A stretch of 64,000 nt of DNA from Bacilli bacterium (GTDB taxonomy: Bacteria > Bacillota_I > Bacilli_A > RFN20 > DUOF01): assembly GCA_017517765.1 (NCBI GenBank), contig JAFWYE010000009.1:1-64000 (forward strand), written 5' to 3'. The position numbers were made by a program, and so were the translations under genes. Positions 1-64,000 of this stretch are shown one piece after another (position 1 is the stretch's first letter; each line of letters opens with the position of its first letter). Below the pieces are notes generated by a model. That model saw only the letters and a list, made by a program, of their open reading frames with translations. It ran no database searches and was not told the origin of the DNA.

Positions 1-409
1 GATCTGCACTATACTTGATTGCCATCCATGAAGCAAGTTGTTTTTCTGGATATACTATTTCATCTGCTCCATTTCTTAAAAGAAATTTAGCTTGCCCATC
101 TCTTTCTGCTCTTGATACAACCTTTTTCGCGCCTAATTCTTTTAATAAACTTGTTGTTTCAAGTGAACTTTGAAAATCAGCACTAATAGTAACAATACAC
201 AAATCAAAATTATTAATTCCTAAGGATTTTAAAAACTCTTCATTTGTGCTATTCCCTATCTGTGCATCTATCACATATGGAACGGCTTGATTAATCCTTT
301 CTTCATTTATATCTACTGCCATCACTTCATGTCCAAGTTCATGTAATTTTTTTACTATATGTAGTCCGAATCTACCTAAACCTATTAAAAGTATTGTTTT
401 CTTATTCAT
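1..409 (-). CDS. ktrA: KtrA/TrkA-type potassium channel regulatory subunit (partial)
   Basis: Cytosolic RCK subunit that gates a Ktr potassium uptake channel through nucleotide binding. Visible: the N-terminal 136 residues, with a Rossmann glycine motif GLGRFG at residues 10-15 and an acidic residue ending strand 2 (VMAVDIN), as in TrkA-N domains. The C-terminal part lies beyond the window start. The ATG at 407-409 begins 13 bases after the stop of the membrane subunit, so both are one operon in the order channel then regulator. The pairing identifies the system as Ktr-like; whether it is closer to ktrAB or ktrCD cannot be decided from the fragment. Confidence 0.9.
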   Translation of the reverse strand, partial: MNKKTILLIGLGRFGLHIVKKLHELGHEVMAVDINEERINQAVPYVIDAQIGNSTNEEFLKSLGINNFDLCIVTISADFQSSLETTSLLKELGAKKVVSRAERDGQAKFLLRNGADEIVYPEKQLASWMAIKYSAD

Positions 410-422
410 ATTTTGTTTCCTC

Positions 423-1751
423 CTAACCAACTATAATTTTTTCTACTGGATATTTATAATGTTGTTGTTTTCCTTCTCCTAATGTAGCGTATATTAGTGT
501 CAATCCACCTAAGCGACCAAAGAACATTAATATAATTAGAATCATTTTTGATATTAAACCTAATGCAGGCGTAATACCTAAAGTAAGTCCAACTGTTCCA
601 ATTGCAGAAGCTGTTTCAAATAAACACGTTAATACTGGAATATTTTCAACTTTGCTGATTACTAATCCACTAAATAAGAATATAAATAAATATAGGAAAA
701 AAATCGCGAATGCATTTTTAACGTTTCCATCACTAATTCTTTTTTTAAATAATTCAGCATTTGCTTTATTTTTAAATACTGAAATGATTGATGAAAATAT
801 AACAGCTATAGTAGAAGTTTTCATACCACCAGCAGTAGAACCAGGAGAACCACCAATTAACATTAAGATAATTAAGATTATTAACCCAACTTCACTTACA
901 CCATTAAGACTAATAGTGTTAAATCCAGCTGTTCTAGGTGTTATAGCTTGAAATATAGAAACTAAAATTCTTTCTTTTAAATTTAGGTCATTAAACTCAA
1001 AAAAGAAGAAATATAGTCCAGGTAAAATCATTAAAATTATTGACATAATAATTACAACTTTTGATTGTAATCTATATTTTTTAAAATTCAATTTATAATC
1101 ATATACATCTTTCCATACAATAAAACCAATACCACCAATAACGATTAATAAGCATATCACTATGTTGATAATGGACATTGAAGAAAACATTGTAAGAGAC
1201 GTAAATTCTCCAGAATATTTCCCCATTATATCAAACCCTGCATTGCAAAAAGCTGATATAGAATGGAAAATTGACATCCATACACCATCCCAACCAAACT
1301 CTTTACAAAAAAATGGCATCATTACTATTGCACCTAATAACTCAAAAAGAAAAATTCCTTTTAAAATAAATTTCGTTAAACTAGCAATGCCACCTACATT
1401 GTGAGCTGATATTGATTCCTTTAGTGCATCTCTACTAAATAAACCTATCTTTTTCCCTGATAACATAATAAATGAAATTGCTACAGTTATTACTCCCATA
1501 CCACCAATTTGAATTAATGACAGAATTATCATTTGCCCAAACATCGACCAATGAGTTGCAGTATCAAATACAACTAGACCAGTAACACAAGCTGCTGAAG
1601 TTGATGTAAATATAGAGTCTATAAAAGAAGTCCATGTTTTACTTGCAGATGATATTGGTAATGAAAGTAAAAAAGCACCAATTAAAATTACAAAAAGATA
1701 ACCCAATAAAATAGTTTTGAATTTTGATAAATGAAATCTTTTTTTTAACAT
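423..1751 (-). CDS. ktrB: KtrB/TrkH-family potassium uptake membrane subunit
   Basis: Integral membrane potassium translocating subunit, 442 residues, the usual length of KtrB/KtrD. The protein is almost wholly hydrophobic and carries four pore-loop segments typical of the SKT superfamily, seen as VTGL in ACVTGLVVFDT, NAGF in FCNAGFDIM, TAGF in PRTAGFNTI and TVGL in IGTVGLTLG. The third inter-repeat segment contains the glycine-rich gate-like stretch IGGSPGSTAGG. The RCK partner gene follows 13 bases downstream. A TATAAT-like -10 lies at 1773-1778 upstream; no convincing -35 was found. Function as a potassium transporter is secure from family features; the coupling ion is not visible. Confidence 0.93.
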   Translation of the reverse strand: MLKKRFHLSKFKTILLGYLFVILIGAFLLSLPISSASKTWTSFIDSIFTSTSAACVTGLVVFDTATHWSMFGQMIILSLIQIGGMGVITVAISFIMLSGKKIGLFSRDALKESISAHNVGGIASLTKFILKGIFLFELLGAIVMMPFFCKEFGWDGVWMSIFHSISAFCNAGFDIMGKYSGEFTSLTMFSSMSIINIVICLLIVIGGIGFIVWKDVYDYKLNFKKYRLQSKVVIIMSIILMILPGLYFFFFEFNDLNLKERILVSIFQAITPRTAGFNTISLNGVSEVGLIILIILMLIGGSPGSTAGGMKTSTIAVIFSSIISVFKNKANAELFKKRISDGNVKNAFAIFFLYLFIFLFSGLVISKVENIPVLTCLFETASAIGTVGLTLGITPALGLISKMILIILMFFGRLGGLTLIYATLGEGKQQHYKYPVEKIIVG

Positions 1752-1884
1752 AATTCTTTTCCTCTTTACGGCATTATATCATTTATCTTATAAAAATGCC
1801 ATTATTAATCATTTATTATTCATATTAAGATTGTATTAAGATACATTTTTTTAATTTATTACATATAATATTCGTATTAAAAAA

Positions 1885-1904
1885 AGCAGACATCTCTATC
1901 TACT
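1885..1904 (-). terminator. Rho-independent terminator (minus strand)
   Basis: Stem AGTAGAT/GTCTGCT (7 pairs, with G-U wobbles) followed on the minus strand by seven T at 1878-1884. It lies downstream of the HTH-DUF4097 gene and upstream of ktrB. Confidence 0.6.
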
Positions 1905-1990
1905 TTCTTCACACTTATTAAAGTTTTATAACTAAAGCTAATCAACCATCACTTATTTCAAAGTTTGCAAGTTCGCTTGTGATATCAATT

Positions 1991-2064
1991 GGTTCTAACT
2001 ACACTTTTTGATACCAACCATATTTTTGCCAAAAAAATTTTAACCCACCTTAAAAGTAATCGTT
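1991..2064. repeat. Copy 1 of a diverged approx. 75-bp intergenic repeat
   Basis: The 380-base gap 1752-2131 holds no gene. It contains this element: positions 1991-2011 match 3928-3948 at 20 of 21 bases, and AAGTAATCGTT at 2054-2064 recurs at 3988-3998, with nearly the same spacing (63 against 60 bases). The middle part is not conserved. Nature unknown. Confidence 0.5.
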
Positions 2065-2131
2065 AAATCGTTAGAATAGATTAGCAACTTACCTTTTTAA
2101 TATTTAATAAAGTAGTAACTGCTATTTACTA

Positions 2132-3784
2132 TCATTTATAACTAATCATAATATTTCCTGTAGAGGTTGTTATCTTGCAAACTCCTCCAGTTACAGTTTC
2201 AGGAACACTTACGCTACCAGTTTTACTTTTAGCAATAAAAATCTTACTAGATTTAATTGTTCCTTTTACATTTCCTGTACCTACGCTAACTTCTATATTA
2301 CTTGCATCAAACTCATCAAATCTAACATCTCCTGTTGACCCTTCCATTTTAAAGTCTGTAGTTACTAATGTATTAACTAATTCAGTATTTCCTGTACTTA
2401 CTTTTATATCTAACTTGTTACAATTAGTATTACTTAATTCTATATCTCCTGTTTTAGTTTCAATATTTAAACTTTCACCAACATTACTATTTTTAATCTC
2501 TACATCACCAGTTAAATTACTTATGCTTAAGTTATTTTCAACATTAGACTTAAATTCTACATCCCCTGTTGAATTACTTATATCCACATTACTAAATGTA
2601 AATCCTTTATTAATCTCTATATCTCCTACTTGTCCTTTAATATTTAGTGAGTTAATTAACTCTTCAGTTAAATACAAATTTACTTCAAAATCACTAAAAT
2701 TAAATAACATATCATAAAACTTACGATTATCATTTTGGTTAATAGTTAAAACACCATCTATTACTTTAGTTTCAATAGTTACTTTCTTATTTTTGGAATA
2801 AACAACTTTATTTTCATTATTAGATGAATAAATAATTACATCTAAATCCTTTCCCTCTATTTTTATATCAGTATAAGGCTCCTCAATATTATAAGTCTCA
2901 ATAACTTCAGTACTATTTAAATATATTGATCTACCTAATCCCGCTAGAATTAAAATAACTAAAACTCCTGTTAATGATAATAAAATAGGCTTATTCAAAG
3001 TATTACTAATTTCAAATAAATTCAATATTCCTAATGACAAAGGCAACACAAAAATCCCTCCTGTGATAAGTAATGCCATTCCTAAATTGTATGAAGTATA
3101 CAAGTAGACACTAACTAATAAGAGATTAACTAGTATAAAGATACCTAACACATAACTAAATAAAAAACTTCTAGTTAATTTACCATTTAATTTATTCCTT
3201 ATATTTCTAAATAAAATAGGATAAAAAACAATAAAATATCCAAGTAATACACCAATTGTTGCAATCATAAACCAATAGTTGTTCGTGTACACACTACAAG
3301 TAAGAAATAATAAAAACAGGCCAATAAATGTAGATACTATAAATACTAAACTTTTCTTTTTAGTAAACATCCATGTAATCGTGGGACAAAATGTATAAGC
3401 ACACAAAATAGAGGTTAAAACAATAAAGAACCAAGATAATGTATGGCTAATTGCAAGATTAACAATAAAACAAGTTAAGATAGCTACTAAATAACTAGCA
3501 TTTAAAATCCAAAAAGTACTTTTCTTCATATTATTATATTTGTTAGCATCTTTTTTCATTTTTCTATATTCATTATCATTGCTAGATTCTATTAATTCAT
3601 GCTCACTAATATCTAATACTCTACAAATATCAGGCACAAGAGTAATATCTGGATAGCTAACTCCTCTTTCCCATTTACTTACTGTACTAGCATCTACAAA
3701 CAACAGATCGGCTAATTCTTGTTGGGTATAATTTTTCTTAATTCTAGATTCTTTAATATACAATCCAAACTTATTCCTATCCAT
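2132..3784 (-). CDS. XRE-type HTH membrane protein with C-terminal DUF4097 beta-helix
   Basis: 550 residues in three parts. Residues about 7-60 are an XRE helix-turn-helix (TQQELADLLFVDASTVSKWE). Residues about 90-290 hold several hydrophobic membrane segments. The remainder is a DUF4097-like repeat region with at least eight copies of a TGD/TGN motif spaced about 20 residues (STGDVEFK, LTGDVEIK, KTGDIELS, STGNTELV, STGDVRFD, GTGNVKGT, KTGSVSVP, STGNIMIS), as expected for a right-handed beta-helix outside the cell. The layout suggests a membrane-bound transcription regulator that senses the envelope; ligand and targets are unknown. SD AGGGTGA lies before the ATG. It has its own promoter at 3813-3841. 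Confidence 0.75.
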   Translation of the reverse strand: MDRNKFGLYIKESRIKKNYTQQELADLLFVDASTVSKWERGVSYPDITLVPDICRVLDISEHELIESSNDNEYRKMKKDANKYNNMKKSTFWILNASYLVAILTCFIVNLAISHTLSWFFIVLTSILCAYTFCPTITWMFTKKKSLVFIVSTFIGLFLLFLTCSVYTNNYWFMIATIGVLLGYFIVFYPILFRNIRNKLNGKLTRSFLFSYVLGIFILVNLLLVSVYLYTSYNLGMALLITGGIFVLPLSLGILNLFEISNTLNKPILLSLTGVLVILILAGLGRSIYLNSTEVIETYNIEEPYTDIKIEGKDLDVIIYSSNNENKVVYSKNKKVTIETKVIDGVLTINQNDNRKFYDMLFNFSDFEVNLYLTEELINSLNIKGQVGDIEINKGFTFSNVDISNSTGDVEFKSNVENNLSISNLTGDVEIKNSNVGESLNIETKTGDIELSNTNCNKLDIKVSTGNTELVNTLVTTDFKMEGSTGDVRFDEFDASNIEVSVGTGNVKGTIKSSKIFIAKSKTGSVSVPETVTGGVCKITTSTGNIMISYK

Positions 3785-3812
3785 AAAATCACCCTTTCAT
3801 TCAACCATCAAC

Positions 3813-3841
3813 ATAATAGCATTTTTTATAAACTTCAACAA
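3813..3841 (-). promoter_or_regulatory. Sigma-A-type promoter of the HTH-DUF4097 gene
   Basis: On the minus strand TTGTTG (3836-3841) and TATTAT (3813-3818) are separated by 17 bases, 29 bases before the ATG at 3784. Confidence 0.55.
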
Positions 3842-3857
3842 TAAATCTTATATGGCT

Positions 3858-3930
3858 AGTTCCGCCACAAATAATTTTAATAAAAAAACTCTGACACACA
3901 ATTGTATCAGAGTAATTCTTTAGATATGGT
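3858..3930 (-). repeat. tRNA-Leu remnant plus duplicated tRNA-operon terminator flank
   Basis: Positions 3879-3930 repeat 6903-6955 (the terminator and 3' end of the tRNA operon) with two mismatches and one A-run indel, ending at the tRNA CCA plus discriminator base (TGGT on the plus strand). At 3858-3867 the ten bases AGTTCCGCCA equal 7018-7027, the 5' part of tRNA-Leu. Together they look like debris of a second tRNA-Leu unit and form the left border of the 3858-6955 island. Confidence 0.65.
3888..3913 (-). terminator. Duplicated copy of the tRNA-operon terminator
   Basis: ACTCTGA/TCAGAGT stem with a T-run on the minus strand. It is the second copy of the terminator at 6913-6938 and could end the ABC transporter operon. 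Confidence 0.7.
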
Positions 3931-3998
3931 TCTAACTCCACTTTTTGAGCCCTGTCTAAATAGAGCCATTTTTTATTAGCCCCCTACAAGTAATCGTT
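3928..3998. repeat. Copy 2 of the approx. 75-bp intergenic repeat
   Basis: Partner of 1991-2064: 20 of 21 bases identical at one end and the 11 bases AAGTAATCGTT at the other. It abuts the duplicated tRNA flank. No reading frame of note. Confidence 0.5.
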
Positions 3999-4061
3999 GT
4001 AAAGTTAAAATAAATCAGGTCTCCTATAATTAACAAGTGTGAACCTTAATACTATAAATAA

Positions 4062-4793
4062 TTATTTATTATCACTAAACATTTTCTTTTTAAAAATAAT
4101 TATAGATAAGACTAATATAATTATTGTATATATTGAAAATACAATTATATTTCTTGTTGATATAATAGATAAATTATCATTTAATATTCCTTTAATTATA
4201 TTCAAGCAACTCTCAAATGGTAATACTTCACAAACTTTTGCAAATCCATTACCTATTAAATCTTTTGAAAAATACATTCCACTTGTAAAACACACTAATT
4301 GAACTACTATACTTCCAATTCCTCCTGTAGCTTTTTCACTTACTAAACTTCCTATTAGTATACCAAGAGAAATAAACATAATAGAAACAATTAATGATAT
4401 GAGTATTGTGTATATTATATTAATACTAAAACTAAATCCTAACATAATAGCAGTTACAAAGAATAATATATCTTGAATAATAATTATCGGGATTAGTGAT
4501 ATTATATATCCCAAAATATAATCTCGTGATTTCATTGGAGATGTACCTAGTCTTATAAGTAAAGATGAAGTTCTATCTTTAGAAACTAGAGTTGCAGTAA
4601 ACAAAGTTATAAATGAAAAACCAAACACTATAATTCCTGGGGTGAAATTTTCTAATTTGTATGATTCTCCTGGGATATTTATTTGTTGAAATATAAATAG
4701 TAAAAATATAGGTAACATTATTTCAAATATTAAACTCAAAGGATCTCTTATTAACTCTTTAAAATTTCTTTTAGCAAAATTTAACATTCTCAT
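4062..4793 (-). CDS. ABC-2 type transporter permease
   Basis: 243 residues with about six hydrophobic segments and the layout of ABC-2 permeases: one N-terminal membrane segment after a short cytosolic stretch, then a hydrophobic core and a final segment before a KKKMF tail. Its ATG overlaps the stop of the ATPase gene (TAATG), so the two are translationally coupled and form one exporter. The substrate cannot be read from sequence; drug, peptide or lipid export are the usual roles. It is the last gene of a three-gene operon with the AbrB-type regulator, within the tRNA-flanked island. Confidence 0.85.
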   Translation of the reverse strand: MRMLNFAKRNFKELIRDPLSLIFEIMLPIFLLFIFQQINIPGESYKLENFTPGIIVFGFSFITLFTATLVSKDRTSSLLIRLGTSPMKSRDYILGYIISLIPIIIIQDILFFVTAIMLGFSFSINIIYTILISLIVSIMFISLGILIGSLVSEKATGGIGSIVVQLVCFTSGMYFSKDLIGNGFAKVCEVLPFESCLNIIKGILNDNLSIISTRNIIVFSIYTIIILVLSIIIFKKKMFSDNK

Positions 4794-5515
4794 TATAATT
4801 TACCTCCAGTTGCAATTGACACAAAAGCATCTTCAAAACTTTTAGTTTTAGTTTTCTTAATTAATTCCTCAACTGTACCAATTTCAACTAAATTACCATC
4901 AGCCATTATACCAACTCTATCCGATAAACATTGTGCTTCTTCCATATAATGTGTTGTTAAAACAATTGTGATTTTGCCTTTCAAATCACTAATTATTTTC
5001 CATAATTCCTTTCTTGATATTACATCTAAGCCTAATGTTGGTTCATCTAAAAATAATATTTTAGGATCATTAATCAAACTAATCGCAATAGATATCTTTC
5101 TTTGCCAACCCCCGGATAAAGTTTTACCTTTTTTATTTAATACTTCACCAAGTTTAAATTGCTTAATTAGTTCTTTAATTTTAATATCTTTATCATTAAT
5201 TTGATATACACCCGCCATAAACTCTAAATTTTCCTTAACAGTTAAATTTTGCGCAATAGCAGTTTCTTGTGGTGAGACATTTAAAATTTTCTTAATTTCA
5301 ATGACATCTTTTTTCATATCCATATTTTCTATTTTGATATTTCCAGATGTTGGTAATATTAATCCTGACATCATCTTAATTGTTGTCGTTTTTCCAGCAC
5401 CATTAGTTCCAAGAAGAGCAAATAATTCTCCACGCTTAATTTGTAAATCTATTTCATTTACTGCAACTTTTTCTTTAAACTTTTTAGTTAATTTGTTTAT
5501 TTCAATAGAATACAT
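4793..5515 (-). CDS. ABC transporter ATP-binding protein
   Basis: 240-residue nucleotide-binding domain. Walker A GTNGAGKTT at about residue 36, signature LSGGWQRK (W in place of the usual Q), Walker B ILFLDEP, and an H-loop LTTHYMEEAQ, in the CcmA/DrrA-like family that pairs with ABC-2 permeases. It energises the permease encoded directly downstream. It begins right after the 65-residue AbrB-type gene (one base between them), so expression probably depends on the promoter and operator at 5730-5785. Confidence 0.92.
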   Translation of the reverse strand: MYSIEINKLTKKFKEKVAVNEIDLQIKRGELFALLGTNGAGKTTTIKMMSGLILPTSGNIKIENMDMKKDVIEIKKILNVSPQETAIAQNLTVKENLEFMAGVYQINDKDIKIKELIKQFKLGEVLNKKGKTLSGGWQRKISIAISLINDPKILFLDEPTLGLDVISRKELWKIISDLKGKITIVLTTHYMEEAQCLSDRVGIMADGNLVEIGTVEELIKKTKTKSFEDAFVSIATGGKL

Positions 5516-5516
5516 A

Positions 5517-5714
5517 TTAATTAATTTCTGGCATCACTTTATCTATAGTACTCTCTAACACTTCAGATTTAACAATTGCCATTCCTTTCTTTTTATCACA
5601 TAATACAACAACACAATCACCTGGTTTAATTTCAAACATATCTCTTGCTTCTTTAGGTATTACTATTTGTCCTTTTTCTCCAACCTTTGCAATCCCCACA
5701 AACTTATCTTTCAT
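5517..5714 (-). CDS. AbrB/SpoVT-family transcription regulator
   Basis: 65 residues forming one swapped-hairpin AbrB DNA-binding domain: GEKGQIVIPKEARDMFEIKPGD is the diagnostic stretch, here given as separate motifs KGQIVIPKEAR and IKPGD. First gene of the operon with the ABC transporter. SD GGAGGAGG lies seven bases before the ATG. An 11-bp perfect inverted repeat (5730-5740, 5753-5763) overlaps the -10 region of its own promoter, which suggests autoregulation; this is inference. It could equally be an antitoxin-type AbrB domain, but no toxin gene is adjacent. Confidence 0.88.
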   Translation of the reverse strand: MKDKFVGIAKVGEKGQIVIPKEARDMFEIKPGDCVVVLCDKKKGMAIVKSEVLESTIDKVMPEIN

Positions 5715-5729
5715 ACAAAGCCTCCTCCG

Positions 5730-5763
5730 GTATAATAAGTTATACTTTTCATACTTATTATAC
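5730..5763. promoter_or_regulatory. Inverted-repeat operator overlapping the -10 box
   Basis: GTATAATAAGT (5730-5740) and its exact reverse complement ACTTATTATAC (5753-5763) flank a 12-base spacer. The site covers the -10 element and transcription start of the regulator-ABC operon, a position fit for repression. Confidence 0.6.
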
Positions 5764-5785
5764 TTATTTTAAAAGCAAACATCAA
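5757..5785 (-). promoter_or_regulatory. Sigma-A-type promoter of the AbrB-ABC operon
   Basis: Minus-strand TTGATG (5780-5785) and TATAAT (5757-5762) separated by 17 bases. Confidence 0.7.
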
Positions 5786-5912
5786 TATATTTGCATATAC
5801 AAAAACATTAAGTGACAACCTTCTTAATATTTACATATAATTTTCTATTAACCAAAATTTTAATGTATTATATATAATGTAATTATTATTTATAATAAGT
5901 CAGGTGGTAGAA

Positions 5913-6674
5913 ATGAAAAAAATAATAAATTTAATTTCCTTTATATGCTTAGTATCTTCATTTTTTATTATATCTGGATGTACAATTCATTATAATAAAA
6001 ATGAAGAAGCAACAAATGATTCAGAAACATTTGATTTTTCTAATACTACATATATGGTGTTTGGAGACAGTATAACTTATGGTGCAGATTATAGTAATGG
6101 GTATAAGCAAATGAATACCCCATACGATGTTGCAGTTAAAAATATTTTAAATTTAAAATCCACCACAAATAAAGGCATAAGTGGCGCCACTTTTACTAGA
6201 AACAATCTAGGATTAACTTGTATGAGTGATGTAATAACATCTACAAATCAACACGCTGATATTATAAGCGTGATGGGTGGTGTAAATGATTTTAATAGAA
6301 ATCTTCCTTTAGGAAATGTAAGTGATAGTACTCCAACTAGTATTTACGGTTCTCTTAATGTAACAATGAAATATCTGAAACAACAATATCCTGATTCATA
6401 TATTTTTTATATGACTCCATATAAAGAAAATTATAGTGGTATGTTATGGTCAAATGATAACCATCAAGGATATAATCTAGAAGATGTTTCTAATGCAATT
6501 AAAGAAGTAGCACTCATATATGACATAGATGTTTTAGATATGTTTGAATATGGCCAGTTTGAAACTGTAATGAATAACACCGATTGTGACGGTATACATC
6601 CTAATCAAGACTTCATTTTAGAAAAGACCGCCCCTCAAATCGCTAAATTTATTAAAGAAAATTACATCAAATAA
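5913..6674 (+). CDS. SGNH/GDSL-family hydrolase lipoprotein
   Basis: 253-residue secreted lipoprotein. The N terminus is a type II signal peptide ending in the lipobox ISGC. SGNH blocks are present: block I FGDSITYG (nucleophile Ser), block III GGVND, block V DGIHPN with the catalytic Asp and His. Family members hydrolyse ester or acetyl groups on lipids or cell-surface polysaccharide; the substrate here is unknown. I place the start at the ATG 5913, which has SD AGGTGG at 5902-5907, not at the upstream GTG 5904 inside that SD. It is the only plus-strand gene of the island and ends in a strong terminator at 6672-6700. Confidence 0.88.
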   Translation: MKKIINLISFICLVSSFFIISGCTIHYNKNEEATNDSETFDFSNTTYMVFGDSITYGADYSNGYKQMNTPYDVAVKNILNLKSTTNKGISGATFTRNNLGLTCMSDVITSTNQHADIISVMGGVNDFNRNLPLGNVSDSTPTSIYGSLNVTMKYLKQQYPDSYIFYMTPYKENYSGMLWSNDNHQGYNLEDVSNAIKEVALIYDIDVLDMFEYGQFETVMNNTDCDGIHPNQDFILEKTAPQIAKFIKENYIK

Positions 6675-6700
6675 GTAAACTTAAAGTTTACTTATTTTTT
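6672..6700 (+). terminator. Terminator of the GDSL lipoprotein gene
   Basis: TAAGTAAAC/GTTTACTTA nine-pair stem, five-base loop, then six T. Confidence 0.85.
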
Positions 6701-6723
6701 ATTTGAATTTGCCATAATATATG

Positions 6724-6808
6724 TAGCCAGTAAGTTGATAACTTATTGGTTGCTAAGGGTAAGAGGCTTAAAAAATCAGTTGACTTTTAAGGTAACACTT
6801 ACTGGCTA
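6724..6808. repeat. 85-bp hairpin element with 12-bp terminal inverted repeats
   Basis: TAGCCAGTAAGT (6724-6735) and its exact reverse complement (6797-6808) bound the element. Inside, GTTGC/GTAAC (6749-6753, 6792-6796) and CTTAAAA/TTTTAAG (6767-6773, 6785-6791) can pair, giving one long hairpin with two 5' bulges of 13 bases. It lies between two terminators with no gene to regulate, so it may be a MITE-like element or a small structured RNA. Confidence 0.6.
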
Positions 6809-6821
6809 GAAGGGATATATT

Positions 6822-6840
6822 ATCTATTAAGATAATAGAT
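6822..6840. repeat. Perfect 8-bp palindrome
   Basis: ATCTATTA and TAATAGAT around three bases. It has no following T-run on either strand, so it is not an obvious terminator. Confidence 0.4.
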
Positions 6841-6902
6841 GCAATATTGGAAATAATAAAGTATATACTGTTATATCGAATTTTAGATGTTGTTAAAGAC
6901 AC

Positions 6903-6955
6903 AATAAAAAAAACTCTGACACCTAATTGTATCAGAGTAATTCTTTAGATATGGT
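6903..6955 (-). repeat. Right copy of the 52/53-bp direct repeat at the tRNA-Leu 3' end
   Basis: Matches 3879-3930 with two substitutions and one A-run length difference. It spans the tRNA terminator and ends at the CCA/discriminator of the intact tRNA-Leu. Confidence 0.75.
6913..6938 (-). terminator. Terminator of the tRNA operon
   Basis: ACTCTGA/TCAGAGT stem followed on the minus strand by eight T, 14 bases after the tRNA-Leu CCA end. Confidence 0.85.
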
Positions 6956-7034
6956 GGGGCTAGGGAGACTCGAACTCCCACGATCTCTCACCAGATTCTA
7001 AGTCTGGCGCGTCTACCAGTTCCGCCATAGCCCC
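6952..7034 (-). tRNA. tRNA-Leu (anticodon UAG)
   Basis: 83 bases with CCA encoded. Acceptor GGGGCTA pairs with TAGCCCC, the anticodon loop CTTAGAA lies in stem CCAGA/TCTGG, and a long variable arm is present as expected for tRNA-Leu. Last gene of a five-tRNA operon. Confidence 0.95.
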
Positions 7035-7044
7035 TTAAACAAAA

Positions 7045-7120
<76 letters not shown>

Positions 7121-7128
7121 ACTAGATA

Positions 7129-7206
7129 TGGTGACCTTTACGGGATTCGAACCCGTGAATGCATCCGTGAAAGGGATGTGAGTTAAGCCGCTTCTCCAAA
7201 AGGCCA
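7129..7206 (-). tRNA. tRNA-Glu (anticodon UUC)
   Basis: Acceptor TGGCCTT/AAGGTCA (one G-U pair), anticodon loop CTTTCAC in stem CATCC/GGATG, T-arm CGGGTTCGAATCCCG, CCA encoded. Confidence 0.93.
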
Positions 7207-7208
7207 AA

Positions 7209-7284
7209 TGGCGCCAAGTATAGGGCTCGAACCTACGACCGATCGGTTAACAGCCGATTGCTCTACCGACTGAGCTAACTTGGC
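7209..7284 (-). tRNA. tRNA-Asn (anticodon GUU)
   Basis: Acceptor GCCAAGT/ACTTGGC, anticodon loop CTGTTAA in stem ATCGG/CCGAT, discriminator G and encoded CCA. Confidence 0.95.
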
Positions 7285-7301
7285 ATACATTACACAAATA
7301 A

Positions 7302-7378
<77 letters not shown>

Positions 7379-7398
7379 ATTTTTTGCAATGCTCTTGT

Positions 7399-7427
7399 AT
7401 TCTATCATTAAAACATACCCGTGTCAA
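7399..7427 (-). promoter_or_regulatory. Strong promoter of the tRNA operon
   Basis: Consensus TTGACA (7422-7427) and TAGAAT (7399-7404) with a 17-base spacer, followed at once by tRNA-Ile. Confidence 0.88.
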
Positions 7428-7490
7428 CACTGAATATCAAAAAATTTTACACTTTTTTTAAATATTTTTTACATTGCAAAATTTGTTTTT

Positions 7491-8441
7491 TTATTTCGTG
7501 AGATTTATCAATTCTAGCTTCATTTTTTCAAGGTTTTCCTTGCTAATAGATTTTATTCCACAAGCCAAATTATGACCTCCACCACCATATTTTTGTGCAA
7601 CTTCTACTACAGAAATATCTTTACTACGAAGTGAACAACGGAATGTATGATCTTCACATTCACTAGCAGCTAAAAATATTTTAATTTCTTCTACTTTATT
7701 GAACTCTGCTATTTTTTCATTAGCAGCACTTGCAGTTACTTCAAGGGATGTTAAATCCGCTAAACTATTTTCAAAATAGGCAAACCCATCAGGATCTACA
7801 ACTATCTTAGAAAATAAATAATTAGTTAGTTTTAAATCTTTTAATGTTTTCATACCAACTATCATATGAATTTCATTATATGGATTAAACTTACCTACCT
7901 CCATTAACTTTGAAGCAATACTTAAAGTTTCAGGAGTTGTGCTTGGATAATAAAAATTACCACTATCTGAAGACAATCCAGCATATAAATATTTACAAAC
8001 TTGTGAACTCATTTTCTTTTTATATGAAAATAGCATCTTAGCGATTATCTCACAACAAGCACTAGCAGTATTTTCAACACAAGCAAAATCATATTCATTG
8101 TTTTCTTTGTAATGATGGTGATCTATACAAATTTTATAACTAGCCTTTTTAAATACTTCTTCTCCAGCAGTTCTATCATTTGTATTAACATCTAAACATA
8201 TACCTAAAAAAGGAGTATCTCCATCAAAGGTATCACTAAGAGGTATAAACCCCTTAGTGGTATATTTTTGATGATTTTCTCCTATACAATATACTTTCTT
8301 ATCTTCAAAGTTTAAGTTTATCCATTCCTTTAAGGCATATTGAGACCCTAAAGCATCCATATCACTATTTTTATGTCTAGCAATTACAATAGTGTCATAC
8401 TCTTTAATCTTTTTATAAATAAACTTATACTCTTTATTCAT
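7491..8441 (-). CDS. nrnA: DHH/DHHA1 phosphoesterase, NrnA-like oligoribonuclease/pAp phosphatase
   Basis: 316 residues, the normal NrnA length. The DHH domain shows the metal motif NSDMDALGS near residue 25, CLDVNTND, and CIDHHHYKEN. The C-terminal DHHA1 domain ends with the substrate-binding motif GGGGHNLACG. Family members degrade short oligoribonucleotides from the end and dephosphorylate 3'-phosphoadenosine 5'-phosphate in the cytosol. The gene starts one base after the ackA stop and is probably coupled to it. The narrower assignment between NrnA, NrnB and GdpP-type DHH domains rests on the compact length without membrane or PAS segments. Confidence 0.85.
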   Translation of the reverse strand: MNKEYKFIYKKIKEYDTIVIARHKNSDMDALGSQYALKEWINLNFEDKKVYCIGENHQKYTTKGFIPLSDTFDGDTPFLGICLDVNTNDRTAGEEVFKKASYKICIDHHHYKENNEYDFACVENTASACCEIIAKMLFSYKKKMSSQVCKYLYAGLSSDSGNFYYPSTTPETLSIASKLMEVGKFNPYNEIHMIVGMKTLKDLKLTNYLFSKIVVDPDGFAYFENSLADLTSLEVTASAANEKIAEFNKVEEIKIFLAASECEDHTFRCSLRSKDISVVEVAQKYGGGGHNLACGIKSISKENLEKMKLELINLTK

Positions 8442-8442
8442 A

Positions 8443-9633
8443 TTATAAATCTAATAATCTAGTAGTATCTCTAGCAATCACTAATTCCTCATTAGCAGGG
8501 ATAATCATTACCTTAACTTTTGATTCATCAGCACTAATTACTCTAGTTTCTCCTCTTACATTATTTCTTTCTTTATCTAATACAACACCTAATGCATCAG
8601 TTAATTTTTCACAAATTGTTTCTCTCATAGCAATATTGTTTTCACCTAAACCAGCAGAGAATACAATTGCATCACAACCACCAAGTCTTACATAATAACT
8701 ACCAATATAATCTAAGATAGTTTTAACTTGTAAATCTTGAGCTAAGATTGCTCTTTTATTTCCTTCATTAGCAGCGTTTTCTACATCTCTAGAATCGCTA
8801 CTAATACCACTTACACCAAGTAATCCAGACTTCTTATTTAAATCATTAGTTACCTCAGCTACACTCTTACCAGTTTGCTCACAAATATATTTAATAACAG
8901 CAGGATCGATATCTCCACTTCTAGTACCCATCATAACACCTGCTAATGGAGTAAGACCCATAGATGTATCAATACACTTATCTCCTCTAATAGCACTAAT
9001 TGAAGCGCCATTACCAATGTGGCAAGTAATAATCTTAGCATCTTCGCCAAGATTTAAAATATTTCTAGCTTCTTTAGCAATAAATTTGTGGTTAGTACCA
9101 TGAGCACCATATTTTCTTACTGAGTAGTCTGTATACCACTCATAAGGCACTGGATAGATATAAGATACTTCAGGCATATTTACATAGAAAGAAGTATCAA
9201 ATACTAATACATGTCCTGATTCAGGTAAAGCACTAGCAAATGCTCTATATCCAACTATTGCAGGTGGATTATGTAAAGGAGCTAAATCATTAATAGTTTC
9301 TAATCTAGTAATTACATCTCCTTCAACTTTAGTAGATTCAGGGAATAAATCTCCACCATTTACTACTCTATGTCCTACACCCTTAATTTCATCTAAAGAC
9401 GCAACAATTTTATAATCAATTAAAGCAGCAAGTAACATTTCAACTGCTTGCTTGTGATCCTTTATAGGTAATACACTCTTATTCTTTTCCCCATTTACTT
9501 TAATAGTAAAATAAGCATCTTCAAAACCAATTCTCTCTACTACTCCAGAAACTAGAACTGTTTCTTCAGGCATAGAAAATAGTTGGAATTTTAAAGATGA
9601 ACTTCCTGCGTTAACCGCCATTATTTTTGTCAT
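8443..9633 (-). CDS. ackA: Acetate kinase
   Basis: Converts acetyl phosphate plus ADP to acetate plus ATP, the energy-yielding last step of acetate fermentation. ASKHA fold with NAGSSSLKF at the N terminus, GHRVVNGG, DTSFYVNMP, YGAHGTNHKF, CHIGNGASI, MMGTRSGDIDPA and the C-terminal NEELVIARDT; all known catalytic positions appear kept. I choose the ATG at 9633: SD AGGAGG (9641-9646 on the plus strand) is seven bases away, and the protein then starts MTKIMAVNAG like other AckA; upstream in-frame starts lie across that SD. Length 396. No pta gene lies in the window. Confidence 0.96.
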   Translation of the reverse strand: MTKIMAVNAGSSSLKFQLFSMPEETVLVSGVVERIGFEDAYFTIKVNGEKNKSVLPIKDHKQAVEMLLAALIDYKIVASLDEIKGVGHRVVNGGDLFPESTKVEGDVITRLETINDLAPLHNPPAIVGYRAFASALPESGHVLVFDTSFYVNMPEVSYIYPVPYEWYTDYSVRKYGAHGTNHKFIAKEARNILNLGEDAKIITCHIGNGASISAIRGDKCIDTSMGLTPLAGVMMGTRSGDIDPAVIKYICEQTGKSVAEVTNDLNKKSGLLGVSGISSDSRDVENAANEGNKRAILAQDLQVKTILDYIGSYYVRLGGCDAIVFSAGLGENNIAMRETICEKLTDALGVVLDKERNNVRGETRVISADESKVKVMIIPANEELVIARDTTRLLDL

Positions 9634-9696
9634 TTTCATTCCTCCTAAATATTTACCCATACATTTTAAATAATATGTGATAAATATTCAAGATTG

Positions 9697-10107
9697 TTAT
9701 TTCTTTTTCATGCTCTTATTATCCTCATTAATTAATAAATCCTTACCTATTTCAAACACTTTATCTAAAAGAGAGGAATCTTTATTAACGTTTATTATTT
9801 CCATATTACCTTCTTTAATATGCAAAAAAGCTACTGGAGCAATATTAATACCTCCCCCACTTCCTCCACCAAAAGGAAATAATTCCTCACTAAGTTCTAA
9901 ATCATATGCTTTACTAGCATTTTTAGTAGTAAACTCACTACCTCCAGCACCAAACCCAAATACCACTCTAGAAACAGGAATAATAATATTATCTTCCCCC
10001 ACTCTCATTGGAGTTCCAATAACCTTATTAATATCCACCATTCTCGCTATATTATCAAGCGATATATCAAGTAAACTATTTATTGGATTCTCTTTGATAA
10101 CAATCAC
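9697..10107 (-). CDS. ytfJ: YtfJ/GerW-family sporulation protein
   Basis: 136 residues from the GTG at 10107, or 133 from the codon at 10098. It carries the family core NKVIGTPM, IIPVSRVVFGFGAGGSEF and FGGGSGGGINIAPVAFL. GerW is needed for spore germination in Bacillus; its biochemical role is not known. Start problem: the SD GAGGTG (10105-10110) overlaps the GTG and is five bases from an ATC at 10096-10098. Starting there gives MKENPI, matching the family N terminus. No ATG is available. One more membrane-protein gene lies upstream in the same direction. Confidence 0.85.
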   Translation of the reverse strand: MIVIKENPINSLLDISLDNIARMVDINKVIGTPMRVGEDNIIIPVSRVVFGFGAGGSEFTTKNASKAYDLELSEELFPFGGGSGGGINIAPVAFLHIKEGNMEIINVNKDSSLLDKVFEIGKDLLINEDNKSMKKK

Positions 10108-10135
10108 CTCTATTAATATTCTTTACTACTTTTTT

Positions 10136-10492
10136 CTATTTAAACACTAACTCTTTTTTTACTTCAAAATAAACACTATAACTCAAAAAGCAAATACTTA
10201 TAGAAACAAAAGTAGTTAAAAACAAAAACTCTTCAATAGTAATATTTTTAAATAACATAGAAACTATTATTCCTAAAACAAAGCCAACAACACTAACTAA
10301 TAAAAAATTAAATTTATAAGTGAAAAATCTAGAGTATATTAGTAAGTACACATAACTCCCTACGCTAAAGCCAATATTTAAAAAATATAACTCCCTTATA
10401 CCTAAATTAGCAAATATTTTAAGATAGTAAAGAGTCAAAAAATAACAATTAAAAAATACTATTACTAGTAATATGTAAGTAAGTTTCTTCAT
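10136..10492 (-). CDS. Small four-helix membrane protein of unknown function
   Basis: 118 residues, mostly hydrophobic, with four probable membrane segments (roughly residues 5-25, 34-53, 63-82 and 88-108) and a basic C-terminal tail. I recognise no family. It is upstream of the ytfJ homologue, where B. subtilis has an unrelated-looking partner gene, so a role in the same envelope or spore process is only a guess. Confidence 0.6.
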   Translation of the reverse strand: MKKLTYILLVIVFFNCYFLTLYYLKIFANLGIRELYFLNIGFSVGSYVYLLIYSRFFTYKFNFLLVSVVGFVLGIIVSMLFKNITIEEFLFLTTFVSISICFLSYSVYFEVKKELVFK

Positions 10493-10525
10493 TTTATCAC
10501 TAATAATAGTATTTATCTTTTTAAA

Positions 10526-11134
10526 TTAAATATACCTTTTTCTTTCTTCTCCAATAGTAGTATCATCACCATGTCCTGGGAAAACAACTGTATCATTATT
10601 TAAACTAAATATATATTTTAAACTTTTATCTAATTCTTCTTGGCTTCCCCCATACAAATCAATTCTACCAAAACCATCTTCAAATAAAGTATCTCCAGTA
10701 AATACTTCGTTTCCAATCCTAAAGCAACAACTTCCCCTACTATGTCCTGGAGTAAACATAATATCTACTAGAAAGTTATCTAATCTCATTATAATTTCTC
10801 TATCAAAAGCAGCAATTTGATTTTTGGGTATAGTTATATCTTTTCTCAAGTACTTTTTAGAACCATTGAGTCTAGAATCAAATACCATATCTAAATCTTT
10901 TTTAGACATATATATTTTACAATTATATCTAGCAGCTATTTCACTTGCATCAGCAATATGGTCAAAATGTCCATGAGTTAGCAATACTCCTAATAATTTT
11001 AATTTATGCTTATCAATATAGTGAGTAATTTTATCATAGGCAAATGCAGGATCAATAACTATACAATTACTTTCTTTTATAACTAAATATGTATTAGTTT
11101 GTAACAATCCTGATTTAAATATCTTAACTTCCAT
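10526..11134 (-). CDS. MBL-fold metallo-hydrolase, glyoxalase II-like
   Basis: 202-residue compact metallo-beta-lactamase fold. Zinc motif THGHFDHI (HxHxDH) near residue 53, then PGHSRGSCCF, GDTLFEDGFGR and FPGHGDDTTIGEE give the remaining His and Asp ligands. This is the YcbL/GloB-like group of cytosolic thioester hydrolases; members without the C-terminal glyoxalase II domain often act on other thioesters, so the substrate is uncertain. SD AAGGAGGG lies in front of the ATG. Confidence 0.87.
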   Translation of the reverse strand: MEVKIFKSGLLQTNTYLVIKESNCIVIDPAFAYDKITHYIDKHKLKLLGVLLTHGHFDHIADASEIAARYNCKIYMSKKDLDMVFDSRLNGSKKYLRKDITIPKNQIAAFDREIIMRLDNFLVDIMFTPGHSRGSCCFRIGNEVFTGDTLFEDGFGRIDLYGGSQEELDKSLKYIFSLNNDTVVFPGHGDDTTIGEERKRYI

Positions 11135-11199
11135 AAAATCCCTCCTTATTCATTATAACATTTTTTCAAATACACTAAATAAATTCAGGTAATAAAAAA

Positions 11200-11215
11200 A
11201 GTCCAAAAAAGGACT
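11200..11215 (-). terminator. Terminator of rpmG
   Basis: AGTCC/GGACT stem with a six-base loop, overlapping the rpmG stop and followed on the minus strand by seven T. Confidence 0.65.
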
Positions 11216-11363
11216 ATTTCTTTTCTTTATGAGCTGTTTTCTTTTGACAACGCTTACAATATTTTTGAATTTCTACTCTATCTGGGTGTTTCTTCTTATC
11301 TTTTGTACCTATATAATTTTCTTCACCACATTCATTACAACGATATATTATATTTTCTCTCAT
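11214..11363 (-). CDS. rpmG: 50S ribosomal protein L33, zinc type
   Basis: 49-residue protein, starting MRENIIYRCNECGEENY and containing a second pair CKRC, so four cysteines bind zinc (C+ paralogue of L33). It is rich in Lys and Arg and has the family's GTKDKKKHPDRVEIQKY core. It belongs to the large ribosomal subunit near the E site. SD GGAGGTG lies upstream of the ATG at 11361-11363, and the stop TAG at 11214-11216 overlaps a terminator. Here it stands alone without secE or nusG. Confidence 0.93.
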   Translation of the reverse strand: MRENIIYRCNECGEENYIGTKDKKKHPDRVEIQKYCKRCQKKTAHKEKK

Positions 11364-11451
11364 AGTTACACCTCCACTTACAACGCTAGTATAATAGCAT
11401 ACTTTTATTAAAATATCTAGTCTAAATATATTTTTTTATTTCTCAAGAAAA

Positions 11452-11471
11452 AAGACTCATATTTGAGTCTT
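11452..11471 (-). terminator. Terminator overlapping the stop of the 208-residue gene
   Basis: AAGACTCA/TGAGTCTT eight-pair stem with four-base loop; minus-strand T-run follows. Confidence 0.75.
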
Positions 11472-12096
11472 ATCTTGCTAACTTTTCAGGATGGAGAATT
11501 TCTTTATAAATAGTATTATATCTACTAGTAATATTTTCCTTATCATCAATTGAGGTGGCTATTGCTTTTTTAAGATCACACATAAGTGAATATTTAACAC
11601 TTCTAATAATTCTATTGAAATCTTCATGGGCATCTTCACTATTAATATATCTATATCCAAACTCTCCTGCAAAATCTATTAAATCATCTTCGATTTTATC
11701 CTCAATTAAAAAGCAATCAAATTTACACATATCTTTTAATCTCTCATTAATCTCTTTAGATGGATTTTTAGGAGTCTTATTATTTAATTTCTTAACAAAA
11801 AAGTCATACATAGTGCGAGTTAATTCCTCGACATTACGAGAAAACTTAACTTCATAATCTTCCACTAGCATGACTCTAGAATTATTAAATATCTCTTTTA
11901 CTTTTTGTACTTGACTATCTACTTGCTCTGGCTCTAAGCAACCATACTCATCATTAAACGCTAATAATAATTGCTTAAAGTGCATTATCTCATTATTAAA
12001 AACCGATGTTATATCACGACAAATTTTTCTATGATTAACATAGAATTCAGAACTCATATCTATGAAAGCAGTCTCTAAGGCTTCTTCTTTCTTCAT
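11470..12096 (-). CDS. Hypothetical cytosolic protein, helical
   Basis: 208 residues, hydrophilic and mainly alpha-helical by composition, with no signal peptide or membrane segment and no motif I recognise. It contains three cysteines without clear pairing and alternating acidic/basic stretches compatible with coiled coil in residues about 20-110. SD GGGGTGA is seven bases before the ATG. It is monocistronic: terminator at its stop and a divergent gene 108 bases upstream. Confidence 0.6.
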   Translation of the reverse strand: MKKEEALETAFIDMSSEFYVNHRKICRDITSVFNNEIMHFKQLLLAFNDEYGCLEPEQVDSQVQKVKEIFNNSRVMLVEDYEVKFSRNVEELTRTMYDFFVKKLNNKTPKNPSKEINERLKDMCKFDCFLIEDKIEDDLIDFAGEFGYRYINSEDAHEDFNRIIRSVKYSLMCDLKKAIATSIDDKENITSRYNTIYKEILHPEKLAR

Positions 12097-12204
12097 AAAT
12101 ACTCACCCCATCTTCTAATTATATTTTAACACTCAATCTTATATATTAACAATCAAGTAAGGGTATAATGTGAAAAATAACGCATATACTTAACTGGTGA
12201 TTTA

Positions 12205-12462
12205 ATGTTTCAATTATTTATAAATAATTATTTAAAAAACTTAACAACGGATAAAGCTATACTAATAGCAAAACAATTTTGTATTGATTTTACCTATCAA
12301 GAAATGTCACTTGCACTTCCATATATAAAAAAGAATTACACATCTTTTTTAAATGAAAATAGCAAGATTTATGCACTTAATAATCTTGCTACTATCTCTA
12401 ATATTACAATTGCTAGTAAATGTGAGCAACTCTTAAATAAACTACTTATTATACTCTCTTAA
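12205..12462 (+). CDS. yqfT: DUF2624/YqfT-like small helical protein
   Basis: 85 residues, all helical. The pattern [15 protein letters not shown] followed by a second helix pair with [15 protein letters not shown] and an ending LLNKLL fits DUF2624 (B. subtilis YqfT), whose gene lies beside nfo and cshB in Bacilli, exactly as here. Unlike Bacillus it is on the opposite strand and its last 21 bases overlap the 3' end of nfo. SD GGTGA is five bases before the ATG, and TATAAT-like sequence occurs upstream near 12165. Function of the family is unknown. Assignment by pattern and synteny only. Confidence 0.6.
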
Positions 12463-13302
12463 TCTAGCTATTTCCTCTTTGTATGGAGGCTTATCATCAA
12501 TATAAGGAGTTTCTAATATCTTAATCTTATTTTCTAGTAAAGGATGCCATACTACCTTAGCTAGAGTATCATATCCTATATTTCCCTCTCCTATATTAGC
12601 ATGCCTATCTTTATGACTACCGAAAACATTTTTAGAATCATTTACATGAATTACTTTAAGTAGTTCTAAACCAATTATTTCATCAAATGATTTTAATACT
12701 CCATCTAAATCATTAACTATATCATATCCACCATCAAATACATGACAAGTATCTAAACATACTCCTAATCTTTCTTTTTTATTTGTATGGTCAATGATAT
12801 ATTTTAACTCTTCAAAAGTTTTTCCAAGTTCACTACCCTTTCCAGACATTGTCTCAAGAAGAATAGTAACATCACTATCATCACTATCTAAAACTTCATT
12901 TAGTCCTTCCACAATCCTATTAAGTCCTGCTTCTACTCCAAAGTTAAGATGAGCTCCTGGATGCAATACTAAATATTTAACTCCAATATAATTAGTTCTA
13001 GATATTTCATCTTTTAAAACTCTTTTTGCAAGTTTAAATATTTCTTCATCCTTTAAATTACCTAAGTTAATTATATAAGGAGCATGAACAACTAAATTTT
13101 TAACATCAATGTTATTTTCTTCCATTAACTTTTTGGCTTCTTCTACTCTTAACTCTTCTACTGGTTTTCTTAAAGTGTTTTGAGGAGCACCTGTATAAAA
13201 CATAAAAGTATTAGCCCCAAAACTAAGAGCACTTTTTACACTCCCAACAAGAAGCTCACTACCTGACATATTAACATGACTACCAATAATTATCTCTTTC
13301 AT
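12442..13302 (-). CDS. nfo: Endonuclease IV (AP endonuclease)
   Basis: Cleaves DNA 5' of abasic sites in base excision repair. 286-residue TIM barrel with the three-zinc site complete: [70 protein letters not shown] and ILETP. Its ATG overlaps the stop of the cshB-like gene (TAATG), so both are co-translated, as in the B. subtilis yqfR-yqfS order. Confidence 0.96.
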
Positions 13303-14663
13303 TATAATTCTCCCTTAGTTCTTTGTATTGCTCTTTCTTTTTGACGTTTTTTGATATCAGCCTTAATTATCTCTCTTTTTCTTTTTCTTTTAGCCTTATC
13401 AATTTCTTCTTTCATTTTCTTTTTATATCCAGGTTTAACTTTCTTGTTTTTACCCTTATTTTGATTAACAATTCTCTTTATTTCTTTTTCTAAAGTCTCA
13501 TCTACTTTTTTAGCTTTTCTTTCCTTTACAAAAGGAGCAAGTTCTTTTAAATTACCATTTTTATACTCTACATTATTAATTTCTAATCCCTTTTCAATTA
13601 ATAATCTTATAGTCTTTAAATCTTTTTCATCATATAAAGAATAAGCTTCTCCTGTTTCATTAGCTCTACCACTTCTACCAACTCTATGATAGTAATACTC
13701 TAAATGAATTGGGAAATCCACATTAATAACATGACTAACTCCTTCAATATCAATACCACGAGAAGCAATATCACTACACACTACATATTGATATTCAAAG
13801 TTTTCAATTTTACGCATAACTTGTCTTCTGCTTCTACTATCTAAATCACCATGAAGTAAACCAACATTATAACCATTTTCCCTCATTGCTTTAAAATAAG
13901 ACTCAATATCTTCTTTTTTAGTTACAAAGATAAGACAAAAATATGGATTAATGTTACTAACTAAATTAAGTAATCCCTCTATTCTACTCTTACCTCTTAA
14001 AGGAACACAATTATGAGTTATAGTAACACTACTTTCCTTTTTCTTTCCTATTTCAATAATTTCCTTACTTTGCATATACTTACTAATAAAATGTCTAAGC
14101 TGACCATTAATTGTAGCACTGAAAGCTAGAGTTTGAACATCTTTGCTTAATAGCGACATAATAACATCAATATCCTCTAAAAATTTCATTTCAAAGATCA
14201 TATCAATTTCATCTAAAACAATAGTTTTAACACTAGTCACATCAAATAGTCCATTACTCACTAATACGTCTTTAAGTCTTGCAGGAGTTCCAATTACAAG
14301 ATGTGCATTACCACTACTTAAATCTTTCTTTCTTTCAAAACCACCCGTAAATAACTTAACTTTAATTCTTTCATCATTACTTACATAATCCATCGCATTT
14401 TGATAAATTTGTGCACATAATTCACGAGTGGGAGCAATAATTATAACTTGTAAACTTTCATCACTTGCATCTATTTTATTAAATACAGGAGCCAAAAAAG
14501 CATCAGTTTTACCACTACCTGTAGCACTCTTGCCAATAACATTTTTATTATCTAAGGCTAAAGGAATAACTCTTTTTTGAATCTCTGTAAATTCTTTATA
14601 TCCTTTTGTTTTTAATAATGTATCAATAACAAACGGTTTTGCCTTAATTTCTTTTATTTCCAT
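13302..14663 (-). CDS. cshB: DEAD-box RNA helicase, CshB-like
   Basis: 453 residues. Q motif and motif I ATGSGKT near residue 43, PTREL, motif II DEID (as in CshB, instead of DEAD), motif III SAT, and in the second RecA domain [14 protein letters not shown] and motif [10 protein letters not shown]. After about residue 370 comes a long Lys/Arg-rich tail that should bind RNA. CshB works in ribosome assembly and mRNA decay, especially in the cold. The gene precedes nfo as in B. subtilis. SD GGTGA lies before the ATG. Confidence 0.92.
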
Positions 14664-14777
14664 TACTCATCACCACACAAGTATTTTATTATTTTATAAT
14701 AAATTAATCAACATAATAAAAACCTAGTTAGTATCATTTATAAATTTAATTCATACTCTTATTATAGGAGTGATTAT

Positions 14778-15113
14778 ATGAATAATTCTTTTTTTAGACC
14801 ATTTATGAGAAATAATATAGCCACTAATATTACAAGAAGTAAGGTTTCAGTTACATCTATTATTTCAAATCTTGAAAAAACTATTTCTACAATCAATCAA
14901 GTAATCCCTATATATAAAGAAGTAAAACCTTTAGTATCTTCATCAAAAAGCTTTATAACTAGTGCAGCATCTTATTTTAAAAGATCAAATAAAAAAAGCA
15001 CATCAAATGCCCCAAATGTAATTGATGCTAAAGTAAGTGAAGTAACAAAAGAAAATAAAAAAGAGGAAGTAAATCATAATATTACTTCCCCTTCTAAACC
15101 ATTTTTTATTTAA
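14778..15113 (+). CDS. yqfQ: YqfQ/VrrA-like protein
   Basis: 111 residues: a basic N terminus (SFFRPFMRN), a central amphipathic helix (EKTISTINQVIPIYKEVKPL) and a polar, Lys/Ser-rich tail. The helix resembles the conserved part of YqfQ (VrrA family), and the gene lies next to cshB as in Bacilli, though divergently transcribed. No function is established for the family. SD AGGAGTGA lies before the ATG. Its last eight bases overlap the convergent phosphatase gene. Identity rests on weak similarity plus synteny. Confidence 0.5.
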   Translation: MNNSFFRPFMRNNIATNITRSKVSVTSIISNLEKTISTINQVIPIYKEVKPLVSSSKSFITSAASYFKRSNKKSTSNAPNVIDAKVSEVTKENKKEEVNHNITSPSKPFFI

Positions 15114-16215
15114 GTTTAAATCTCATTGTTACAGGATTATGATCGCTATGCATAAATAAATTACTATCGCCAACACTTACATCAGCGCTTATAACCTCAA
15201 TATTATCACTAACAATAAATCCATCAATAACTACAGTATAATTAACATCTTTAATATATTCCATATCGCTACTTCTACATGTAGGAGTATCTGTATCACT
15301 AACAAAACTATAACCAGATTCTAAATCATCATTAGTTAAACTATAAACCCATGCAGGAACCTTTTGTTCTGTTTTAAAAGTATTCATAGATCCAACTATA
15401 TCATGATTAAAATCTCCTCCAGCCACAACATAATTTCCCTTTTCTTTTTCAGCCTTTAATATCTCATTTAAAACTTTCATTTGCGCTTTTCTAATAACTC
15501 CACCTTCATCATAAGCACTTAAATGAACATTAATCAATACTAACTCTTTATCCTCACTTATTTTAATTCTAGAAACGCTAAAACATCTATCAAGATCAAA
15601 AAATCTAGTAGGGAAAGATTCGTCTATTGGAAGAGAATATCTAACACTACTTTCCATATCATATTTAGACATAGTAACAATACCTGCTTCAGTTTTCCCT
15701 ATTACATCATTAAATGGATATAGTAAATAAGCACTATGGAAATTAGAAGCATAACTAGCATCATAATCACTAAACATATCCATTAACATATCATATTGAT
15801 TAACCCCATAACTTCTAGTAGCATCCTTATCTACTTCTTGAACAAAAATAAAATCACTATCAGTATTACTAAGTGAGTTAATTGCCCCATGAGTATTAGT
15901 TAAAACAACACCTTCACTTCTAGCTTTAGCGTATTTACCACTAACATAAGTTCCATCCTTCATATACCCATCATCCATAAAGAATGAATAATCTCTATCA
16001 TATGCTCCAAATCCAATATTATAAGTGGTAATAGTAAATTCATCATTAACATTTATCTCAAGTTCACTATTATCATGAATTTCTAAATTTTTATGATCTT
16101 CAATTCGATAATATTGAAGGATAACATATTCTAAATAACACCCCACAACAATAATAAATACAAGCAATAAACATACTAAAGATAAAAGAACTCTTTTTAG
16201 TACTAGTTTCTTCAT
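15106..16215 (-). CDS. Membrane-anchored endonuclease/exonuclease/phosphatase-family protein
   Basis: About 369 residues. One N-terminal membrane anchor (residues about 8-30) followed by an extracellular EEP domain: TYNIGFGAYD, FVQEVD (metal Glu), NVHLSAYDE, GGDFNHD (catalytic Asp/Asn) and HSDHNPV at the C terminus. All signature residues of the fold are there. EEP enzymes outside the cell act as sphingomyelinases, nucleases or phosphatases; the substrate is unknown. I prefer the ATG at 16215, five bases after SD AGGTGG; the longer GTG form starts inside that SD. Confidence 0.85.
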   Translation of the reverse strand: MKKLVLKRVLLSLVCLLLVFIIVVGCYLEYVILQYYRIEDHKNLEIHDNSELEINVNDEFTITTYNIGFGAYDRDYSFFMDDGYMKDGTYVSGKYAKARSEGVVLTNTHGAINSLSNTDSDFIFVQEVDKDATRSYGVNQYDMLMDMFSDYDASYASNFHSAYLLYPFNDVIGKTEAGIVTMSKYDMESSVRYSLPIDESFPTRFFDLDRCFSVSRIKISEDKELVLINVHLSAYDEGGVIRKAQMKVLNEILKAEKEKGNYVVAGGDFNHDIVGSMNTFKTEQKVPAWVYSLTNDDLESGYSFVSDTDTPTCRSSDMEYIKDVNYTVVIDGFIVSDNIEVISADVSVGDSNLFMHSDHNPVTMRFKLK

Positions 16216-16250
16216 CATTACCACCTCTTAATTATAATTTATCACAAAAA

Positions 16251-16272
16251 AAGAAGCGTACAAACGCTTCTT
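16251..16272 (-). terminator. Terminator after trmK (end of the ybeY-trmK operon)
   Basis: AAGAAGCGT/ACGCTTCTT nine-pair stem, four-base loop, T-run on the minus strand. Confidence 0.85.
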
Positions 16273-16951
16273 ATAAATTCTTTTCAATTAGATTAACTAA
16301 TCCACTTAACATTTTGTAATTAGATAATTCTTTATTTTCAATTTTAGATAATACACTCTTTAAATAATCTCTATATTTACTCCACTTATTAACAAAGTTT
16401 TCTCCCTTATTAGCAAGTAAGATAGGTCCAAAGTAAAGTTGTTCTTTAGTGTATCTTCCTTCAATTGCTCTTTTTACTCCCTTAATAACTTCATAGTAAA
16501 CTCCATCTTCAAAAATAATAACTTCAGAGTCAATATCAAATCCATTATTAACTAGCCAAATACGAACAGTTTCTTCATTATTATTAGGTTGTAAAATTAA
16601 TTCACTTACATGCTCTAATTTATCCTTATTTGAATCTAAGATATCTACAATTAGATTACCACCCATACCACAAATAGTAATAGTATTAACATCAATCTCA
16701 AGTTCACTAATACCATCACTAAGCATTGGAGTAATATAATTTTCTACATTATACTTAGCAATATTTTTAACTGTCATATCATAAGGCCCTTCATTAACCT
16801 CTACTGCATATGCTCTAGTAACTTTCCCACTACTAACTAATGCAATAGGAAGTAATGCATGGTCACTTCCAATATCTGCAACTACATTATTGAAAGATAC
16901 CATATCAAATATGGCACTTAATCTATCCGATAATTTAATCTGCTGATTCAT
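16271..16951 (-). CDS. trmK: tRNA (adenine22-N1)-methyltransferase
   Basis: Methylates A22 in the D-arm of tRNA with SAM. Rossmann motif [12 protein letters not shown] near residue 20, GMGGNLI, and ILQPNNNEE (the NPP-like motif IV) are typical of TrmK, and the C-terminal part is helical as in the family. The ATG at 16951 has SD AGGTGA six bases upstream; the alternative GTG at 16960 lies in that SD. The start overlaps the rpoD stop by 17 bases. The dnaG-rpoD-trmK order matches Bacillus sigA-yqfN. Confidence 0.93.
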
Positions 16952-18155
16952 GGTAATCACCTAACCTTCTTGCTCTTGTTGGATGTCTAAGTTTTCTTAA
17001 TGCTTTAGCTTCTATTTGACGAATTCTCTCTCTTGTAACTCCAAATTCTCTACCAACTTCCTCTAGAGTACAAGGTCTACCATCATCTAAACCATACCTA
17101 AGTCTTAAAACTCTTTCTTCTCTATCTGTTAAATCTTTCATAATGCTATATAATTCATCTTTTAATAATTCATTACTAGCATAATCATCTGGAGATAATG
17201 TATCTTTATCTTCTACAAAGTCTCCTACATGGCTATCTTCTTCTTCACCAATTGGTTTTTCCATTGATAATGGTTCTAAAGATAATTTTTGAATTTCTCT
17301 AACTCTATCTCCAGTCATTCCATTTCCCATTTCCTTAGCAACTTCTTCAGGAGATGGCTCTCTACCTAACTTTTGAACTAGTTGTCTTTGAACTCTAGTC
17401 ATCTTATTGATTGTTTCAACCATGTGAACTGGAATTCTAATTGTTCTAGCTTGGTCAGCAATAGCTCTTGTTATTGCTTGTCTTATCCACCATGTAGCAT
17501 ATGTTGAGAATTTAAATCCTTTAGTAGGATCAAACTTCTCACTAGCCTTAATAAGTCCTAAGTTACCTTCTTGAATTAAATCAAGGAATAACATACCTCT
17601 ACCCAAATATTTCTTAGCAATACTAACTACAAGTCTAAGGTTAGCTTGTACAAGTTCTTGCTTAGCTGCTTCATCGCCAGCGATAATTCTATTAGATAAA
17701 TAAATTTCTCTCTCTTTTGTAAGAAGAGGAACTTTACCAATTTCTCTAAGATACATCTTTACTGGGTCATTTATCTTAACGTTACCTGTAATGATAATGT
17801 CATTACCAATATCGATATCTTTAAGGGCATCTTCTTCAGTTTTAAGTAAATCTTCATCAAGGAATATATCATCTTCATCCTCAATTACTTCTTCCTCATT
17901 AAAATCGATATCGCTAATATCAATATCATCTAAGTCATCCCCAGAGTCATTTTCTACTACTACTTCGATTTTCTTGTTCTTGAAGTAGTTTACAAAATCC
18001 TCTAATTCTTTTTCATCTAAATCTAAAGGTCCAACTGCCTCAACAATTTCTTCATAAGATAAGAAATTACCACTCTTTTTGGCACTTTTTTCTAACTCTT
18101 TTCTAACCGATTCCAGAGTTAATTCATCTAATTCGTCATTAATTTCTTTTGCCAT
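16935..18155 (-). CDS. rpoD: RNA polymerase primary sigma factor
   Basis: Housekeeping sigma-70, 406 residues. N-terminal region 1.1, then a strongly acidic linker (residues about 70-115), region 1.2 [11 protein letters not shown], region 2 with the nearly invariant [13 protein letters not shown] and [16 protein letters not shown], region 3 and region 4.2 TREEIRQIE-like [19 protein letters not shown]. It recognises the TTGACA/TATAAT promoters noted in this window. ATG overlaps the dnaG stop by one base. SD AAAGGAGGA. Confidence 0.97.
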
Positions 18156-19915
18156 TAATTGTCCTCCTTTGAAACCTTCTTGCTATTACTAAGCGCTAAC
18201 TTAATATCCCCAATTTGCTTAGTTATAATAGCTTTTTCTCTCATATCAACAGTTTCCTTAAATTGTTTTCTAAGTTCTTTAAGTTGCATTTCAAGTGGCA
18301 TTTGCTCTTTAATTACATCAAACACGCTTTTATTAAATTTCTTAGCCAACCCATCATCATTAAAGATTTTGCAAGCTGCTTCCTTTACATCAACTTCAAC
18401 TATTGATTCTAAGATTTTCTTACCATCCCAATCACCTTGACTGTAATAATAATTCACGATATATGTAGCAATGTTTCTATGAGTGTTATCAAGTAAATAG
18501 CCTAGATTGGTGATGTAATAATATGTAGCATCCTTATTATGTAGCATTTGCTTTATAATCTCTATTTCCGCAAGATAATAACGAGAGTTATTATGTTTCG
18601 CTTCTATATCAGTTATAGATTTTACTACTTTTCTTTTCAAGTTGTCAATGTTTTCACTAATAAGGGATTTATCACAACCGATTTTTTTACTAGCCATTGT
18701 GATAAAACTTTCTCTTTCAATCCTACTTGGGATTTCTTTATCAGCAATTTCTGCTACATATTTGATTAATTCGCTTCTTTCAATATAGTTAGTCAGATTA
18801 GTTCTAGAAAGCTTATAATTCATCTTAAATTCAGGAATTGACATTGTATTATTCACAAAATCACTAACTCCTTTTGCTCCAGACAAATTATAGATTTCAT
18901 CTAAGTCTTTTCCATTCTCACTAACATTAGTAACTTTAACAATTAAGTTAGTACCTTTAAAGGATTCAACTAGTTTAAACATTGAGCTTTGTCCAGCCTC
19001 ATCGCTATCTAAAGAAAAGATCACTTCAGAGTTTAGTCTTTCAATAGCTCTTATATGCTTACTAGATAAGTTAACACCCATTGTTGCTACTACATTCTTT
19101 ATATTAGATTTGTATAGGGCAATTACATCCATAAATCCCTCTACTATGTATATTTTCTTAGTTTGCAAAATATAATTTTTTGCTTCATAAAAATTATATA
19201 AGCATTCACTTTTATTAAACAAAATGTTTTCATTACTATTAATGTATTTATTTGCTTTGCCCTCATCAATTCTTCTACCACTAAAAGCCACAACATTACC
19301 ATTAATATCACTTATTGGAAATACTACTCTAGAAGAAAATCTATCAAGAAAACCATTGTTATTTATTCCAATACCAGCCTCAACAATTTCTTCTACCGTA
19401 TATCCTTTTTTAGTTAAATATCTAAGTGTTTTACTAGAATCACTAGGAGCATATCCTAGTTTAAAATTATCGATTATATCAATTGTAATTCCTCTACCAC
19501 TCAAGTACTTAATTCCCTCATTATCAGAGTTAAGTAAATTATAGTTGTAGAATTCACAAGCATCTTTTACTAACTTCAATAATTTTTCTTTTTTAGTATC
19601 CACTTTATGAGTATCAATTTCATACTCACTTAAATCATATCCTACAATATTAGCAACCTTAACTACAGCATCAATAAATCCTACTTTTTCGTATTCACTA
19701 ACAAAGGTAAACACATTACCTCCAGCACCACATGAAAAGCATTTATATATTTGCTTACTCTCGCTAATATTCATACTAGGATTGCTATCATTATGAAAAG
19801 GACAAATAGCTAGATAGTTATTGCCTTTTTTTATGACGTTAATATATCTAGATATTACATCAACGATATTAGCTTTATTTTTAATTTCTTCAATAACTCT
19901 ATCATCGATTCTCAT
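18155..19915 (-). CDS. dnaG: DNA primase
   Basis: Makes RNA primers for replication. Zinc ribbon [11 protein letters not shown] with CFSCGAGG (Cys-His-Cys-Cys), RNA polymerase core, TOPRIM motifs [12 protein letters not shown] and SLDSDEAGQ, and a helical C-terminal helicase-binding domain. I choose the ATG at 19915, so that the protein begins [12 protein letters not shown] like other primases; a GTG at 19924 is possible. It forms the macromolecular synthesis operon with rpoD. Confidence 0.96.
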
Positions 19916-19937
19916 CCTTTTCACCTACTTCCTTTTT

Positions 19938-21311
19938 TTACATTTTAACTTTTTCTTCAATATAAGCCTTTAAATTCTCAATTTTAACTCTTACTTGTTC
20001 CATTGTATCTCTATCTCTAATTGTTACTGAATTATCATTTTCAGTGTCAAAGTCGATAGTTATACACATTGGAGTACCAATAGCATCTTGTCTTCTATAT
20101 CTCTTACCAATACTTCCAGCATCATCATATTCAACCATGAAATCTTTTGCTAACATGCTATAAACTTCTGTTGCCTTTTCGCTTAATTGCTTACTTAAAG
20201 GGCAAATACAAGCCTTATATGGAGCAATGCTTGGATGAAGATGCATAACGATTCTTGTATCATTTTCATTAACAACCTCTTCACTATATGCCTCACACAT
20301 TACAAGAAGAGTTAATCTATCAGCACCTAAACTTGGCTCTACACAATATGGTGTATATCTAGTGTTATCTGTTGGATCAATATAATCTAGTGCAGTTCCA
20401 CTAAATTTTGTGTGTTGAGATAAGTCATAGTCAGTTCTATCTGCTATACCCCATAATTCACCCCAACCAAATGGGAATTTATATTCAATATCACAAGTAC
20501 CTTTAGAATAGAAACTTAATTCTTCTGGAGAGTGATCTCTTAATCTCAAGTTTTCTTCCCTAACTCCTAGATTCTTAACAAAATTGAAACAATAATCTTT
20601 CCAATATTCATACCATTTCAAATCTTCACCAGGTTTGCAAAAGAACTCTAATTCCATTTGTTCAAACTCTCTAATTCTAAAGATGAAGTTACCTGGAGTA
20701 ATTTCATTTCTAAAACTCTTACCAATTTGAGCAACACCAAATGGAAGCTTCTTTCTAGTTGTTCTTTGAATATTTTTAAAGTTAACAAATATTCCTTGAG
20801 CAGTCTCAGGTCTTAAATAAACAACACTTTTAGCATCCTCTAATACACCTTGATATGTCTTATACATAAGATTGAATTTACGAATATCACTAAAATCATG
20901 ACTACCACAATTAGGACAAGCAATCTTATTGTCTTTAATGTAGTTAAATAACTCTTCATCAGACATTTCTCCAGCATTTACACTACTATCGAATTCCTCA
21001 ACTAATTTATCAGCTCTATGTCTAGTTTTACAATTTCTACAATCCATTAAAGGATCACTGAAAGTTGCAAGATGTCCACTAGCCTTCCAAACATTTGGAT
21101 TCATTAAAATAGCACTATCAAGACCAACATTATATGGATTCTCTTGAACAAACTTTTTCCACCATAATTTCTTTAAGTTGTTTTTTAACTCTACTCCTAA
21201 AGGTCCATAATCCCAAGCATTAGCAAGACCATTATAAATCTCACTACCTGGATATACAAATCCACTAACCTTTACATGATTTACTACTTTTTCAAAACTA
21301 TATTCACTCAT
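19938..21311 (-). CDS. glyQS: Glycyl-tRNA synthetase, single-chain class II type
   Basis: 457 residues, the alpha2-type enzyme rather than the alpha2beta2 glyQ/glyS form of B. subtilis. Class II motifs: motif 2 [21 protein letters not shown] and motif 3 GADRLTL, shown here only as labels FRNEITPG and GADRL; zinc-binding CRNC and CPNC pairs flank the insert typical of this type. C-terminal anticodon-binding domain from about residue 355. No T-box precedes it; it sits inside the ybeY-trmK operon, with SD GGAGGG. Confidence 0.96.
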
Positions 21312-21314
21312 TTT

Positions 21315-22034
21315 TTAACCCTCCATTTTTAATACTCTAAGTAAAAAATCCTTTCCTTTAAAATAAATACCACACTTATTCTCTAAAGAATCAAAAGCGT
21401 TTTCAATATATGTATCATAATTCTTATTTGTCTCAGTAATCTTTAATGCATTCTTTAAATTAATCTTAGTTAATATTCTCATTGTTTTAAGATAATTTAC
21501 GTCTTCATTAATATTGCTACATTTATTACATAAGAAGCCACCTAATTCAAATGAGAAAGAACTAACTTTCTTATTTAAACAAGATACACATTTATCCCCT
21601 TCATACTTAGCGCCTTCACTCTCTAACATAAAGTTTAAAAACGCAATAATAAGCGCCCTACTATTAACTTTATTTTCCATTAAGTATAAGCAATCTTTAA
21701 ATGCTGTATAAAGGTTTTCATTATCCTTACACTTATTAACCCCTTCACTAACTATACCCATAATAGTCATATAATCCAAACTATTTATTACATAATTAGG
21801 ATAATTTAATAAAGTCCCATCAAGGAGTGTAAGATAACCACTCTTTTCACTTTTATTAACTTCAAACTCACTATAAGCATAATTAAAAAGTACTGAATTC
21901 ATTTTAGATGTAATCTTTTTTGTTCCTCTAGCTTTTAAACTAACTAAACCATCTTCACACAAAATAGTAACAATTGAATCATTATCTTTATAATCAATGC
22001 TATCTATAACATAACCACAAAATTTATTTTTCAT
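21315..22034 (-). CDS. recO: DNA repair protein RecO
   Basis: 239 residues. N-terminal OB fold (CGYVIDSIDYKDNDSIVTIL) and helical C-terminal part with a four-cysteine zinc site CVSC ... CNKC. RecO loads RecA on SSB-coated DNA in the RecFOR pathway. Its position between era and glyQS is the usual Bacilli order. SD GAGG precedes the ATG. Confidence 0.9.
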   Translation of the reverse strand: MKNKFCGYVIDSIDYKDNDSIVTILCEDGLVSLKARGTKKITSKMNSVLFNYAYSEFEVNKSEKSGYLTLLDGTLLNYPNYVINSLDYMTIMGIVSEGVNKCKDNENLYTAFKDCLYLMENKVNSRALIIAFLNFMLESEGAKYEGDKCVSCLNKKVSSFSFELGGFLCNKCSNINEDVNYLKTMRILTKINLKNALKITETNKNYDTYIENAFDSLENKCGIYFKGKDFLLRVLKMEG

Positions 22035-22037
22035 ATC

Positions 22038-22925
22038 TTAATCCTCATTTTTATAACCAAACTCTTTAAGATATCTGTTAGAGTTTTTCCAATCTTTTTC
22101 TACTCTAACAAATAGTTCCAAGTAGATTTTGTATCCAAGTAAATCTTCAATAGTAGCCCTAGCAGCACTACCAATTTTCTTTAGCATACTACCACCCTTA
22201 CCAATAATGATTCCTTTTTTAGAATCTCTATCAACAATAATAGTAGCATTTACAATATATGTATCTCCCTTTTTCTTCATTGAATCAGTCACTACTGCAA
22301 CAGAATGAGGAATTTCTTCTTGAGTGAAAAACAAGATTTTTTCTCTTATTAATTCACTAACCAAGAATCTTTCAGGATATGAACATATTGCATCACTATC
22401 ATAGTACATAGGCCCCTCTGGCAAATATTCATAGATAACATTCTTTAATTCTTCTATATTATCATCTTTCAATGCACTTATTGGAACAATCGCAGCAAAC
22501 TCACCTTTTTTATTCCACTCTAATGTTTTCTTAATAAGTTGTTCCTTATTTAACATATCAATTTTATTTAAAACTAAAACAATTGGTGACTTAACACTTT
22601 TTAATCTTTCTAAAACACTATCATCTAATTCATCACATCTTTTTGAAGCATCTACTATAAGAAGTGTTAGCTCTACATCCCTAGTCGAAGAAAAAGCCAT
22701 CTTATTTAATTCAACACCTAGTTTTGTAGTACTTTTATGAATACCTGGAGTATCAATGAAGATCACTTGCATTCTCTCATCATTATAAATACCCTCAATT
22801 TTATTTCTAGTAGTTTGTGCTTTAGGTGAAGTAATTGCAATTTTATGTTTAATGATATTATTCATCAAAGTAGATTTTCCAGCATTAGGTTTTCCAACTA
22901 TCGCAACAAAACCCGATTTAAACAT
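22038..22925 (-). CDS. era: GTPase Era
   Basis: 295 residues. G1 GKPNAGKST, G2 TTRNKIEG, G3 DTPGI, G4 NKID, G5 SAL, then a C-terminal KH domain with GKGGSMLKKIG. Era binds the 3' end of 16S rRNA and is needed for 30S assembly. The ATG overlaps the cdd stop, as in many Bacilli. Confidence 0.97.
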   Translation of the reverse strand: MFKSGFVAIVGKPNAGKSTLMNNIIKHKIAITSPKAQTTRNKIEGIYNDERMQVIFIDTPGIHKSTTKLGVELNKMAFSSTRDVELTLLIVDASKRCDELDDSVLERLKSVKSPIVLVLNKIDMLNKEQLIKKTLEWNKKGEFAAIVPISALKDDNIEELKNVIYEYLPEGPMYYDSDAICSYPERFLVSELIREKILFFTQEEIPHSVAVVTDSMKKKGDTYIVNATIIVDRDSKKGIIIGKGGSMLKKIGSAARATIEDLLGYKIYLELFVRVEKDWKNSNRYLKEFGYKNED

Positions 22926-23335
22926 TACTTACTCTCCTTTAAATCAAACGCAAGAGGAAGTAAAGCTCTTACCTTAACCTCTTTAACTTCTTGCTTACTA
23001 TTTAACAAATACACTGTAGTATTAAGTGGCATAAGTTCAGACATAACTTGTCTACACATTCCACATGGACTAATAAATCCTTTTGAATCAGCACTTATAG
23101 CCATACCTACAATATCTTCTTTTTTATACCCTTTAGAGTAAGCACTACCAAGAGCAACTCTTTCAGCACACATTCCACAAGGATAAGAAGCAGACTCAAC
23201 ATTAGTACCTGTAACTAAGTCTCCATTTTTCATAGCAATACATGCCCCCACTCTAAATTTAGAATATGGTGAGTATGAGTTAACTTTAACCAAAACCGCT
23301 TCTCTTATCATTTTCTCTTTTAATTCTGCTTTCAT
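22925..23335 (-). CDS. cdd: Cytidine deaminase
   Basis: Deaminates cytidine and deoxycytidine to uridines in pyrimidine salvage. Zinc motif CAER within YPCGMCAERVAL and PCGMCRQV give three cysteine ligands and the catalytic Glu, as in the homotetrameric Gram-positive enzyme. 136 residues from the ATG at 23335, which has SD AGGAG eight bases upstream; an ATG six bases earlier is too close to that SD. Confidence 0.95.
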   Translation of the reverse strand: MKAELKEKMIREAVLVKVNSYSPYSKFRVGACIAMKNGDLVTGTNVESASYPCGMCAERVALGSAYSKGYKKEDIVGMAISADSKGFISPCGMCRQVMSELMPLNTTVYLLNSKQEVKEVKVRALLPLAFDLKESK

Positions 23336-23346
23336 TTTCATTGCTC

Positions 23347-23823
23347 CTATCTATTAATGTTCAAATTTCTTAAAATTTCTTCTTGAAGAGTAAACATCTC
23401 TTTTTCTTCATCTTCCCTCATGTGATCATAACCTAGAAGGTGTAATAATCCATGAGTAAACAAGAAACACATTTCTCTTCTTTCACTATGACCATAATCT
23501 AGAGATTGAGATTTAACTCTATCTAGATTAATGATGATATCGCCAATCTCTCTAACACCAGTAAAATCAATCATATCTAAAATATCATCTTCATCACTAC
23601 CATCTTCAATAGCAAATGACAACACATCAGTTTCTCTATCAATCCCTCGATATTCTTTATTTAAATCATGAATATAATCACTTAAACAAATGGTAAGACT
23701 AAGCGATATATCATTTTCAATCTCTAAAACCCTAACAGTCTCTTTAAGAATTTCTTTAAAATCTTTTCGATACTCTTTTACATCAAAACCTTTTACTTTG
23801 TTAATAATATCAATTTTATTCAT
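23347..23823 (-). CDS. ybeY: Endoribonuclease YbeY
   Basis: 158 residues. Zinc motif HGLLHLLGYDH (HxxxHxxGxxH) near the C terminus, with DVLSFAIED and REIGDIIIN upstream as in all YbeY. It takes part in 16S rRNA 3' maturation and ribosome quality control. First gene of the operon ybeY-cdd-era-recO-glyQS-dnaG-rpoD-trmK. ATG at 23823 chosen; the longer TTG form has no SD. Confidence 0.94.
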   Translation of the reverse strand: MNKIDIINKVKGFDVKEYRKDFKEILKETVRVLEIENDISLSLTICLSDYIHDLNKEYRGIDRETDVLSFAIEDGSDEDDILDMIDFTGVREIGDIIINLDRVKSQSLDYGHSERREMCFLFTHGLLHLLGYDHMREDEEKEMFTLQEEILRNLNINR

Positions 23824-23842
23824 AATCAAAACACCCAATGAT

Positions 23843-23870
23843 ATTATAACACAGAAATAAAATAAGTAAA
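23843..23870 (-). promoter_or_regulatory. Likely promoter of the ybeY-trmK operon
   Basis: TATAAT at 23843-23848 and TTTACT at 23865-23870 with 16 bases between. Just upstream, GTTAAC occurs twice (23872-23877, 23881-23886), three bases apart, a possible operator. Confidence 0.5.
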
Positions 23871-23896
23871 TGTTAACATAGTTAACAATTACTTTT

Positions 23897-24268
23897 TTAA
23901 CTACATTTACAAACTAGGGAACTCCACTTTTTGACAAACCTATTTTTTCTTTTCTTTTTTAAAAACAAAAACAATGGATCATAATAGTAAACATAATCCC
24001 CTTTAATCTTTTCTATTACAATATAATGCAAATACTTTTTCCCCACCTTAATAAGACTAATACACCTAAAATTAACCTCATCAATATTTACATTTTTATA
24101 CCAAATCACCTCTTTGTAATACTCTTTGAAAACATTTCTAACTAACCTTAAAGACATCATTTGTTTATCATAAAAAACAACACTTTTCTTTTTATCTTTT
24201 TTAAGATAATACTTGATGCAAAAATGCCCACATTCCAAAAAATTAATAAGATAATAAAAATTAATCAT
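23897..24268 (-). CDS. Stand-alone C39-type cysteine peptidase-like protein
   Basis: 123 residues with the layout of a peptidase C39 domain: catalytic-type Cys13 in LECGHFC, His81 in KYLHYIVIEK, Asp97 in YYYDPLF and the closing pattern FVKKWSS (Phe-x3-Trp). C39 domains cleave double-glycine leaders and are normally fused to bacteriocin ABC exporters; here the domain is alone, without transporter or precursor gene nearby. The usual oxyanion Gln six residues before the Cys is replaced (Leu7). The start ATG at 24268 has SD GAGGTG six bases away. Activity is therefore uncertain. Confidence 0.65.
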   Translation of the reverse strand: MINFYYLINFLECGHFCIKYYLKKDKKKSVVFYDKQMMSLRLVRNVFKEYYKEVIWYKNVNIDEVNFRCISLIKVGKKYLHYIVIEKIKGDYVYYYDPLFLFLKKKRKNRFVKKWSSLVCKCS

Positions 24269-24344
24269 ATAATTCACCTCAATAACTAACATTACTTATA
24301 TTCTAAAAAAGTTCCCATAAAAATATAATTTAATGGTGAATCAT

Positions 24345-25265
24345 GTGAATATTACATTACTAATCGGAGGTATTGCTCTATTTATTTACTCTCTTGAAGC
24401 TATTTCAAAATCTTTAATCTCTGCCTCAATTCCTAAAATAAAACCCAAAATTGAGACACTTACTTCTTCAGACAAAAAGGCTTTTATAACAGGGTTTTGC
24501 TCTACGCTAATAACCCAATCAAGTTCAGCAATAATTTTATTAACTATCACCCTTATAAATGCAAATATTCTCTCATTTAATCAAAGTATAGGAATTGTTT
24601 TAGGAAGTAATATTGCGACCACACTTTCTTCAATATTTATCGGAATAAATATAGAAAAAATAGCCCCCATTATTATGCTTATTTCCTTATTGTTAACAAA
24701 ATCAAAAAATCAAAAAATATCATCTATATCTAAAACTATTTTCTTTATATCTTTATTATTTTTTTCAATATTTTTACTTTCTTTTTCCATGTCATCACTA
24801 AAAGAAAACTCTCTTTTTATTTTATATGTAAAAAAAGCTACAGAAAACTCTTTTTTAAGTTTAATAATAGGTGTTTTATTAACTGCAGTTCTTCAATCTT
24901 CTAGCTTATTTATAACAATTCTTCAAATACTGTCAAACACAAATATTATAACTATTATGGAAGCTCTCCCATTAATTTTAGGAGCCAATATAGGAACAAG
25001 TTTTGATGCACTTTTAACACTATTTTCCAGTAATAAAGAAAGTAGAAAATTAGCTCATTTTTCAATATTTTTCAACGTTATAACTTCACTTATATTCTTT
25101 ATTTTCCTTACACCTTTTTCTTTTATAATAACTCTTATTAACAATATTTTTTCTCTTTCTAATGCAAGTGTGATTGCTATAGCTAATATCTTGTTTAATC
25201 TAGGAAGTGTAATAATAACTATCCCTCTTATCAATAAAATAAAAAGATATTACTCTAAATGGTAA
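24345..25265 (+). CDS. Na/Pi cotransporter II-related membrane protein
   Basis: About 306 residues, eight or more hydrophobic segments. Two inverted halves each carry the family QSSS motif (TLITQSSSAIIL and AVLQSSSLFITI) followed by a glycine-Asn segment (LGSNIATT, LGANIGTS), as in the NptA/YjbB group. The C-terminal PhoU-like domain of longer members is missing. Probably sodium-coupled phosphate or related anion movement. The GTG at 24345, five bases after SD GGTGA, gives the typical N terminus; an ATG at 24333 is possible. It sits where Bacillus has phoH and pgpH. Confidence 0.8.
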   Translation: MNITLLIGGIALFIYSLEAISKSLISASIPKIKPKIETLTSSDKKAFITGFCSTLITQSSSAIILLTITLINANILSFNQSIGIVLGSNIATTLSSIFIGINIEKIAPIIMLISLLLTKSKNQKISSISKTIFFISLLFFSIFLLSFSMSSLKENSLFILYVKKATENSFLSLIIGVLLTAVLQSSSLFITILQILSNTNIITIMEALPLILGANIGTSFDALLTLFSSNKESRKLAHFSIFFNVITSLIFFIFLTPFSFIITLINNIFSLSNASVIAIANILFNLGSVIITIPLINKIKRYYSKW

Positions 25266-26172
25266 TATCTTCGTATAAAACATAATAAACCTTCATGTAT
25301 CCTGACTTTAAATCTTGAACAAGAATACTTTCTTTTTCAATATATTCTGCATCGCTATTGATGTTTCTATAAACTTCTTTTCTAGCCATATCTAATAAAG
25401 AAACATAGTTTTCTATTTCTTCATTTAAAGGATTAGATAATGATACTTCAACAAAATAATAAGTAAGTGCAAAAACACTCCCTCTTGTACCTATATTTAT
25501 ATTTTCTTCATTATTGTTAGTAATCATATCACTGACAAGCAAATCCCCTTTTCTAACAAAATCATTTATTTTAACCTGTTTATTTCCTTTTGAGATATCA
25601 AAACTTTTTATAACCCCATCTTTAGTAGCATATAAGCTCCCTTTATTATATGTAAGATCATTTATCTTTCTTCTTTTTTTATAATTGACAACAATCTTAG
25701 CTCCCCTTTTATAAATTTCTAAAGATTCTAACTCATCATTAAACTTTTCCTTTAATTTATTCTCAATAACATTAATATTTTCTTCTTTAATGTTATAACC
25801 ATATATATTAATACCTTCATTTTTCAATTCTTCTTTGACATAAGATTCAATATATGGATAATCCCCATTTAACTCTATTTTATAAACTCTACTAGCTAAA
25901 TTAATAAATAAGAAAATACTAAGAAATAAAGATATAAGTGTAATAGGTTTATTAATAAGTAACTCAAAAAAATTAATTACCCCGATTTTAGAAACTATTT
26001 TAAAATCATTAAAATTCTCACTAACTTTTTTTCTATACTTTCTAGGAATCTTGAGATAAAAATCATTATTATAAATATAATATTTTTTGACTGAAATATT
26101 TAAGATATTACACCTATTAATAAGGGCAGAAAATGAATAATAATGAAACAAATATATATCATAACTAATCAT
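25255..26172 (-). CDS. yqfD: Stage IV sporulation-type protein YqfD
   Basis: 305 residues. N-terminal cytosolic part, one membrane segment at about residues 78-98 (ITLISLFLSIFLFINLASRV), then an extracellular region with the family signature KRGAKIVVNYKKR, YATKDGVI and VRKGDLLVS. YqfD is made in the mother cell under sigma-E in Bacillus and localises to the forespore envelope; its role is not known. The start overlaps yqfC by eight bases, and the last 11 bases overlap the convergent transporter gene. Confidence 0.88.
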   Translation of the reverse strand: MISYDIYLFHYYSFSALINRCNILNISVKKYYIYNNDFYLKIPRKYRKKVSENFNDFKIVSKIGVINFFELLINKPITLISLFLSIFLFINLASRVYKIELNGDYPYIESYVKEELKNEGINIYGYNIKEENINVIENKLKEKFNDELESLEIYKRGAKIVVNYKKRRKINDLTYNKGSLYATKDGVIKSFDISKGNKQVKINDFVRKGDLLVSDMITNNNEENINIGTRGSVFALTYYFVEVSLSNPLNEEIENYVSLLDMARKEVYRNINSDAEYIEKESILVQDLKSGYMKVYYVLYEDITI

Positions 26173-26368
26173 TAAAATACTCCATTTTTATTTCATTTAT
26201 AACCCCACTTATCTCCAAACTATTATCTATTAAATTACTAACAACTAACTCTTCTCCATTTATTAGTAATGACTTATTTTTATATAAAAGAAGCACTTTA
26301 TTTTCATCTACACTAATTACTTTTAAAAAACCCATTACTTTTAAAATAAAATTATTATATTCAAACAT
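26165..26368 (-). CDS. yqfC: YqfC/YabP-family sporulation protein
   Basis: 67 residues of beta structure with the YabP/YqfC pattern: NKSLLINGEELVV, then LEISGVINEIKMEYF matching the closing I-x-G-x-I-x-x-I-x-Y/F motif. In Bacilli yqfC directly precedes yqfD, as here, with an eight-base overlap. The ATG at 26368 follows SD GGTGA by five bases; the GTG form overlapping that SD is rejected. Function unknown. Confidence 0.8.
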   Translation of the reverse strand: MFEYNNFILKVMGFLKVISVDENKVLLLYKNKSLLINGEELVVSNLIDNSLEISGVINEIKMEYFND

Positions 26369-26416
26369 TATATTCACCACTTAAATGTATGAAAAATAAT
26401 ATAGAGATATGAAAAA

Positions 26417-26433
26417 AAGGGGATATTCCCCTT
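26417..26433 (-). terminator. Terminator of the HEPN-MNT-HepT cluster
   Basis: AAGGGG/CCCCTT stem overlapping the stop at 26432, then a T-run on the minus strand. It separates the cluster from yqfC. Confidence 0.8.
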
Positions 26434-26761
26434 ATTTTACTAGCTCACAAACTATTTTAAATAGTCTTCTATAATCACCTTTAAAGAAGTCATATAACAT
26501 ATTTGCATTAATCATTTTATATGAATTAAGCATAAATGAATCAACTTCATATATTTCCTTTTTCAAATTAGTTAAATCACTAGATATATTAAACATTTCA
26601 TCTAAGTTAACTAAATAATTAACAAGTTCTTTAAACATAGCAAAATATGCACTAACTATATCTTCATTTCTAACAAATTCCTCAATAGATAGCTTATCCA
26701 TCTTCTTAACTAATTCATTACAAGAATTCATATATACATATAAATTAATAATACTATTCAT
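26432..26761 (-). CDS. HepT-like (HEPN, DUF86) protein, catalytic motif not conserved
   Basis: 109 residues, all helical. The order of features follows HepT: an N-terminal helix, SIEEFVRNEDI (the EEF-like turn), a helix with MFKELVNYL, and a closing helix YDFFKGDYRRLFKIV that corresponds to the HepT HDYFG-like C-terminal stretch. The RNase motif Arg-x4-6-His is not seen (INANMLYDFF in its place). The gene overlaps the upstream MNT-like gene by eight bases, as in MNT-HEPN modules. I read it as a diverged, possibly inactive HepT; alternatively an unrelated helical protein. Confidence 0.5.
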   Translation of the reverse strand: MNSIINLYVYMNSCNELVKKMDKLSIEEFVRNEDIVSAYFAMFKELVNYLVNLDEMFNISSDLTNLKKEIYEVDSFMLNSYKMINANMLYDFFKGDYRRLFKIVCELVK

Positions 26762-26993
26762 AACTTACCTCCTCAAATAAAGATAAGTCTTTATAAATAA
26801 CCTTAGCATCACTTTTGCTTAAATAATTAACTTCCTTTTTATAAAATCTTTTTAATGCAATATTTAAATTTATCCAATCATTTAAACTAAGAACTCTTTT
26901 TCTATCTAAAATAACTATATCAACTACTTCATCATTTCTAATAAGAATCCTATTAATATCATATATTTTTAAAACAGAAATCAAAGTATTCAT
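26754..26993 (-). CDS. Degenerate MNT-like minimal nucleotidyltransferase fragment
   Basis: 79 residues. VVDIVILDRK followed by a helix and KKEVNYLSKSDAK resembles the second half of an MNT domain (the DxD strand, helix, and VDLV strand). The GS motif and the second Asp are missing, so adenylylation activity is unlikely. It lies between a HEPN protein and a HepT-like gene with a two-base gap and an eight-base overlap, which is the MNT-HEPN gene arrangement. Evidence is pattern plus context only. Confidence 0.4.
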   Translation of the reverse strand: MNTLISVLKIYDINRILIRNDEVVDIVILDRKRVLSLNDWINLNIALKRFYKKEVNYLSKSDAKVIYKDLSLFEEVSYE

Positions 26994-26995
26994 AA

Positions 26996-28984
26996 TTACC
27001 CTCTTTTCTTAGAAAAATCATAAGGAATAGTACTAACTGAAAATACTTGGTTCTTATCCTTTTCCATTTCATACTTTCTAAATAGTTTTTCATCTACTAC
27101 TTCCGCTACTACATTACCATCTATATCCAATATTTCAAAGTATCCTTCATCATTATCTGTTTTAGCTAATCTAATTGAAGTTCTTCTAGCTAATTCATAT
27201 GGTAAATATCTTTGTTGATAATAGTTAGAAATAAGGTGATTCAAACTCGCAGCATGACTAGTGTTATTATTATCTTCACTTGGTTTAAAAATAATAATCT
27301 TTTTACTAGTTTTTCTAAGTGCTTTGTGCATTTCTTCATCTCCAACTTTATGAGCAAAAGCAGCATTGATATATAATAGATCTCTAATATTTGTATCCAT
27401 TAATAAATCTTCACCACTAGATAAATTTGTTTGGTTTACAAAGATATGTTTCTTTTTTCCACCTTGTCCTTTTACAGTTTTAGGAACATATATATCACCT
27501 TTTTGCTCATAAAAAGATGCCCTATAATCTCCATGCTTATCAGTAGGAATTAAACCAATTACTCTACCATAATCACTACCTCTAGTAGAATAATATAACT
27601 TATCTCCAATATAAGTTACTGGGTCAACTTTTATAAATTGTTCATACTTAAAGTTAATAAAGTTTTTAGGATCTTTTTCTAAAGCCAAGAAACTTCTTTC
27701 TTCCTTCTCAAGTGGATTAGTAATTGTTTCAATATTTAATGAAGATAAGATTCCAACAAATCCTCTTGAAACATCAATAAACTCATCTAGAATTCGATTA
27801 CCTAAATCAGGTTTTAATTGATAAATATTATGAGCAAAGAAGTTTCTATAATCCAATAATCTTATATATAACCTTTCAAAATCAGGATGAGCATGAATAA
27901 ACGTATTAGATAAATTCTTTACACTTTGATCTACAAAATTAATTAACATAGATATTTCCATTTTAGAGAGTAATTCAGCATCTAAAGAAGGAGCACTCTT
28001 TTTAATATCTTCTTCAATATCATTCATCATTGCTTCAGCCTTTTTAATAAAGAAGAAATCTCTTTCAGATATATTTGCCACTAATGATTCAGCTGCATGA
28101 GTTTTTATCGCTCCATAATCATCGTATCTAATTTCAGGAGCACCTCTATTAATGTATCCTCTTTCTCCTAAAAACTCTTTATAAACTACTCCAGAATCAA
28201 AGAAATCACTTAACAATTTACTAGTGTCTGTGTAGAACTCTTTCTCATGCTTACTTGAAGGAACACTAGCAGTTTTAATAGTACTATAACTTCCAGAAAA
28301 GAAATGATCTAATATATCTCTAGCCATCTCTTTATGGCCAATATAGTCAATAGCAAGAGGTTTGAAGTTTTTAACAAAGAATGATTTTAACTCATCTGGA
28401 GCCTTAAGTTGAACATACTCCATTTCATAATCAGGATTCATATAAAAATAGTTCATATTACTATCACAATTAACAATATAAGCTAAATCTTTTTTCTTTT
28501 TAAAATCTTTGATTACAGTCACCTTACTAGCACTAACTGCAATCTCCATCCCATCTTTTTTAAAAACATATGATTTAGTGAATTCATCATAAACTACATC
28601 ACTACTTTTTTTAATTACAACATTGTTTTCTTTACTACTTTCATACTTTAATAATTTATCAAAGTAGACTCTCTCATTTGGATATGCTTTATTAAATTTA
28701 GCTAAGATATCTTTAGAAATCTTTTCAAGGTCATCAAATGCTCTGTAATCAGAATAGTGAATGATCAATTGTCTAGCACTATAAATAGCACTTGCAACAT
28801 CAGAAAAATTCTTAGAATGTAGTTCTAACATACAACTTTCTAAGACAGAATTAGATTGAATAAGAATACCCGCCAAAATACAATTATAAACATCAGCAGG
28901 ATATTTATCTTTTTCCTCAATTACTTTTTTTAATTTAATCATTTGCTTATTAAGCAAGTCTAGGTAAAAATTAGTAGATGCCAT
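26996..28984 (-). CDS. Large protein with a HEPN RNase motif
   Basis: 662 residues, no membrane segment. Residues about 330-420 form a helical domain with the motif RNFFAH at 380-385, which fits the HEPN Rx4-6H ribonuclease signature; the preceding helix has DFERLYIRLLDY. Residues 1-130 are helical (SVLESCMLELHSKNFSDV, with another HEPN-like look), and the last 200 residues are mixed alpha/beta with KTVKGQGGKKKH basic loops, possibly nucleic-acid binding. It opens a tight three-gene operon. A role as toxin or defence effector is inferred; I do not recognise the full-length family. Confidence 0.6.
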   Translation of the reverse strand: MASTNFYLDLLNKQMIKLKKVIEEKDKYPADVYNCILAGILIQSNSVLESCMLELHSKNFSDVASAIYSARQLIIHYSDYRAFDDLEKISKDILAKFNKAYPNERVYFDKLLKYESSKENNVVIKKSSDVVYDEFTKSYVFKKDGMEIAVSASKVTVIKDFKKKKDLAYIVNCDSNMNYFYMNPDYEMEYVQLKAPDELKSFFVKNFKPLAIDYIGHKEMARDILDHFFSGSYSTIKTASVPSSKHEKEFYTDTSKLLSDFFDSGVVYKEFLGERGYINRGAPEIRYDDYGAIKTHAAESLVANISERDFFFIKKAEAMMNDIEEDIKKSAPSLDAELLSKMEISMLINFVDQSVKNLSNTFIHAHPDFERLYIRLLDYRNFFAHNIYQLKPDLGNRILDEFIDVSRGFVGILSSLNIETITNPLEKEERSFLALEKDPKNFINFKYEQFIKVDPVTYIGDKLYYSTRGSDYGRVIGLIPTDKHGDYRASFYEQKGDIYVPKTVKGQGGKKKHIFVNQTNLSSGEDLLMDTNIRDLLYINAAFAHKVGDEEMHKALRKTSKKIIIFKPSEDNNNTSHAASLNHLISNYYQQRYLPYELARRTSIRLAKTDNDEGYFEILDIDGNVVAEVVDEKLFRKYEMEKDKNQVFSVSTIPYDFSKKRG

Positions 28985-29031
28985 TTTATTACCCCCTAGC
29001 TAATTACATTTTAACATAGTTAAAACATCAT

Positions 29032-29604
29032 TTAAAGAACTTTTTTAGTAATTGCAAAACCATCACCAATCTCTAAATATTCACTCTTATAATCTTCAAG
29101 CGAATTCAAAAATTCTTTATACTCATTCATCTTTTCTACTAATCTTTTACTTCTTTTACTTTGAGTAAGTTTTTGAAGATCTAATAATTCTAAATTATCA
29201 CTTATAATTACCCCATTATCTTTTAAATTATTTTTAAATTTATTAAAAAATTTAATATATTGTGCTTTAGCAGCATCAATAAATATAAGATCAAATTTAT
29301 CTGTTGTTTTAATATTAAAAATGTCTTCATGTATCAAATTTATTTGATTTTCTAGTCCAAAATCCTCAATGTTTTTTCTAGCCAAATTCACCATAGTGAA
29401 ATCTCTTTCAATTGTAGTTATTCTAACATTTTTATCTACTAGAGCCATTCTAATAGCACTATAACCAATAGCACTACCAAGTTCTAATATATTATAAAGT
29501 TTATTTTCTTTAATAATTTTTTCTAAATATTCAATATTGTCTTTTCTAATAATTGGAACATAATTTTCTAAGGCAAACTTTTCTAAATTTTCTAACTTTT
29601 TCAT
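29032..29604 (-). CDS. trmR: SAM-dependent O-methyltransferase, TrmR-like
   Basis: 190 residues of the class I, family 3 O-methyltransferase type. Motif I LELGSAIGYSAI, then TTIERD binding the ribose, IFIDAAKAQY (metal-binding Asp) and VIISDNL (second metal Asp/Asn). The short form in Firmicutes (YrrM) is TrmR, which methylates 5-hydroxyuridine at tRNA position 34. Without neighbours of that pathway here the tRNA role is an inference from family. SD GGAGGAA. Confidence 0.75.
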   Translation of the reverse strand: MKKLENLEKFALENYVPIIRKDNIEYLEKIIKENKLYNILELGSAIGYSAIRMALVDKNVRITTIERDFTMVNLARKNIEDFGLENQINLIHEDIFNIKTTDKFDLIFIDAAKAQYIKFFNKFKNNLKDNGVIISDNLELLDLQKLTQSKRSKRLVEKMNEYKEFLNSLEDYKSEYLEIGDGFAITKKVL

Positions 29605-29663
29605 ACTTCCTCCAAAACTAGCATTTATAAACTATTTATAGTATACTATAAACGGTGATTTTA

Positions 29664-30353
29664 ATGAATAGAGAACAAACTAAAGACTTTATTTTAAAAT
29701 GTTTAACAGAAAACGACAATAACAAGGATTTACATTATAAAAAGATGAAGTGGCACATTAATTCAAGTAATGAGGAAGAAATTTATACTGCTCCAGTTAA
29801 TCCTAAATACATGGAAGTAGATCATACTCCAATTATTATGGCTGACAATGTATTTGACTCACTTGAATTAATCGATAATTATAATCTTGAAAAAGGTAAA
29901 GAAGTTCCTTTTATAATATATGGAAAGAGAACTAAAGGTGGGGCAATATATCTAGACGATTTATATTGTAATTTTGACAAGCTTAAAGAATCTTCTGCAA
30001 CATTCCAAAAACTAAGTGAGTTTTTACAACTTAGAATGGATGTGTTCATTCAAGATGATATGAGAAATCAAGTTATAGTATTGGGCCACACTCATCCAAA
30101 TACAGGAAGAATATCTTTTAACTATTCTGTTGCAGACTTAATTGTTCACCTAGATTACTTTGCATATAATGTATTTACTCAAACAGCTAGAGGTAATTTA
30201 TTGTTATCTTTAGTTAAAACTGTCTCACAAGATTACAACTTTATAGTATATGATCCACAAAAAGAAGTATGGAAGTCATATGATAAAGTTTATAGGCAAG
30301 AAAAAAAGAAGGATTTTATCCCTCTTAGTGCTCTTAAATATTGTGACGATTAA
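29664..30353 (+). CDS. JAMM/MPN-like putative metalloprotease
   Basis: 229 residues. The centre VIVLGHTHPNTGRISFNYSV carries His142 and His144 in GHTHP and the downstream S155-x2-D158, matching the JAMM pattern HxHP...SxxD except that the spacing to the Asp is three residues longer than the classic HxHx10D. Two beta strands before it (PFIIYGKRT, GAIYLDDLY) fit the fold, but the usual catalytic Glu cannot be placed with certainty. No ubiquitin-like or E1/E2-like gene is nearby. ATG 29664 chosen (SD GGTGA); convergent with the HAM1-like gene one base away. Confidence 0.5.
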   Translation: MNREQTKDFILKCLTENDNNKDLHYKKMKWHINSSNEEEIYTAPVNPKYMEVDHTPIIMADNVFDSLELIDNYNLEKGKEVPFIIYGKRTKGGAIYLDDLYCNFDKLKESSATFQKLSEFLQLRMDVFIQDDMRNQVIVLGHTHPNTGRISFNYSVADLIVHLDYFAYNVFTQTARGNLLLSLVKTVSQDYNFIVYDPQKEVWKSYDKVYRQEKKKDFIPLSALKYCDD

Positions 30354-30354
30354 T

Positions 30355-30939
30355 CTATTTAATATTTTCAATTAATTGTTCAATAGCTTTTGTTCTAGCA
30401 GACATAGAAACAATTTCTTCTGGAGAATAATATGATAAGTATTTACCCTCACTAGTCATAAATACACTGTCATAGCCTTCTCCATTTTTTTCTTTTACTT
30501 TCTTAGCTAAATAGCCATATAAATATCCATTAGCCACAAAAGTTTCTCCTGATTTATCACAATAAACATAAACAGCCTTGTAATAAATACTTCTATTTTT
30601 AGCTCCCATAAATAAATTAACTAAAGCTTCATTCTTATCTCTTTGAGTACCTGGCCACCAAGTGTCAGAATCAACACCCAAAATATTAGGAGCATAGTCA
30701 CTAAACAAACCATAACCATCAGCAATTATGTAATCATAATTACCTTTTTCTTTTTTATATATAGTAGTAACTAGTTTTTTTGCATTAGCTTCTAAATCTC
30801 TAGTAGTAGCGGTAGTTACCACATCATATTCAAGATCAAATAATGAATCAATTGTAAGCACTGAATCACTATGTTTCTTTAATGTTTCTTTAAACTCTTT
30901 TACTCTCTTTTCATTTTTAGTTATATATAATATCTTCAT
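30355..30939 (-). CDS. HAM1/RdgB-like nucleoside triphosphate pyrophosphatase, divergent
   Basis: 194 residues. ITKNEKRVKEFKE at the N terminus corresponds to the HAM1 opening (T-x-N-x2-K-x-x-E), NAKKL to the helix EKNA-like, IADGYGLFSD to the D-S-G-L strand (with Gly-Tyr in place of Asp-Ser), and GYDSVF to GYDPIF. Usual role: hydrolysis of ITP, dITP and XTP to keep the nucleotide pool clean. The altered ADGYGL and the end SARTKAIEQL differ from RdgB, so specificity may differ. ATG 30939 follows SD GGTG; gene is nine bases after trmB. Confidence 0.65.
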   Translation of the reverse strand: MKILYITKNEKRVKEFKETLKKHSDSVLTIDSLFDLEYDVVTTATTRDLEANAKKLVTTIYKKEKGNYDYIIADGYGLFSDYAPNILGVDSDTWWPGTQRDKNEALVNLFMGAKNRSIYYKAVYVYCDKSGETFVANGYLYGYLAKKVKEKNGEGYDSVFMTSEGKYLSYYSPEEIVSMSARTKAIEQLIENIK

Positions 30940-30948
30940 ATTACACAC

Positions 30949-31599
30949 CTACTTTTTTAAGATTTTCTTTACTTTAATAAAGTTAATTGGTGTTCCTAAT
31001 GCTCTAAACTTTCTTTCATACTCAGTAGGAACATCTTCTTTATTATTTGTAAATGGATAGTTATAGTTCAAATCCACAATATCCCAATTATTCTCTTTAA
31101 ACATTTCTACACTATAATCAAAGAATTCTCTATTGTCAGTTTTAAATATTACACATCCATCATCATTTAAAATATTAAAATACATATTTAAGAATTCAGG
31201 TGATGTAAGTCTTCTATCTTCATGTCTAGACTTAGGCCATGGATCTGAGAAGTTAAGTCTTATAATATCAATTTCTTTTGTATCAAAAATACTTAGCATT
31301 TCACCAGCATTAACTCTAATTAACTTAACATTAGTTAATCCAAGATCAATAACTTTCTTTAATGCTATAGCGAGAACTGTTTCATTTTGCTCTAAACCAA
31401 TAAAGTTTAGCTCAGGATTATTAACTGCCATTTGACAAATAAAGTCTCCTTTACCAACACCAATTTCAAGAACTAATTTATGATTATTTTTAAATACATC
31501 TTTAATTGGGTTTGTTAAAAAATCCAACTTTGTAATAACTATACGATCAATATAACTATCTAATAAGGGTTTAGCCCATGCTTTCTTTCTAAGTCTCAT
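30949..31599 (-). CDS. trmB: tRNA (guanine46-N7)-methyltransferase
   Basis: 216 residues. Motif I LEIGVGKGDFICQMA, GLEQNE, LNFSDPWPKSRHEDRRL (the TrmB signature, catalytic Asp-Pro-Trp-Pro-Lys), then TDNREFF and FTNNKEDVPTEYERKF at the C terminus. It makes m7G46 in the variable loop of tRNA. SD AGGAGTGA lies before the ATG. Confidence 0.95.
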   Translation of the reverse strand: MRLRKKAWAKPLLDSYIDRIVITKLDFLTNPIKDVFKNNHKLVLEIGVGKGDFICQMAVNNPELNFIGLEQNETVLAIALKKVIDLGLTNVKLIRVNAGEMLSIFDTKEIDIIRLNFSDPWPKSRHEDRRLTSPEFLNMYFNILNDDGCVIFKTDNREFFDYSVEMFKENNWDIVDLNYNYPFTNNKEDVPTEYERKFRALGTPINFIKVKKILKK

Positions 31600-31676
31600 C
31601 TAAACATCACTCCTATATTACATGATACCTTAGTTAACTTTAATAATCTATTAAACACACTCAAAAAATAAAAAAA

Positions 31677-31693
31677 GATGACATTTTGCCACC
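31677..31693 (-). terminator. Terminator of the cse60 operon
   Basis: Stem GGTGGC/GTCATC (with G-U pairs), five-base loop, then seven T on the minus strand. Confidence 0.6.
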
Positions 31694-31705
31694 TTTAATT
31701 AACAA

Positions 31706-32164
31706 TTAAACCTCTAAAAGATAATAAAATTCATATCCATCATAAGAAACATAGATTTCAAATGAAGCAATCTCTTCAGAATCAGAAATAACTAGATTAA
31801 CCCCTCTAGTCTCCCCTTCTCCTGGAGAAGTATTAACAAGATTAATGTTTTGATTATCAAAAATACCAAAAGAAGGATAATACTCATCATCTTTTTTAGA
31901 GTCAACTGCCATGACTTTAAAATTATTTAACTTTTGATTACTAGTAAATGTAATTACATAGTGATATTTATTATTAATAAAATCGCTATCTAAAGCAACA
32001 TTTAATTTACTATTACCACTAACATCTACAAACTCTTCATTTTCTACTATTTTACTATAATATTTATTATACAATTCTTCATTACTAGGCTCATCAAAGA
32101 ATAGGAAAAAAATGCCCACTAGGGTTATTAAGACACTTAGTATTACAAAATATCTTTTTTGCAT
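31706..32164 (-). CDS. Hypothetical membrane-anchored extracellular protein
   Basis: 152 residues from the ATG at 32164 (SD GGGTGAG). One hydrophobic anchor at residues about 5-22 (FVILSVLITLVGIFFLFF), then about 130 residues of predicted beta-rich extracellular domain with no cysteine. I recognise no family. Co-transcribed with the cse60 homologue 32 bases upstream and followed by a terminator, so a sporulation-phase role is possible but unproven. Confidence 0.6.
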   Translation of the reverse strand: MQKRYFVILSVLITLVGIFFLFFDEPSNEELYNKYYSKIVENEEFVDVSGNSKLNVALDSDFINNKYHYVITFTSNQKLNNFKVMAVDSKKDDEYYPSFGIFDNQNINLVNTSPGEGETRGVNLVISDSEEIASFEIYVSYDGYEFYYLLEV

Positions 32165-32196
32165 TTTTCTCACCCAAATAAATATTAACAAATTAT

Positions 32197-32373
32197 TCAA
32201 TCTTTATAAATAATTAAAGCACTAAAACAATATATTTGCTCACTTTTTTCGTCTAACATAACTGAAGTAGAAAACTTTATATCTATCACATTATCCCCTT
32301 TATTAATTAAAAACTCATTTATCCTTTTTTCTAAATCTTTTTCATGATCACAATCAAAAATTTTAACCTTCAT
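32197..32373 (-). CDS. cse60: Cse60-family sporulation protein
   Basis: 58-residue gene on the minus strand, ATG at 32371-32373 with SD GGTGA four bases away, stop TGA at 32197-32199. The family pattern is nearly complete: KIFDCDHEKDLEKRINEFL, VIDIKFSTSV and EQIYCFSALIIYK. In Bacillus cse60 is transcribed by sigma-E in the mother cell; its function is unknown. It adds to ytfJ, yqfC and yqfD as evidence that the organism or its recent ancestor forms endospores. Confidence 0.8.
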   Translation of the reverse strand: MKVKIFDCDHEKDLEKRINEFLINKGDNVIDIKFSTSVMLDEKSEQIYCFSALIIYKD

Positions 32374-32427
32374 GTTATCACCAAACTAATTTTAATCTTT
32401 TTAAACCTCAAAAATTGTCAAAATAAA

Positions 32428-32446
32428 AAGACCTATAAAAGGTCTT
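32428..32446 (-). terminator. Terminator of the zinc-ribbon operon
   Basis: AAGACCT/AGGTCTT seven-pair stem with a five-base loop, then T-run on the minus strand; overlaps the stop at 32445. Confidence 0.85.
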
Positions 32447-32960
32447 AATCATACCACCAATATGGAGGAGTAGTTGTACCAAAGCCACCACTACCAAAAT
32501 CACTACTTCCAAAGCCACTTCCAAAGCTTCCATTTCCAAAACCACTATTTCCAAAACTTCCGTTGCCAAAATTATTATTACCGGAATTATTACTTCCAAA
32601 GTTACTATTTCCAAAATTACTTTCAAAATCGCTTTCAAAGTCATCCATTTCTTCATCAACATAACTAAACATAATAGAAACTATTGAAACGGTAGCAAAT
32701 ACCACAACAAATATAATGACACCAATAATAATAAACATATTTCTAAGTGCTTTATATTCATTACTAGAGGAAGCCACTTTTCCTTTTGGTTTCATCATTT
32801 CTAAATCCTCAGGAGAAAGTTCTACTCTTGAATCGCTTGAATTATTAGCTTTTGTATCCTTAAAGTCACTCTTACAATAGTCACATTCATAATTATGTGT
32901 TCTTGAATTAAATTTCAAATTAGCTCCACAGTTTGGACAAGACATATCTTTTAAATCCAT
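32445..32960 (-). CDS. Zinc-ribbon membrane protein with Gly/Asn/Phe-rich low-complexity tail
   Basis: 171 residues. N-terminal zinc ribbon CPNCGANL ... CDYCKSDF, linker with VELSPEDLEMMKP, one membrane segment at about residues 73-95, then a tail of about 60 residues made of short repeats such as SNFGN, NNFGNGSF and GFGSSDFG, closing with PPYWWYD. The ribbon and the ELSP-D/E-LE-MKP linker are shared with 34276-34596, and the ribbon with 32975-33337. If the ribbon is cytosolic, the FG-rich tail is outside. Function unknown. SD GGGAGGT. Confidence 0.75.
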   Translation of the reverse strand: MDLKDMSCPNCGANLKFNSRTHNYECDYCKSDFKDTKANNSSDSRVELSPEDLEMMKPKGKVASSSNEYKALRNMFIIIGVIIFVVVFATVSIVSIMFSYVDEEMDDFESDFESNFGNSNFGSNNSGNNNFGNGSFGNSGFGNGSFGSGFGSSDFGSGGFGTTTPPYWWYD

Positions 32961-32974
32961 AAATTACCTCCCAC

Positions 32975-33337
32975 TTATGAAAACATAATTGTTCCTATAA
33001 CAAAGGCGATTATTACAAAAGCAACTATAGTCACCACAAGAGCCACAGTTTTAATAACTCTACTAAACCCTTTGCTAAATGCATCTACTACATCCTCTAA
33101 AGGCGTAACAAATCCTTTACTAAATTCATCCACAATATTTCCTAATGGCGCCATAAGTTCTTCCAAATCTTCAAGTTTTATCTCAGGTCTTGGCTTGCTA
33201 GAATGATTTCCATCACTAGCATTATCCTTTTTATCTCTAAATGTACTTTGACAATAATTACACTTATAACGTCCTTGCCACATTTCATACTCAAGTGGTG
33301 CCCCGCAATTTGGGCAATTAACTTTCTCTACGCTCAT
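32975..33337 (-). CDS. Zinc-ribbon single-span membrane protein
   Basis: 120 residues. Ribbon VNCPNCGAPLEYE ... CNYCQSTFRDKKD, a linker with IKLEDLEELMAPLG that recalls the ELSPDELEKMKP linker of its paralogues, a helical stretch with two similar FSKGF units (DEFSKGFVTPLEDV, DAFSKGFSRVIK), and a C-terminal membrane segment. Start ATG 33337 with SD AGGAG, one base after the stop of the DUF3137 gene. Function unknown; paralogue of its neighbours. Confidence 0.75.
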   Translation of the reverse strand: MSVEKVNCPNCGAPLEYEMWQGRYKCNYCQSTFRDKKDNASDGNHSSKPRPEIKLEDLEELMAPLGNIVDEFSKGFVTPLEDVVDAFSKGFSRVIKTVALVVTIVAFVIIAFVIGTIMFS

Positions 33338-33338
33338 A

Positions 33339-34193
33339 CTATAACTCCTTATTCTTTGCATCTAATATTAAAGATATCAAATTAGTAAAAAACACACTAT
33401 CCTTTTTTATTATTCTATCAATGTTTTCTATACTTGTATCTTTACAATCTCCTACATCATATAGTTGACCAATATTATCAATGGCTACATAGATTCTATC
33501 ATGAGTAACTTTATAGTAAAACTTATGTTTATAAAACATGCTTCCAAAATTATTTACATGATCTAAAAAATATTTAGGTAATTCAACCAGTTCACTACCT
33601 CTTATATCAAAACTTTTACAAACTTGATGATCATACTCTAAAGATTCTCCTTTTCTATAAAAGAAAGGTAAATATCCCTTTGGTCGTATTCTAACTTCTC
33701 CTTCATCAATTACAGAAGCACCTATAATAATAAGTCTGCCTAAAAACACAGTTCTAGTATGAGTGTCTCCATCACTATCTCTACTAGTTTCAGTACATTT
33801 AACATTACTCATAGCAAAAGAGCATCCTCTATATCTGCCTTGATATAATTCACTAGTGTATATAGAATCCCCTGTATTAAATAATCTAAGTTCTCTAACT
33901 GTAGAAGTTAAAAAAGATTCAGTTGGTTTATATTCAAAATCGCTAAAAAAGTCCATCATTCTAGGAGCAAGAAATTCTTTTTTAAACTCAGTAATATTTT
34001 TAGCTTGTGCCGCCCCTGTTGTAGCAAGACCAATACCACCAATCATAGCACCAACTACTATAATAATCGCAGCAAAAGGACCAATAACAAAAGTAAGTGG
34101 TATACCCACTACAAAAGAAGCTCCAAAAATGATTCCAAAAATAACATTTCTAGTCTTATGTTTTTCATGTTCTCTTGCATACTTATTACTCAC
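33339..34193 (-). CDS. DUF3137-family membrane protein
   Basis: About 284 residues. Two adjoining membrane segments (residues about 18-62), then a cytosolic alpha/beta domain with the DUF3137 traits YKPTESFLTSTVREL, YRGCSFAMSNVKC and VFLGRLIII. The family's role is unknown. GTG at 34193 lies five bases after SD GGTGA; a GTG nine bases earlier would lie inside that SD. It is flanked on both sides by zinc-ribbon membrane proteins and probably works with them. Confidence 0.7.
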   Translation of the reverse strand: MSNKYAREHEKHKTRNVIFGIIFGASFVVGIPLTFVIGPFAAIIIVVGAMIGGIGLATTGAAQAKNITEFKKEFLAPRMMDFFSDFEYKPTESFLTSTVRELRLFNTGDSIYTSELYQGRYRGCSFAMSNVKCTETSRDSDGDTHTRTVFLGRLIIIGASVIDEGEVRIRPKGYLPFFYRKGESLEYDHQVCKSFDIRGSELVELPKYFLDHVNNFGSMFYKHKFYYKVTHDRIYVAIDNIGQLYDVGDCKDTSIENIDRIIKKDSVFFTNLISLILDAKNKEL

Positions 34194-34254
34194 TACAATC
34201 ACCTATAGTCCCATGATAATATATTTAATTACTTTTGTCATTGAATAATAAAAA

Positions 34255-34277
34255 AGTTTGTAGAAATTCTACAAACT
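34255..34277 (-). terminator. Terminator after the first zinc-ribbon gene
   Basis: AGTTTGTAGAA/TTCTACAAACT 11-pair stem, minus-strand T-run. The stem is almost the same as that of the leuS terminator at 34647-34671. Confidence 0.85.
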
Positions 34278-34596
34278 ACATCATTGAAAATGCAAAAATA
34301 ATAGCAAAAATAATAGATATTACCTCGATAAACAATGGTATTCCAAAAAAGACAACTAAAATAATGATAACTGCAGTCACGCCAGCATTAGACTTGTTTT
34401 GTTGACTCCTATTAGGGCTATTTATAGGCTTCATTTTTTCTAATTCATCTGGAGATAATTCTACTCTATTATCAACATCATTTTTATTTGTATCATCATA
34501 TACAGCAGAGCAATAATGGCATTCATATCTACTCATTCTGTTATTATAATTTAATGTTGCCCCACAATTTGGACATTTATTCTTCTTTATCCCCAC
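34276..34596 (-). CDS. Zinc-ribbon membrane protein
   Basis: 106 residues from a GTG start (SD GGGAGTGA four bases upstream). Zinc ribbon NKCPNCGATLNYN ... CHYCSAVYDD, linker RVELSPDELEKMKP, then a long hydrophobic C terminus of about 35 residues, one or two membrane spans. Closest paralogue in the window is 32445-32960, which shares ribbon, linker and span but adds the FG-rich tail. Followed by its own terminator. Function unknown. Confidence 0.75.
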   Translation of the reverse strand: MGIKKNKCPNCGATLNYNNRMSRYECHYCSAVYDDTNKNDVDNRVELSPDELEKMKPINSPNRSQQNKSNAGVTAVIIILVVFFGIPLFIEVISIIFAIIFAFSMM

Positions 34597-34646
34597 ATTA
34601 TCACTCCCTAATTAACTTACAATCCATATTCTATCACAATAAAAAA

Positions 34647-34671
34647 AAGTTTGTAGACAATCTACAAACTT
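34647..34671 (-). terminator. Terminator of leuS
   Basis: AAGTTTGTAGA/TCTACAAACTT 11-pair stem with three-base loop, then eight T on the minus strand. Confidence 0.88.
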
Positions 34672-34677
34672 ATTTTA

Positions 34678-37095
34678 TTAGATAGCAACAATATTAACTA
34701 TTCTATTTTTAACCACGATAACTTTTTTAATTTCTTTACCTTCAGTATTAGATTTAACATTATCAAGTTCAAAAGCAGCTTGCTTTACAACCTCGTCATC
34801 TTCATCTTTATTAACTTTAATAGTACCTCTTAACTTACCATTAACTTGTACAGCCATTTCAATTGTATTAACGATTAGTTTAGCCGCATCATATTTAGGC
34901 CAATCAGAAGTTGCTAGAATTACTTCATTTCCCATTAAAGCATTAAGTTCTTCACTAATATGAGGAGCAATTGGATTTAATAGTTTTAAGAATCCAACAG
35001 CATATTCTCTTGGGAATACTTCTTGCTTATATACAGCATTAATAAAGATCATCATTTGAGATATAGCAGTATTAAAGTTTAAAGTCTCATAGTCTTCACT
35101 AACCTTTTTAACAGTATAATGATACAAATACTCTAATTCTTTATTTTCTTCATCCTTAATCTTATCTTCATTATATAGTCTCCAAACTCTATCTAAGAAT
35201 TTTTTGCTACCTTCAACTCCAGTAGAACTCCAAGGTTTACTAGCCTCTAAAGGCCCCATAAACATCTCATAAAGTCTTAAAGTGTCAGCACCATATTTAG
35301 CTACTATATCGCTTGGGTTAACTACAAATTCAGGGAATCTTTTACCCATCTTAATACCATTTTCTCCTAAAATCATACCTTGATGAACTAGTTTCTTAAA
35401 TGGCTCTTTTACTGGGCAAAGACCTTTATCATACAAATAATTTGTCCAAATTCTAGAATAAATTAGATGTCCAACTGCATGCTCAGGACCACCAATATAA
35501 AGATCTACTGGCATCCAATGTTTTAACAATTCATAATTAGCAAATTCTTTATTATTATTTGGATCAATATATCTTAAAAAATACCAGCTACTACCAGCAC
35601 TTCCAGGCATAGTAGATGTTTCTCTAACTCCCTTAATTCCATTCTTATCATAAATCTTCCAACTAGGATCATTTTCAAGTGGAGCCTTACCATTATGTCC
35701 TTTATAGTCCTCTAATGTAGGAAGAACAAGTGGTAATTCTTCATCACTTAAAACATGTACATCGCCATTTTCTAAATGAACTACAGGAACAGGTTCTCCC
35801 CAATATCTTTGTCTAGCAAAAATCCATTCTCTAAATCTATAGTTATTAGTACGTCTAGCAATCCCCATTTTTTCTAACTTAGCAGTAATAGCTTCTTTTG
35901 CCTCTTCTACTGTTAAACCAGTAAACTCTTCACTATTAATTAATTTAGCACCTGTATTTAAATAATCTTGTTTTTCAAAAGCACATTCACTTACATCCCT
36001 ACCATCGATAACTTGAATCATATCAATGTTATGAGCAATTGCATATTCAAAGTCTCTTTGGTCATGACTTGGAACTGCCATAACAGCACCAGTACCATAA
36101 CTTGCAAGAACAAAATCGCCAATAAAGATAGGAACTTCTTTACCATTTACAGGATTAATTGCATATACTCCTTCAAGTTTACAACCACTCTTACCTTTAT
36201 TAAGTTCTGTTCTGTCCATATCAGATTTCTTTAATGTTTCTTCAATATAGGCATTTACTTCTTCTTTGTTTTGAATTCTAGGCATTAAGTCTTGAACTAG
36301 TTTTCCATCTGGGGCAAGTACCATAAATGTAATACCATAAATAGTTTCTATACAAGTTGTATAAATAGAGAACTCTCCTCCACCTACAACTTTAAAATCA
36401 ACTTCTACTCCTGTTGATTTACCAATCCAGTTTCTTTGCATCTCTTTTGTGGATTCAGGCCAATCAATTTCATCTAATCCTTCAAGTAATCTTTCTGCAA
36501 AAGCAACTTGGTCGATACAAAGTTGTCTCATATTTTTTCTAACAACTGGATATCCTCCTCTTTCACTCTTTCCATCAATTACTTCATCATTACTTAAAAC
36601 TGTACCTAATTCTTCACACCAGTTAACAGGCATATCTACATATTTAGCATAACCATCCTCAAATAATTTTTTGAAAATCCATTGAGTCCATTTATAAAAC
36701 TCAGGATCACTAGTAGCTAATACCCTATCCCAATCATAATCAAAACCTAATTCTTTTAATTGTTTAGTAAAATATTTGATATTATCTTGAGTAAATCCAT
36801 TTGGATGATTTCCTGTTTGAACTGCATATTGCTCAGCAGGAAGTCCAAATGAGTCATATCCCATTGGATGTAACACATTATATCCTTGCATTCTCTTCAT
36901 TCTACAAACAATATCAGTTGCAGTATATCCTTCTGGATGCCCTGCATGTAAACCTACTCCACTTGGGTAAGGAAACATATCTAGAGCATAAAACTTAGGT
37001 TTAGAAAAATCCCAAACATCTGTTTTAAAAGTCTTATTGTCTTCCCAATATTTTTGCCATTTCTTTTCTACTTCACTATGTATATATTCTTTCAT
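34678..37095 (-). CDS. leuS: Leucyl-tRNA synthetase
   Basis: 805-residue class I synthetase. HIGH-type motif in PYPSGVGLHAGHPEGYT, CP1 editing domain with the threonine-rich TCIETIYG region and GTGAVMAVPSHDQRD, and the KMSKS loop as KMGKRFPEF, a variant that keeps both lysines. The anticodon and C-terminal domains follow. It charges tRNA-Leu, including the tRNA-Leu(UAG) encoded in this window. Expression is controlled by the T-box leader upstream. SD AAAGGGGGAG. Confidence 0.96.
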   Translation of the reverse strand: MKEYIHSEVEKKWQKYWEDNKTFKTDVWDFSKPKFYALDMFPYPSGVGLHAGHPEGYTATDIVCRMKRMQGYNVLHPMGYDSFGLPAEQYAVQTGNHPNGFTQDNIKYFTKQLKELGFDYDWDRVLATSDPEFYKWTQWIFKKLFEDGYAKYVDMPVNWCEELGTVLSNDEVIDGKSERGGYPVVRKNMRQLCIDQVAFAERLLEGLDEIDWPESTKEMQRNWIGKSTGVEVDFKVVGGGEFSIYTTCIETIYGITFMVLAPDGKLVQDLMPRIQNKEEVNAYIEETLKKSDMDRTELNKGKSGCKLEGVYAINPVNGKEVPIFIGDFVLASYGTGAVMAVPSHDQRDFEYAIAHNIDMIQVIDGRDVSECAFEKQDYLNTGAKLINSEEFTGLTVEEAKEAITAKLEKMGIARRTNNYRFREWIFARQRYWGEPVPVVHLENGDVHVLSDEELPLVLPTLEDYKGHNGKAPLENDPSWKIYDKNGIKGVRETSTMPGSAGSSWYFLRYIDPNNNKEFANYELLKHWMPVDLYIGGPEHAVGHLIYSRIWTNYLYDKGLCPVKEPFKKLVHQGMILGENGIKMGKRFPEFVVNPSDIVAKYGADTLRLYEMFMGPLEASKPWSSTGVEGSKKFLDRVWRLYNEDKIKDEENKELEYLYHYTVKKVSEDYETLNFNTAISQMMIFINAVYKQEVFPREYAVGFLKLLNPIAPHISEELNALMGNEVILATSDWPKYDAAKLIVNTIEMAVQVNGKLRGTIKVNKDEDDEVVKQAAFELDNVKSNTEGKEIKKVIVVKNRIVNIVAI

Positions 37096-37122
37096 TTTTT
37101 CTCCCCCTTTAGCAAAATAAAA

Positions 37123-37342
37123 ACGTTCCTAAAAATAGGAACGTGAAATTACGCGGTACCATCCTAATTCATAGATAAACACTTATATCTATGCACTTAA
37201 TTGCTTTAACGCAGCTAACGATGTAAGCTTATCACCCACATAGCTCCAAAGTAAGTTCATATACTACCCTAACTTGTTTCCACCAACCACAAGCTCTCTA
37301 TATAGTTACTCATACATTACTACTCTTCTTCATAGCCTATGC
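37123..37342 (-). promoter_or_regulatory. Leucine T-box riboswitch leader of leuS
   Basis: The minus strand carries the T-box sequence AGGATGGTACCGCG (37152-37165) followed by the terminator ACGTTCCTA/TAGGAACGT (37123-37144) with T-run. Upstream stem I has the specifier context GAA-CTT-AC, with CUU (Leu) at 37253-37255. Uncharged tRNA-Leu should stabilise the antiterminator and turn leuS on. Confidence 0.92.
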
Positions 37343-37347
37343 CACCT

Positions 37348-37375
37348 ATTATACATTAATAATTATAAATTTCAA
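37348..37375 (-). promoter_or_regulatory. Promoter of the leuS T-box transcript
   Basis: TTGAAA (37370-37375) and TATAAT (37348-37353) with 16 bases between, directly upstream of stem I. Confidence 0.75.
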
Positions 37376-37386
37376 GTTACTTAATT

Positions 37387-38913
37387 TTATTTTCTAGACT
37401 TTTTTCTTTTACTTTGAGCACCAAATATTGCTCTTAATAATCTTGTTTCTGGAGAGATAAATGTTACATCTGCATCTTTAGAATAAAACGCACTTGTTTT
37501 ACGAATTGATTTTTCAATTTCTTTATCCACATCCAAACTTCCTCTTTTAATACTTCTAGCAAAAACTTTACTAATAGCCTCTTTATATTTATCTACTCCA
37601 ATTGGTTCACTCTTATCTCCATATTTTCTAGCAATAAAAGGAACATAACCAGGTTTAATACCTCTTATTTCTGTTTTATTAGTCATAAGATTCTTATATC
37701 TGTTTTTATCTGCAACTGAAGCATAAATGTAATCATTCATATTAGCTAAAGCATCAAGCGGTAATAAACAATGAGCAAAACCACCATCATCTTTTGAACC
37801 ATGGAATAATTTCTTACAATCATAAGTCAAATCTTCAATATAGTATCCATCAATATTATATTTTGGATCTTTAATATAAATAAAGTTTTGACAATGAGAA
37901 GATTTAATTTTATAAGGCTCTACATTATCAAATAATTTACATCCCATAATCTCTGCTTTCAAATTAGGATCATCAAGTCTATCTATTACAGCCTTTAAAA
38001 GAGAAGCATACCCACTACAAACAATTTTTGTATTGAAATAAATTCCAGGCAATATTCTAGACTCTTCAAGTTCTCCCTTATTATAAAAGAAATGACTAGT
38101 AAAATATTTATGTAAGAAAATCATAGTCTCAAATGGAGAGAACTCATTATTCTTTATAACATTAACAATCCTATCAATATTATTATTAACAGCCATTACC
38201 TCTTTTAAAGTCCAAGCACTTTCTAAATCTTCTTCTTTTTCGATTTCCAAAAACTCTCTAAATAAAACACCTTTTCCTCCATGATCAGTAATATAATTGT
38301 CTAACTCCCAAAGCATAGATAGCTCATCTTTAGTATATGTGTAATTAATTCTATCTGTATTATCTTGAGAGAGCATATCTTGACAAATAACAAACTTAAC
38401 TTGCTTTCCCTCTTCCCAAAGTTTCTTAGCATACTTTTTAAAATACAAAATATTAGTAGGAGTTAATTCATCTTTTGTAAGAGTAAATATATATGAACTA
38501 TTTTTAGCCTTATTCAAATTATCTAAAAATTCTTCTTCTCTTTTAATATCAACAGCAACCTCTTCATATAAAGTAGTTCCTCCAAGCAAAGATATATCTC
38601 TTCTGAAACTCTCAAAATCATAATCTTCAAGCGAATCATACGGCTTCTTATATCTATAGTGAGCTCTTAAATAATCATCTTTTTGAGATTTTGCTCTTTC
38701 ATAAATTAGTTGTTTTTCCTCTTCAGTTAAATCCTCTATATCCTTAATAAAAAGTTCAGGATGATCATCTTCATCTCTAGGTGGCAAAATATCTTTATAA
38801 TCCTCTAGAACTTGTTCATGTCTAGCAATTAATTCTTTATAAACTTTTTCCCTTTTATTATAAACTCTAGCAAAATATCCCTTAGTCTTTAGGTTTTCCA
38901 CTTTAAATATCAT
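37387..38913 (-). CDS. Transglutaminase-like fold protein of unknown function
   Basis: 508 residues, cytosolic. A possible papain/transglutaminase triad occurs late: Cys in IVCSGYASLLKAV (about residue 297), His in SSHCQNFIYIKD (about 341) and Asp in YIEDLTYDC (about 361), the right order and spacing for that superfamily. The N-terminal half is charged and helical (EERAKSQKDDYLRA-like), and the C terminus is very basic. ATG 38913 with SD GGGTGG chosen. Separated from the upstream operon by a terminator. Protease, cross-linking or non-catalytic role cannot be told apart. Confidence 0.55.
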   Translation of the reverse strand: MIFKVENLKTKGYFARVYNKREKVYKELIARHEQVLEDYKDILPPRDEDDHPELFIKDIEDLTEEEKQLIYERAKSQKDDYLRAHYRYKKPYDSLEDYDFESFRRDISLLGGTTLYEEVAVDIKREEEFLDNLNKAKNSSYIFTLTKDELTPTNILYFKKYAKKLWEEGKQVKFVICQDMLSQDNTDRINYTYTKDELSMLWELDNYITDHGGKGVLFREFLEIEKEEDLESAWTLKEVMAVNNNIDRIVNVIKNNEFSPFETMIFLHKYFTSHFFYNKGELEESRILPGIYFNTKIVCSGYASLLKAVIDRLDDPNLKAEIMGCKLFDNVEPYKIKSSHCQNFIYIKDPKYNIDGYYIEDLTYDCKKLFHGSKDDGGFAHCLLPLDALANMNDYIYASVADKNRYKNLMTNKTEIRGIKPGYVPFIARKYGDKSEPIGVDKYKEAISKVFARSIKRGSLDVDKEIEKSIRKTSAFYSKDADVTFISPETRLLRAIFGAQSKRKKSRK

Positions 38914-38984
38914 GTTAACCACCCACTTTATTTTATTTTAGCATAGTTTATACCTTACATAAAGAAAAAAATACACATAAAAAA

Positions 38985-39004
38985 AAGTAAGTTGAATCTT
39001 ACTT
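38985..39004 (-). terminator. Terminator of the eight-gene operon
   Basis: AAGTAAG/CTTACTT stem, six-base loop, minus-strand T-run; overlaps the stop of the M48 gene. Confidence 0.8.
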
Positions 39005-40111
39005 TTTCGATTTTATATTTTCATGTCTATCTTCAACACTTCCATGAATTGTATCTCCCTCATCACCATCAACACTAATCTTTCTAAGTGCACTAATAAG
39101 TGAATCTCCAAGTCCATGTTTAGCTACATACAAATCAGCCTCATCTTCTTGCTTCTTACTAACATTCACACTAAGTCCCATTAATAATAGGAAGACTAAT
39201 ATAAGTATTAACATAAAACCAATATTTGTAGCGTCACTTATAATCGCATAGTATAACACTGCGGCAATCGCCGATAAATATATAGTTTGATGTATAACAT
39301 TACTCTTTGTGTGATTATGCTTTATATGACCTATTTCATGCAAAATAACCGCTTCTAATTCTTTATCATCAAGAGATTGAACTAAACTTGATGAAATAAA
39401 GAAGTTAACCCTAGAAAACCCCATAACCATTGCATTACTATCATTGCTTTTAGAGGAATCCCAGTAATATATTCTATATTTTTTAATATGGTGTTCTTTA
39501 AAAAGTGCACTTACAACATCAAATATTTTTCCTTTTTTAATCCTTCTAGCGCCTAAAGTTAACATATTAAACAAAGTAGTAGTAGCTATATAAAATAAAA
39601 CAAATACTCCTAAAAATACTCCAATAAGAATCTCTCTAGTTTGCATTGAGTAAGGCAAAACATAAATTGTAGGAACCACAAATGAAACAACAAATATTGG
39701 ATAGAAAACTTTTGCTAAAGAAATAGTATTAACCATAAAACAATCAAACTCATTTAACTTAGTTTTCAAAATAAAATTACATGCATAACAATAACATAAT
39801 CTAGAAAAGAAAGTTGTAAATGAAGTTAATACAAATCCCCCAATAGTAGCAAAGGTTATAAAATAATCTGATACCTTAAGTGTGCTTTTAAAGTAAAAAT
39901 AAGATAAAGCAACATAAATAACACTAGTAATCATTAATAAAGTTGTAAATATATAATTATCATATATTCTAAGTTTCTTTATTGCCCCAACATAATCCTT
40001 ATGCTTACTAGCTCTTTTTATACAAGAAGAACTACCAAGATAAGTTACAAAGCAATTAACTGCCGTAAGAAATAAGAAACTCACTATAAGTAACTCTTCC
40101 ATTCCTAACAT
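38999..40111 (-). CDS. M48-family membrane zinc metallopeptidase
   Basis: 370 residues with about six membrane segments and the zinc motif VILHEIGHIKHNH (HExxH at about residue 258). The third ligand should be Glu in KKQEDEADLYVAKHG, the usual ExxxDxxA region of M48. HtpX and Ste24-like relatives degrade misfolded membrane proteins. It ends the eight-gene operon that starts with DnaJ-like proteins, which would fit an envelope quality-control role; that link is inference. SD AGAGGT precedes the ATG; a Met four codons in is possible. Confidence 0.82.
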   Translation of the reverse strand: MLGMEELLIVSFLFLTAVNCFVTYLGSSSCIKRASKHKDYVGAIKKLRIYDNYIFTTLLMITSVIYVALSYFYFKSTLKVSDYFITFATIGGFVLTSFTTFFSRLCYCYACNFILKTKLNEFDCFMVNTISLAKVFYPIFVVSFVVPTIYVLPYSMQTREILIGVFLGVFVLFYIATTTLFNMLTLGARRIKKGKIFDVVSALFKEHHIKKYRIYYWDSSKSNDSNAMVMGFSRVNFFISSSLVQSLDDKELEAVILHEIGHIKHNHTKSNVIHQTIYLSAIAAVLYYAIISDATNIGFMLILILVFLLLMGLSVNVSKKQEDEADLYVAKHGLGDSLISALRKISVDGDEGDTIHGSVEDRHENIKSKK

Positions 40112-40116
40112 AATTT

Positions 40117-40692
40117 TTACCTCTTTATATAATTAATAAAATCCAAGAAATTAGATGATGGTAAATCTTTATCATCCTCACTCAACCTGCTTAGATTATC
40201 TAAGAAATTCTCAACATCCTTTTTAGTTAGATTTTCCACCATCTCTTCAACTTGTGATAAATGCCCTGCATAATCACTTACTCCATAATGTCTTTGGAAA
40301 TATGGTTGATAATCTTTTTTAATTCTTAACTTCTCATTGTTATATTCTTTTGCAATCAAAAAGAAATGTTCAACACATGGGTTAACAAAGTATATATCTT
40401 CTTTTTTTAGATTCACTTGTTTATTTTTAAGATATCTATTTATATCATCTAAATTGCTTGTACCATCTAAATCATATAAAACAACAATCTTAGAATAACT
40501 ATAAATCTTCTTTAAGATATTTACATGAATTGGTATATTACCATTACCATTAGCAACTCTAATTCTCACATTATATTTAGTTGGAATAAATGAAATAATT
40601 TTAGAAACAAACATCTCATCAATTTCGCCTTCAACAACCAAATATAAATCCTCTTTTAAAAACTCTAAATTCGTTCTCTTACTCTTTGCCAT
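40117..40692 (-). CDS. RloB-like TOPRIM-domain protein
   Basis: 191 residues. A compact TOPRIM core: Glu21 in LVVEGEIDEMF, the DxD pair Asp74/Asp76 in VVLYDLDGTSN, and VNPCVEHFFLI, which equals the RloB-type N-P-x-x-E stretch. The start overlaps the upstream ATPase gene by 14 bases, the arrangement of ATPase/TOPRIM phage-defence pairs (RloAB, and AriA/AriB of PARIS). Such nucleases cut DNA or tRNA when the ATPase senses infection. Which subgroup this belongs to cannot be settled by eye. Confidence 0.68.
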   Translation of the reverse strand: MAKSKRTNLEFLKEDLYLVVEGEIDEMFVSKIISFIPTKYNVRIRVANGNGNIPIHVNILKKIYSYSKIVVLYDLDGTSNLDDINRYLKNKQVNLKKEDIYFVNPCVEHFFLIAKEYNNEKLRIKKDYQPYFQRHYGVSDYAGHLSQVEEMVENLTKKDVENFLDNLSRLSEDDKDLPSSNFLDFINYIKR

Positions 40693-41869
40693 CTAAGTTC
40701 TCTCCCATCATTGGATATGGAAGCGCACCATATTTACCCTTTAAGTAATTTGACATAACCATTCCAGTTTTTTCACTAGCATCAACTTTGAAATCACTTA
40801 AAGAATAAAAATACGTTCCTTTTTTATCCTTATATGTAAACCAGATTTGATCTCTTCTAAACATATGTTCATCATCAAGAAGTAACAAATCATGACAAGA
40901 AGCAATAAGTTGAGCCTTAACATTAGCATAACTATTAAATAAAGCAAAAATATTTCTAGTTAAGAAAGTGTGCCAACTTGTATCAAGTTCATCTACAAGT
41001 AAAACTCGCTCTTCTCTTAATGCCTTTAAAATATAACTTGCATATACGATTAACTTTTTAGTACCAATAGAATCTACTAAAATGGAAGGAAAAGAGTATA
41101 ATTTTCCATCTTTTTCATAAGTTGATTCAAGTTGAAGATATTCAGCTACATCCTTAGGTACATAAGAAAAAGATTTAGCATCTATATGCTTATTAATACC
41201 CATTTTCTTAATTGAGATATCACTAGTACTAATTAGATTCATAAAATCATCACTATATCTAATATCATTTAGCATATCTAAAGTAGGTTGAATATTATTT
41301 TCAGTATATTGAAGTATTAAAATCTTTTCAAAAAACTTCTTAAACCCATCGTGATATTCCCTATATTTTTGAGGCAAACATGCTACCATTAACTTATTTT
41401 TATAGTGTCCTAATAAATCTATTACTTGAGCGATATCTTTATCATTTTTTCCATATCTATCAAGTAAAACTTTAGAATCCACTTCTAAAATTTCAGTTGT
41501 GATTTCTCTTTTAGGATTGAATGCCAAAGTATATTCATAATGATGATTATCTTGTAAAAATTCAATATAGAACTCAATAAGCCTTTCTTCATCAAAGAAA
41601 TTAAAATTCAGAGTATCTTGGCAAATATCATCAATACACTCTTCATGAATAATATGCTTTAAAACACCAACAGACTTAATAAAAGTTGTTTTACCAGAGT
41701 TATTAGGTCCATAAATAATCGCACTTTTTAGGGCATGAATATCTTTCCCTTTTATTGTTTTAGTATATATATTTTCCTTTAACTTTCTAAATCTCATATT
41801 AGCATTCATATCGAATTTAATTCTCTCATCGAACACTTTATAACCATCAACTTCAAATGCAAGTAACAT
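40679..41869 (-). CDS. RloA-like AAA/ABC-type ATPase
   Basis: 396 residues. Walker A GPNNSGKTT at 54-62 (ABC/SMC type), a helical insert, then LVDSIGTKKLIVYAS, Walker B VLLVDELDTSWH (about 287-298) and an H-switch ASCHD. This is the AAA_15/AAA_21 (OLD/RecF-like) organisation without a fused nuclease. The TOPRIM protein is encoded next, overlapping by 14 bases, so the two likely form one complex. SD AGAGGTGA. Probable defence ATPase; a housekeeping role cannot be excluded. Confidence 0.75.
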   Translation of the reverse strand: MLLAFEVDGYKVFDERIKFDMNANMRFRKLKENIYTKTIKGKDIHALKSAIIYGPNNSGKTTFIKSVGVLKHIIHEECIDDICQDTLNFNFFDEERLIEFYIEFLQDNHHYEYTLAFNPKREITTEILEVDSKVLLDRYGKNDKDIAQVIDLLGHYKNKLMVACLPQKYREYHDGFKKFFEKILILQYTENNIQPTLDMLNDIRYSDDFMNLISTSDISIKKMGINKHIDAKSFSYVPKDVAEYLQLESTYEKDGKLYSFPSILVDSIGTKKLIVYASYILKALREERVLLVDELDTSWHTFLTRNIFALFNSYANVKAQLIASCHDLLLLDDEHMFRRDQIWFTYKDKKGTYFYSLSDFKVDASEKTGMVMSNYLKGKYGALPYPMMGENLDGKE

Positions 41870-41884
41870 ATAATCACCTCTTAA

Positions 41885-44578
41885 TTAAATATTATCACTC
41901 TTTTTTCTTTTAATAAATAATCTTGCTAAGATTATTACCTCTCCTAATACAAAGGCACTAATCAAGCTAATAATGTAAATATTGCTATCTACTACAACAA
42001 CTTCTCTTTCAATGCTAACTTTATTTATTCCCTCTCCTGCACTATAAATAATTTTATATGTACCCGGAGTATTAGAATCAACACTACCATTTACAACATA
42101 CTCTAAGGTAGTAACATTTTTTCCCGCATTTCCTTTAGTAGCAATTGCACCTTGTTCTAGATATTTTTGATATTGTAAAAGAGTAATTTTATCTTCCCCA
42201 ATAAGTTCTAAAACAATTTTTGCAGTATCAATTAAATAAGTTGTAGAACCAGTATTAATATTACAATTACCAATAACGTCACATACCTTTATTGCTAGTT
42301 TATAACTTCCATAATAGTCAAAAGGATATTTTATTCCCTCCTCAAGAGTGAAACTAGTGAATTTATTTTTATCATATGTAGCTAAATAAAATTCATATGA
42401 AAGACTAGTTAAATCTATACTAGATAAATCGCTATAATTAACGTCCACTCTAACATTATTTGAATACACACTATTATCACCAGTTATATTAAGACTAATT
42501 CTAGGAGCTAGTGAATCAACATAGAAAGTATTATCTAGTTTTATAAGACTATAATTGCCAGCATAATCTGAAGCATATATCCACAAATAATAAATAGCTT
42601 CATCACTTATATTTAAGCTAGCTTCCCTTCCATTATAACAATTGTTTGTAAGTTCACTATCACTTGTAATATCAACCTTTGATAATCCACATCTAAAACT
42701 AACCCCATTATCAAGACCTGCAATAGTAATTGTAGTTTTAACTTCTTTTACATAATTATCTTCACTAGTAGCACTAACTTCCCCCTTACTAAGAGCAGTA
42801 ACATCCATATAATATACACCAGAGCAAATAAGATCACTGGTATTTCCAATATAATCTTTTAATACAAAACAAACCAAATAATTTCCATCTTCATTAATAT
42901 TAGTTTTACTCATTACAACTTTATTAGCATAACTAGAAGCAGCTAAAACATCACTTACAGTTAAAGATGCCCTTTCACTTTCTTTAATAATCTTGAAATA
43001 AGCTTTACTCACATATGGAGTTTGCGCTAGCTCTAACATTTCATCATAAAAAGAAATATTAAGTTCAACTCTACTATAAGGAACATTAGAGGTATAACTA
43101 ATAAAGTTACTATTAGATAAAACTGGAGCTTTAGTATCTATAATAATTTGATGAGTTCTATAAACATATTTTCCTGTACTAACCTCAAATATTTTATAGT
43201 GAATATAATAATACTTATCTTCCCCACTTATTGTTATAATATCGCCATTACTAACGCTAGTAAACGTTTTATTTGAATAGTCAGCTTCACTACTATTAGA
43301 AGATATGAAATAAGAAATATCTCCAATACCATTGTGATCAAAAATATTAACTTTTACCTTAACTGGTCCATTATTCATAATGGTAGAGTAATCAGGTAAT
43401 TTAATACCCTCTACAGGAGTTGGAATAATACTAGGTTCATCAATATCTAACTCATAAGTCTTCTCTTTTGCCTCTAGTAAAGAAACTGCTCTAGGATCAC
43501 TAGAAGTCCCCTCTATTATATACTCAAGTTTTAATTTAAAATCCAAATGACTAATTGTATTTTTTAAAGGATCATAAGTTATAACATTAGATATAGGAAT
43601 GTATAATAGAGCACTTTCATTATTAGTTAACTTACCAGAAAATGTTTCTACATAATTATAAGTTTGTTCTCCAAATATTGTATATTCATATCCAGTTTTA
43701 ATAGTTAAAATATCATTATTATTAAAAGTAAATGGGTCTCCCCCTACATAAATAGATAAAGTTATCCTATAGTTTCTAGTATTAATAAGATTATTACTAT
43801 GATTAATAACTCTAACAGTCAAATATAATTCTTCACCACAATTTAAAATATTAGAAACCGTGTTTTGACCATAATAAGCATTATAGGAATATTGTATACA
43901 TCTTGGAAATACATAATTCTTTCCATTATTAGTAACATTATGCCCATAATCATACATTTCAAGTTCAAAGTTATCTTTGTAAGTTATTGTATCTCCTTCA
44001 CTAGTAAAAAATCCTAATCTTTCTATTTTGCTAACATCACTACTATCAGCTTTATTAACAAAAGTAAAATTGTAATATATATAATCAAAAACTATGCTTT
44101 CATCATAAAATGGCAAAAAGCTATAAAAGAAACTATTATTATAACTCCCTGAACTAACATCACTAATATCCCCCTTATCAATACTACATCTTTCAACAGT
44201 TCCATACTTGTAGCATAATTCTTGAGTAAACGAATAAATCTTACTACCAGAAATTTCAAGACTGATTGGGAAAAGATAAAACTCATGAGCATATGTACTT
44301 GTTAATATAGAATCACTATAAGTAAGTTTTTCTCCCTCAATTATAACTTCTCCTGCCTCTATATCTTGACTAGTAAGTGTATATTTAGTCCCATTGTAAT
44401 AAAAGCTATTATCACTTTCTACACTAAATTTATTATATCCTTGATAATATACATTCAAGTTAGTTTCGTCTCCAAAACTAACATCAATATTTTCTCCATC
44501 ATAACTTTTAGCACTAACCATAAATGGAGAAAGTAAAAGTAAGAAAACAAAGCAAATAAAAACATAAATACGTTTCAT
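41885..44578 (-). CDS. Large Ig-like surface protein with C-terminal membrane anchor
   Basis: 897 residues. Signal peptide ending VSA at about residue 23, then several beta-sandwich repeats with DxTxP-like linkers (YYIHYKIFEVSTGKY, IIDTKAPVLS, FYVDSLAPRIS, YLIDTAKIVL), a DUF5011-type Ig domain (YLEQGAIATKGNAGKN, VDSNTPGTYKIIYSA) and a single membrane helix at about 867-888 followed by KRKKSDNI. No LPxTG sortase motif. Likely projects from the cell surface. The ATG overlaps the stop of the J-domain gene, so it is co-translated with an intracellular chaperone-like protein. Confidence 0.8.
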   Translation of the reverse strand: MKRIYVFICFVFLLLLSPFMVSAKSYDGENIDVSFGDETNLNVYYQGYNKFSVESDNSFYYNGTKYTLTSQDIEAGEVIIEGEKLTYSDSILTSTYAHEFYLFPISLEISGSKIYSFTQELCYKYGTVERCSIDKGDISDVSSGSYNNSFFYSFLPFYDESIVFDYIYYNFTFVNKADSSDVSKIERLGFFTSEGDTITYKDNFELEMYDYGHNVTNNGKNYVFPRCIQYSYNAYYGQNTVSNILNCGEELYLTVRVINHSNNLINTRNYRITLSIYVGGDPFTFNNNDILTIKTGYEYTIFGEQTYNYVETFSGKLTNNESALLYIPISNVITYDPLKNTISHLDFKLKLEYIIEGTSSDPRAVSLLEAKEKTYELDIDEPSIIPTPVEGIKLPDYSTIMNNGPVKVKVNIFDHNGIGDISYFISSNSSEADYSNKTFTSVSNGDIITISGEDKYYYIHYKIFEVSTGKYVYRTHQIIIDTKAPVLSNSNFISYTSNVPYSRVELNISFYDEMLELAQTPYVSKAYFKIIKESERASLTVSDVLAASSYANKVVMSKTNINEDGNYLVCFVLKDYIGNTSDLICSGVYYMDVTALSKGEVSATSEDNYVKEVKTTITIAGLDNGVSFRCGLSKVDITSDSELTNNCYNGREASLNISDEAIYYLWIYASDYAGNYSLIKLDNTFYVDSLAPRISLNITGDNSVYSNNVRVDVNYSDLSSIDLTSLSYEFYLATYDKNKFTSFTLEEGIKYPFDYYGSYKLAIKVCDVIGNCNINTGSTTYLIDTAKIVLELIGEDKITLLQYQKYLEQGAIATKGNAGKNVTTLEYVVNGSVDSNTPGTYKIIYSAGEGINKVSIEREVVVVDSNIYIISLISAFVLGEVIILARLFIKRKKSDNI

Positions 44579-45924
44579 TATACTTTCACCTCCATTAACA
44601 AATTAATAGCAATTAAATATATAGCAAAAAAAGCTAAAGTTACAATTACAAAAGCCAAATTAAATCCCATAATAAAATACAAAACACAAGGAATAATTAA
44701 ATATAGCAAAGAATAAATTATTCTAAATACCAAATAATTCTTACTAGCTAATTTATAAGCTTTTGAAGGCAAATAAATATATTTATCATCATAATCATAT
44801 TCCTTATTAGACTTAAAGAAATGATTATTATAACTTCCTTTAAGTTTAAAAAGCAAAGCACTAACTCTCTTTATCTTTTTATCAAAAAATAATTTGGTAT
44901 CTATTTCGTTTTTAACATTTATTACATGAACAATTAAATTACCATTTTTATCATTATATCCTTTAGTACCTAATCCCTCTAAAGTTAAAAGATTACTATC
45001 CACATTTAATTTATAAGTATGTTCTTTATCGCTTATACTGGAATAACTAAAATCATTTAAATTTAAATATATTAATTTTTCATTTGTTAATAAATATGCT
45101 TCAATATCTTTCCCAGCGTACTTATTTAAAATAAAGTTATAATGAATAATTTTATCTAAGAAGGTATAAGTAATGTTAGAGAAAGAAACACTATTTATCA
45201 TCAAAGTAAAATCATCTTTTTTAAGAGTAAAATCAATACCATTTTGATAATCCTCTTCACTCACTACATAATCAATAAAGATCTCATTATTTTCTACTCT
45301 ATAAAAATCTTTATCAAAGAAGTCAAACTTAACAAAAATCTTATATTCATCTTTATCTATCATCACTTCTTGTCCATTACATTCAACTGTAATTTTTTCT
45401 TCTATAACACTCTTACTAGAGTCTTTTCCTTTTCCCTTACAATTAGGACATACACAAACTTTATTATCTTTTCTAACTTTTCCTTTTCCCTTACAAATAG
45501 GACAATCTTTATCTAAATAAGTTAACACTTCTTTAGAATAACCAAAAGTATATTCACTTCCACAAAGATAATAAAGATATGGTAGTTTAACTTCTAAATA
45601 AATATCATTAACACTCTCTTTAGAAACAACTTCATCTCCATAAGAAAAGACACTACTACTATTTAAATAAGACTTAATTCCTATAAATTCTCTTTCCTCT
45701 TTTTCCTCTTCTTTTAAGTCATTAAGATGAAACTTATCATACATCTCTCTTTGTTTAATTTCACTTAAAACTTTATAAGCTTCATTAACTTCTCTATATC
45801 TTTTTAAAGCATTTTTAGAGACGTTGTTTTCTGGATTATAAAAAGAAGACAAATCTTTATAAGCTTGCTCTATTTCTTTTAAACTAGCATCACTAGAAAC
45901 ATTTAATATCTTATAATAATCCAT
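44578..45924 (-). CDS. Membrane-anchored DnaJ-like protein with altered HPD motif
   Basis: 448 residues. J domain at 1-65 (DYYKILNVSSDASLKEIEQAY ... YREVNEAYKVLSEIKQREMYDK, quoted in parts), but the HPD loop reads Asn30-Pro31-Glu32. Two zinc repeats CPICKGKG and CPNCKGKG at about 138-165 (half of a full DnaJ finger), a DnaJ C-terminal-like beta domain with LEGLGTKGYND and GNLIVHV, and two membrane helices near the C terminus (FRIIYSLLYLIIPCVLYF and the next). Without HPD it should not stimulate DnaK. SD GGGAGGTG. Confidence 0.75.
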   Translation of the reverse strand: MDYYKILNVSSDASLKEIEQAYKDLSSFYNPENNVSKNALKRYREVNEAYKVLSEIKQREMYDKFHLNDLKEEEKEEREFIGIKSYLNSSSVFSYGDEVVSKESVNDIYLEVKLPYLYYLCGSEYTFGYSKEVLTYLDKDCPICKGKGKVRKDNKVCVCPNCKGKGKDSSKSVIEEKITVECNGQEVMIDKDEYKIFVKFDFFDKDFYRVENNEIFIDYVVSEEDYQNGIDFTLKKDDFTLMINSVSFSNITYTFLDKIIHYNFILNKYAGKDIEAYLLTNEKLIYLNLNDFSYSSISDKEHTYKLNVDSNLLTLEGLGTKGYNDKNGNLIVHVINVKNEIDTKLFFDKKIKRVSALLFKLKGSYNNHFFKSNKEYDYDDKYIYLPSKAYKLASKNYLVFRIIYSLLYLIIPCVLYFIMGFNLAFVIVTLAFFAIYLIAINLLMEVKV

Positions 45925-45936
45925 ACTTACACCTCC

Positions 45937-46923
45937 CTATATTAACTCTAATATTTCATTTAAACTAATCTTAAATTTATTCTTATTTTTAATTAGATAA
46001 AGTTTAAAATCACTAACTTTATCTTCCTTACTTTTAATAAATGTAGAGATATTCTTATCATTTTCTAATTTGTAAACCCCACATTTATACTTTTCTTTAT
46101 TTACTAAATCTATAAAGTCACCATCAAGGAAGTTATAGTTGACATAAATAATATTATCTTTAACTTCTCCCTCTTTTTCTGAATCATTTATAAATAAATA
46201 CTTTGTATTATCTTTAATATTTTCTTTTCCAAAACAAACATCAAAATAAATATTATTAGATAAATACTCTCCTTTAACCCTTTCATCATTTATAAATAAA
46301 GAGTTATTAACTAAAGAATCATATAACTCTTCTTTGTTACTTCTTTTATAAACAAATACATTATTTTCTTCATTTAATTCAACTTCAAAATAATATGGAT
46401 CTGAAATAAAAGAATCAACTAAATAAATACCCTCACTACTATTAAATAAAGCTGAAGAAAATCTATTAATAATACTCTCTACACTCTCTTTATTTAACAC
46501 TTCAAAACACAAAACATTTGAATCTTCAAAATTATCCTTATAAGTTACAATCTTCTTATTTAAATAATCATAGCAAAACTCTTTGTTTACACTATCGCTA
46601 AACACAGGAAATTTTCCCTTAGTTAATGGTTCAATAAATAAAGAATTAACTTTTATATCCTTTAAAGACACATCATAAATATCGTTAAAGTTACATTCAA
46701 TAATGCCATTATCTTTAAACTTATAATAAACATTATTAAATAAATAAAATAAATCTTCTTTAATATCTAAAGCATTTAAAGCCTCTACTAATTTAGTGTT
46801 TTTATCTAAATTATCCTTCAAGATTATTTGAGTAAACAAAAACTCAAATAAATCCAATTTAGTAAAAGCATAGCTCTTTAAATTAGTTTCAAATCTAGAA
46901 AAACTAACACATTTAATTTTCAT
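45937..46923 (-). CDS. Hypothetical protein of the DnaJ-helicase operon
   Basis: 328 residues, soluble, acidic, rich in Asn, Asp and Phe, with alternating beta strands and short helices; no cysteine pairs and no motif I recognise. It lies between the helicase gene and the J-protein gene with gaps of 15 and 12 bases, so it is surely made with them. A partner or specificity subunit of the helicase is a guess. SD GGAGGTG. Confidence 0.6.
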   Translation of the reverse strand: MKIKCVSFSRFETNLKSYAFTKLDLFEFLFTQIILKDNLDKNTKLVEALNALDIKEDLFYLFNNVYYKFKDNGIIECNFNDIYDVSLKDIKVNSLFIEPLTKGKFPVFSDSVNKEFCYDYLNKKIVTYKDNFEDSNVLCFEVLNKESVESIINRFSSALFNSSEGIYLVDSFISDPYYFEVELNEENNVFVYKRSNKEELYDSLVNNSLFINDERVKGEYLSNNIYFDVCFGKENIKDNTKYLFINDSEKEGEVKDNIIYVNYNFLDGDFIDLVNKEKYKCGVYKLENDKNISTFIKSKEDKVSDFKLYLIKNKNKFKISLNEILELI

Positions 46924-46938
46924 TTACTCACCTCCTAA

Positions 46939-49900
46939 TTAAAAATAAGAATATGGATCCTTTATCTTACCTTCCATTCTGTTATAAATTTCATTATATA
47001 ATTTTTTAGTATATCTAAGAGTAGAATCATCTAAAGACTCCATCTCTATATCAAGCCTAGTAAAGAATGATTTAGCTCCCACTACAATTAACATCTTTCT
47101 AGCACGAGACAAGGCAACATTAATTCTCTCCAACTTCTTAACAAACTCACTAACCCCTTTAGACTTGCTATTTCTAACTAAATTAACAATAATAATATCT
47201 TCTTCCTTACCCTGGAATTCATCAACACTACTAACTTTACTCTTATTAAAGTTAATATTTTTAAAGTTCATCTTATTAACTTCTTTTTTAATCATATTAA
47301 CTTGGTCTTTATATAAAGATATAACTCCTACACTAACATTCTTTTCAATATGATTTTCATATCCTTCATTAATTTTAATAAGTAAATTCTTAGTAATCTC
47401 AATTTCACTATCATTATAGAAACTACTACTGATATTTCCACCCTTAACAAGTTTCTTTTCATATGATATTGTTCCATCTTTGTTGTAAGTAGAATCTACA
47501 AAATAAGTATGAACATCTTTAGTAAATAATTTTAATCCATTACCACTAACCTCTAAGTTATGTTCTTTTAAATTGTTTTGTTCTTTTTTATTACCCATAA
47601 CTAATTTATCTTCATAGAAAAGGTTAACTATATCCATAATTTGTTTATGAGATCTATATTGCTTAATTAGCATATACTTATTATTTTTAGCCTCGCTAAA
47701 TAACTTTTTAAATAAACTTGTCTCTACTAGTAGTTCATATTTATCTAATACTTCCTTACTAACTCTTTTATCAAGTGTTAATCCCTCAAACATTCCTTCC
47801 TTATATTTAAATAATGGAGGAAGTTGTCTATGGTCACCCACAAGAATAACACTCTTTCCATATAAAATAGGAATAAGTAACTCTATAGCACTAGCTTTAC
47901 TAACTTCATCAATAATAACTACATCAAAATCTATATTATTTAAATCAATATCATTTAAGTTATATTCACTAAGATATCTATTTCTATCTTTTAAATATTT
48001 TGAGTTAGCATTACAAGTAAGAGCATAAACTCCAATATTATTACTAACTAAATATCTAGTATATCTCTCCTTATTTAATTTTAAGTTATCCTCATTTAAA
48101 TAGTTCAAAGTATTCTTATAAATATCATTGTATAAATTATACTCAATTAATTCCTTATCTATTTCTTTTTTATACTCTGTTAAATACTCTTTTATACACT
48201 CTATTTTTTCTTTTTCTAAATCAGGAATTCTAGAAGCAAACATAACTTTATTAAACATTAAATCATAAAACTCATCCATAGAGTTAAAGACATCAATTAC
48301 ATCTTTAAACTCTTCTTTAATTTTAGTATTAATCTTATTTATTTCACTTACTTTATATTGCTTCTTTTCCTTATTTATAAATAAAGCTCTTTCTTCATTA
48401 TTTATAATCTCTAAATATTCTTTATGCTTAAGAGTAATATTTTGAATATTTCTCTCCATCAATCTAGAAAACTCATTATTAAATAAAACATTATCCTTAA
48501 AGATTCTATTAAAGCATTTTAAATACATATTAAATTCTAACTCATCTAGATATTTATCTAAATTATATTTATTCTTTAGCTCTTCAAAACCAACAATATA
48601 ACTAGTTAAAAAACCATTATCTATGTATTCGCCAACCCTATAATCATTAGATTTAAAATCACTAATAAACTTAACAACTAATTTGTCTTTATTAATCTTA
48701 TTATTTAAATATGCTATCTCGCTATCATAATTAAGCACTTCTTTGTTTAATGCATTAATGCTATTTAAATAAGCAAAATATTTTTCTCTTCTAGATTTAT
48801 TAGAGTTATAAAATTTATTAACTTTACTAAACTCCTTTTCTAGTTTCTCTAATTCTTCTTGTCTTTTATTTAAACTGTTTAGTTTATCTTCATATTTACT
48901 CTTTAATTTATTAGTAAAATTATCTACTACATTATTAGGTAAATACAAAGAATCTACTTTACTCTTTCTTTCACTAGAAACAAGTCTAATAGGTAATACA
49001 TTTAACTCATTAGGCAATCTTTCAAGTACATTATCAATAGCAACATGAGTTTGACTAGATAATACCACTCTTTTTCCCATCTTATTAAACTGATAAACTA
49101 ATTCACTAATAGTTTGAGTTTTACCAGTTCCTGGTGGCCCTTGAAGTAAATAAATAGAGTTAGAATTAATCGCACTAAAAATAGCTTCTTTTTGATATTC
49201 ATCTAAATACTTATTAGAAAACTCTAATCCCTCTTTACTTACTATCTCTTTACTAGACTCACTATTATGAATATCAAATAAATAACTAACTATATAAGGA
49301 TTATAAACATCTCCTCTTTTTAATTTATTTAGAGCATCTTTACCTCTTTTATACAAAGATATATCTCCACTCAAAATATTTACAAGAAGAGGATTAACCC
49401 CATAATTATTTTCAATATATTCTCTTATTTGATTTAAATTAAAGTAATAATTCTCTTCTTCATTATAAAATTTAGAGAACTTATAAACTCTAGAATTACT
49501 ATCTTCACTATCTAGAGTTAATGAAAAAAGTATAGACCCTAATCTAGTAGTCTTAAATTCAAATTCTAATTCTTTTTTACTAGCAAGTTTATTATCTATT
49601 AAAGCCTCTTTTTCATTAGCAATTTCTATCTCTTGATTTATAAAATAATGTAACTTACTATAACTTTCTTCACTCTTATCAATACGCACATAAAACTCTA
49701 TTACAAAATATTTATTAGCGTCACTTGCTCTATTAACATATAAATAATTGTTTAAATCATCAAAGTAAATATCATCTTTATATTTATCAAGATTTTCAAA
49801 ATCTCTTTTCACTTGATAAACTTCTTTTAAAGAATATCCCTCACTCTTATAAAATCCTAATTTCTCTTTAAAAAATCTTCTTTCAAACTCTAAATAATCA

Positions 49901-50331
49901 TCCCAATTATTTATAAAATCCAGAACTTTATAATCTACTAAATTAACAGTATCCTTAATAATAGATTTAATAAGTTTTAAATCACTAACACAATTTCTAT
50001 TATCATTATAAATTCCTATTTTAAAGTTATATTCTTTTTCAAAATCTAAAACTTTATTAACATCAAGTTCAATTATATCTTTAACTTTAAAATATCCATT
50101 ATCACCAGTAATATCAAAGCTACCCTTAATAAATAAACCATACTCTTTAACTCTAATAAAATAATAATCAAGCCCTGATTTAACAATACTAAAGTTATCT
50201 ATCTTAGTTAATAAATCAATAAAAGTATCTATGCTATAATCATTTTGATCTAAAAATTTATAAAAGGAAAAATTAGCAAGTCTCTTGCTATATTCTTCTT
50301 TATATAAATTAGAAAAATCAAAATATATCAT
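46939..50331 (-). CDS. SF1 helicase of the Upf1/DNA2-like group with a long internal insert
   Basis: 1130 residues. About 390 residues of unknown N-terminal region, motif I QGPPGTGKTQT (about 396), motif Ia SSQTHVAIDNVLERL, then some 390 residues including a Lys/Glu-rich probable coiled coil, motif II IIDEVSKAS (about 803), motif III VGDHRQLPP, motif IV KQYRSH (about 893), motif V VDEFQGKEEDI (about 1038) and motif VI NVALSRARK. This is an ATP-driven DNA or RNA helicase. Adjacent genes encode two DnaJ-like proteins. No nuclease motif was found in it. SD GAGGG. Confidence 0.88.
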   Translation of the reverse strand: MIYFDFSNLYKEEYSKRLANFSFYKFLDQNDYSIDTFIDLLTKIDNFSIVKSGLDYYFIRVKEYGLFIKGSFDITGDNGYFKVKDIIELDVNKVLDFEKEYNFKIGIYNDNRNCVSDLKLIKSIIKDTVNLVDYKVLDFINNWDDYLEFERRFFKEKLGFYKSEGYSLKEVYQVKRDFENLDKYKDDIYFDDLNNYLYVNRASDANKYFVIEFYVRIDKSEESYSKLHYFINQEIEIANEKEALIDNKLASKKELEFEFKTTRLGSILFSLTLDSEDSNSRVYKFSKFYNEEENYYFNLNQIREYIENNYGVNPLLVNILSGDISLYKRGKDALNKLKRGDVYNPYIVSYLFDIHNSESSKEIVSKEGLEFSNKYLDEYQKEAIFSAINSNSIYLLQGPPGTGKTQTISELVYQFNKMGKRVVLSSQTHVAIDNVLERLPNELNVLPIRLVSSERKSKVDSLYLPNNVVDNFTNKLKSKYEDKLNSLNKRQEELEKLEKEFSKVNKFYNSNKSRREKYFAYLNSINALNKEVLNYDSEIAYLNNKINKDKLVVKFISDFKSNDYRVGEYIDNGFLTSYIVGFEELKNKYNLDKYLDELEFNMYLKCFNRIFKDNVLFNNEFSRLMERNIQNITLKHKEYLEIINNEERALFINKEKKQYKVSEINKINTKIKEEFKDVIDVFNSMDEFYDLMFNKVMFASRIPDLEKEKIECIKEYLTEYKKEIDKELIEYNLYNDIYKNTLNYLNEDNLKLNKERYTRYLVSNNIGVYALTCNANSKYLKDRNRYLSEYNLNDIDLNNIDFDVVIIDEVSKASAIELLIPILYGKSVILVGDHRQLPPLFKYKEGMFEGLTLDKRVSKEVLDKYELLVETSLFKKLFSEAKNNKYMLIKQYRSHKQIMDIVNLFYEDKLVMGNKKEQNNLKEHNLEVSGNGLKLFTKDVHTYFVDSTYNKDGTISYEKKLVKGGNISSSFYNDSEIEITKNLLIKINEGYENHIEKNVSVGVISLYKDQVNMIKKEVNKMNFKNINFNKSKVSSVDEFQGKEEDIIIVNLVRNSKSKGVSEFVKKLERINVALSRARKMLIVVGAKSFFTRLDIEMESLDDSTLRYTKKLYNEIYNRMEGKIKDPYSYF

Positions 50332-50332
50332 C

Positions 50333-51580
50333 TTATACCCTCTCTATCAAAACTAAATCATTACCAACTACTATCTTATCTTCTTTATCTAGACGTATAT
50401 AATTTTCTAAATACTTACTAGACTTAAAAGTTTCTACTAAAGTGTTATCATAATACTTATAATCTTCCACATACACTACATTCTTGTTATTCTTTATTCT
50501 TATCTTATATACATTTTCAAAATAAGGATTAACACAAATTATCATCTTAGACTTCTTTCCTTGTTTATCTAAAACAAGTTTAGTATATGCCTCTACCTTC
50601 TCTACCTCTTTTAAATTTTTCTTATAGGAAATAGTAAGTTTTTCCTCATCTAAATTAATCACTTTTCTATCCGTATTTAAATCATCTTTATCTAAGTTAA
50701 TATTACGTGCAATATCGCCATTTAAAATAAAATAATTGTCTTTAGAAAGTTTATTAAGTTTAACTAAATAGTTATCACATATAATCTCATCTACACTATT
50801 ATCAATATAGATATAATCCTCACTATCTAAATCAATATAATCTTTAGCACTAAGAGAAACATTCTTTATTAGCTCTTCTTTTTTTACATAGCCAGATTTA
50901 CCAATGATTACATTAGTATAAGTGGTTTTTAACTCCTCTTTCACTTCATTTAAAAAAGTAATATAGAAGTCCCCATCATTTATACCTTTATTACTTAAAC
51001 AAACAATTTCCTTTTTACATTTAAATTCACTTTTAACAAATTCTTTTCCTTTAACAGTATTAATAACTACACTTTTTTTCTCTTTATGATCATTAATACT
51101 ATAATTAATTCCCCTTAAGTAATAAACATCATTACCCTTTATATAATAATCATCTTTATCATATACATTTAAAGTTAACACTAGCTTATACTCTTCATTA
51201 TCTAGTTCTATTTTATCTAAGTGCTTATACGAGTTTTTTAATTCAATCTCTATTTTAGAATCCATTAAAACTTTAGAATTATTATCACACAAATAACAAT
51301 GCTTAACTCTTATTAATTTTTCTCCCTTGCACTTATTACAAGTCATAACTCTTTTATTTAAAGTAATGATACCCTTACCATTACACTTATCACACTCTTT
51401 AAAGTATTCAGGAGCATTAGTAGAGCTCTTACACATACAATCCTTATAATCTTTTCCTATAACTTCTACTTTATTTTCACCCAATATATCTAAAATAGAA
51501 ACTTTAACTTCACTAGAAAAAACAGGAATACTTTTTTCCTTAAAATTAATACTATTATATTCTTTTTCTATTATAGACAT
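50333..51580 (-). CDS. DnaJ-like protein lacking a J domain (zinc finger plus CTD)
   Basis: 415 residues. Residues about 48-98 contain cysteine pairs of a DnaJ zinc finger: CMC, CDKCNGKG, CNKCKGEK and CYLC. Next comes a DnaJ C-terminal-like beta region (LVLTLNVYDKDDYYIKGNDVYY, quoted as LTLNVYDKDDYYIKG) and LSNKGINDGDFYI. The last 170 residues are unknown. There is no J domain at the N terminus. It is the first gene of the operon, two bases before the helicase ATG. It may complement the J-domain protein three genes downstream as a split Hsp40. SD AGGTGA. Confidence 0.65.
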   Translation of the reverse strand: MSIIEKEYNSINFKEKSIPVFSSEVKVSILDILGENKVEVIGKDYKDCMCKSSTNAPEYFKECDKCNGKGIITLNKRVMTCNKCKGEKLIRVKHCYLCDNNSKVLMDSKIEIELKNSYKHLDKIELDNEEYKLVLTLNVYDKDDYYIKGNDVYYLRGINYSINDHKEKKSVVINTVKGKEFVKSEFKCKKEIVCLSNKGINDGDFYITFLNEVKEELKTTYTNVIIGKSGYVKKEELIKNVSLSAKDYIDLDSEDYIYIDNSVDEIICDNYLVKLNKLSKDNYFILNGDIARNINLDKDDLNTDRKVINLDEEKLTISYKKNLKEVEKVEAYTKLVLDKQGKKSKMIICVNPYFENVYKIRIKNNKNVVYVEDYKYYDNTLVETFKSSKYLENYIRLDKEDKIVVGNDLVLIERV

Positions 51581-51596
51581 AGTATCACCTGTTATT

Positions 51597-51605
51597 AGTA
51601 TAACA
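51597..51605 (-). promoter_or_regulatory. Possible extended -10 promoter of the eight-gene operon
   Basis: TGTTATACT on the minus strand, 17 bases upstream of the ATG at 51580. No good -35 was found, so the TG extension would be needed. Confidence 0.4.
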
Positions 51606-51658
51606 CCATAAAATCAAATCCCTCTATTTTTATATAATAAAAATAACAAAAATAAAAA

Positions 51659-51680
51659 AGAGGACTATTTAGTCCCCCTT
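51659..51680 (-). terminator. Terminator of the zincin-pair operon
   Basis: GGACT/AGTCC stem extended by mostly paired flanks, four-base loop, minus-strand T-run; overlaps the stop at 51665. Confidence 0.75.
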
Positions 51681-53089
51681 AATACTGTATTAACCTCTTT
51701 TTGTAATTCAATAGAGTTTTTCTTAGAATCACTGTATTCAAGTGTTCCTGCCTTATCTTGCTTAATTCTTTCAGCATAAGTAGCAAGTAAAGCTTTATAA
51801 TAATCCTTAAATTTCATACCAAACACTTCTTCAGCCATTTTATAAATCTTTCCATTATCATAAAAATCTTCCCAATATTTCCAACCATCATAGTTTTTAC
51901 CATAATATTGTAGTTCGATTTCTTTTAATTTCTTAAATTCTTTTAAAATATAACTTGATTCATATCTAGCATATGGTTGCAAAGAGAAAACAAATAAGTT
52001 ATCTACATCACCAACATAATTAATCTTCTTATTTTTAGCATTCCTATAAAGATTTAATATTAATTCTTTTTTAGCATTTTCGTTAATTGTATAGCCAACA
52101 TCTTGTCCTTTTAAAACGTAATCTACAATATTTTTAAATTGAACAGATAATACTGCATTAACTAATGTAAGAGAACTACTTACTGAATATAAATGACCAC
52201 CAACACTAATTGAAGCTACTGTATTTTCTTTTACTGGAATCTTTCTTCTTCCAACTTTAATTAACTCTACATATCTATTTAAAAGTTCAACTTTCTTTTC
52301 TACATCAATATAAGTAAATGCATATGGAGATAAAAGAATTGCAACTTGCTCAAATGTCATCTCACTAACTGGAACTTTTTCTAAATTAGCAATGAATTTT
52401 TTACCAATTTCAATTTGCGCTAAATCACTTTGTCTTCCATCATAAATTTCTTTGATTGAATCTCCAATTTTACCAAGTTTTTCTTTTGAATCTTCATTTT
52501 CACTAATGAAATCAACAATAATATTTTTATGTAATGTACAATAAGTTTTCCAAGTTTCATCTTCTTGTTCACTATAATGCTCTCTACATAACTTATAAAC
52601 TTCTCTAGCAAATAACATACCAGTTCTCCATGCATCTTCTTCTACTGGTTGATATAAATAAAATGCATGTTCCCCACCAAAATAGTTTCCTGGAAGGAAG
52701 TTTCTTTGCCATAAATACTTATTTCTTTTTTCAACTTCTTCACTATCTGTAAGCTCATTTTCAATTGCTCTATGTTGGAAAGAATGTCTTAATTCATGGA
52801 AATAAGTATCAATATTTTCCCAACCTGTATCATTAGCTAACACATCAGGATTAAGAGTTAATTTCCAATTAAATGCCGCGAATGAACCATAGTTTTTATT
52901 ATTAACTTGGTTTAATGCAGGAGTAGAATATCCATATATTTTTGCTACTCTTTCATTAATCTCAGTCATAATTTTAACTTTATCTTCTACACTAGTTTTA
53001 CTCCATACTGGACCCCAGAAGTTCAAAAATAATTCTCTTAGTCTTGTATCAGCAAATATCGCATTATACATTGAATCTAATTGTCTCAT
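51665..53089 (-). CDS. Zincin-like putative metalloprotease
   Basis: 474 residues without signal peptide. Zinc motif YFHELRHSFQH: His98, Glu99 and His102 give HExxH; a likely third ligand is a Glu in QPVEEDAWRTG near residue 150. The N-terminal 200 residues match the pattern of the upstream gene product (TSVEDKVKIMTEINERVAKIYG, in part), which has lost the motif. The C-terminal half is helical. The start overlaps that gene (TAATG). HExRHxxQ zincins occur in toxins and effectors; the role here is unknown. Confidence 0.62.
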   Translation of the reverse strand: MRQLDSMYNAIFADTRLRELFLNFWGPVWSKTSVEDKVKIMTEINERVAKIYGYSTPALNQVNNKNYGSFAAFNWKLTLNPDVLANDTGWENIDTYFHELRHSFQHRAIENELTDSEEVEKRNKYLWQRNFLPGNYFGGEHAFYLYQPVEEDAWRTGMLFAREVYKLCREHYSEQEDETWKTYCTLHKNIIVDFISENEDSKEKLGKIGDSIKEIYDGRQSDLAQIEIGKKFIANLEKVPVSEMTFEQVAILLSPYAFTYIDVEKKVELLNRYVELIKVGRRKIPVKENTVASISVGGHLYSVSSSLTLVNAVLSVQFKNIVDYVLKGQDVGYTINENAKKELILNLYRNAKNKKINYVGDVDNLFVFSLQPYARYESSYILKEFKKLKEIELQYYGKNYDGWKYWEDFYDNGKIYKMAEEVFGMKFKDYYKALLATYAERIKQDKAGTLEYSDSKKNSIELQKEVNTVLRGTK

Positions 53090-54687
53090 TATTTTCTACC
53101 TCCATTCTTTTTGCTAGCTTTCATTCTTTTAATATCGCCTCTAATGTAAGTCATAAGTTGTTCAGTTACTTCATCTTTAGTTAGCAAGTTTTTAAATTCA
53201 TGATAATCATATAATGCTTCTTTATTATCATGAGATATCATACTCTTTCCATGAGGAAGATATTTTGATCTACTAATAGCTTCTTTTATTCTATCGTTTA
53301 AATCTGAGAATAACTCATTTGTTTTTCTAAGGATGATATTTAAACCATCTTTAACTATTGCACTATCAACTGGGCTACTATAATCACGGTTCTTTAATTC
53401 TGTCCATTCTTTCATAGTCATATAGTCTTCTCTTTCTTTTTCGCTATTAAACTTAAATAAAACATGCTTTTGAGCTAACATAACCATATCTTGTAATACA
53501 ACAGTTAAAGCTTCTCCACAATTGTAAACTGTTTGACAACTTGCTTCTCCCTCATATACTCTACCTAAACTTAAAGCACCTAATTCATCATTTATAACTG
53601 TTTTATACTTAGGTAATTCAATTCCTTTTAAATTAAAGCCTTTAAATACTCTTCTTGGAAGTTCATTTAGCATGTTATCAATTCTTTTTGTTAATAATCC
53701 ATCTTCATTACTATTAAGTGCAGGTACATATGCAATATTGAATAACTCATAGAATTCATCATCAGTTAACTTAGAGAATACTGAAGCACTTTGCTCTAAG
53801 TAATCATAATAGCTCTCTACTTCTCCATATGATGCCTTTATTTGCTTCCTAGCAGCCATTACAGCTTCTCTTCTTTTCTTAGCTAAAGTCTTTCTGTTAT
53901 TAGCCTCATTCATATATTGATTAATAAGATTAGACATTTCTACATCTATGCTATCAAACTTAGCATATAAATACTTAATGTGTTCCATCATAACCTCTTT
54001 AGATAAAAGAAGTGAATCATTAACTATAGGTTGATTGTAATAATATTTATCACCTTTACTTAAATAGTTAGTCCATGAACCCTTTAAATAACTAGATTGC
54101 ATGTTTTCATAATATTCTAGTGCAAGTGGCGATAACTTTTCTGGATCAACATCAATTTGATACATATTATCCCCGATAGTCACAATAATATTCTCTGCTA
54201 GTGCTTTAATGTAGTTAGTAAGTATTGATAATCCAGCATTTTTTGCCTCAAATACTTTGTCATACATATAAGTTTCACCAAAGTCCATATATACATACTC
54301 TTGATCAACCATCTTTTCAGTAAATGCAACTTTTGGAGAAACTAGTGCATCACCATAAACATAGTTAAGATACCCTTGTATCTCTAAGAATATATGTTTT
54401 CTTTCTTTTACTGTCAAATTATTCCAATTACTAGAATGTAATCTTTCTAAAACAGTATTGAAATATTTATTATTAACAAATACTTTTCTAATAGATGCTC
54501 CCACATTCTCAATTGATGTATTTAATAACTCAACATTAGCTTCCATTTCTTCTTCTGGAGTCATTACAGGAGCTTCCTCATTAACATCTACTGCAGTTTC
54601 ATTAACTACAGTCTCATCAGCTGGTTCAGCCATTAATGTCTCAACAATATTATTACCTTCTAATGATGCTTGTTTTCTCTTATACAT
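53089..54687 (-). CDS. Hypothetical protein, inactive paralogue of the zincin-like neighbour
   Basis: 532 residues. After an acidic, Glu/Val-rich N terminus (residues 20-60) come segments resembling the downstream protein: LTVKERKHIFLEIQGYLNYVYG against TSVEDKVKIMTEINERVAKIYG (compare in parts), ILTNYIKALAENI at the place of the HExxH helix, and YYYNQPIVNDSLLLSKEVM against FYLYQPVEEDAWRTGMLFA. The metal ligands are gone. C terminus very basic. ATG 54687 has SD AGGAGG eight bases away; the TTG form is rejected. Perhaps a regulatory partner or immunity-type pseudoenzyme. Confidence 0.55.
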   Translation of the reverse strand: MYKRKQASLEGNNIVETLMAEPADETVVNETAVDVNEEAPVMTPEEEMEANVELLNTSIENVGASIRKVFVNNKYFNTVLERLHSSNWNNLTVKERKHIFLEIQGYLNYVYGDALVSPKVAFTEKMVDQEYVYMDFGETYMYDKVFEAKNAGLSILTNYIKALAENIIVTIGDNMYQIDVDPEKLSPLALEYYENMQSSYLKGSWTNYLSKGDKYYYNQPIVNDSLLLSKEVMMEHIKYLYAKFDSIDVEMSNLINQYMNEANNRKTLAKKRREAVMAARKQIKASYGEVESYYDYLEQSASVFSKLTDDEFYELFNIAYVPALNSNEDGLLTKRIDNMLNELPRRVFKGFNLKGIELPKYKTVINDELGALSLGRVYEGEASCQTVYNCGEALTVVLQDMVMLAQKHVLFKFNSEKEREDYMTMKEWTELKNRDYSSPVDSAIVKDGLNIILRKTNELFSDLNDRIKEAISRSKYLPHGKSMISHDNKEALYDYHEFKNLLTKDEVTEQLMTYIRGDIKRMKASKKNGGRK

Positions 54688-54712
54688 ACTAAAACCTCCT
54701 ACGGACAACTAA

Positions 54713-54741
54713 ATTATAACACCGTATATGACACGTTTCAA
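54713..54741 (-). promoter_or_regulatory. Promoter of the zincin-pair operon
   Basis: TTGAAA (54736-54741) and TATAAT (54713-54718) with a 17-base spacer. Confidence 0.8.
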
Positions 54742-54771
54742 CATTTTTTTAGCCCGCAAAGGCAATTAAAA

Positions 54772-54791
54772 ACGGCAACTTTCATTGCCGT
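54772..54791 (-). terminator. Terminator of the glycerol operon
   Basis: ACGGCAA/TTGCCGT seven-pair stem, six-base loop, TTTTTAATT on the minus strand. Confidence 0.82.
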
Positions 54792-54808
54792 AATTAATTT
54801 ATTAATTA

Positions 54809-55153
54809 TTATTCTTTTATTGTTCTAGTGGCCACGATATCTACACCTAACCCTAAAACATCTTTTACTACTACATCTTTTACATTTATAGGAGCTTTAA
54901 CTTCAACAGTATCCAAATATTTTATAACATCTTGAACTCTATCTTTTGGTAAATCTCCATCTGAGATAACAGGTAATCTTTTATATCTAGAAGAAACTAT
55001 TTTAACAGTAGATGTTAAATATCTTCTTGGATCAGTAACCTCTTGTTTTCCATAAGTTACTCCCCTTACACAACTATTACCACTAACATTTAAATCATCA
55101 TCTACAGTTAATCTACACCCTTTAGGACACATAATACAAATAAGTTCTCTCAT
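54809..55153 (-). CDS. DUF1667 protein of the glycerol oxidation operon
   Basis: 114 residues with cysteines in CIMCPKGC and NSCVRG, probably binding an Fe-S cluster or zinc, then VKAPINVKDVVVKDVLG. DUF1667 genes follow the two FAD-dependent oxidoreductases of glycerol-3-phosphate oxidation in many Clostridia and Bacilli, as here. It may pass electrons from the flavoproteins; that is inference from context. Two bases separate it from the preceding gene. Confidence 0.85.
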   Translation of the reverse strand: MRELICIMCPKGCRLTVDDDLNVSGNSCVRGVTYGKQEVTDPRRYLTSTVKIVSSRYKRLPVISDGDLPKDRVQDVIKYLDTVEVKAPINVKDVVVKDVLGLGVDIVATRTIKE

Positions 55154-55154
55154 C

Positions 55155-56411
55155 TCATCTATCCTCCACTTCTATAGTAAGTTTTCCTGCATCAGTATTA
55201 AACATTTCCTTCTTTATACTCACAGTTTCCATCTCCGCTGGTAGTAAGTGTAATTTTACAATACTTCTTATTACCTCTCCATTTAACTTAACTACAATTT
55301 TCTTGTTTTCCATTGGCGTTCTTACTCTAAATTTAAACTCAACGCTTCCATCAATGTTAGCTACATTTACTCTTTGAGGTAAGATATAATTTAAACCATT
55401 TCCAGCTTCACACTCTACTACTTTTTCACTACGAGTAACCTTGCCAGTTAAATACCTAGCAGCGCCTTTACCTGCAAGTCTACTTTCAGCAGTAACAAAG
55501 TCCACTAAATCATGAACATGCAAACTATTACCACAAGCAAAAATACCCTCTTTTGTTGTTTCCATCATTTCGTTTACAATTGGGCCTCTAGTATTTCTAT
55601 ACATTTCCATTCCCATGTCTTCAAGTAAAACATTTGATGGTAATAATCCAACACTCAATAATAAAGTATCAACTTCAAATTCCATTTCACTTCCAGGAAT
55701 AAAATTAAGTTTATCATCCACTTTAGAAATAACAACTTTTTCAATTCTATCTTTTCCTACAATATTACTAACACTATGCGATAAATAAAGAGGAATATCA
55801 AAATCATGTAAGCATTGAACTATATTTCTATTTAATCCATTAGAATAAGGCATGAGTTCAGCAACCCCCAAAACTTTAGCACCCTCTAATGTCATTCTTC
55901 TAGCCATGATTAATCCAATATCACCACTACCTAAAATAAACACTCTTTTACCAACTAAATATCCATCTAAATTAAGATATCTTTGAGCCAATCCTGCAGT
56001 CATAACTCCACTAGGTCTATCTCCAGGAATCGCAATAGCTCCTCTAGTTCTTTCACTACATCCTGTAGCCATAACTATTGCTTTAGCCTTTATTGTACAA
56101 TACCCTTCTTCTTTATTTGAGTAAATAATAGTTTTATCCTCATTCACCGCTAAAACCATCGTTTCCACTCTATAATCAATTTTTTCTTCCATGAATTTAT
56201 CAACAAATCTTTGAGCATATTCAGGACCTGCTAATTGTTCCTTAAATTCATGAAGTCCAAAACCATTATGAATACATTGAAGTAATATTCCACCTAAATC
56301 CTTTTCCTTTTCAAGAAGTAAGATGTTTTCTACTCCATTTTCTTTAGCAGTAAGTGCTGCAGCAAGTCCAGCACTACCACCACCAATAACAACTAAATCA
56401 TAAGTTCTCAT
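55155..56411 (-). CDS. FAD-dependent NAD(P)H oxidoreductase of the glycerol operon
   Basis: 418 residues. FAD-binding GGGSAGLAAALTA at the N terminus, ATGCSERTRGA before the second dinucleotide-binding GSGDIGLIMARRM, and FACGNSLHVHD closing the FAD site, in the pyridine nucleotide-disulphide family but without the redox CxxC. It is encoded between the G3P oxidase-like protein and DUF1667, overlapping the former, so it likely transfers electrons from G3P oxidation to NAD or another carrier. Confidence 0.82.
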   Translation of the reverse strand: MRTYDLVVIGGGSAGLAAALTAKENGVENILLLEKEKDLGGILLQCIHNGFGLHEFKEQLAGPEYAQRFVDKFMEEKIDYRVETMVLAVNEDKTIIYSNKEEGYCTIKAKAIVMATGCSERTRGAIAIPGDRPSGVMTAGLAQRYLNLDGYLVGKRVFILGSGDIGLIMARRMTLEGAKVLGVAELMPYSNGLNRNIVQCLHDFDIPLYLSHSVSNIVGKDRIEKVVISKVDDKLNFIPGSEMEFEVDTLLLSVGLLPSNVLLEDMGMEMYRNTRGPIVNEMMETTKEGIFACGNSLHVHDLVDFVTAESRLAGKGAARYLTGKVTRSEKVVECEAGNGLNYILPQRVNVANIDGSVEFKFRVRTPMENKKIVVKLNGEVIRSIVKLHLLPAEMETVSIKKEMFNTDAGKLTIEVEDR

Positions 56412-57838
56412 TATTTCTTACCTCCTTTAGTTTCAGATTGTAAGATATAAGCTTCATTAGTGTCATACTTAATCTCCATTGGATCTTTATTTAATTCTCT
56501 AGCAAGAATTTCTACAATTAAAGGTTCACAAAAGCCACCTTGGCATTTACCAAAACCAGGTCTACATCTTTTCTTTACACCTTTAATAGTTCTTGCTCCT
56601 GCATTTCTATGAATTGCATCTACAACTTCGCCCTCACTTATAGACTCACATCTACAAACAATTCTTCCATATCTAGGATCAGCTTTAATTAATTCATTTC
56701 TTTCTTCCTCACTCATCTTAGAAAGTCTATTAATTTTTCTTCTAACAGGATTAAAATCTTTATTTTCTTCTAATGTTATATTTTCTTTTACTAAATCTAC
56801 TACTTCTAAAGCAATACTAGGAGCACTTGCAAGTCCTGGAGATTCAATCCCACCCAAAACAATAAATCCATCATGATTCTCTATTATAAAATCTCCTGTA
56901 GAACCAGTAGCTCTAAGACCACTAAATTGACGAATCATATATTGAAATGGAATGTTATTAACAAGTGTAGAAGACTTACTTCTAACAGCATCTAAAGTTA
57001 ATTTATCAGTAGATAAATCCTCTTTATCCTCCACCCATTCACTACTAGGTCCAACTAAATAATTACCATGAGTTGTAGGAGTAACTAATATTCCTTTTCC
57101 CTTAGCAGTAGGTGTGGGAAATATAACATGACTTACAAATGGCTTATTAAAATGATCTAATACAAAATATTCGCCCTTTCTAGGTTTAACTTCAAAAGTA
57201 TCTATTCCTAGCATTCTAGCAACTTTATCACTATATAAACCGGCACTATTTATAACTACTTTTGCCTCTATTTCTTCATCATTAGTTTTAACTATATATC
57301 CATTATTAGTTCTTGTAACATCAATAACTTCAGTATTTAATTTTAAAGTTACTCCATTATCCATAGCATTTTCCATTAAAGCTACAGTTAATTCAAACGG
57401 ATTAATAATACCCGCACTAGGAGCATATAAAGAAGCAATAACATTATCACTAATAAATGGTTCTAATGCTTTTGTTTCTTCTTTATTTAACAATTTAACT
57501 TCTACATTATTTTCTTTTGCTCTAGGCAAATAATGTTCAATAACTTCTAACTCCTCTTCATTTATTGCACAAGTCAAAGAGCCAATTCTTTTAAACTCTA
57601 CATCAAGATTCTTTGCAATATCATCATATAAACTATTTCCTCTTACATTATGAAAAGCCTTTTTAGTACCTGGCTTTGGATCATAACCTGAATGAACTAT
57701 TGCACTATTAGCCATTGAAGTAACATTACCAACATCATTTTCCTTATCTAGCACTAATGTTTTAAGCTTATACTTACTAAGTTCTCTAGCAATACTTGCT
57801 CCTACAACACCAGCACCAATGATAACTACATCATACAT
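56411..57838 (-). CDS. glpA: Glycerol-3-phosphate dehydrogenase-like FAD oxidoreductase with Fe-S domain
   Basis: 475 residues. DAO-type FAD domain (GAGVVGASIARELSKY), the GKGILVTPT and IENHDGFIVLGGIESPGL regions, and a C-terminal BFD-like [2Fe-2S] domain with cysteines in VCRCES, KRCRPGFGKCQGGFC. This is the GlpA-like form used in anaerobes to oxidise glycerol 3-phosphate to dihydroxyacetone phosphate. It follows glpK directly. The symbol is by family resemblance; L-2-hydroxyglutarate oxidase relatives share the fold. SD AGGAGGGG. Confidence 0.82.
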   Translation of the reverse strand: MYDVVIIGAGVVGASIARELSKYKLKTLVLDKENDVGNVTSMANSAIVHSGYDPKPGTKKAFHNVRGNSLYDDIAKNLDVEFKRIGSLTCAINEEELEVIEHYLPRAKENNVEVKLLNKEETKALEPFISDNVIASLYAPSAGIINPFELTVALMENAMDNGVTLKLNTEVIDVTRTNNGYIVKTNDEEIEAKVVINSAGLYSDKVARMLGIDTFEVKPRKGEYFVLDHFNKPFVSHVIFPTPTAKGKGILVTPTTHGNYLVGPSSEWVEDKEDLSTDKLTLDAVRSKSSTLVNNIPFQYMIRQFSGLRATGSTGDFIIENHDGFIVLGGIESPGLASAPSIALEVVDLVKENITLEENKDFNPVRRKINRLSKMSEEERNELIKADPRYGRIVCRCESISEGEVVDAIHRNAGARTIKGVKKRCRPGFGKCQGGFCEPLIVEILARELNKDPMEIKYDTNEAYILQSETKGGKK

Positions 57839-57851
57839 TATTCACCCCTCC

Positions 57852-60190
<2,339 letters not shown>

Positions 60191-60272
60191 AAAGTAACCC
60201 CCTGTATCTTTACCTTAATTATACTATTAATACACTAAAAAAAAGATAAATAGACAAACATTTTGTTTTTTA

Positions 60273-60302
60273 TTGTAAAGTTTATATTAATTTATATATA
60301 AT
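60273..60302 (+). promoter_or_regulatory. Putative promoter of the zinc-ribbon gene at 60327
   Basis: TTGTAA (60273-60278) and TATAAT (60297-60302), 18 bases apart. Confidence 0.5.
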
Positions 60303-60326
60303 TAAATTAATGGGAGGTAATGTTTT

Positions 60327-60698
60327 ATGTATTGCAAAAAGTGTGGAGGAAAAGTAGAAAGCTATGCTAGTCATTGTCCTTTCTGCGGAGAAGCTATGGG
60401 TGGTAATGATGTAACTGCAACTTATACTAAGTCTCCTGCAGAAGTTGGTGCAGGTCACAAGACTATTGGTAGTTGGATACTTACATATATCCTTGTAGGA
60501 ATACCTATGGTAGGTATCATCATGATGTTTGTATGGGCTTTTGGTGACAAAACTAAGGCTGATCCAACATTTAGAAACTGGGCTAGAACAATGCTAATAA
60601 TTGAACTAATCGCAGTAATTTTGGTTGTACTATACATCGTAATTTTATTGCCTGCGATAATGGAAATGATAGCGGCTGGAATGCCACCTCTTGAGTAA
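60327..60698 (+). CDS. Zinc-ribbon protein with two membrane segments
   Basis: 123 residues. N-terminal zinc ribbon YCKKCGGKV ... CPFCGEAM, then two membrane segments (about residues 47-72 and 88-115) around a cytosolic loop with FGDKTKADPTFRNWAR. The type is common in Firmicutes, often annotated as zinc-ribbon domain-containing protein, with no known role. It is not close in sequence to the paralogues at 32445-34596. SD GGGAGG; a bidirectional terminator follows. Confidence 0.8.
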   Translation: MYCKKCGGKVESYASHCPFCGEAMGGNDVTATYTKSPAEVGAGHKTIGSWILTYILVGIPMVGIIMMFVWAFGDKTKADPTFRNWARTMLIIELIAVILVVLYIVILLPAIMEMIAAGMPPLE

Positions 60699-60721
60699 GA
60701 GAAAAAATCATAAAAAAAAAG

Positions 60722-60738
60722 GTTCACTCTACGTGAAC
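60722..60738. terminator. Bidirectional terminator
   Basis: GTTCAC/GTGAAC stem flanked by A-run on the left and T-run on the right, between two convergent genes. Confidence 0.78.
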
Positions 60739-60743
60739 TTTTT

Positions 60744-61391
60744 TTATTTATCTTTATTTGTTTCTTTTATTTGTTTTCTCTTTTCTAATAAAAAGAATAA
60801 GATAGTTAATACTTGAAGTGGGATTGCTATTATAAATAATTCTGAAATCTTATCTAGATAATCTTTCAACGTTAAAAACAATGATAACGTTGTTGTCCAA
60901 ATAAGAGCACTGACTAATATACAATTAATTCTCTTCTTTCCCCATAATGAATTAAAGACAATTGCTACAATACAACTAATAGGAATTGCATAAACATAAA
61001 CATTAGCCAATAATGTTCCTGAGATGTCAGGAATAGCCAAGTCTAAAATAACATATGTAGTAACTGCAACAAACCAAACTATACCAATAGCAAGTAAAGT
61101 TATTAATAGTTTATTCCTACCAGTTAAAAACTTAGTTGTCTTCTCTTTTATTTTTTCTCCAATAGTAACTGGAGATGAAGAAATCAAATCATTTACAGTT
61201 ATATTATATAAATCAGCTATCTGTTTTAGGATGTAGATGTCAGGAACTCCTTCTTCTCTTTCCCATTTTGACACAGTCTTGTCAGAATACCCTAATTTGC
61301 TAGCTAACTGAGCTTGCGTTAATCCCGCTTGCTTCCTGTATTTAATTAAATTACTTGTAATAATACTTTTTAAATTTTCTATCTTTTCCAT
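60744..61391 (-). CDS. XRE-type HTH regulator with C-terminal membrane domain
   Basis: 215 residues. HTH at about 12-65 (LTQAQLASKLGYSDKTVSKWE), followed by four membrane segments (residues about 95-205) and a KRKQIKETNKDK tail. The build resembles the N-terminal part of 2132-3784 but without the beta-helix. Probably a membrane-bound regulator of the divergent DegV gene or itself; target unknown. ATG 61391 chosen, though no clear SD is seen. Repeated GTAGAG motifs lie in the divergent region. Confidence 0.75.
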   Translation of the reverse strand: MEKIENLKSIITSNLIKYRKQAGLTQAQLASKLGYSDKTVSKWEREEGVPDIYILKQIADLYNITVNDLISSSPVTIGEKIKEKTTKFLTGRNKLLITLLAIGIVWFVAVTTYVILDLAIPDISGTLLANVYVYAIPISCIVAIVFNSLWGKKRINCILVSALIWTTTLSLFLTLKDYLDKISELFIIAIPLQVLTILFFLLEKRKQIKETNKDK

Positions 61392-61442
61392 GATTACATG
61401 ATACAAAAAAGATGAATATTAATCAACTAAAAAAGCATAATT

Positions 61443-61500
61443 CTACTCTGAGTAGAGTGCTATTTTTCAAATTGTAGAGTACAAGAAGGAAAGGGTAGAG
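61443..61500. promoter_or_regulatory. Phased GTAGAG repeats in the HTH/degV intergenic region
   Basis: GTAGAG occurs at 61452-61457, 61474-61479 and 61495-61500, spaced 22 and 21 bases (two helical turns). The first copy overlaps the palindrome CTACTC-T-GAGTAG (61444-61456). Likely regulator binding sites. Confidence 0.45.
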
Positions 61501-61566
61501 CAGATTCTCTAGGGTTAATACATATATAATTGTTAGAATTTAAATATAAAAAGGAAGAGGGATGTT

Positions 61567-62391
61567 ATGAAATATAAAATTGTAGTAGATTCATCATCAG
61601 ATTTAACAAACGATTACCTAAAAGATGAAAATATTGGTTTTGAAGTTGTACCATTAACTATAAATGTAGATGGAAAGGAATATGTTGATAACGAAACATT
61701 AAATATAGATGAAATGTTAACGGCCATGCATAAATCAACAAGTAAAGCTACTTCCTCATGCCCAAGTTGTGGTTACTTTGCATCTACCTATGAAAAAGCA
61801 GAAAATGTTATTTGTATTACAATGACTAGTAAACTATCAGGAACATATAACTCTGCATATTTAGGTAGTAATGACTTAGCAAATAAAGTACATGTTGTAG
61901 ACTCTAAAGCTACTAGTGGAACAATGCGTTTACTTGTAGATAAAGCATATGAGTTAATGAAACTAGATTTAGACTTTGATACAATTTGTGAAGAATTAGA
62001 AAAGTATAGAGATTCGCTTAACTTATTCTTCATTTTAGATAAGTTTGATAACCTAGTAAAAAATGGAAGAATGTCTAAAGTTACAGCATTCATTGCTACA
62101 GCATTATACATTAAGCCTTTATGTATGGCTAAAGAGGGCGTAATTGATGTTTATGAAAAACCTAGAACTATGAAAGGTGCCCTAAATAGATTAGTAGAGT
62201 CAATTGAAAAACAATGTAGTGACACATCTAATAGAACTTGTGTCATAACTCATTGTAAAAATGAAAGCGATGCTCTTTACTTAAAAGAAAAAATTAAAGA
62301 AAGATATCAATTTAAAGATATAGTAATAAGTGAAACTAAAGGCTTATGCTCATTCTATGCTCTTGAAAAAGGTTTACTTGTAGCATTTTAA
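61567..62391 (+). CDS. DegV-family fatty-acid-binding protein
   Basis: 274 residues. KIVVDSSSDLTNDY at the N terminus, VPLTINVDGKEYVD, the SCPSCGYF segment that binds the carboxylate of the lipid (family S-Q/C-P-S), TSKLSGTYNSA and VDSKATSGTMRLL. DegV/FakB proteins hold a fatty acid for phosphorylation by FakA in phospholipid synthesis. No fakA gene lies nearby, so a FakB role is from family only. SD GGAAGAGGG. Confidence 0.9.
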   Translation: MKYKIVVDSSSDLTNDYLKDENIGFEVVPLTINVDGKEYVDNETLNIDEMLTAMHKSTSKATSSCPSCGYFASTYEKAENVICITMTSKLSGTYNSAYLGSNDLANKVHVVDSKATSGTMRLLVDKAYELMKLDLDFDTICEELEKYRDSLNLFFILDKFDNLVKNGRMSKVTAFIATALYIKPLCMAKEGVIDVYEKPRTMKGALNRLVESIEKQCSDTSNRTCVITHCKNESDALYLKEKIKERYQFKDIVISETKGLCSFYALEKGLLVAF

Positions 62392-62401
62392 TTAAATAAA
62401 A

Positions 62402-62430
62402 AAGGAATATGATCAATATTCATATTCCTT
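62402..62430. terminator. Bidirectional terminator between degV and the ABC exporter
   Basis: AAGGAATATGA/TCATATTCCTT 11-pair stem, seven-base loop, A-run before and T-rich stretch after; overlaps the stop at 62413. Confidence 0.85.
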
Positions 62431-64000
62431 TTCTTTTCCCAAAATTGTATTTAAACTTCTTTCTACAAATTGATTATTATATAAAGCAGCATACTTACCA
62501 TCAAGAAGCATAAGCTCCCTATGATTTCCTTTTTCTATTATCTTACCTTTTTCTAAATAAATAATAGTATCTACATTTTTAATCGTAGAAAGTCTGTGTG
62601 CTATAAAGATACATGTTTTATCTTTAAATAAAGTATCTATATTATGTTGTATTAAACTTTCTGTATGACTATCAATATTACTTGTAGCCTCATCTAAAAT
62701 AACAATGCTAGGATTACTTAAAATCACTCTAGCAAAAGCTAATAATTGTTTTTGTCCTAAAGATAATATGATACCACCTTCGCCAATATTAGTATTATAT
62801 CCATCTTTAAGTCTAGTAATAAAATCATGCGCTCCTACAAGTTTACATGCATTAATTATTTCTTCTTCACTTGCATCTAATTTTCCATATCTAACATTAT
62901 TAATAATCGTATCATCAAATAATAATGGATCTTGTAAAATAAACCCTATTTCATTATGCAAATATTCCAAATGATATTTAGTATAATCTAATTTATCAAT
63001 ACTTATATAACCACTTCTAGGCTCATAAAATCTAAATAGTAAGTTAGCAATTGTAGACTTTCCACTACCTGTTTTACCAACAATTGCTACTTTTTCTTTT
63101 TCCTCAATATTTAAAGTGAATCTATCTAAAACAACTTCTCCCTCATTATAATAAAAACTTACATCTTTAAATTCTATAAATCCACCAAGCTTATTATTTG
63201 GATAACAAGCATCATATTTATTAACTATTTCATCTTTATACTCTAAAATATCATGTATTTTTTCAATGGATACAACTTCCTCACTAAATGTTTCAATACT
63301 ATTAGTAACTTGTGTAATTGAATCTAAACATAATCTAAATAGATTATAGTATAAGAATATTTCCCCATAACTAACATTAAGTTCATATGACATAATAAAC
63401 ATACATGCTAGACACAAATAGAAAACTAAGTCAAATAATCTCCAAAAGGATTGAACAAAAACATTACCTTGCATCCTATATTTAAATCTTTCATTAGTTA
63501 ATGCCACTAATTCTTTTTTACTCTCTTCTTCTAAATTTAGTGCCTTAATTGTTTTAAATCCCATAATTCTTTCATTTATATGAGAAATAGTTTTCCTGTT
63601 GACTCTTCTAGATTTTTCATGTAACTTACTTCTTTTTTTAGAAACAAGCAAAGAGATACTTGTAACTATAGGAAGTGCAACCCAAAGTATAAGACTAAGC
63701 TTAGGATTAATAATAGTAACTAATAACATAGTAAGAGTAACCCTAAGCATCGCTCTTATCATCATGGGAATAGTCCAAGTGATATGACTTGTAACCATAT
63801 CTGTATCATAATCAATAATATTTAAAATAGCTCCACTTGAATGCTTACTATGATATTTCATATCTAAATATATCGCCTTATTAAATATCTTATTTTTTAG
63901 ATTAACTGCAATCTTAACTGACTCTTTTAACCCTATTTGATACATTGTATGAAATAAGATTCCTGTAGCCATAGAAAAGATAAATGAAACAATTGCAAAG
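62413..64000 (-). CDS. ABC exporter, fused membrane and ATPase domains (5' end cut)
   Basis: At least 528 residues; the frame stays open to the window edge, so the ATG at 63972 is internal and the true start lies beyond 64000. The membrane domain (type I exporter fold, coupling-helix region NEIGFIL further on) is followed by Walker A GKTGSGKST, Q-loop FILQDPLLFD, signature LSLGQKQ (Leu in place of the usual second Gly), Walker B VILDEATSNID and H-loop IAHRLST. Such half-transporters usually form heterodimers with a second gene, probably just outside. Substrate unknown. Confidence 0.92.
   Translation of the reverse strand, partial: FAIVSFIFSMATGILFHTMYQIGLKESVKIAVNLKNKIFNKAIYLDMKYHSKHSSGAILNIIDYDTDMVTSHITWTIPMMIRAMLRVTLTMLLVTIINPKLSLILWVALPIVTSISLLVSKKRSKLHEKSRRVNRKTISHINERIMGFKTIKALNLEEESKKELVALTNERFKYRMQGNVFVQSFWRLFDLVFYLCLACMFIMSYELNVSYGEIFLYYNLFRLCLDSITQVTNSIETFSEEVVSIEKIHDILEYKDEIVNKYDACYPNNKLGGFIEFKDVSFYYNEGEVVLDRFTLNIEEKEKVAIVGKTGSGKSTIANLLFRFYEPRSGYISIDKLDYTKYHLEYLHNEIGFILQDPLLFDDTIINNVRYGKLDASEEEIINACKLVGAHDFITRLKDGYNTNIGEGGIILSLGQKQLLAFARVILSNPSIVILDEATSNIDSHTESLIQHNIDTLFKDKTCIFIAHRLSTIKNVDTIIYLEKGKIIEKGNHRELMLLDGKYAALYNNQFVERSLNTILGKEKEYEY

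What the first reader, a model, noticed from the sequence alone, without database searches (positions are those of the whole stretch)
38999..51580. Eight-gene operon joining DnaJ-like proteins, an SF1 helicase, a surface protein, an ATPase/TOPRIM pair and an M48 peptidase
Seen: eight minus-strand genes with gaps of at most about 15 bases or overlaps, no internal terminator, one possible promoter at 51597-51605 and one terminator at 38985-39004. Known: each recognisable part belongs to a different process (Hsp40, Upf1-like helicase, adhesin, RloAB/PARIS-type defence, HtpX-like proteolysis). Inference: co-transcription implies a common task, perhaps a defence or envelope-stress island with chaperone-controlled helicase. 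I know of no named system with this content.
Basis: partly seen in the sequence, partly recalled or inferred. Interest (0 to 1): 0.85.

Follow-up and report, generated by a model that had tools for sequence, protein, structure and literature searches.

The report
Membrane DnaJ-like, UPF1-helicase, ATPase-TOPRIM operon
Eight neighbouring genes in an uncultured Bacilli bacterium are kept together in the same order in three different genera, and they combine two DnaJ-like proteins that have apparently lost the ability to drive Hsp70 with a UPF1-type helicase, a surface protein, an abortive-infection-like ATPase/TOPRIM pair and a membrane protease, a combination I found no description of and whose function is unproven.

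Summary
Eight minus-strand ORFs lie exactly where stated, tightly packed. The same eight, in the same order, occur in two further genera of the family (three of four genomes held). A search for the first gene over 279 genomes of the order found the operon nowhere else. The interpretation needs changing. The J domain has lost HPD in all three copies (NPE/DPF/DPV), and the first gene is a DnaJ without any J domain, so an Hsp40-controlled helicase in the usual DnaK sense is unlikely. These look like DnaJ-derived clamps detached from Hsp70, one of them membrane-anchored. The unknown 328-aa protein is a shortened relative of the winged-helix partner that follows a UPF1-like helicase in an unnamed cassette of other Bacilli and Mollicutes, where it often carries a HEPN-like region. 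The ATPase resembles AbiLi, with an intact TOPRIM partner. My best reading is a family-restricted, membrane-associated conflict or RNA-surveillance operon: helicase and winged-helix protein sense, DnaJ-like proteins scaffold, ATPase-TOPRIM is the effector. Function is inferred, not shown. Against defence: housekeeping neighbours, no mobile elements seen, and ATPase/TOPRIM more conserved than LeuRS.

The parts
50333..51580 (-). ZnJ: J-less DnaJ-like protein (415 aa): zinc region with 8 invariant Cys (C48,C50,C63,C66,C81,C84,C95,C98), then DnaJ C-terminal-domain-like region
   Evidence: TIGR02349 DnaJ 1.9e-9, residues 24-219 on model 122-341; PDB DnaJ 1.9e-8; AF2 model (pLDDT 49) matches DnaJA2 and S. 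pneumoniae DnaJ, Foldseek E 1.8e-9; no J domain found
46939..50331 (-). HEL: UPF1/SMUBP2-like SF1 helicase (1130 aa), family-specific N-terminal ~300 aa, ~330-aa insert between motifs Ia and II
   Evidence: AAA_11/AAA_12; SMUBP-2 8e-34, DNA2, SEN1, UPF1 in PDB; helicase motifs invariant in three genera
45937..46923 (-). p328: winged-helix-like adaptor; shortened relative of the helicase partner in an unnamed HEL-wH/DUF4145 cassette
   Evidence: Class-wide profile search hit the gene directly after a related helicase, E 2.4e-8; hhalign to ten such partners E 3.9e-6, prob 87; only residues ~16-110 modelled with confidence; winged-helix PDB neighbours not significant, E >= 0.55
44578..45924 (-). 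DJM: degenerate J domain (no HPD), zinc region, CTD-like region, hydrophobic C-terminal anchor
   Evidence: DnaJ domain 1.4e-16; FYNPENN where canonical DnaJ has YHPDIN; DPF and DPV in the other two genera; one or two C-terminal TM segments
41885..44578 (-). SURF: signal peptide, Ig-like ectodomain, single C-terminal TM, short basic tail (897 aa)
   Evidence: PF16403 1.2e-8; hydrophobic segments at residues 4-22 and 860-878, same layout in three genera
40679..41869 (-). AAA: ABC-type ATPase of the AbiLi/AAA_21 kind; Walker A GPNNSGKTT, Walker B LLVDELD
   Evidence: PADLOC AbiLi 6e-65; 71/62% identity in other genera; next best in the order 34%
40117..40692 (-). TOP: TOPRIM protein (191 aa), acidic motifs VVEGExD and YDLD
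   Evidence: OLD-like_TOPRIM 0.0033, HEC-01B 2.6e-5, AbiLii 0.0014; motifs invariant in three genera, 62-67% identity
38999..40111 (-). M48: multi-TM metallopeptidase, HEIGH plus downstream E-x-x-A-D motif
   Evidence: PF01435 3.1e-19; motif and TM layout conserved in three genera
38970..39015 (-). AT-rich hairpin with T-run overlapping the M48 stop: possible terminator
   Evidence: z -3.5; not reported by the consensus scan
51657..51680 (-). Terminator of the gene upstream of the operon
   Evidence: 10-bp stem followed by a T-rich tract
37387..38922 (-). TGL: transglutaminase/papain-like Cys-His-Asp protein; loosely associated (inside the operon in G001, not found in G002)
   Evidence: C302/H343/D364 conserved in two copies; multi-copy paralogue family in the own genome

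Best explanation
A family-restricted, membrane-associated nucleic-acid conflict or RNA-surveillance operon. Shown: eight genes conserved together and in order in three genera; a UPF1-like helicase next to a winged-helix protein related to the partner of similar helicases in other cassettes; two DnaJ-derived proteins that lack HPD or the whole J domain; an AbiLi-like ATPase with an overlapping TOPRIM gene; surface-protein and protease genes. Inferred: (1) the helicase with p328 engages foreign or aberrant RNA or ssDNA; (2) ZnJ and DJM form a DnaJ-type peptide-binding clamp that does not use DnaK, tethering the helicase complex to the membrane through DJM; (3) SURF and M48 link the complex to the envelope, for example by sensing or by removing components; (4) when triggered, the AAA protein releases or activates TOPRIM, which cuts nucleic acid and stops growth, as in PARIS/AbiL. 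The effector would then have replaced the HEPN-like region that the p328 relatives carry.
For: Conserved order. p328 homology to helicase partners, five of which end in an RNxxxH motif, one with a Pfam DUF4145 hit. AbiLi profile 6e-65 and intact TOPRIM acidic motifs. HEL profile overlap with defence-associated UPF1-like helicases (MkoA 1.7e-97, PLuB 5e-45). HPD loss in all copies. DnaJ fold of ZnJ. Fast divergence of ZnJ, p328, DJM and SURF (28-38%) while LeuRS is 43-58% and RpoD 70-79%. Rare in the order. Precedents in the literature: PARIS release of AriB (PMC12409363); UPF1-like CnuH and Hsp70-like modules in CoCoNuTs and relatives (PMC11090510); membrane J-like proteins without HPD acting outside direct Hsp70 stimulation (PMC11349236).
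Against: The neighbours are housekeeping genes (glycerol genes, LeuRS, RpoD, DnaG) and no defence island was seen. Present in three of four family genomes, and window and G001 share the upstream flank, so it is not obviously mobile. AAA/TOPRIM are more conserved than LeuRS, unusual for an arms-race effector. SURF and M48 have no established defence role that I know of. No phage or virus copies found. Similarity to MkoA and AbiLi partly reflects broad superfamilies. No experiment.
Confidence: 0.4

Rival explanations
1. Clade-specific envelope or surface biogenesis/quality-control operon: the DnaJ-like proteins hold a secreted or membrane client at the membrane, M48 removes failures, SURF is the product or receptor, HEL acts on its mRNA or ribosomes, and ATPase/TOPRIM is an RNA-processing accessory.
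For: Three of eight proteins are membrane-bound; M48 protease and peptide-clamp folds; vertical-looking position shared by window and G001; housekeeping neighbourhood; AAA/TOPRIM conserved beyond LeuRS.
Against: Not found in nearly the whole order, so not a general envelope function; p328 and HEL relatives sit in cassettes with HEPN-like partners; HPD loss argues against ordinary chaperone work.
Confidence: 0.3
2. Composite locus: an AbiL-like toxin module (AAA-TOPRIM) and an M48 gene became fixed next to a five-gene core (ZnJ-HEL-p328-DJM-SURF) without sharing its task.
For: The core is tightly packed in all three genera, but gaps before AAA (37-48 bases) and M48 (71-83 bases) open up in G001 and G002, and TGL is inserted in G001. 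AAA/TOPRIM evolve at a different rate.
Against: All eight stay together in three genera at 43-58% LeuRS identity, including G002, where the chromosomal site differs; AAA relatives elsewhere in the order are mostly about 30% identical, at best 43% over a part of the protein.
Confidence: 0.2
3. Genuine Hsp40-controlled helicase working through DnaK.
For: Recognisable J domain (1.4e-16), zinc region and CTD-like region.
Against: HPD replaced in all three genera; the other DnaJ-like protein has no J domain. HPD is required for Hsp70 stimulation (PMC11349236).
Confidence: 0.05

Closest known systems
AbiL (AbiLi/AbiLii), abortive infection
   Same: ATPase scores 6e-65 to AbiLi over nearly its whole length; small TOPRIM gene directly follows and overlaps it
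   Different: TOPRIM only weakly like AbiLii (0.0014); embedded in an eight-gene operon
PARIS (AriA/AriB)
   Same: Separate ABC ATPase and TOPRIM proteins; AriA profile 5e-21
   Different: No AriB-type match for the TOPRIM protein; five unrelated genes upstream
Unnamed cassette HEL - winged helix/DUF4145 - 362 aa - ClpB-D2-like AAA+ - NrdG-like radical SAM (L051-L055, L057-L061)
   Same: Homologous helicase (hhalign 6e-136) followed by a partner whose N-terminus is homologous to p328; also couples a helicase with a protein-remodelling chaperone type
   Different: Hsp100-type AAA+ instead of DnaJ-like proteins; no surface protein, TOPRIM or M48; p328 lacks the HEPN-like C-terminal part
CoCoNuT types II/III (CnuH)
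   Same: UPF1-like SF1 helicase with a large insert after Walker A; chaperone-type modules known in the wider group (PMC11090510)
   Different: No McrB GTPase or McrC in the eight genes
Mokosh (MkoA)
   Same: Helicase profile 1.7e-97
   Different: No kinase or PLD domain in HEL; the cassette helicase L058 scores about as high, so this is a superfamily match
HPD-less J-like proteins Pam16/TbPam18
   Same: Membrane-anchored J-like domain without HPD that works outside direct Hsp70 stimulation (PMC11349236)
   Different: No relationship claimed beyond the J domain; DJM also has zinc and CTD-like regions

Membership tests
Hsp40/DnaJ co-chaperone | J domain with HPD tripeptide | tested here: not met
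   DJM has NPE/DPF/DPV in three genera, canonical DnaJ of the same genome has HPD; ZnJ has no J domain
Hsp40/DnaJ co-chaperone | Zinc region and DnaJ C-terminal peptide-binding fold | tested here: met
   ZnJ: 8 invariant Cys; DnaJ profiles and Foldseek E 1.8e-9 on a low-confidence model; DJM zinc region partly lost in the window copy
AbiL | AbiLi-type ATPase | tested here: met
   PADLOC 6e-65
AbiL | AbiLii-type TOPRIM protein | tested here: inconclusive
   E 0.0014, behind HEC-01B 2.6e-5; acidic motifs intact
AbiL | Abortive infection phenotype | not testable with these tools
   needs phage challenge
PARIS | AriB-type TOPRIM protein | tested here: not met
   No AriB or DUF4435 hit for the TOPRIM protein
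CoCoNuT | McrB-type GTPase and McrC in the operon | tested here: not met
   No such domain in the eight proteins
CoCoNuT | UPF1-like SF1 helicase | tested here: met
   CnuH subfamily placement not tested
Mokosh | Helicase with kinase domain (type I) or PLD domain (type II); from own knowledge | tested here: not met
   Helicase profile matches, no kinase or PLD domain
HtpX (M48) | HtpX equivalog score | tested here: not met
   39.7 bits against 285; M48 HExxH motif present
Unnamed HEL-wH/DUF4145 cassette | Helicase followed by homologous winged-helix partner | tested here: met
Unnamed HEL-wH/DUF4145 cassette | 362-aa, ClpB-like and NrdG-like genes downstream | tested here: not met
   No equivalent among the eight by hhalign

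The most novel reading that the evidence does not exclude
DnaJ-type peptide clamps, freed from Hsp70 by loss of HPD or of the whole J domain and anchored in the membrane, form a complex with a UPF1-family helicase and its winged-helix adaptor. The complex detects aberrant or foreign nucleoprotein at the envelope and fires an AbiL-like ATPase-TOPRIM effector: a new kind of bacterial immune or RNA-surveillance machine.
Probability: 0.25. Interest if true: 0.85.

Novelty: new variant of a known kind. Interest (0 to 1): 0.6.

Why it matters
If the inferred linkage is right, it shows DnaJ domains recruited as Hsp70-independent parts of a nucleic-acid machine in bacteria. It also joins three things that I know only apart: UPF1-like helicases, chaperone-type protein remodellers and ATPase-TOPRIM effectors. 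The link from p328 to helicase partners carrying HEPN-like regions gives a testable idea of effector exchange between such cassettes, and points to an unnamed, broader cassette in Bacilli and Mollicutes.

Tried and rejected
Hsp40/DnaK mechanism: rejected on HPD loss. Membership in PARIS, CoCoNuT and Mokosh: defining features not met. Defence island in the window: PADLOC hits outside the operon (RT_UG29 on 18155-19924, DpdF/SngC on 13302-14663) are DnaG primase and a CshA-like DEAD-box helicase. Phage, plasmid or virus copies: only the helicase motor matches, about 27-38% identity; ZnJ none. Genome-wide pattern scan found only the two relatives already known; it demands exact short peptides, so absence is weak evidence. 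TGL as a ninth core gene: rejected as core, since it is a multi-copy paralogue family and not found in G002. Upstream genes 51665-54708 as part of the unit: no homologues beside the other two copies. p328 fold: only residues ~16-110 confident, winged-helix match not significant. Promoter scans were at chance level and carry no weight, and terminator scans were near it. Literature searches for DnaJ with UPF1-like helicase in defence gave nothing relevant.
Full report
OBSERVATION. Successive gaps are 1, 15, 12, -1, 15, -14 and 5 bases. Ribosome-binding-site-like sequences precede the starts. A good terminator (51680-51657) ends the upstream gene; an AT-rich hairpin with a T-run sits at 38985-39004. 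Promoter-like matches are at chance level in this AT-rich DNA (114 found, 114.7 expected), so the proposed promoter is unproven.

CONSERVATION. The genome (1.55 Mb, 10 contigs) has three other genomes of its family in the collection. Two of them, each a different genus, carry all eight genes in the same order: G001 (L015/L016; public contig CALVUJ010000010.1, uncultured Bacilli MAG) and G002 (L014/L017; DUOF01000082.1). In G001 the TGL gene, which lies just downstream of M48 in the window, sits between SURF and AAA. In the fourth genome, G003 (86% complete, 0.8 Mb), ZnJ, HEL and AAA were not found. Over 279 genomes of the order, a single-sequence search with ZnJ found nothing but these three plus weak hits, most of them in frames of the length of canonical DnaJ. 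With the helicase profile these three score above 2000 bits and the next genome 309. A class-wide sample of 395 gave no further helicase near that score; the best was G553, discussed below. This is strong evidence that the genes form one inherited unit in this family; it is not evidence of any particular task.

RATES. Amino-acid identities window-G001 / window-G002 / G001-G002 are: ZnJ 35/33/36, HEL 50/49/55, p328 33/28/32, DJM 38/31/37, SURF 33/29/34, AAA 71/62/62, TOP 63/62/67, M48 37/38/48, LeuRS 58/44/43, RpoD 79/70/73. The core apart from HEL evolves fast; AAA and TOPRIM are more conserved than LeuRS. HEL and M48 are closest between G001 and G002, although LeuRS and RpoD put window nearest to G001. 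This hints at exchange within the family or faster change in the window lineage; three sequences cannot settle it. Window and G001 share the upstream flank (glycerol genes, window 54809-60698) but not the downstream one; G002 has other housekeeping neighbours.

THE DNAJ-LIKE PAIR. ZnJ has no J domain. It matches the zinc and C-terminal part of DnaJ (TIGR02349 1.9e-9, residues 24-219 on model 122-341), and its low-confidence AF2 model finds DnaJA2 and S. pneumoniae DnaJ first in the PDB (Foldseek E 1.8e-9). DJM has a recognisable J domain (1.4e-16), but HPD is replaced by NPE (window), DPF (G001) and DPV (G002), while canonical DnaJ of the same genome has HPD. HPD is needed to stimulate Hsp70 (PMC11349236, which also describes membrane J-like proteins working outside direct Hsp70 stimulation). 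DJM ends in one or two hydrophobic segments. I infer Hsp70-independent peptide clamps, one of them at the membrane.

HELICASE AND PARTNER. HEL is a UPF1/SMUBP2-like SF1 helicase with intact motifs, a long insert between motifs Ia and II and a family-specific N-terminus; outside the family only G553 (L056) was seen to score well across the N-terminal half. p328 had no database match. A class-wide profile search hit the gene directly after a related helicase in G488 (E 2.4e-8). Against an alignment of ten such partners, hhalign gave E 3.9e-6 over columns 34-150 / 37-164. Among 40 cross-comparisons the only stronger one was HEL-HEL (6e-136); the next were short matches at E 1e-4 or worse, at least one of them over the P-loop of two ATPases. 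The relatives belong to an unnamed cassette: helicase, winged-helix/DUF4145 protein, 362 aa, ClpB-D2-like AAA+, NrdG-like radical SAM (domains were searched in the L058 copy, the others follow by alignment and order). Five of the ten partners end in an RNxxxH motif typical of HEPN nucleases (HEPN assignment from own knowledge). p328 has no histidine at all (sequence), so that part is missing.

ATPASE/TOPRIM, SURFACE PROTEIN, PROTEASE. AAA matches AbiLi at 6e-65; its Walker motifs and the TOPRIM acidic motifs are intact in all copies. SURF has a signal peptide, an Ig-like ectodomain and a C-terminal membrane anchor. M48 has HExxH and several TM segments and is only distantly HtpX-like.

READING. 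The most economical account is a membrane-associated conflict or RNA-surveillance unit: helicase and winged-helix protein as sensor, DnaJ-like proteins as scaffold or client clamp, AAA-TOPRIM as effector in the manner of PARIS (AriA holds AriB and releases it on a trigger; PMC12409363). The steps from anatomy to function are inference. An envelope-quality-control role, or a composite of two modules, remains possible; the housekeeping neighbourhood and the strong conservation of AAA/TOPRIM count against a simple defence island.

LIMITS. Only three copies were available, so profiles are shallow and both structure models are poor overall (pLDDT 48 and 49). The genome-wide pattern scan is insensitive. 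No expression or phenotype data exist here.

Noticed in passing
L051-L055, L057-L061: Conserved unnamed cassette: UPF1-like helicase, winged-helix/DUF4145 (HEPN-like) protein, 362-aa protein, ClpB-D2-like AAA+, NrdG-like radical SAM, in L058 followed by an RNase III-like gene; found in the window's order and in genomes that appear to read TGA as Trp.
   Followed up: partly
L056:4216-13876: G553 helicase (1542 aa, 705 bits) shares the HEL N-terminal region and sits beside an RNase_T exonuclease and a DUF2130 protein.
   Followed up: partly
window 51665-54708: Two upstream genes without a confident family; 51665-53089 carries an HELRH zinc-peptidase-like motif. Not found beside the other two copies of the operon.
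   Followed up: partly
window 37387-38922; G000:C5:150502-151497, C5:141137-141931, C1:822667-823632; G003:C4:70430-71869: Multi-copy family of Cys-His-Asp (transglutaminase/papain-like) proteins without a Pfam match.
   Followed up: partly
window 25255-26172; G000:C1:73061-74444, C5:59109-59705: A YqfD-like sporulation protein and short sigma-70 paralogues suggest that this small-genome family may still form spores.
   Followed up: no
G002:C11:7544-9917 (L117, L119): Two RpoD-like genes in tandem (70% and 54% identity to the window's RpoD).
   Followed up: no
window 18155-19924: PADLOC calls this a DRT reverse transcriptase (1e-48), but it is DnaG primase (TIGR01391, 4e-123): a false positive of that model.
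   Followed up: yes
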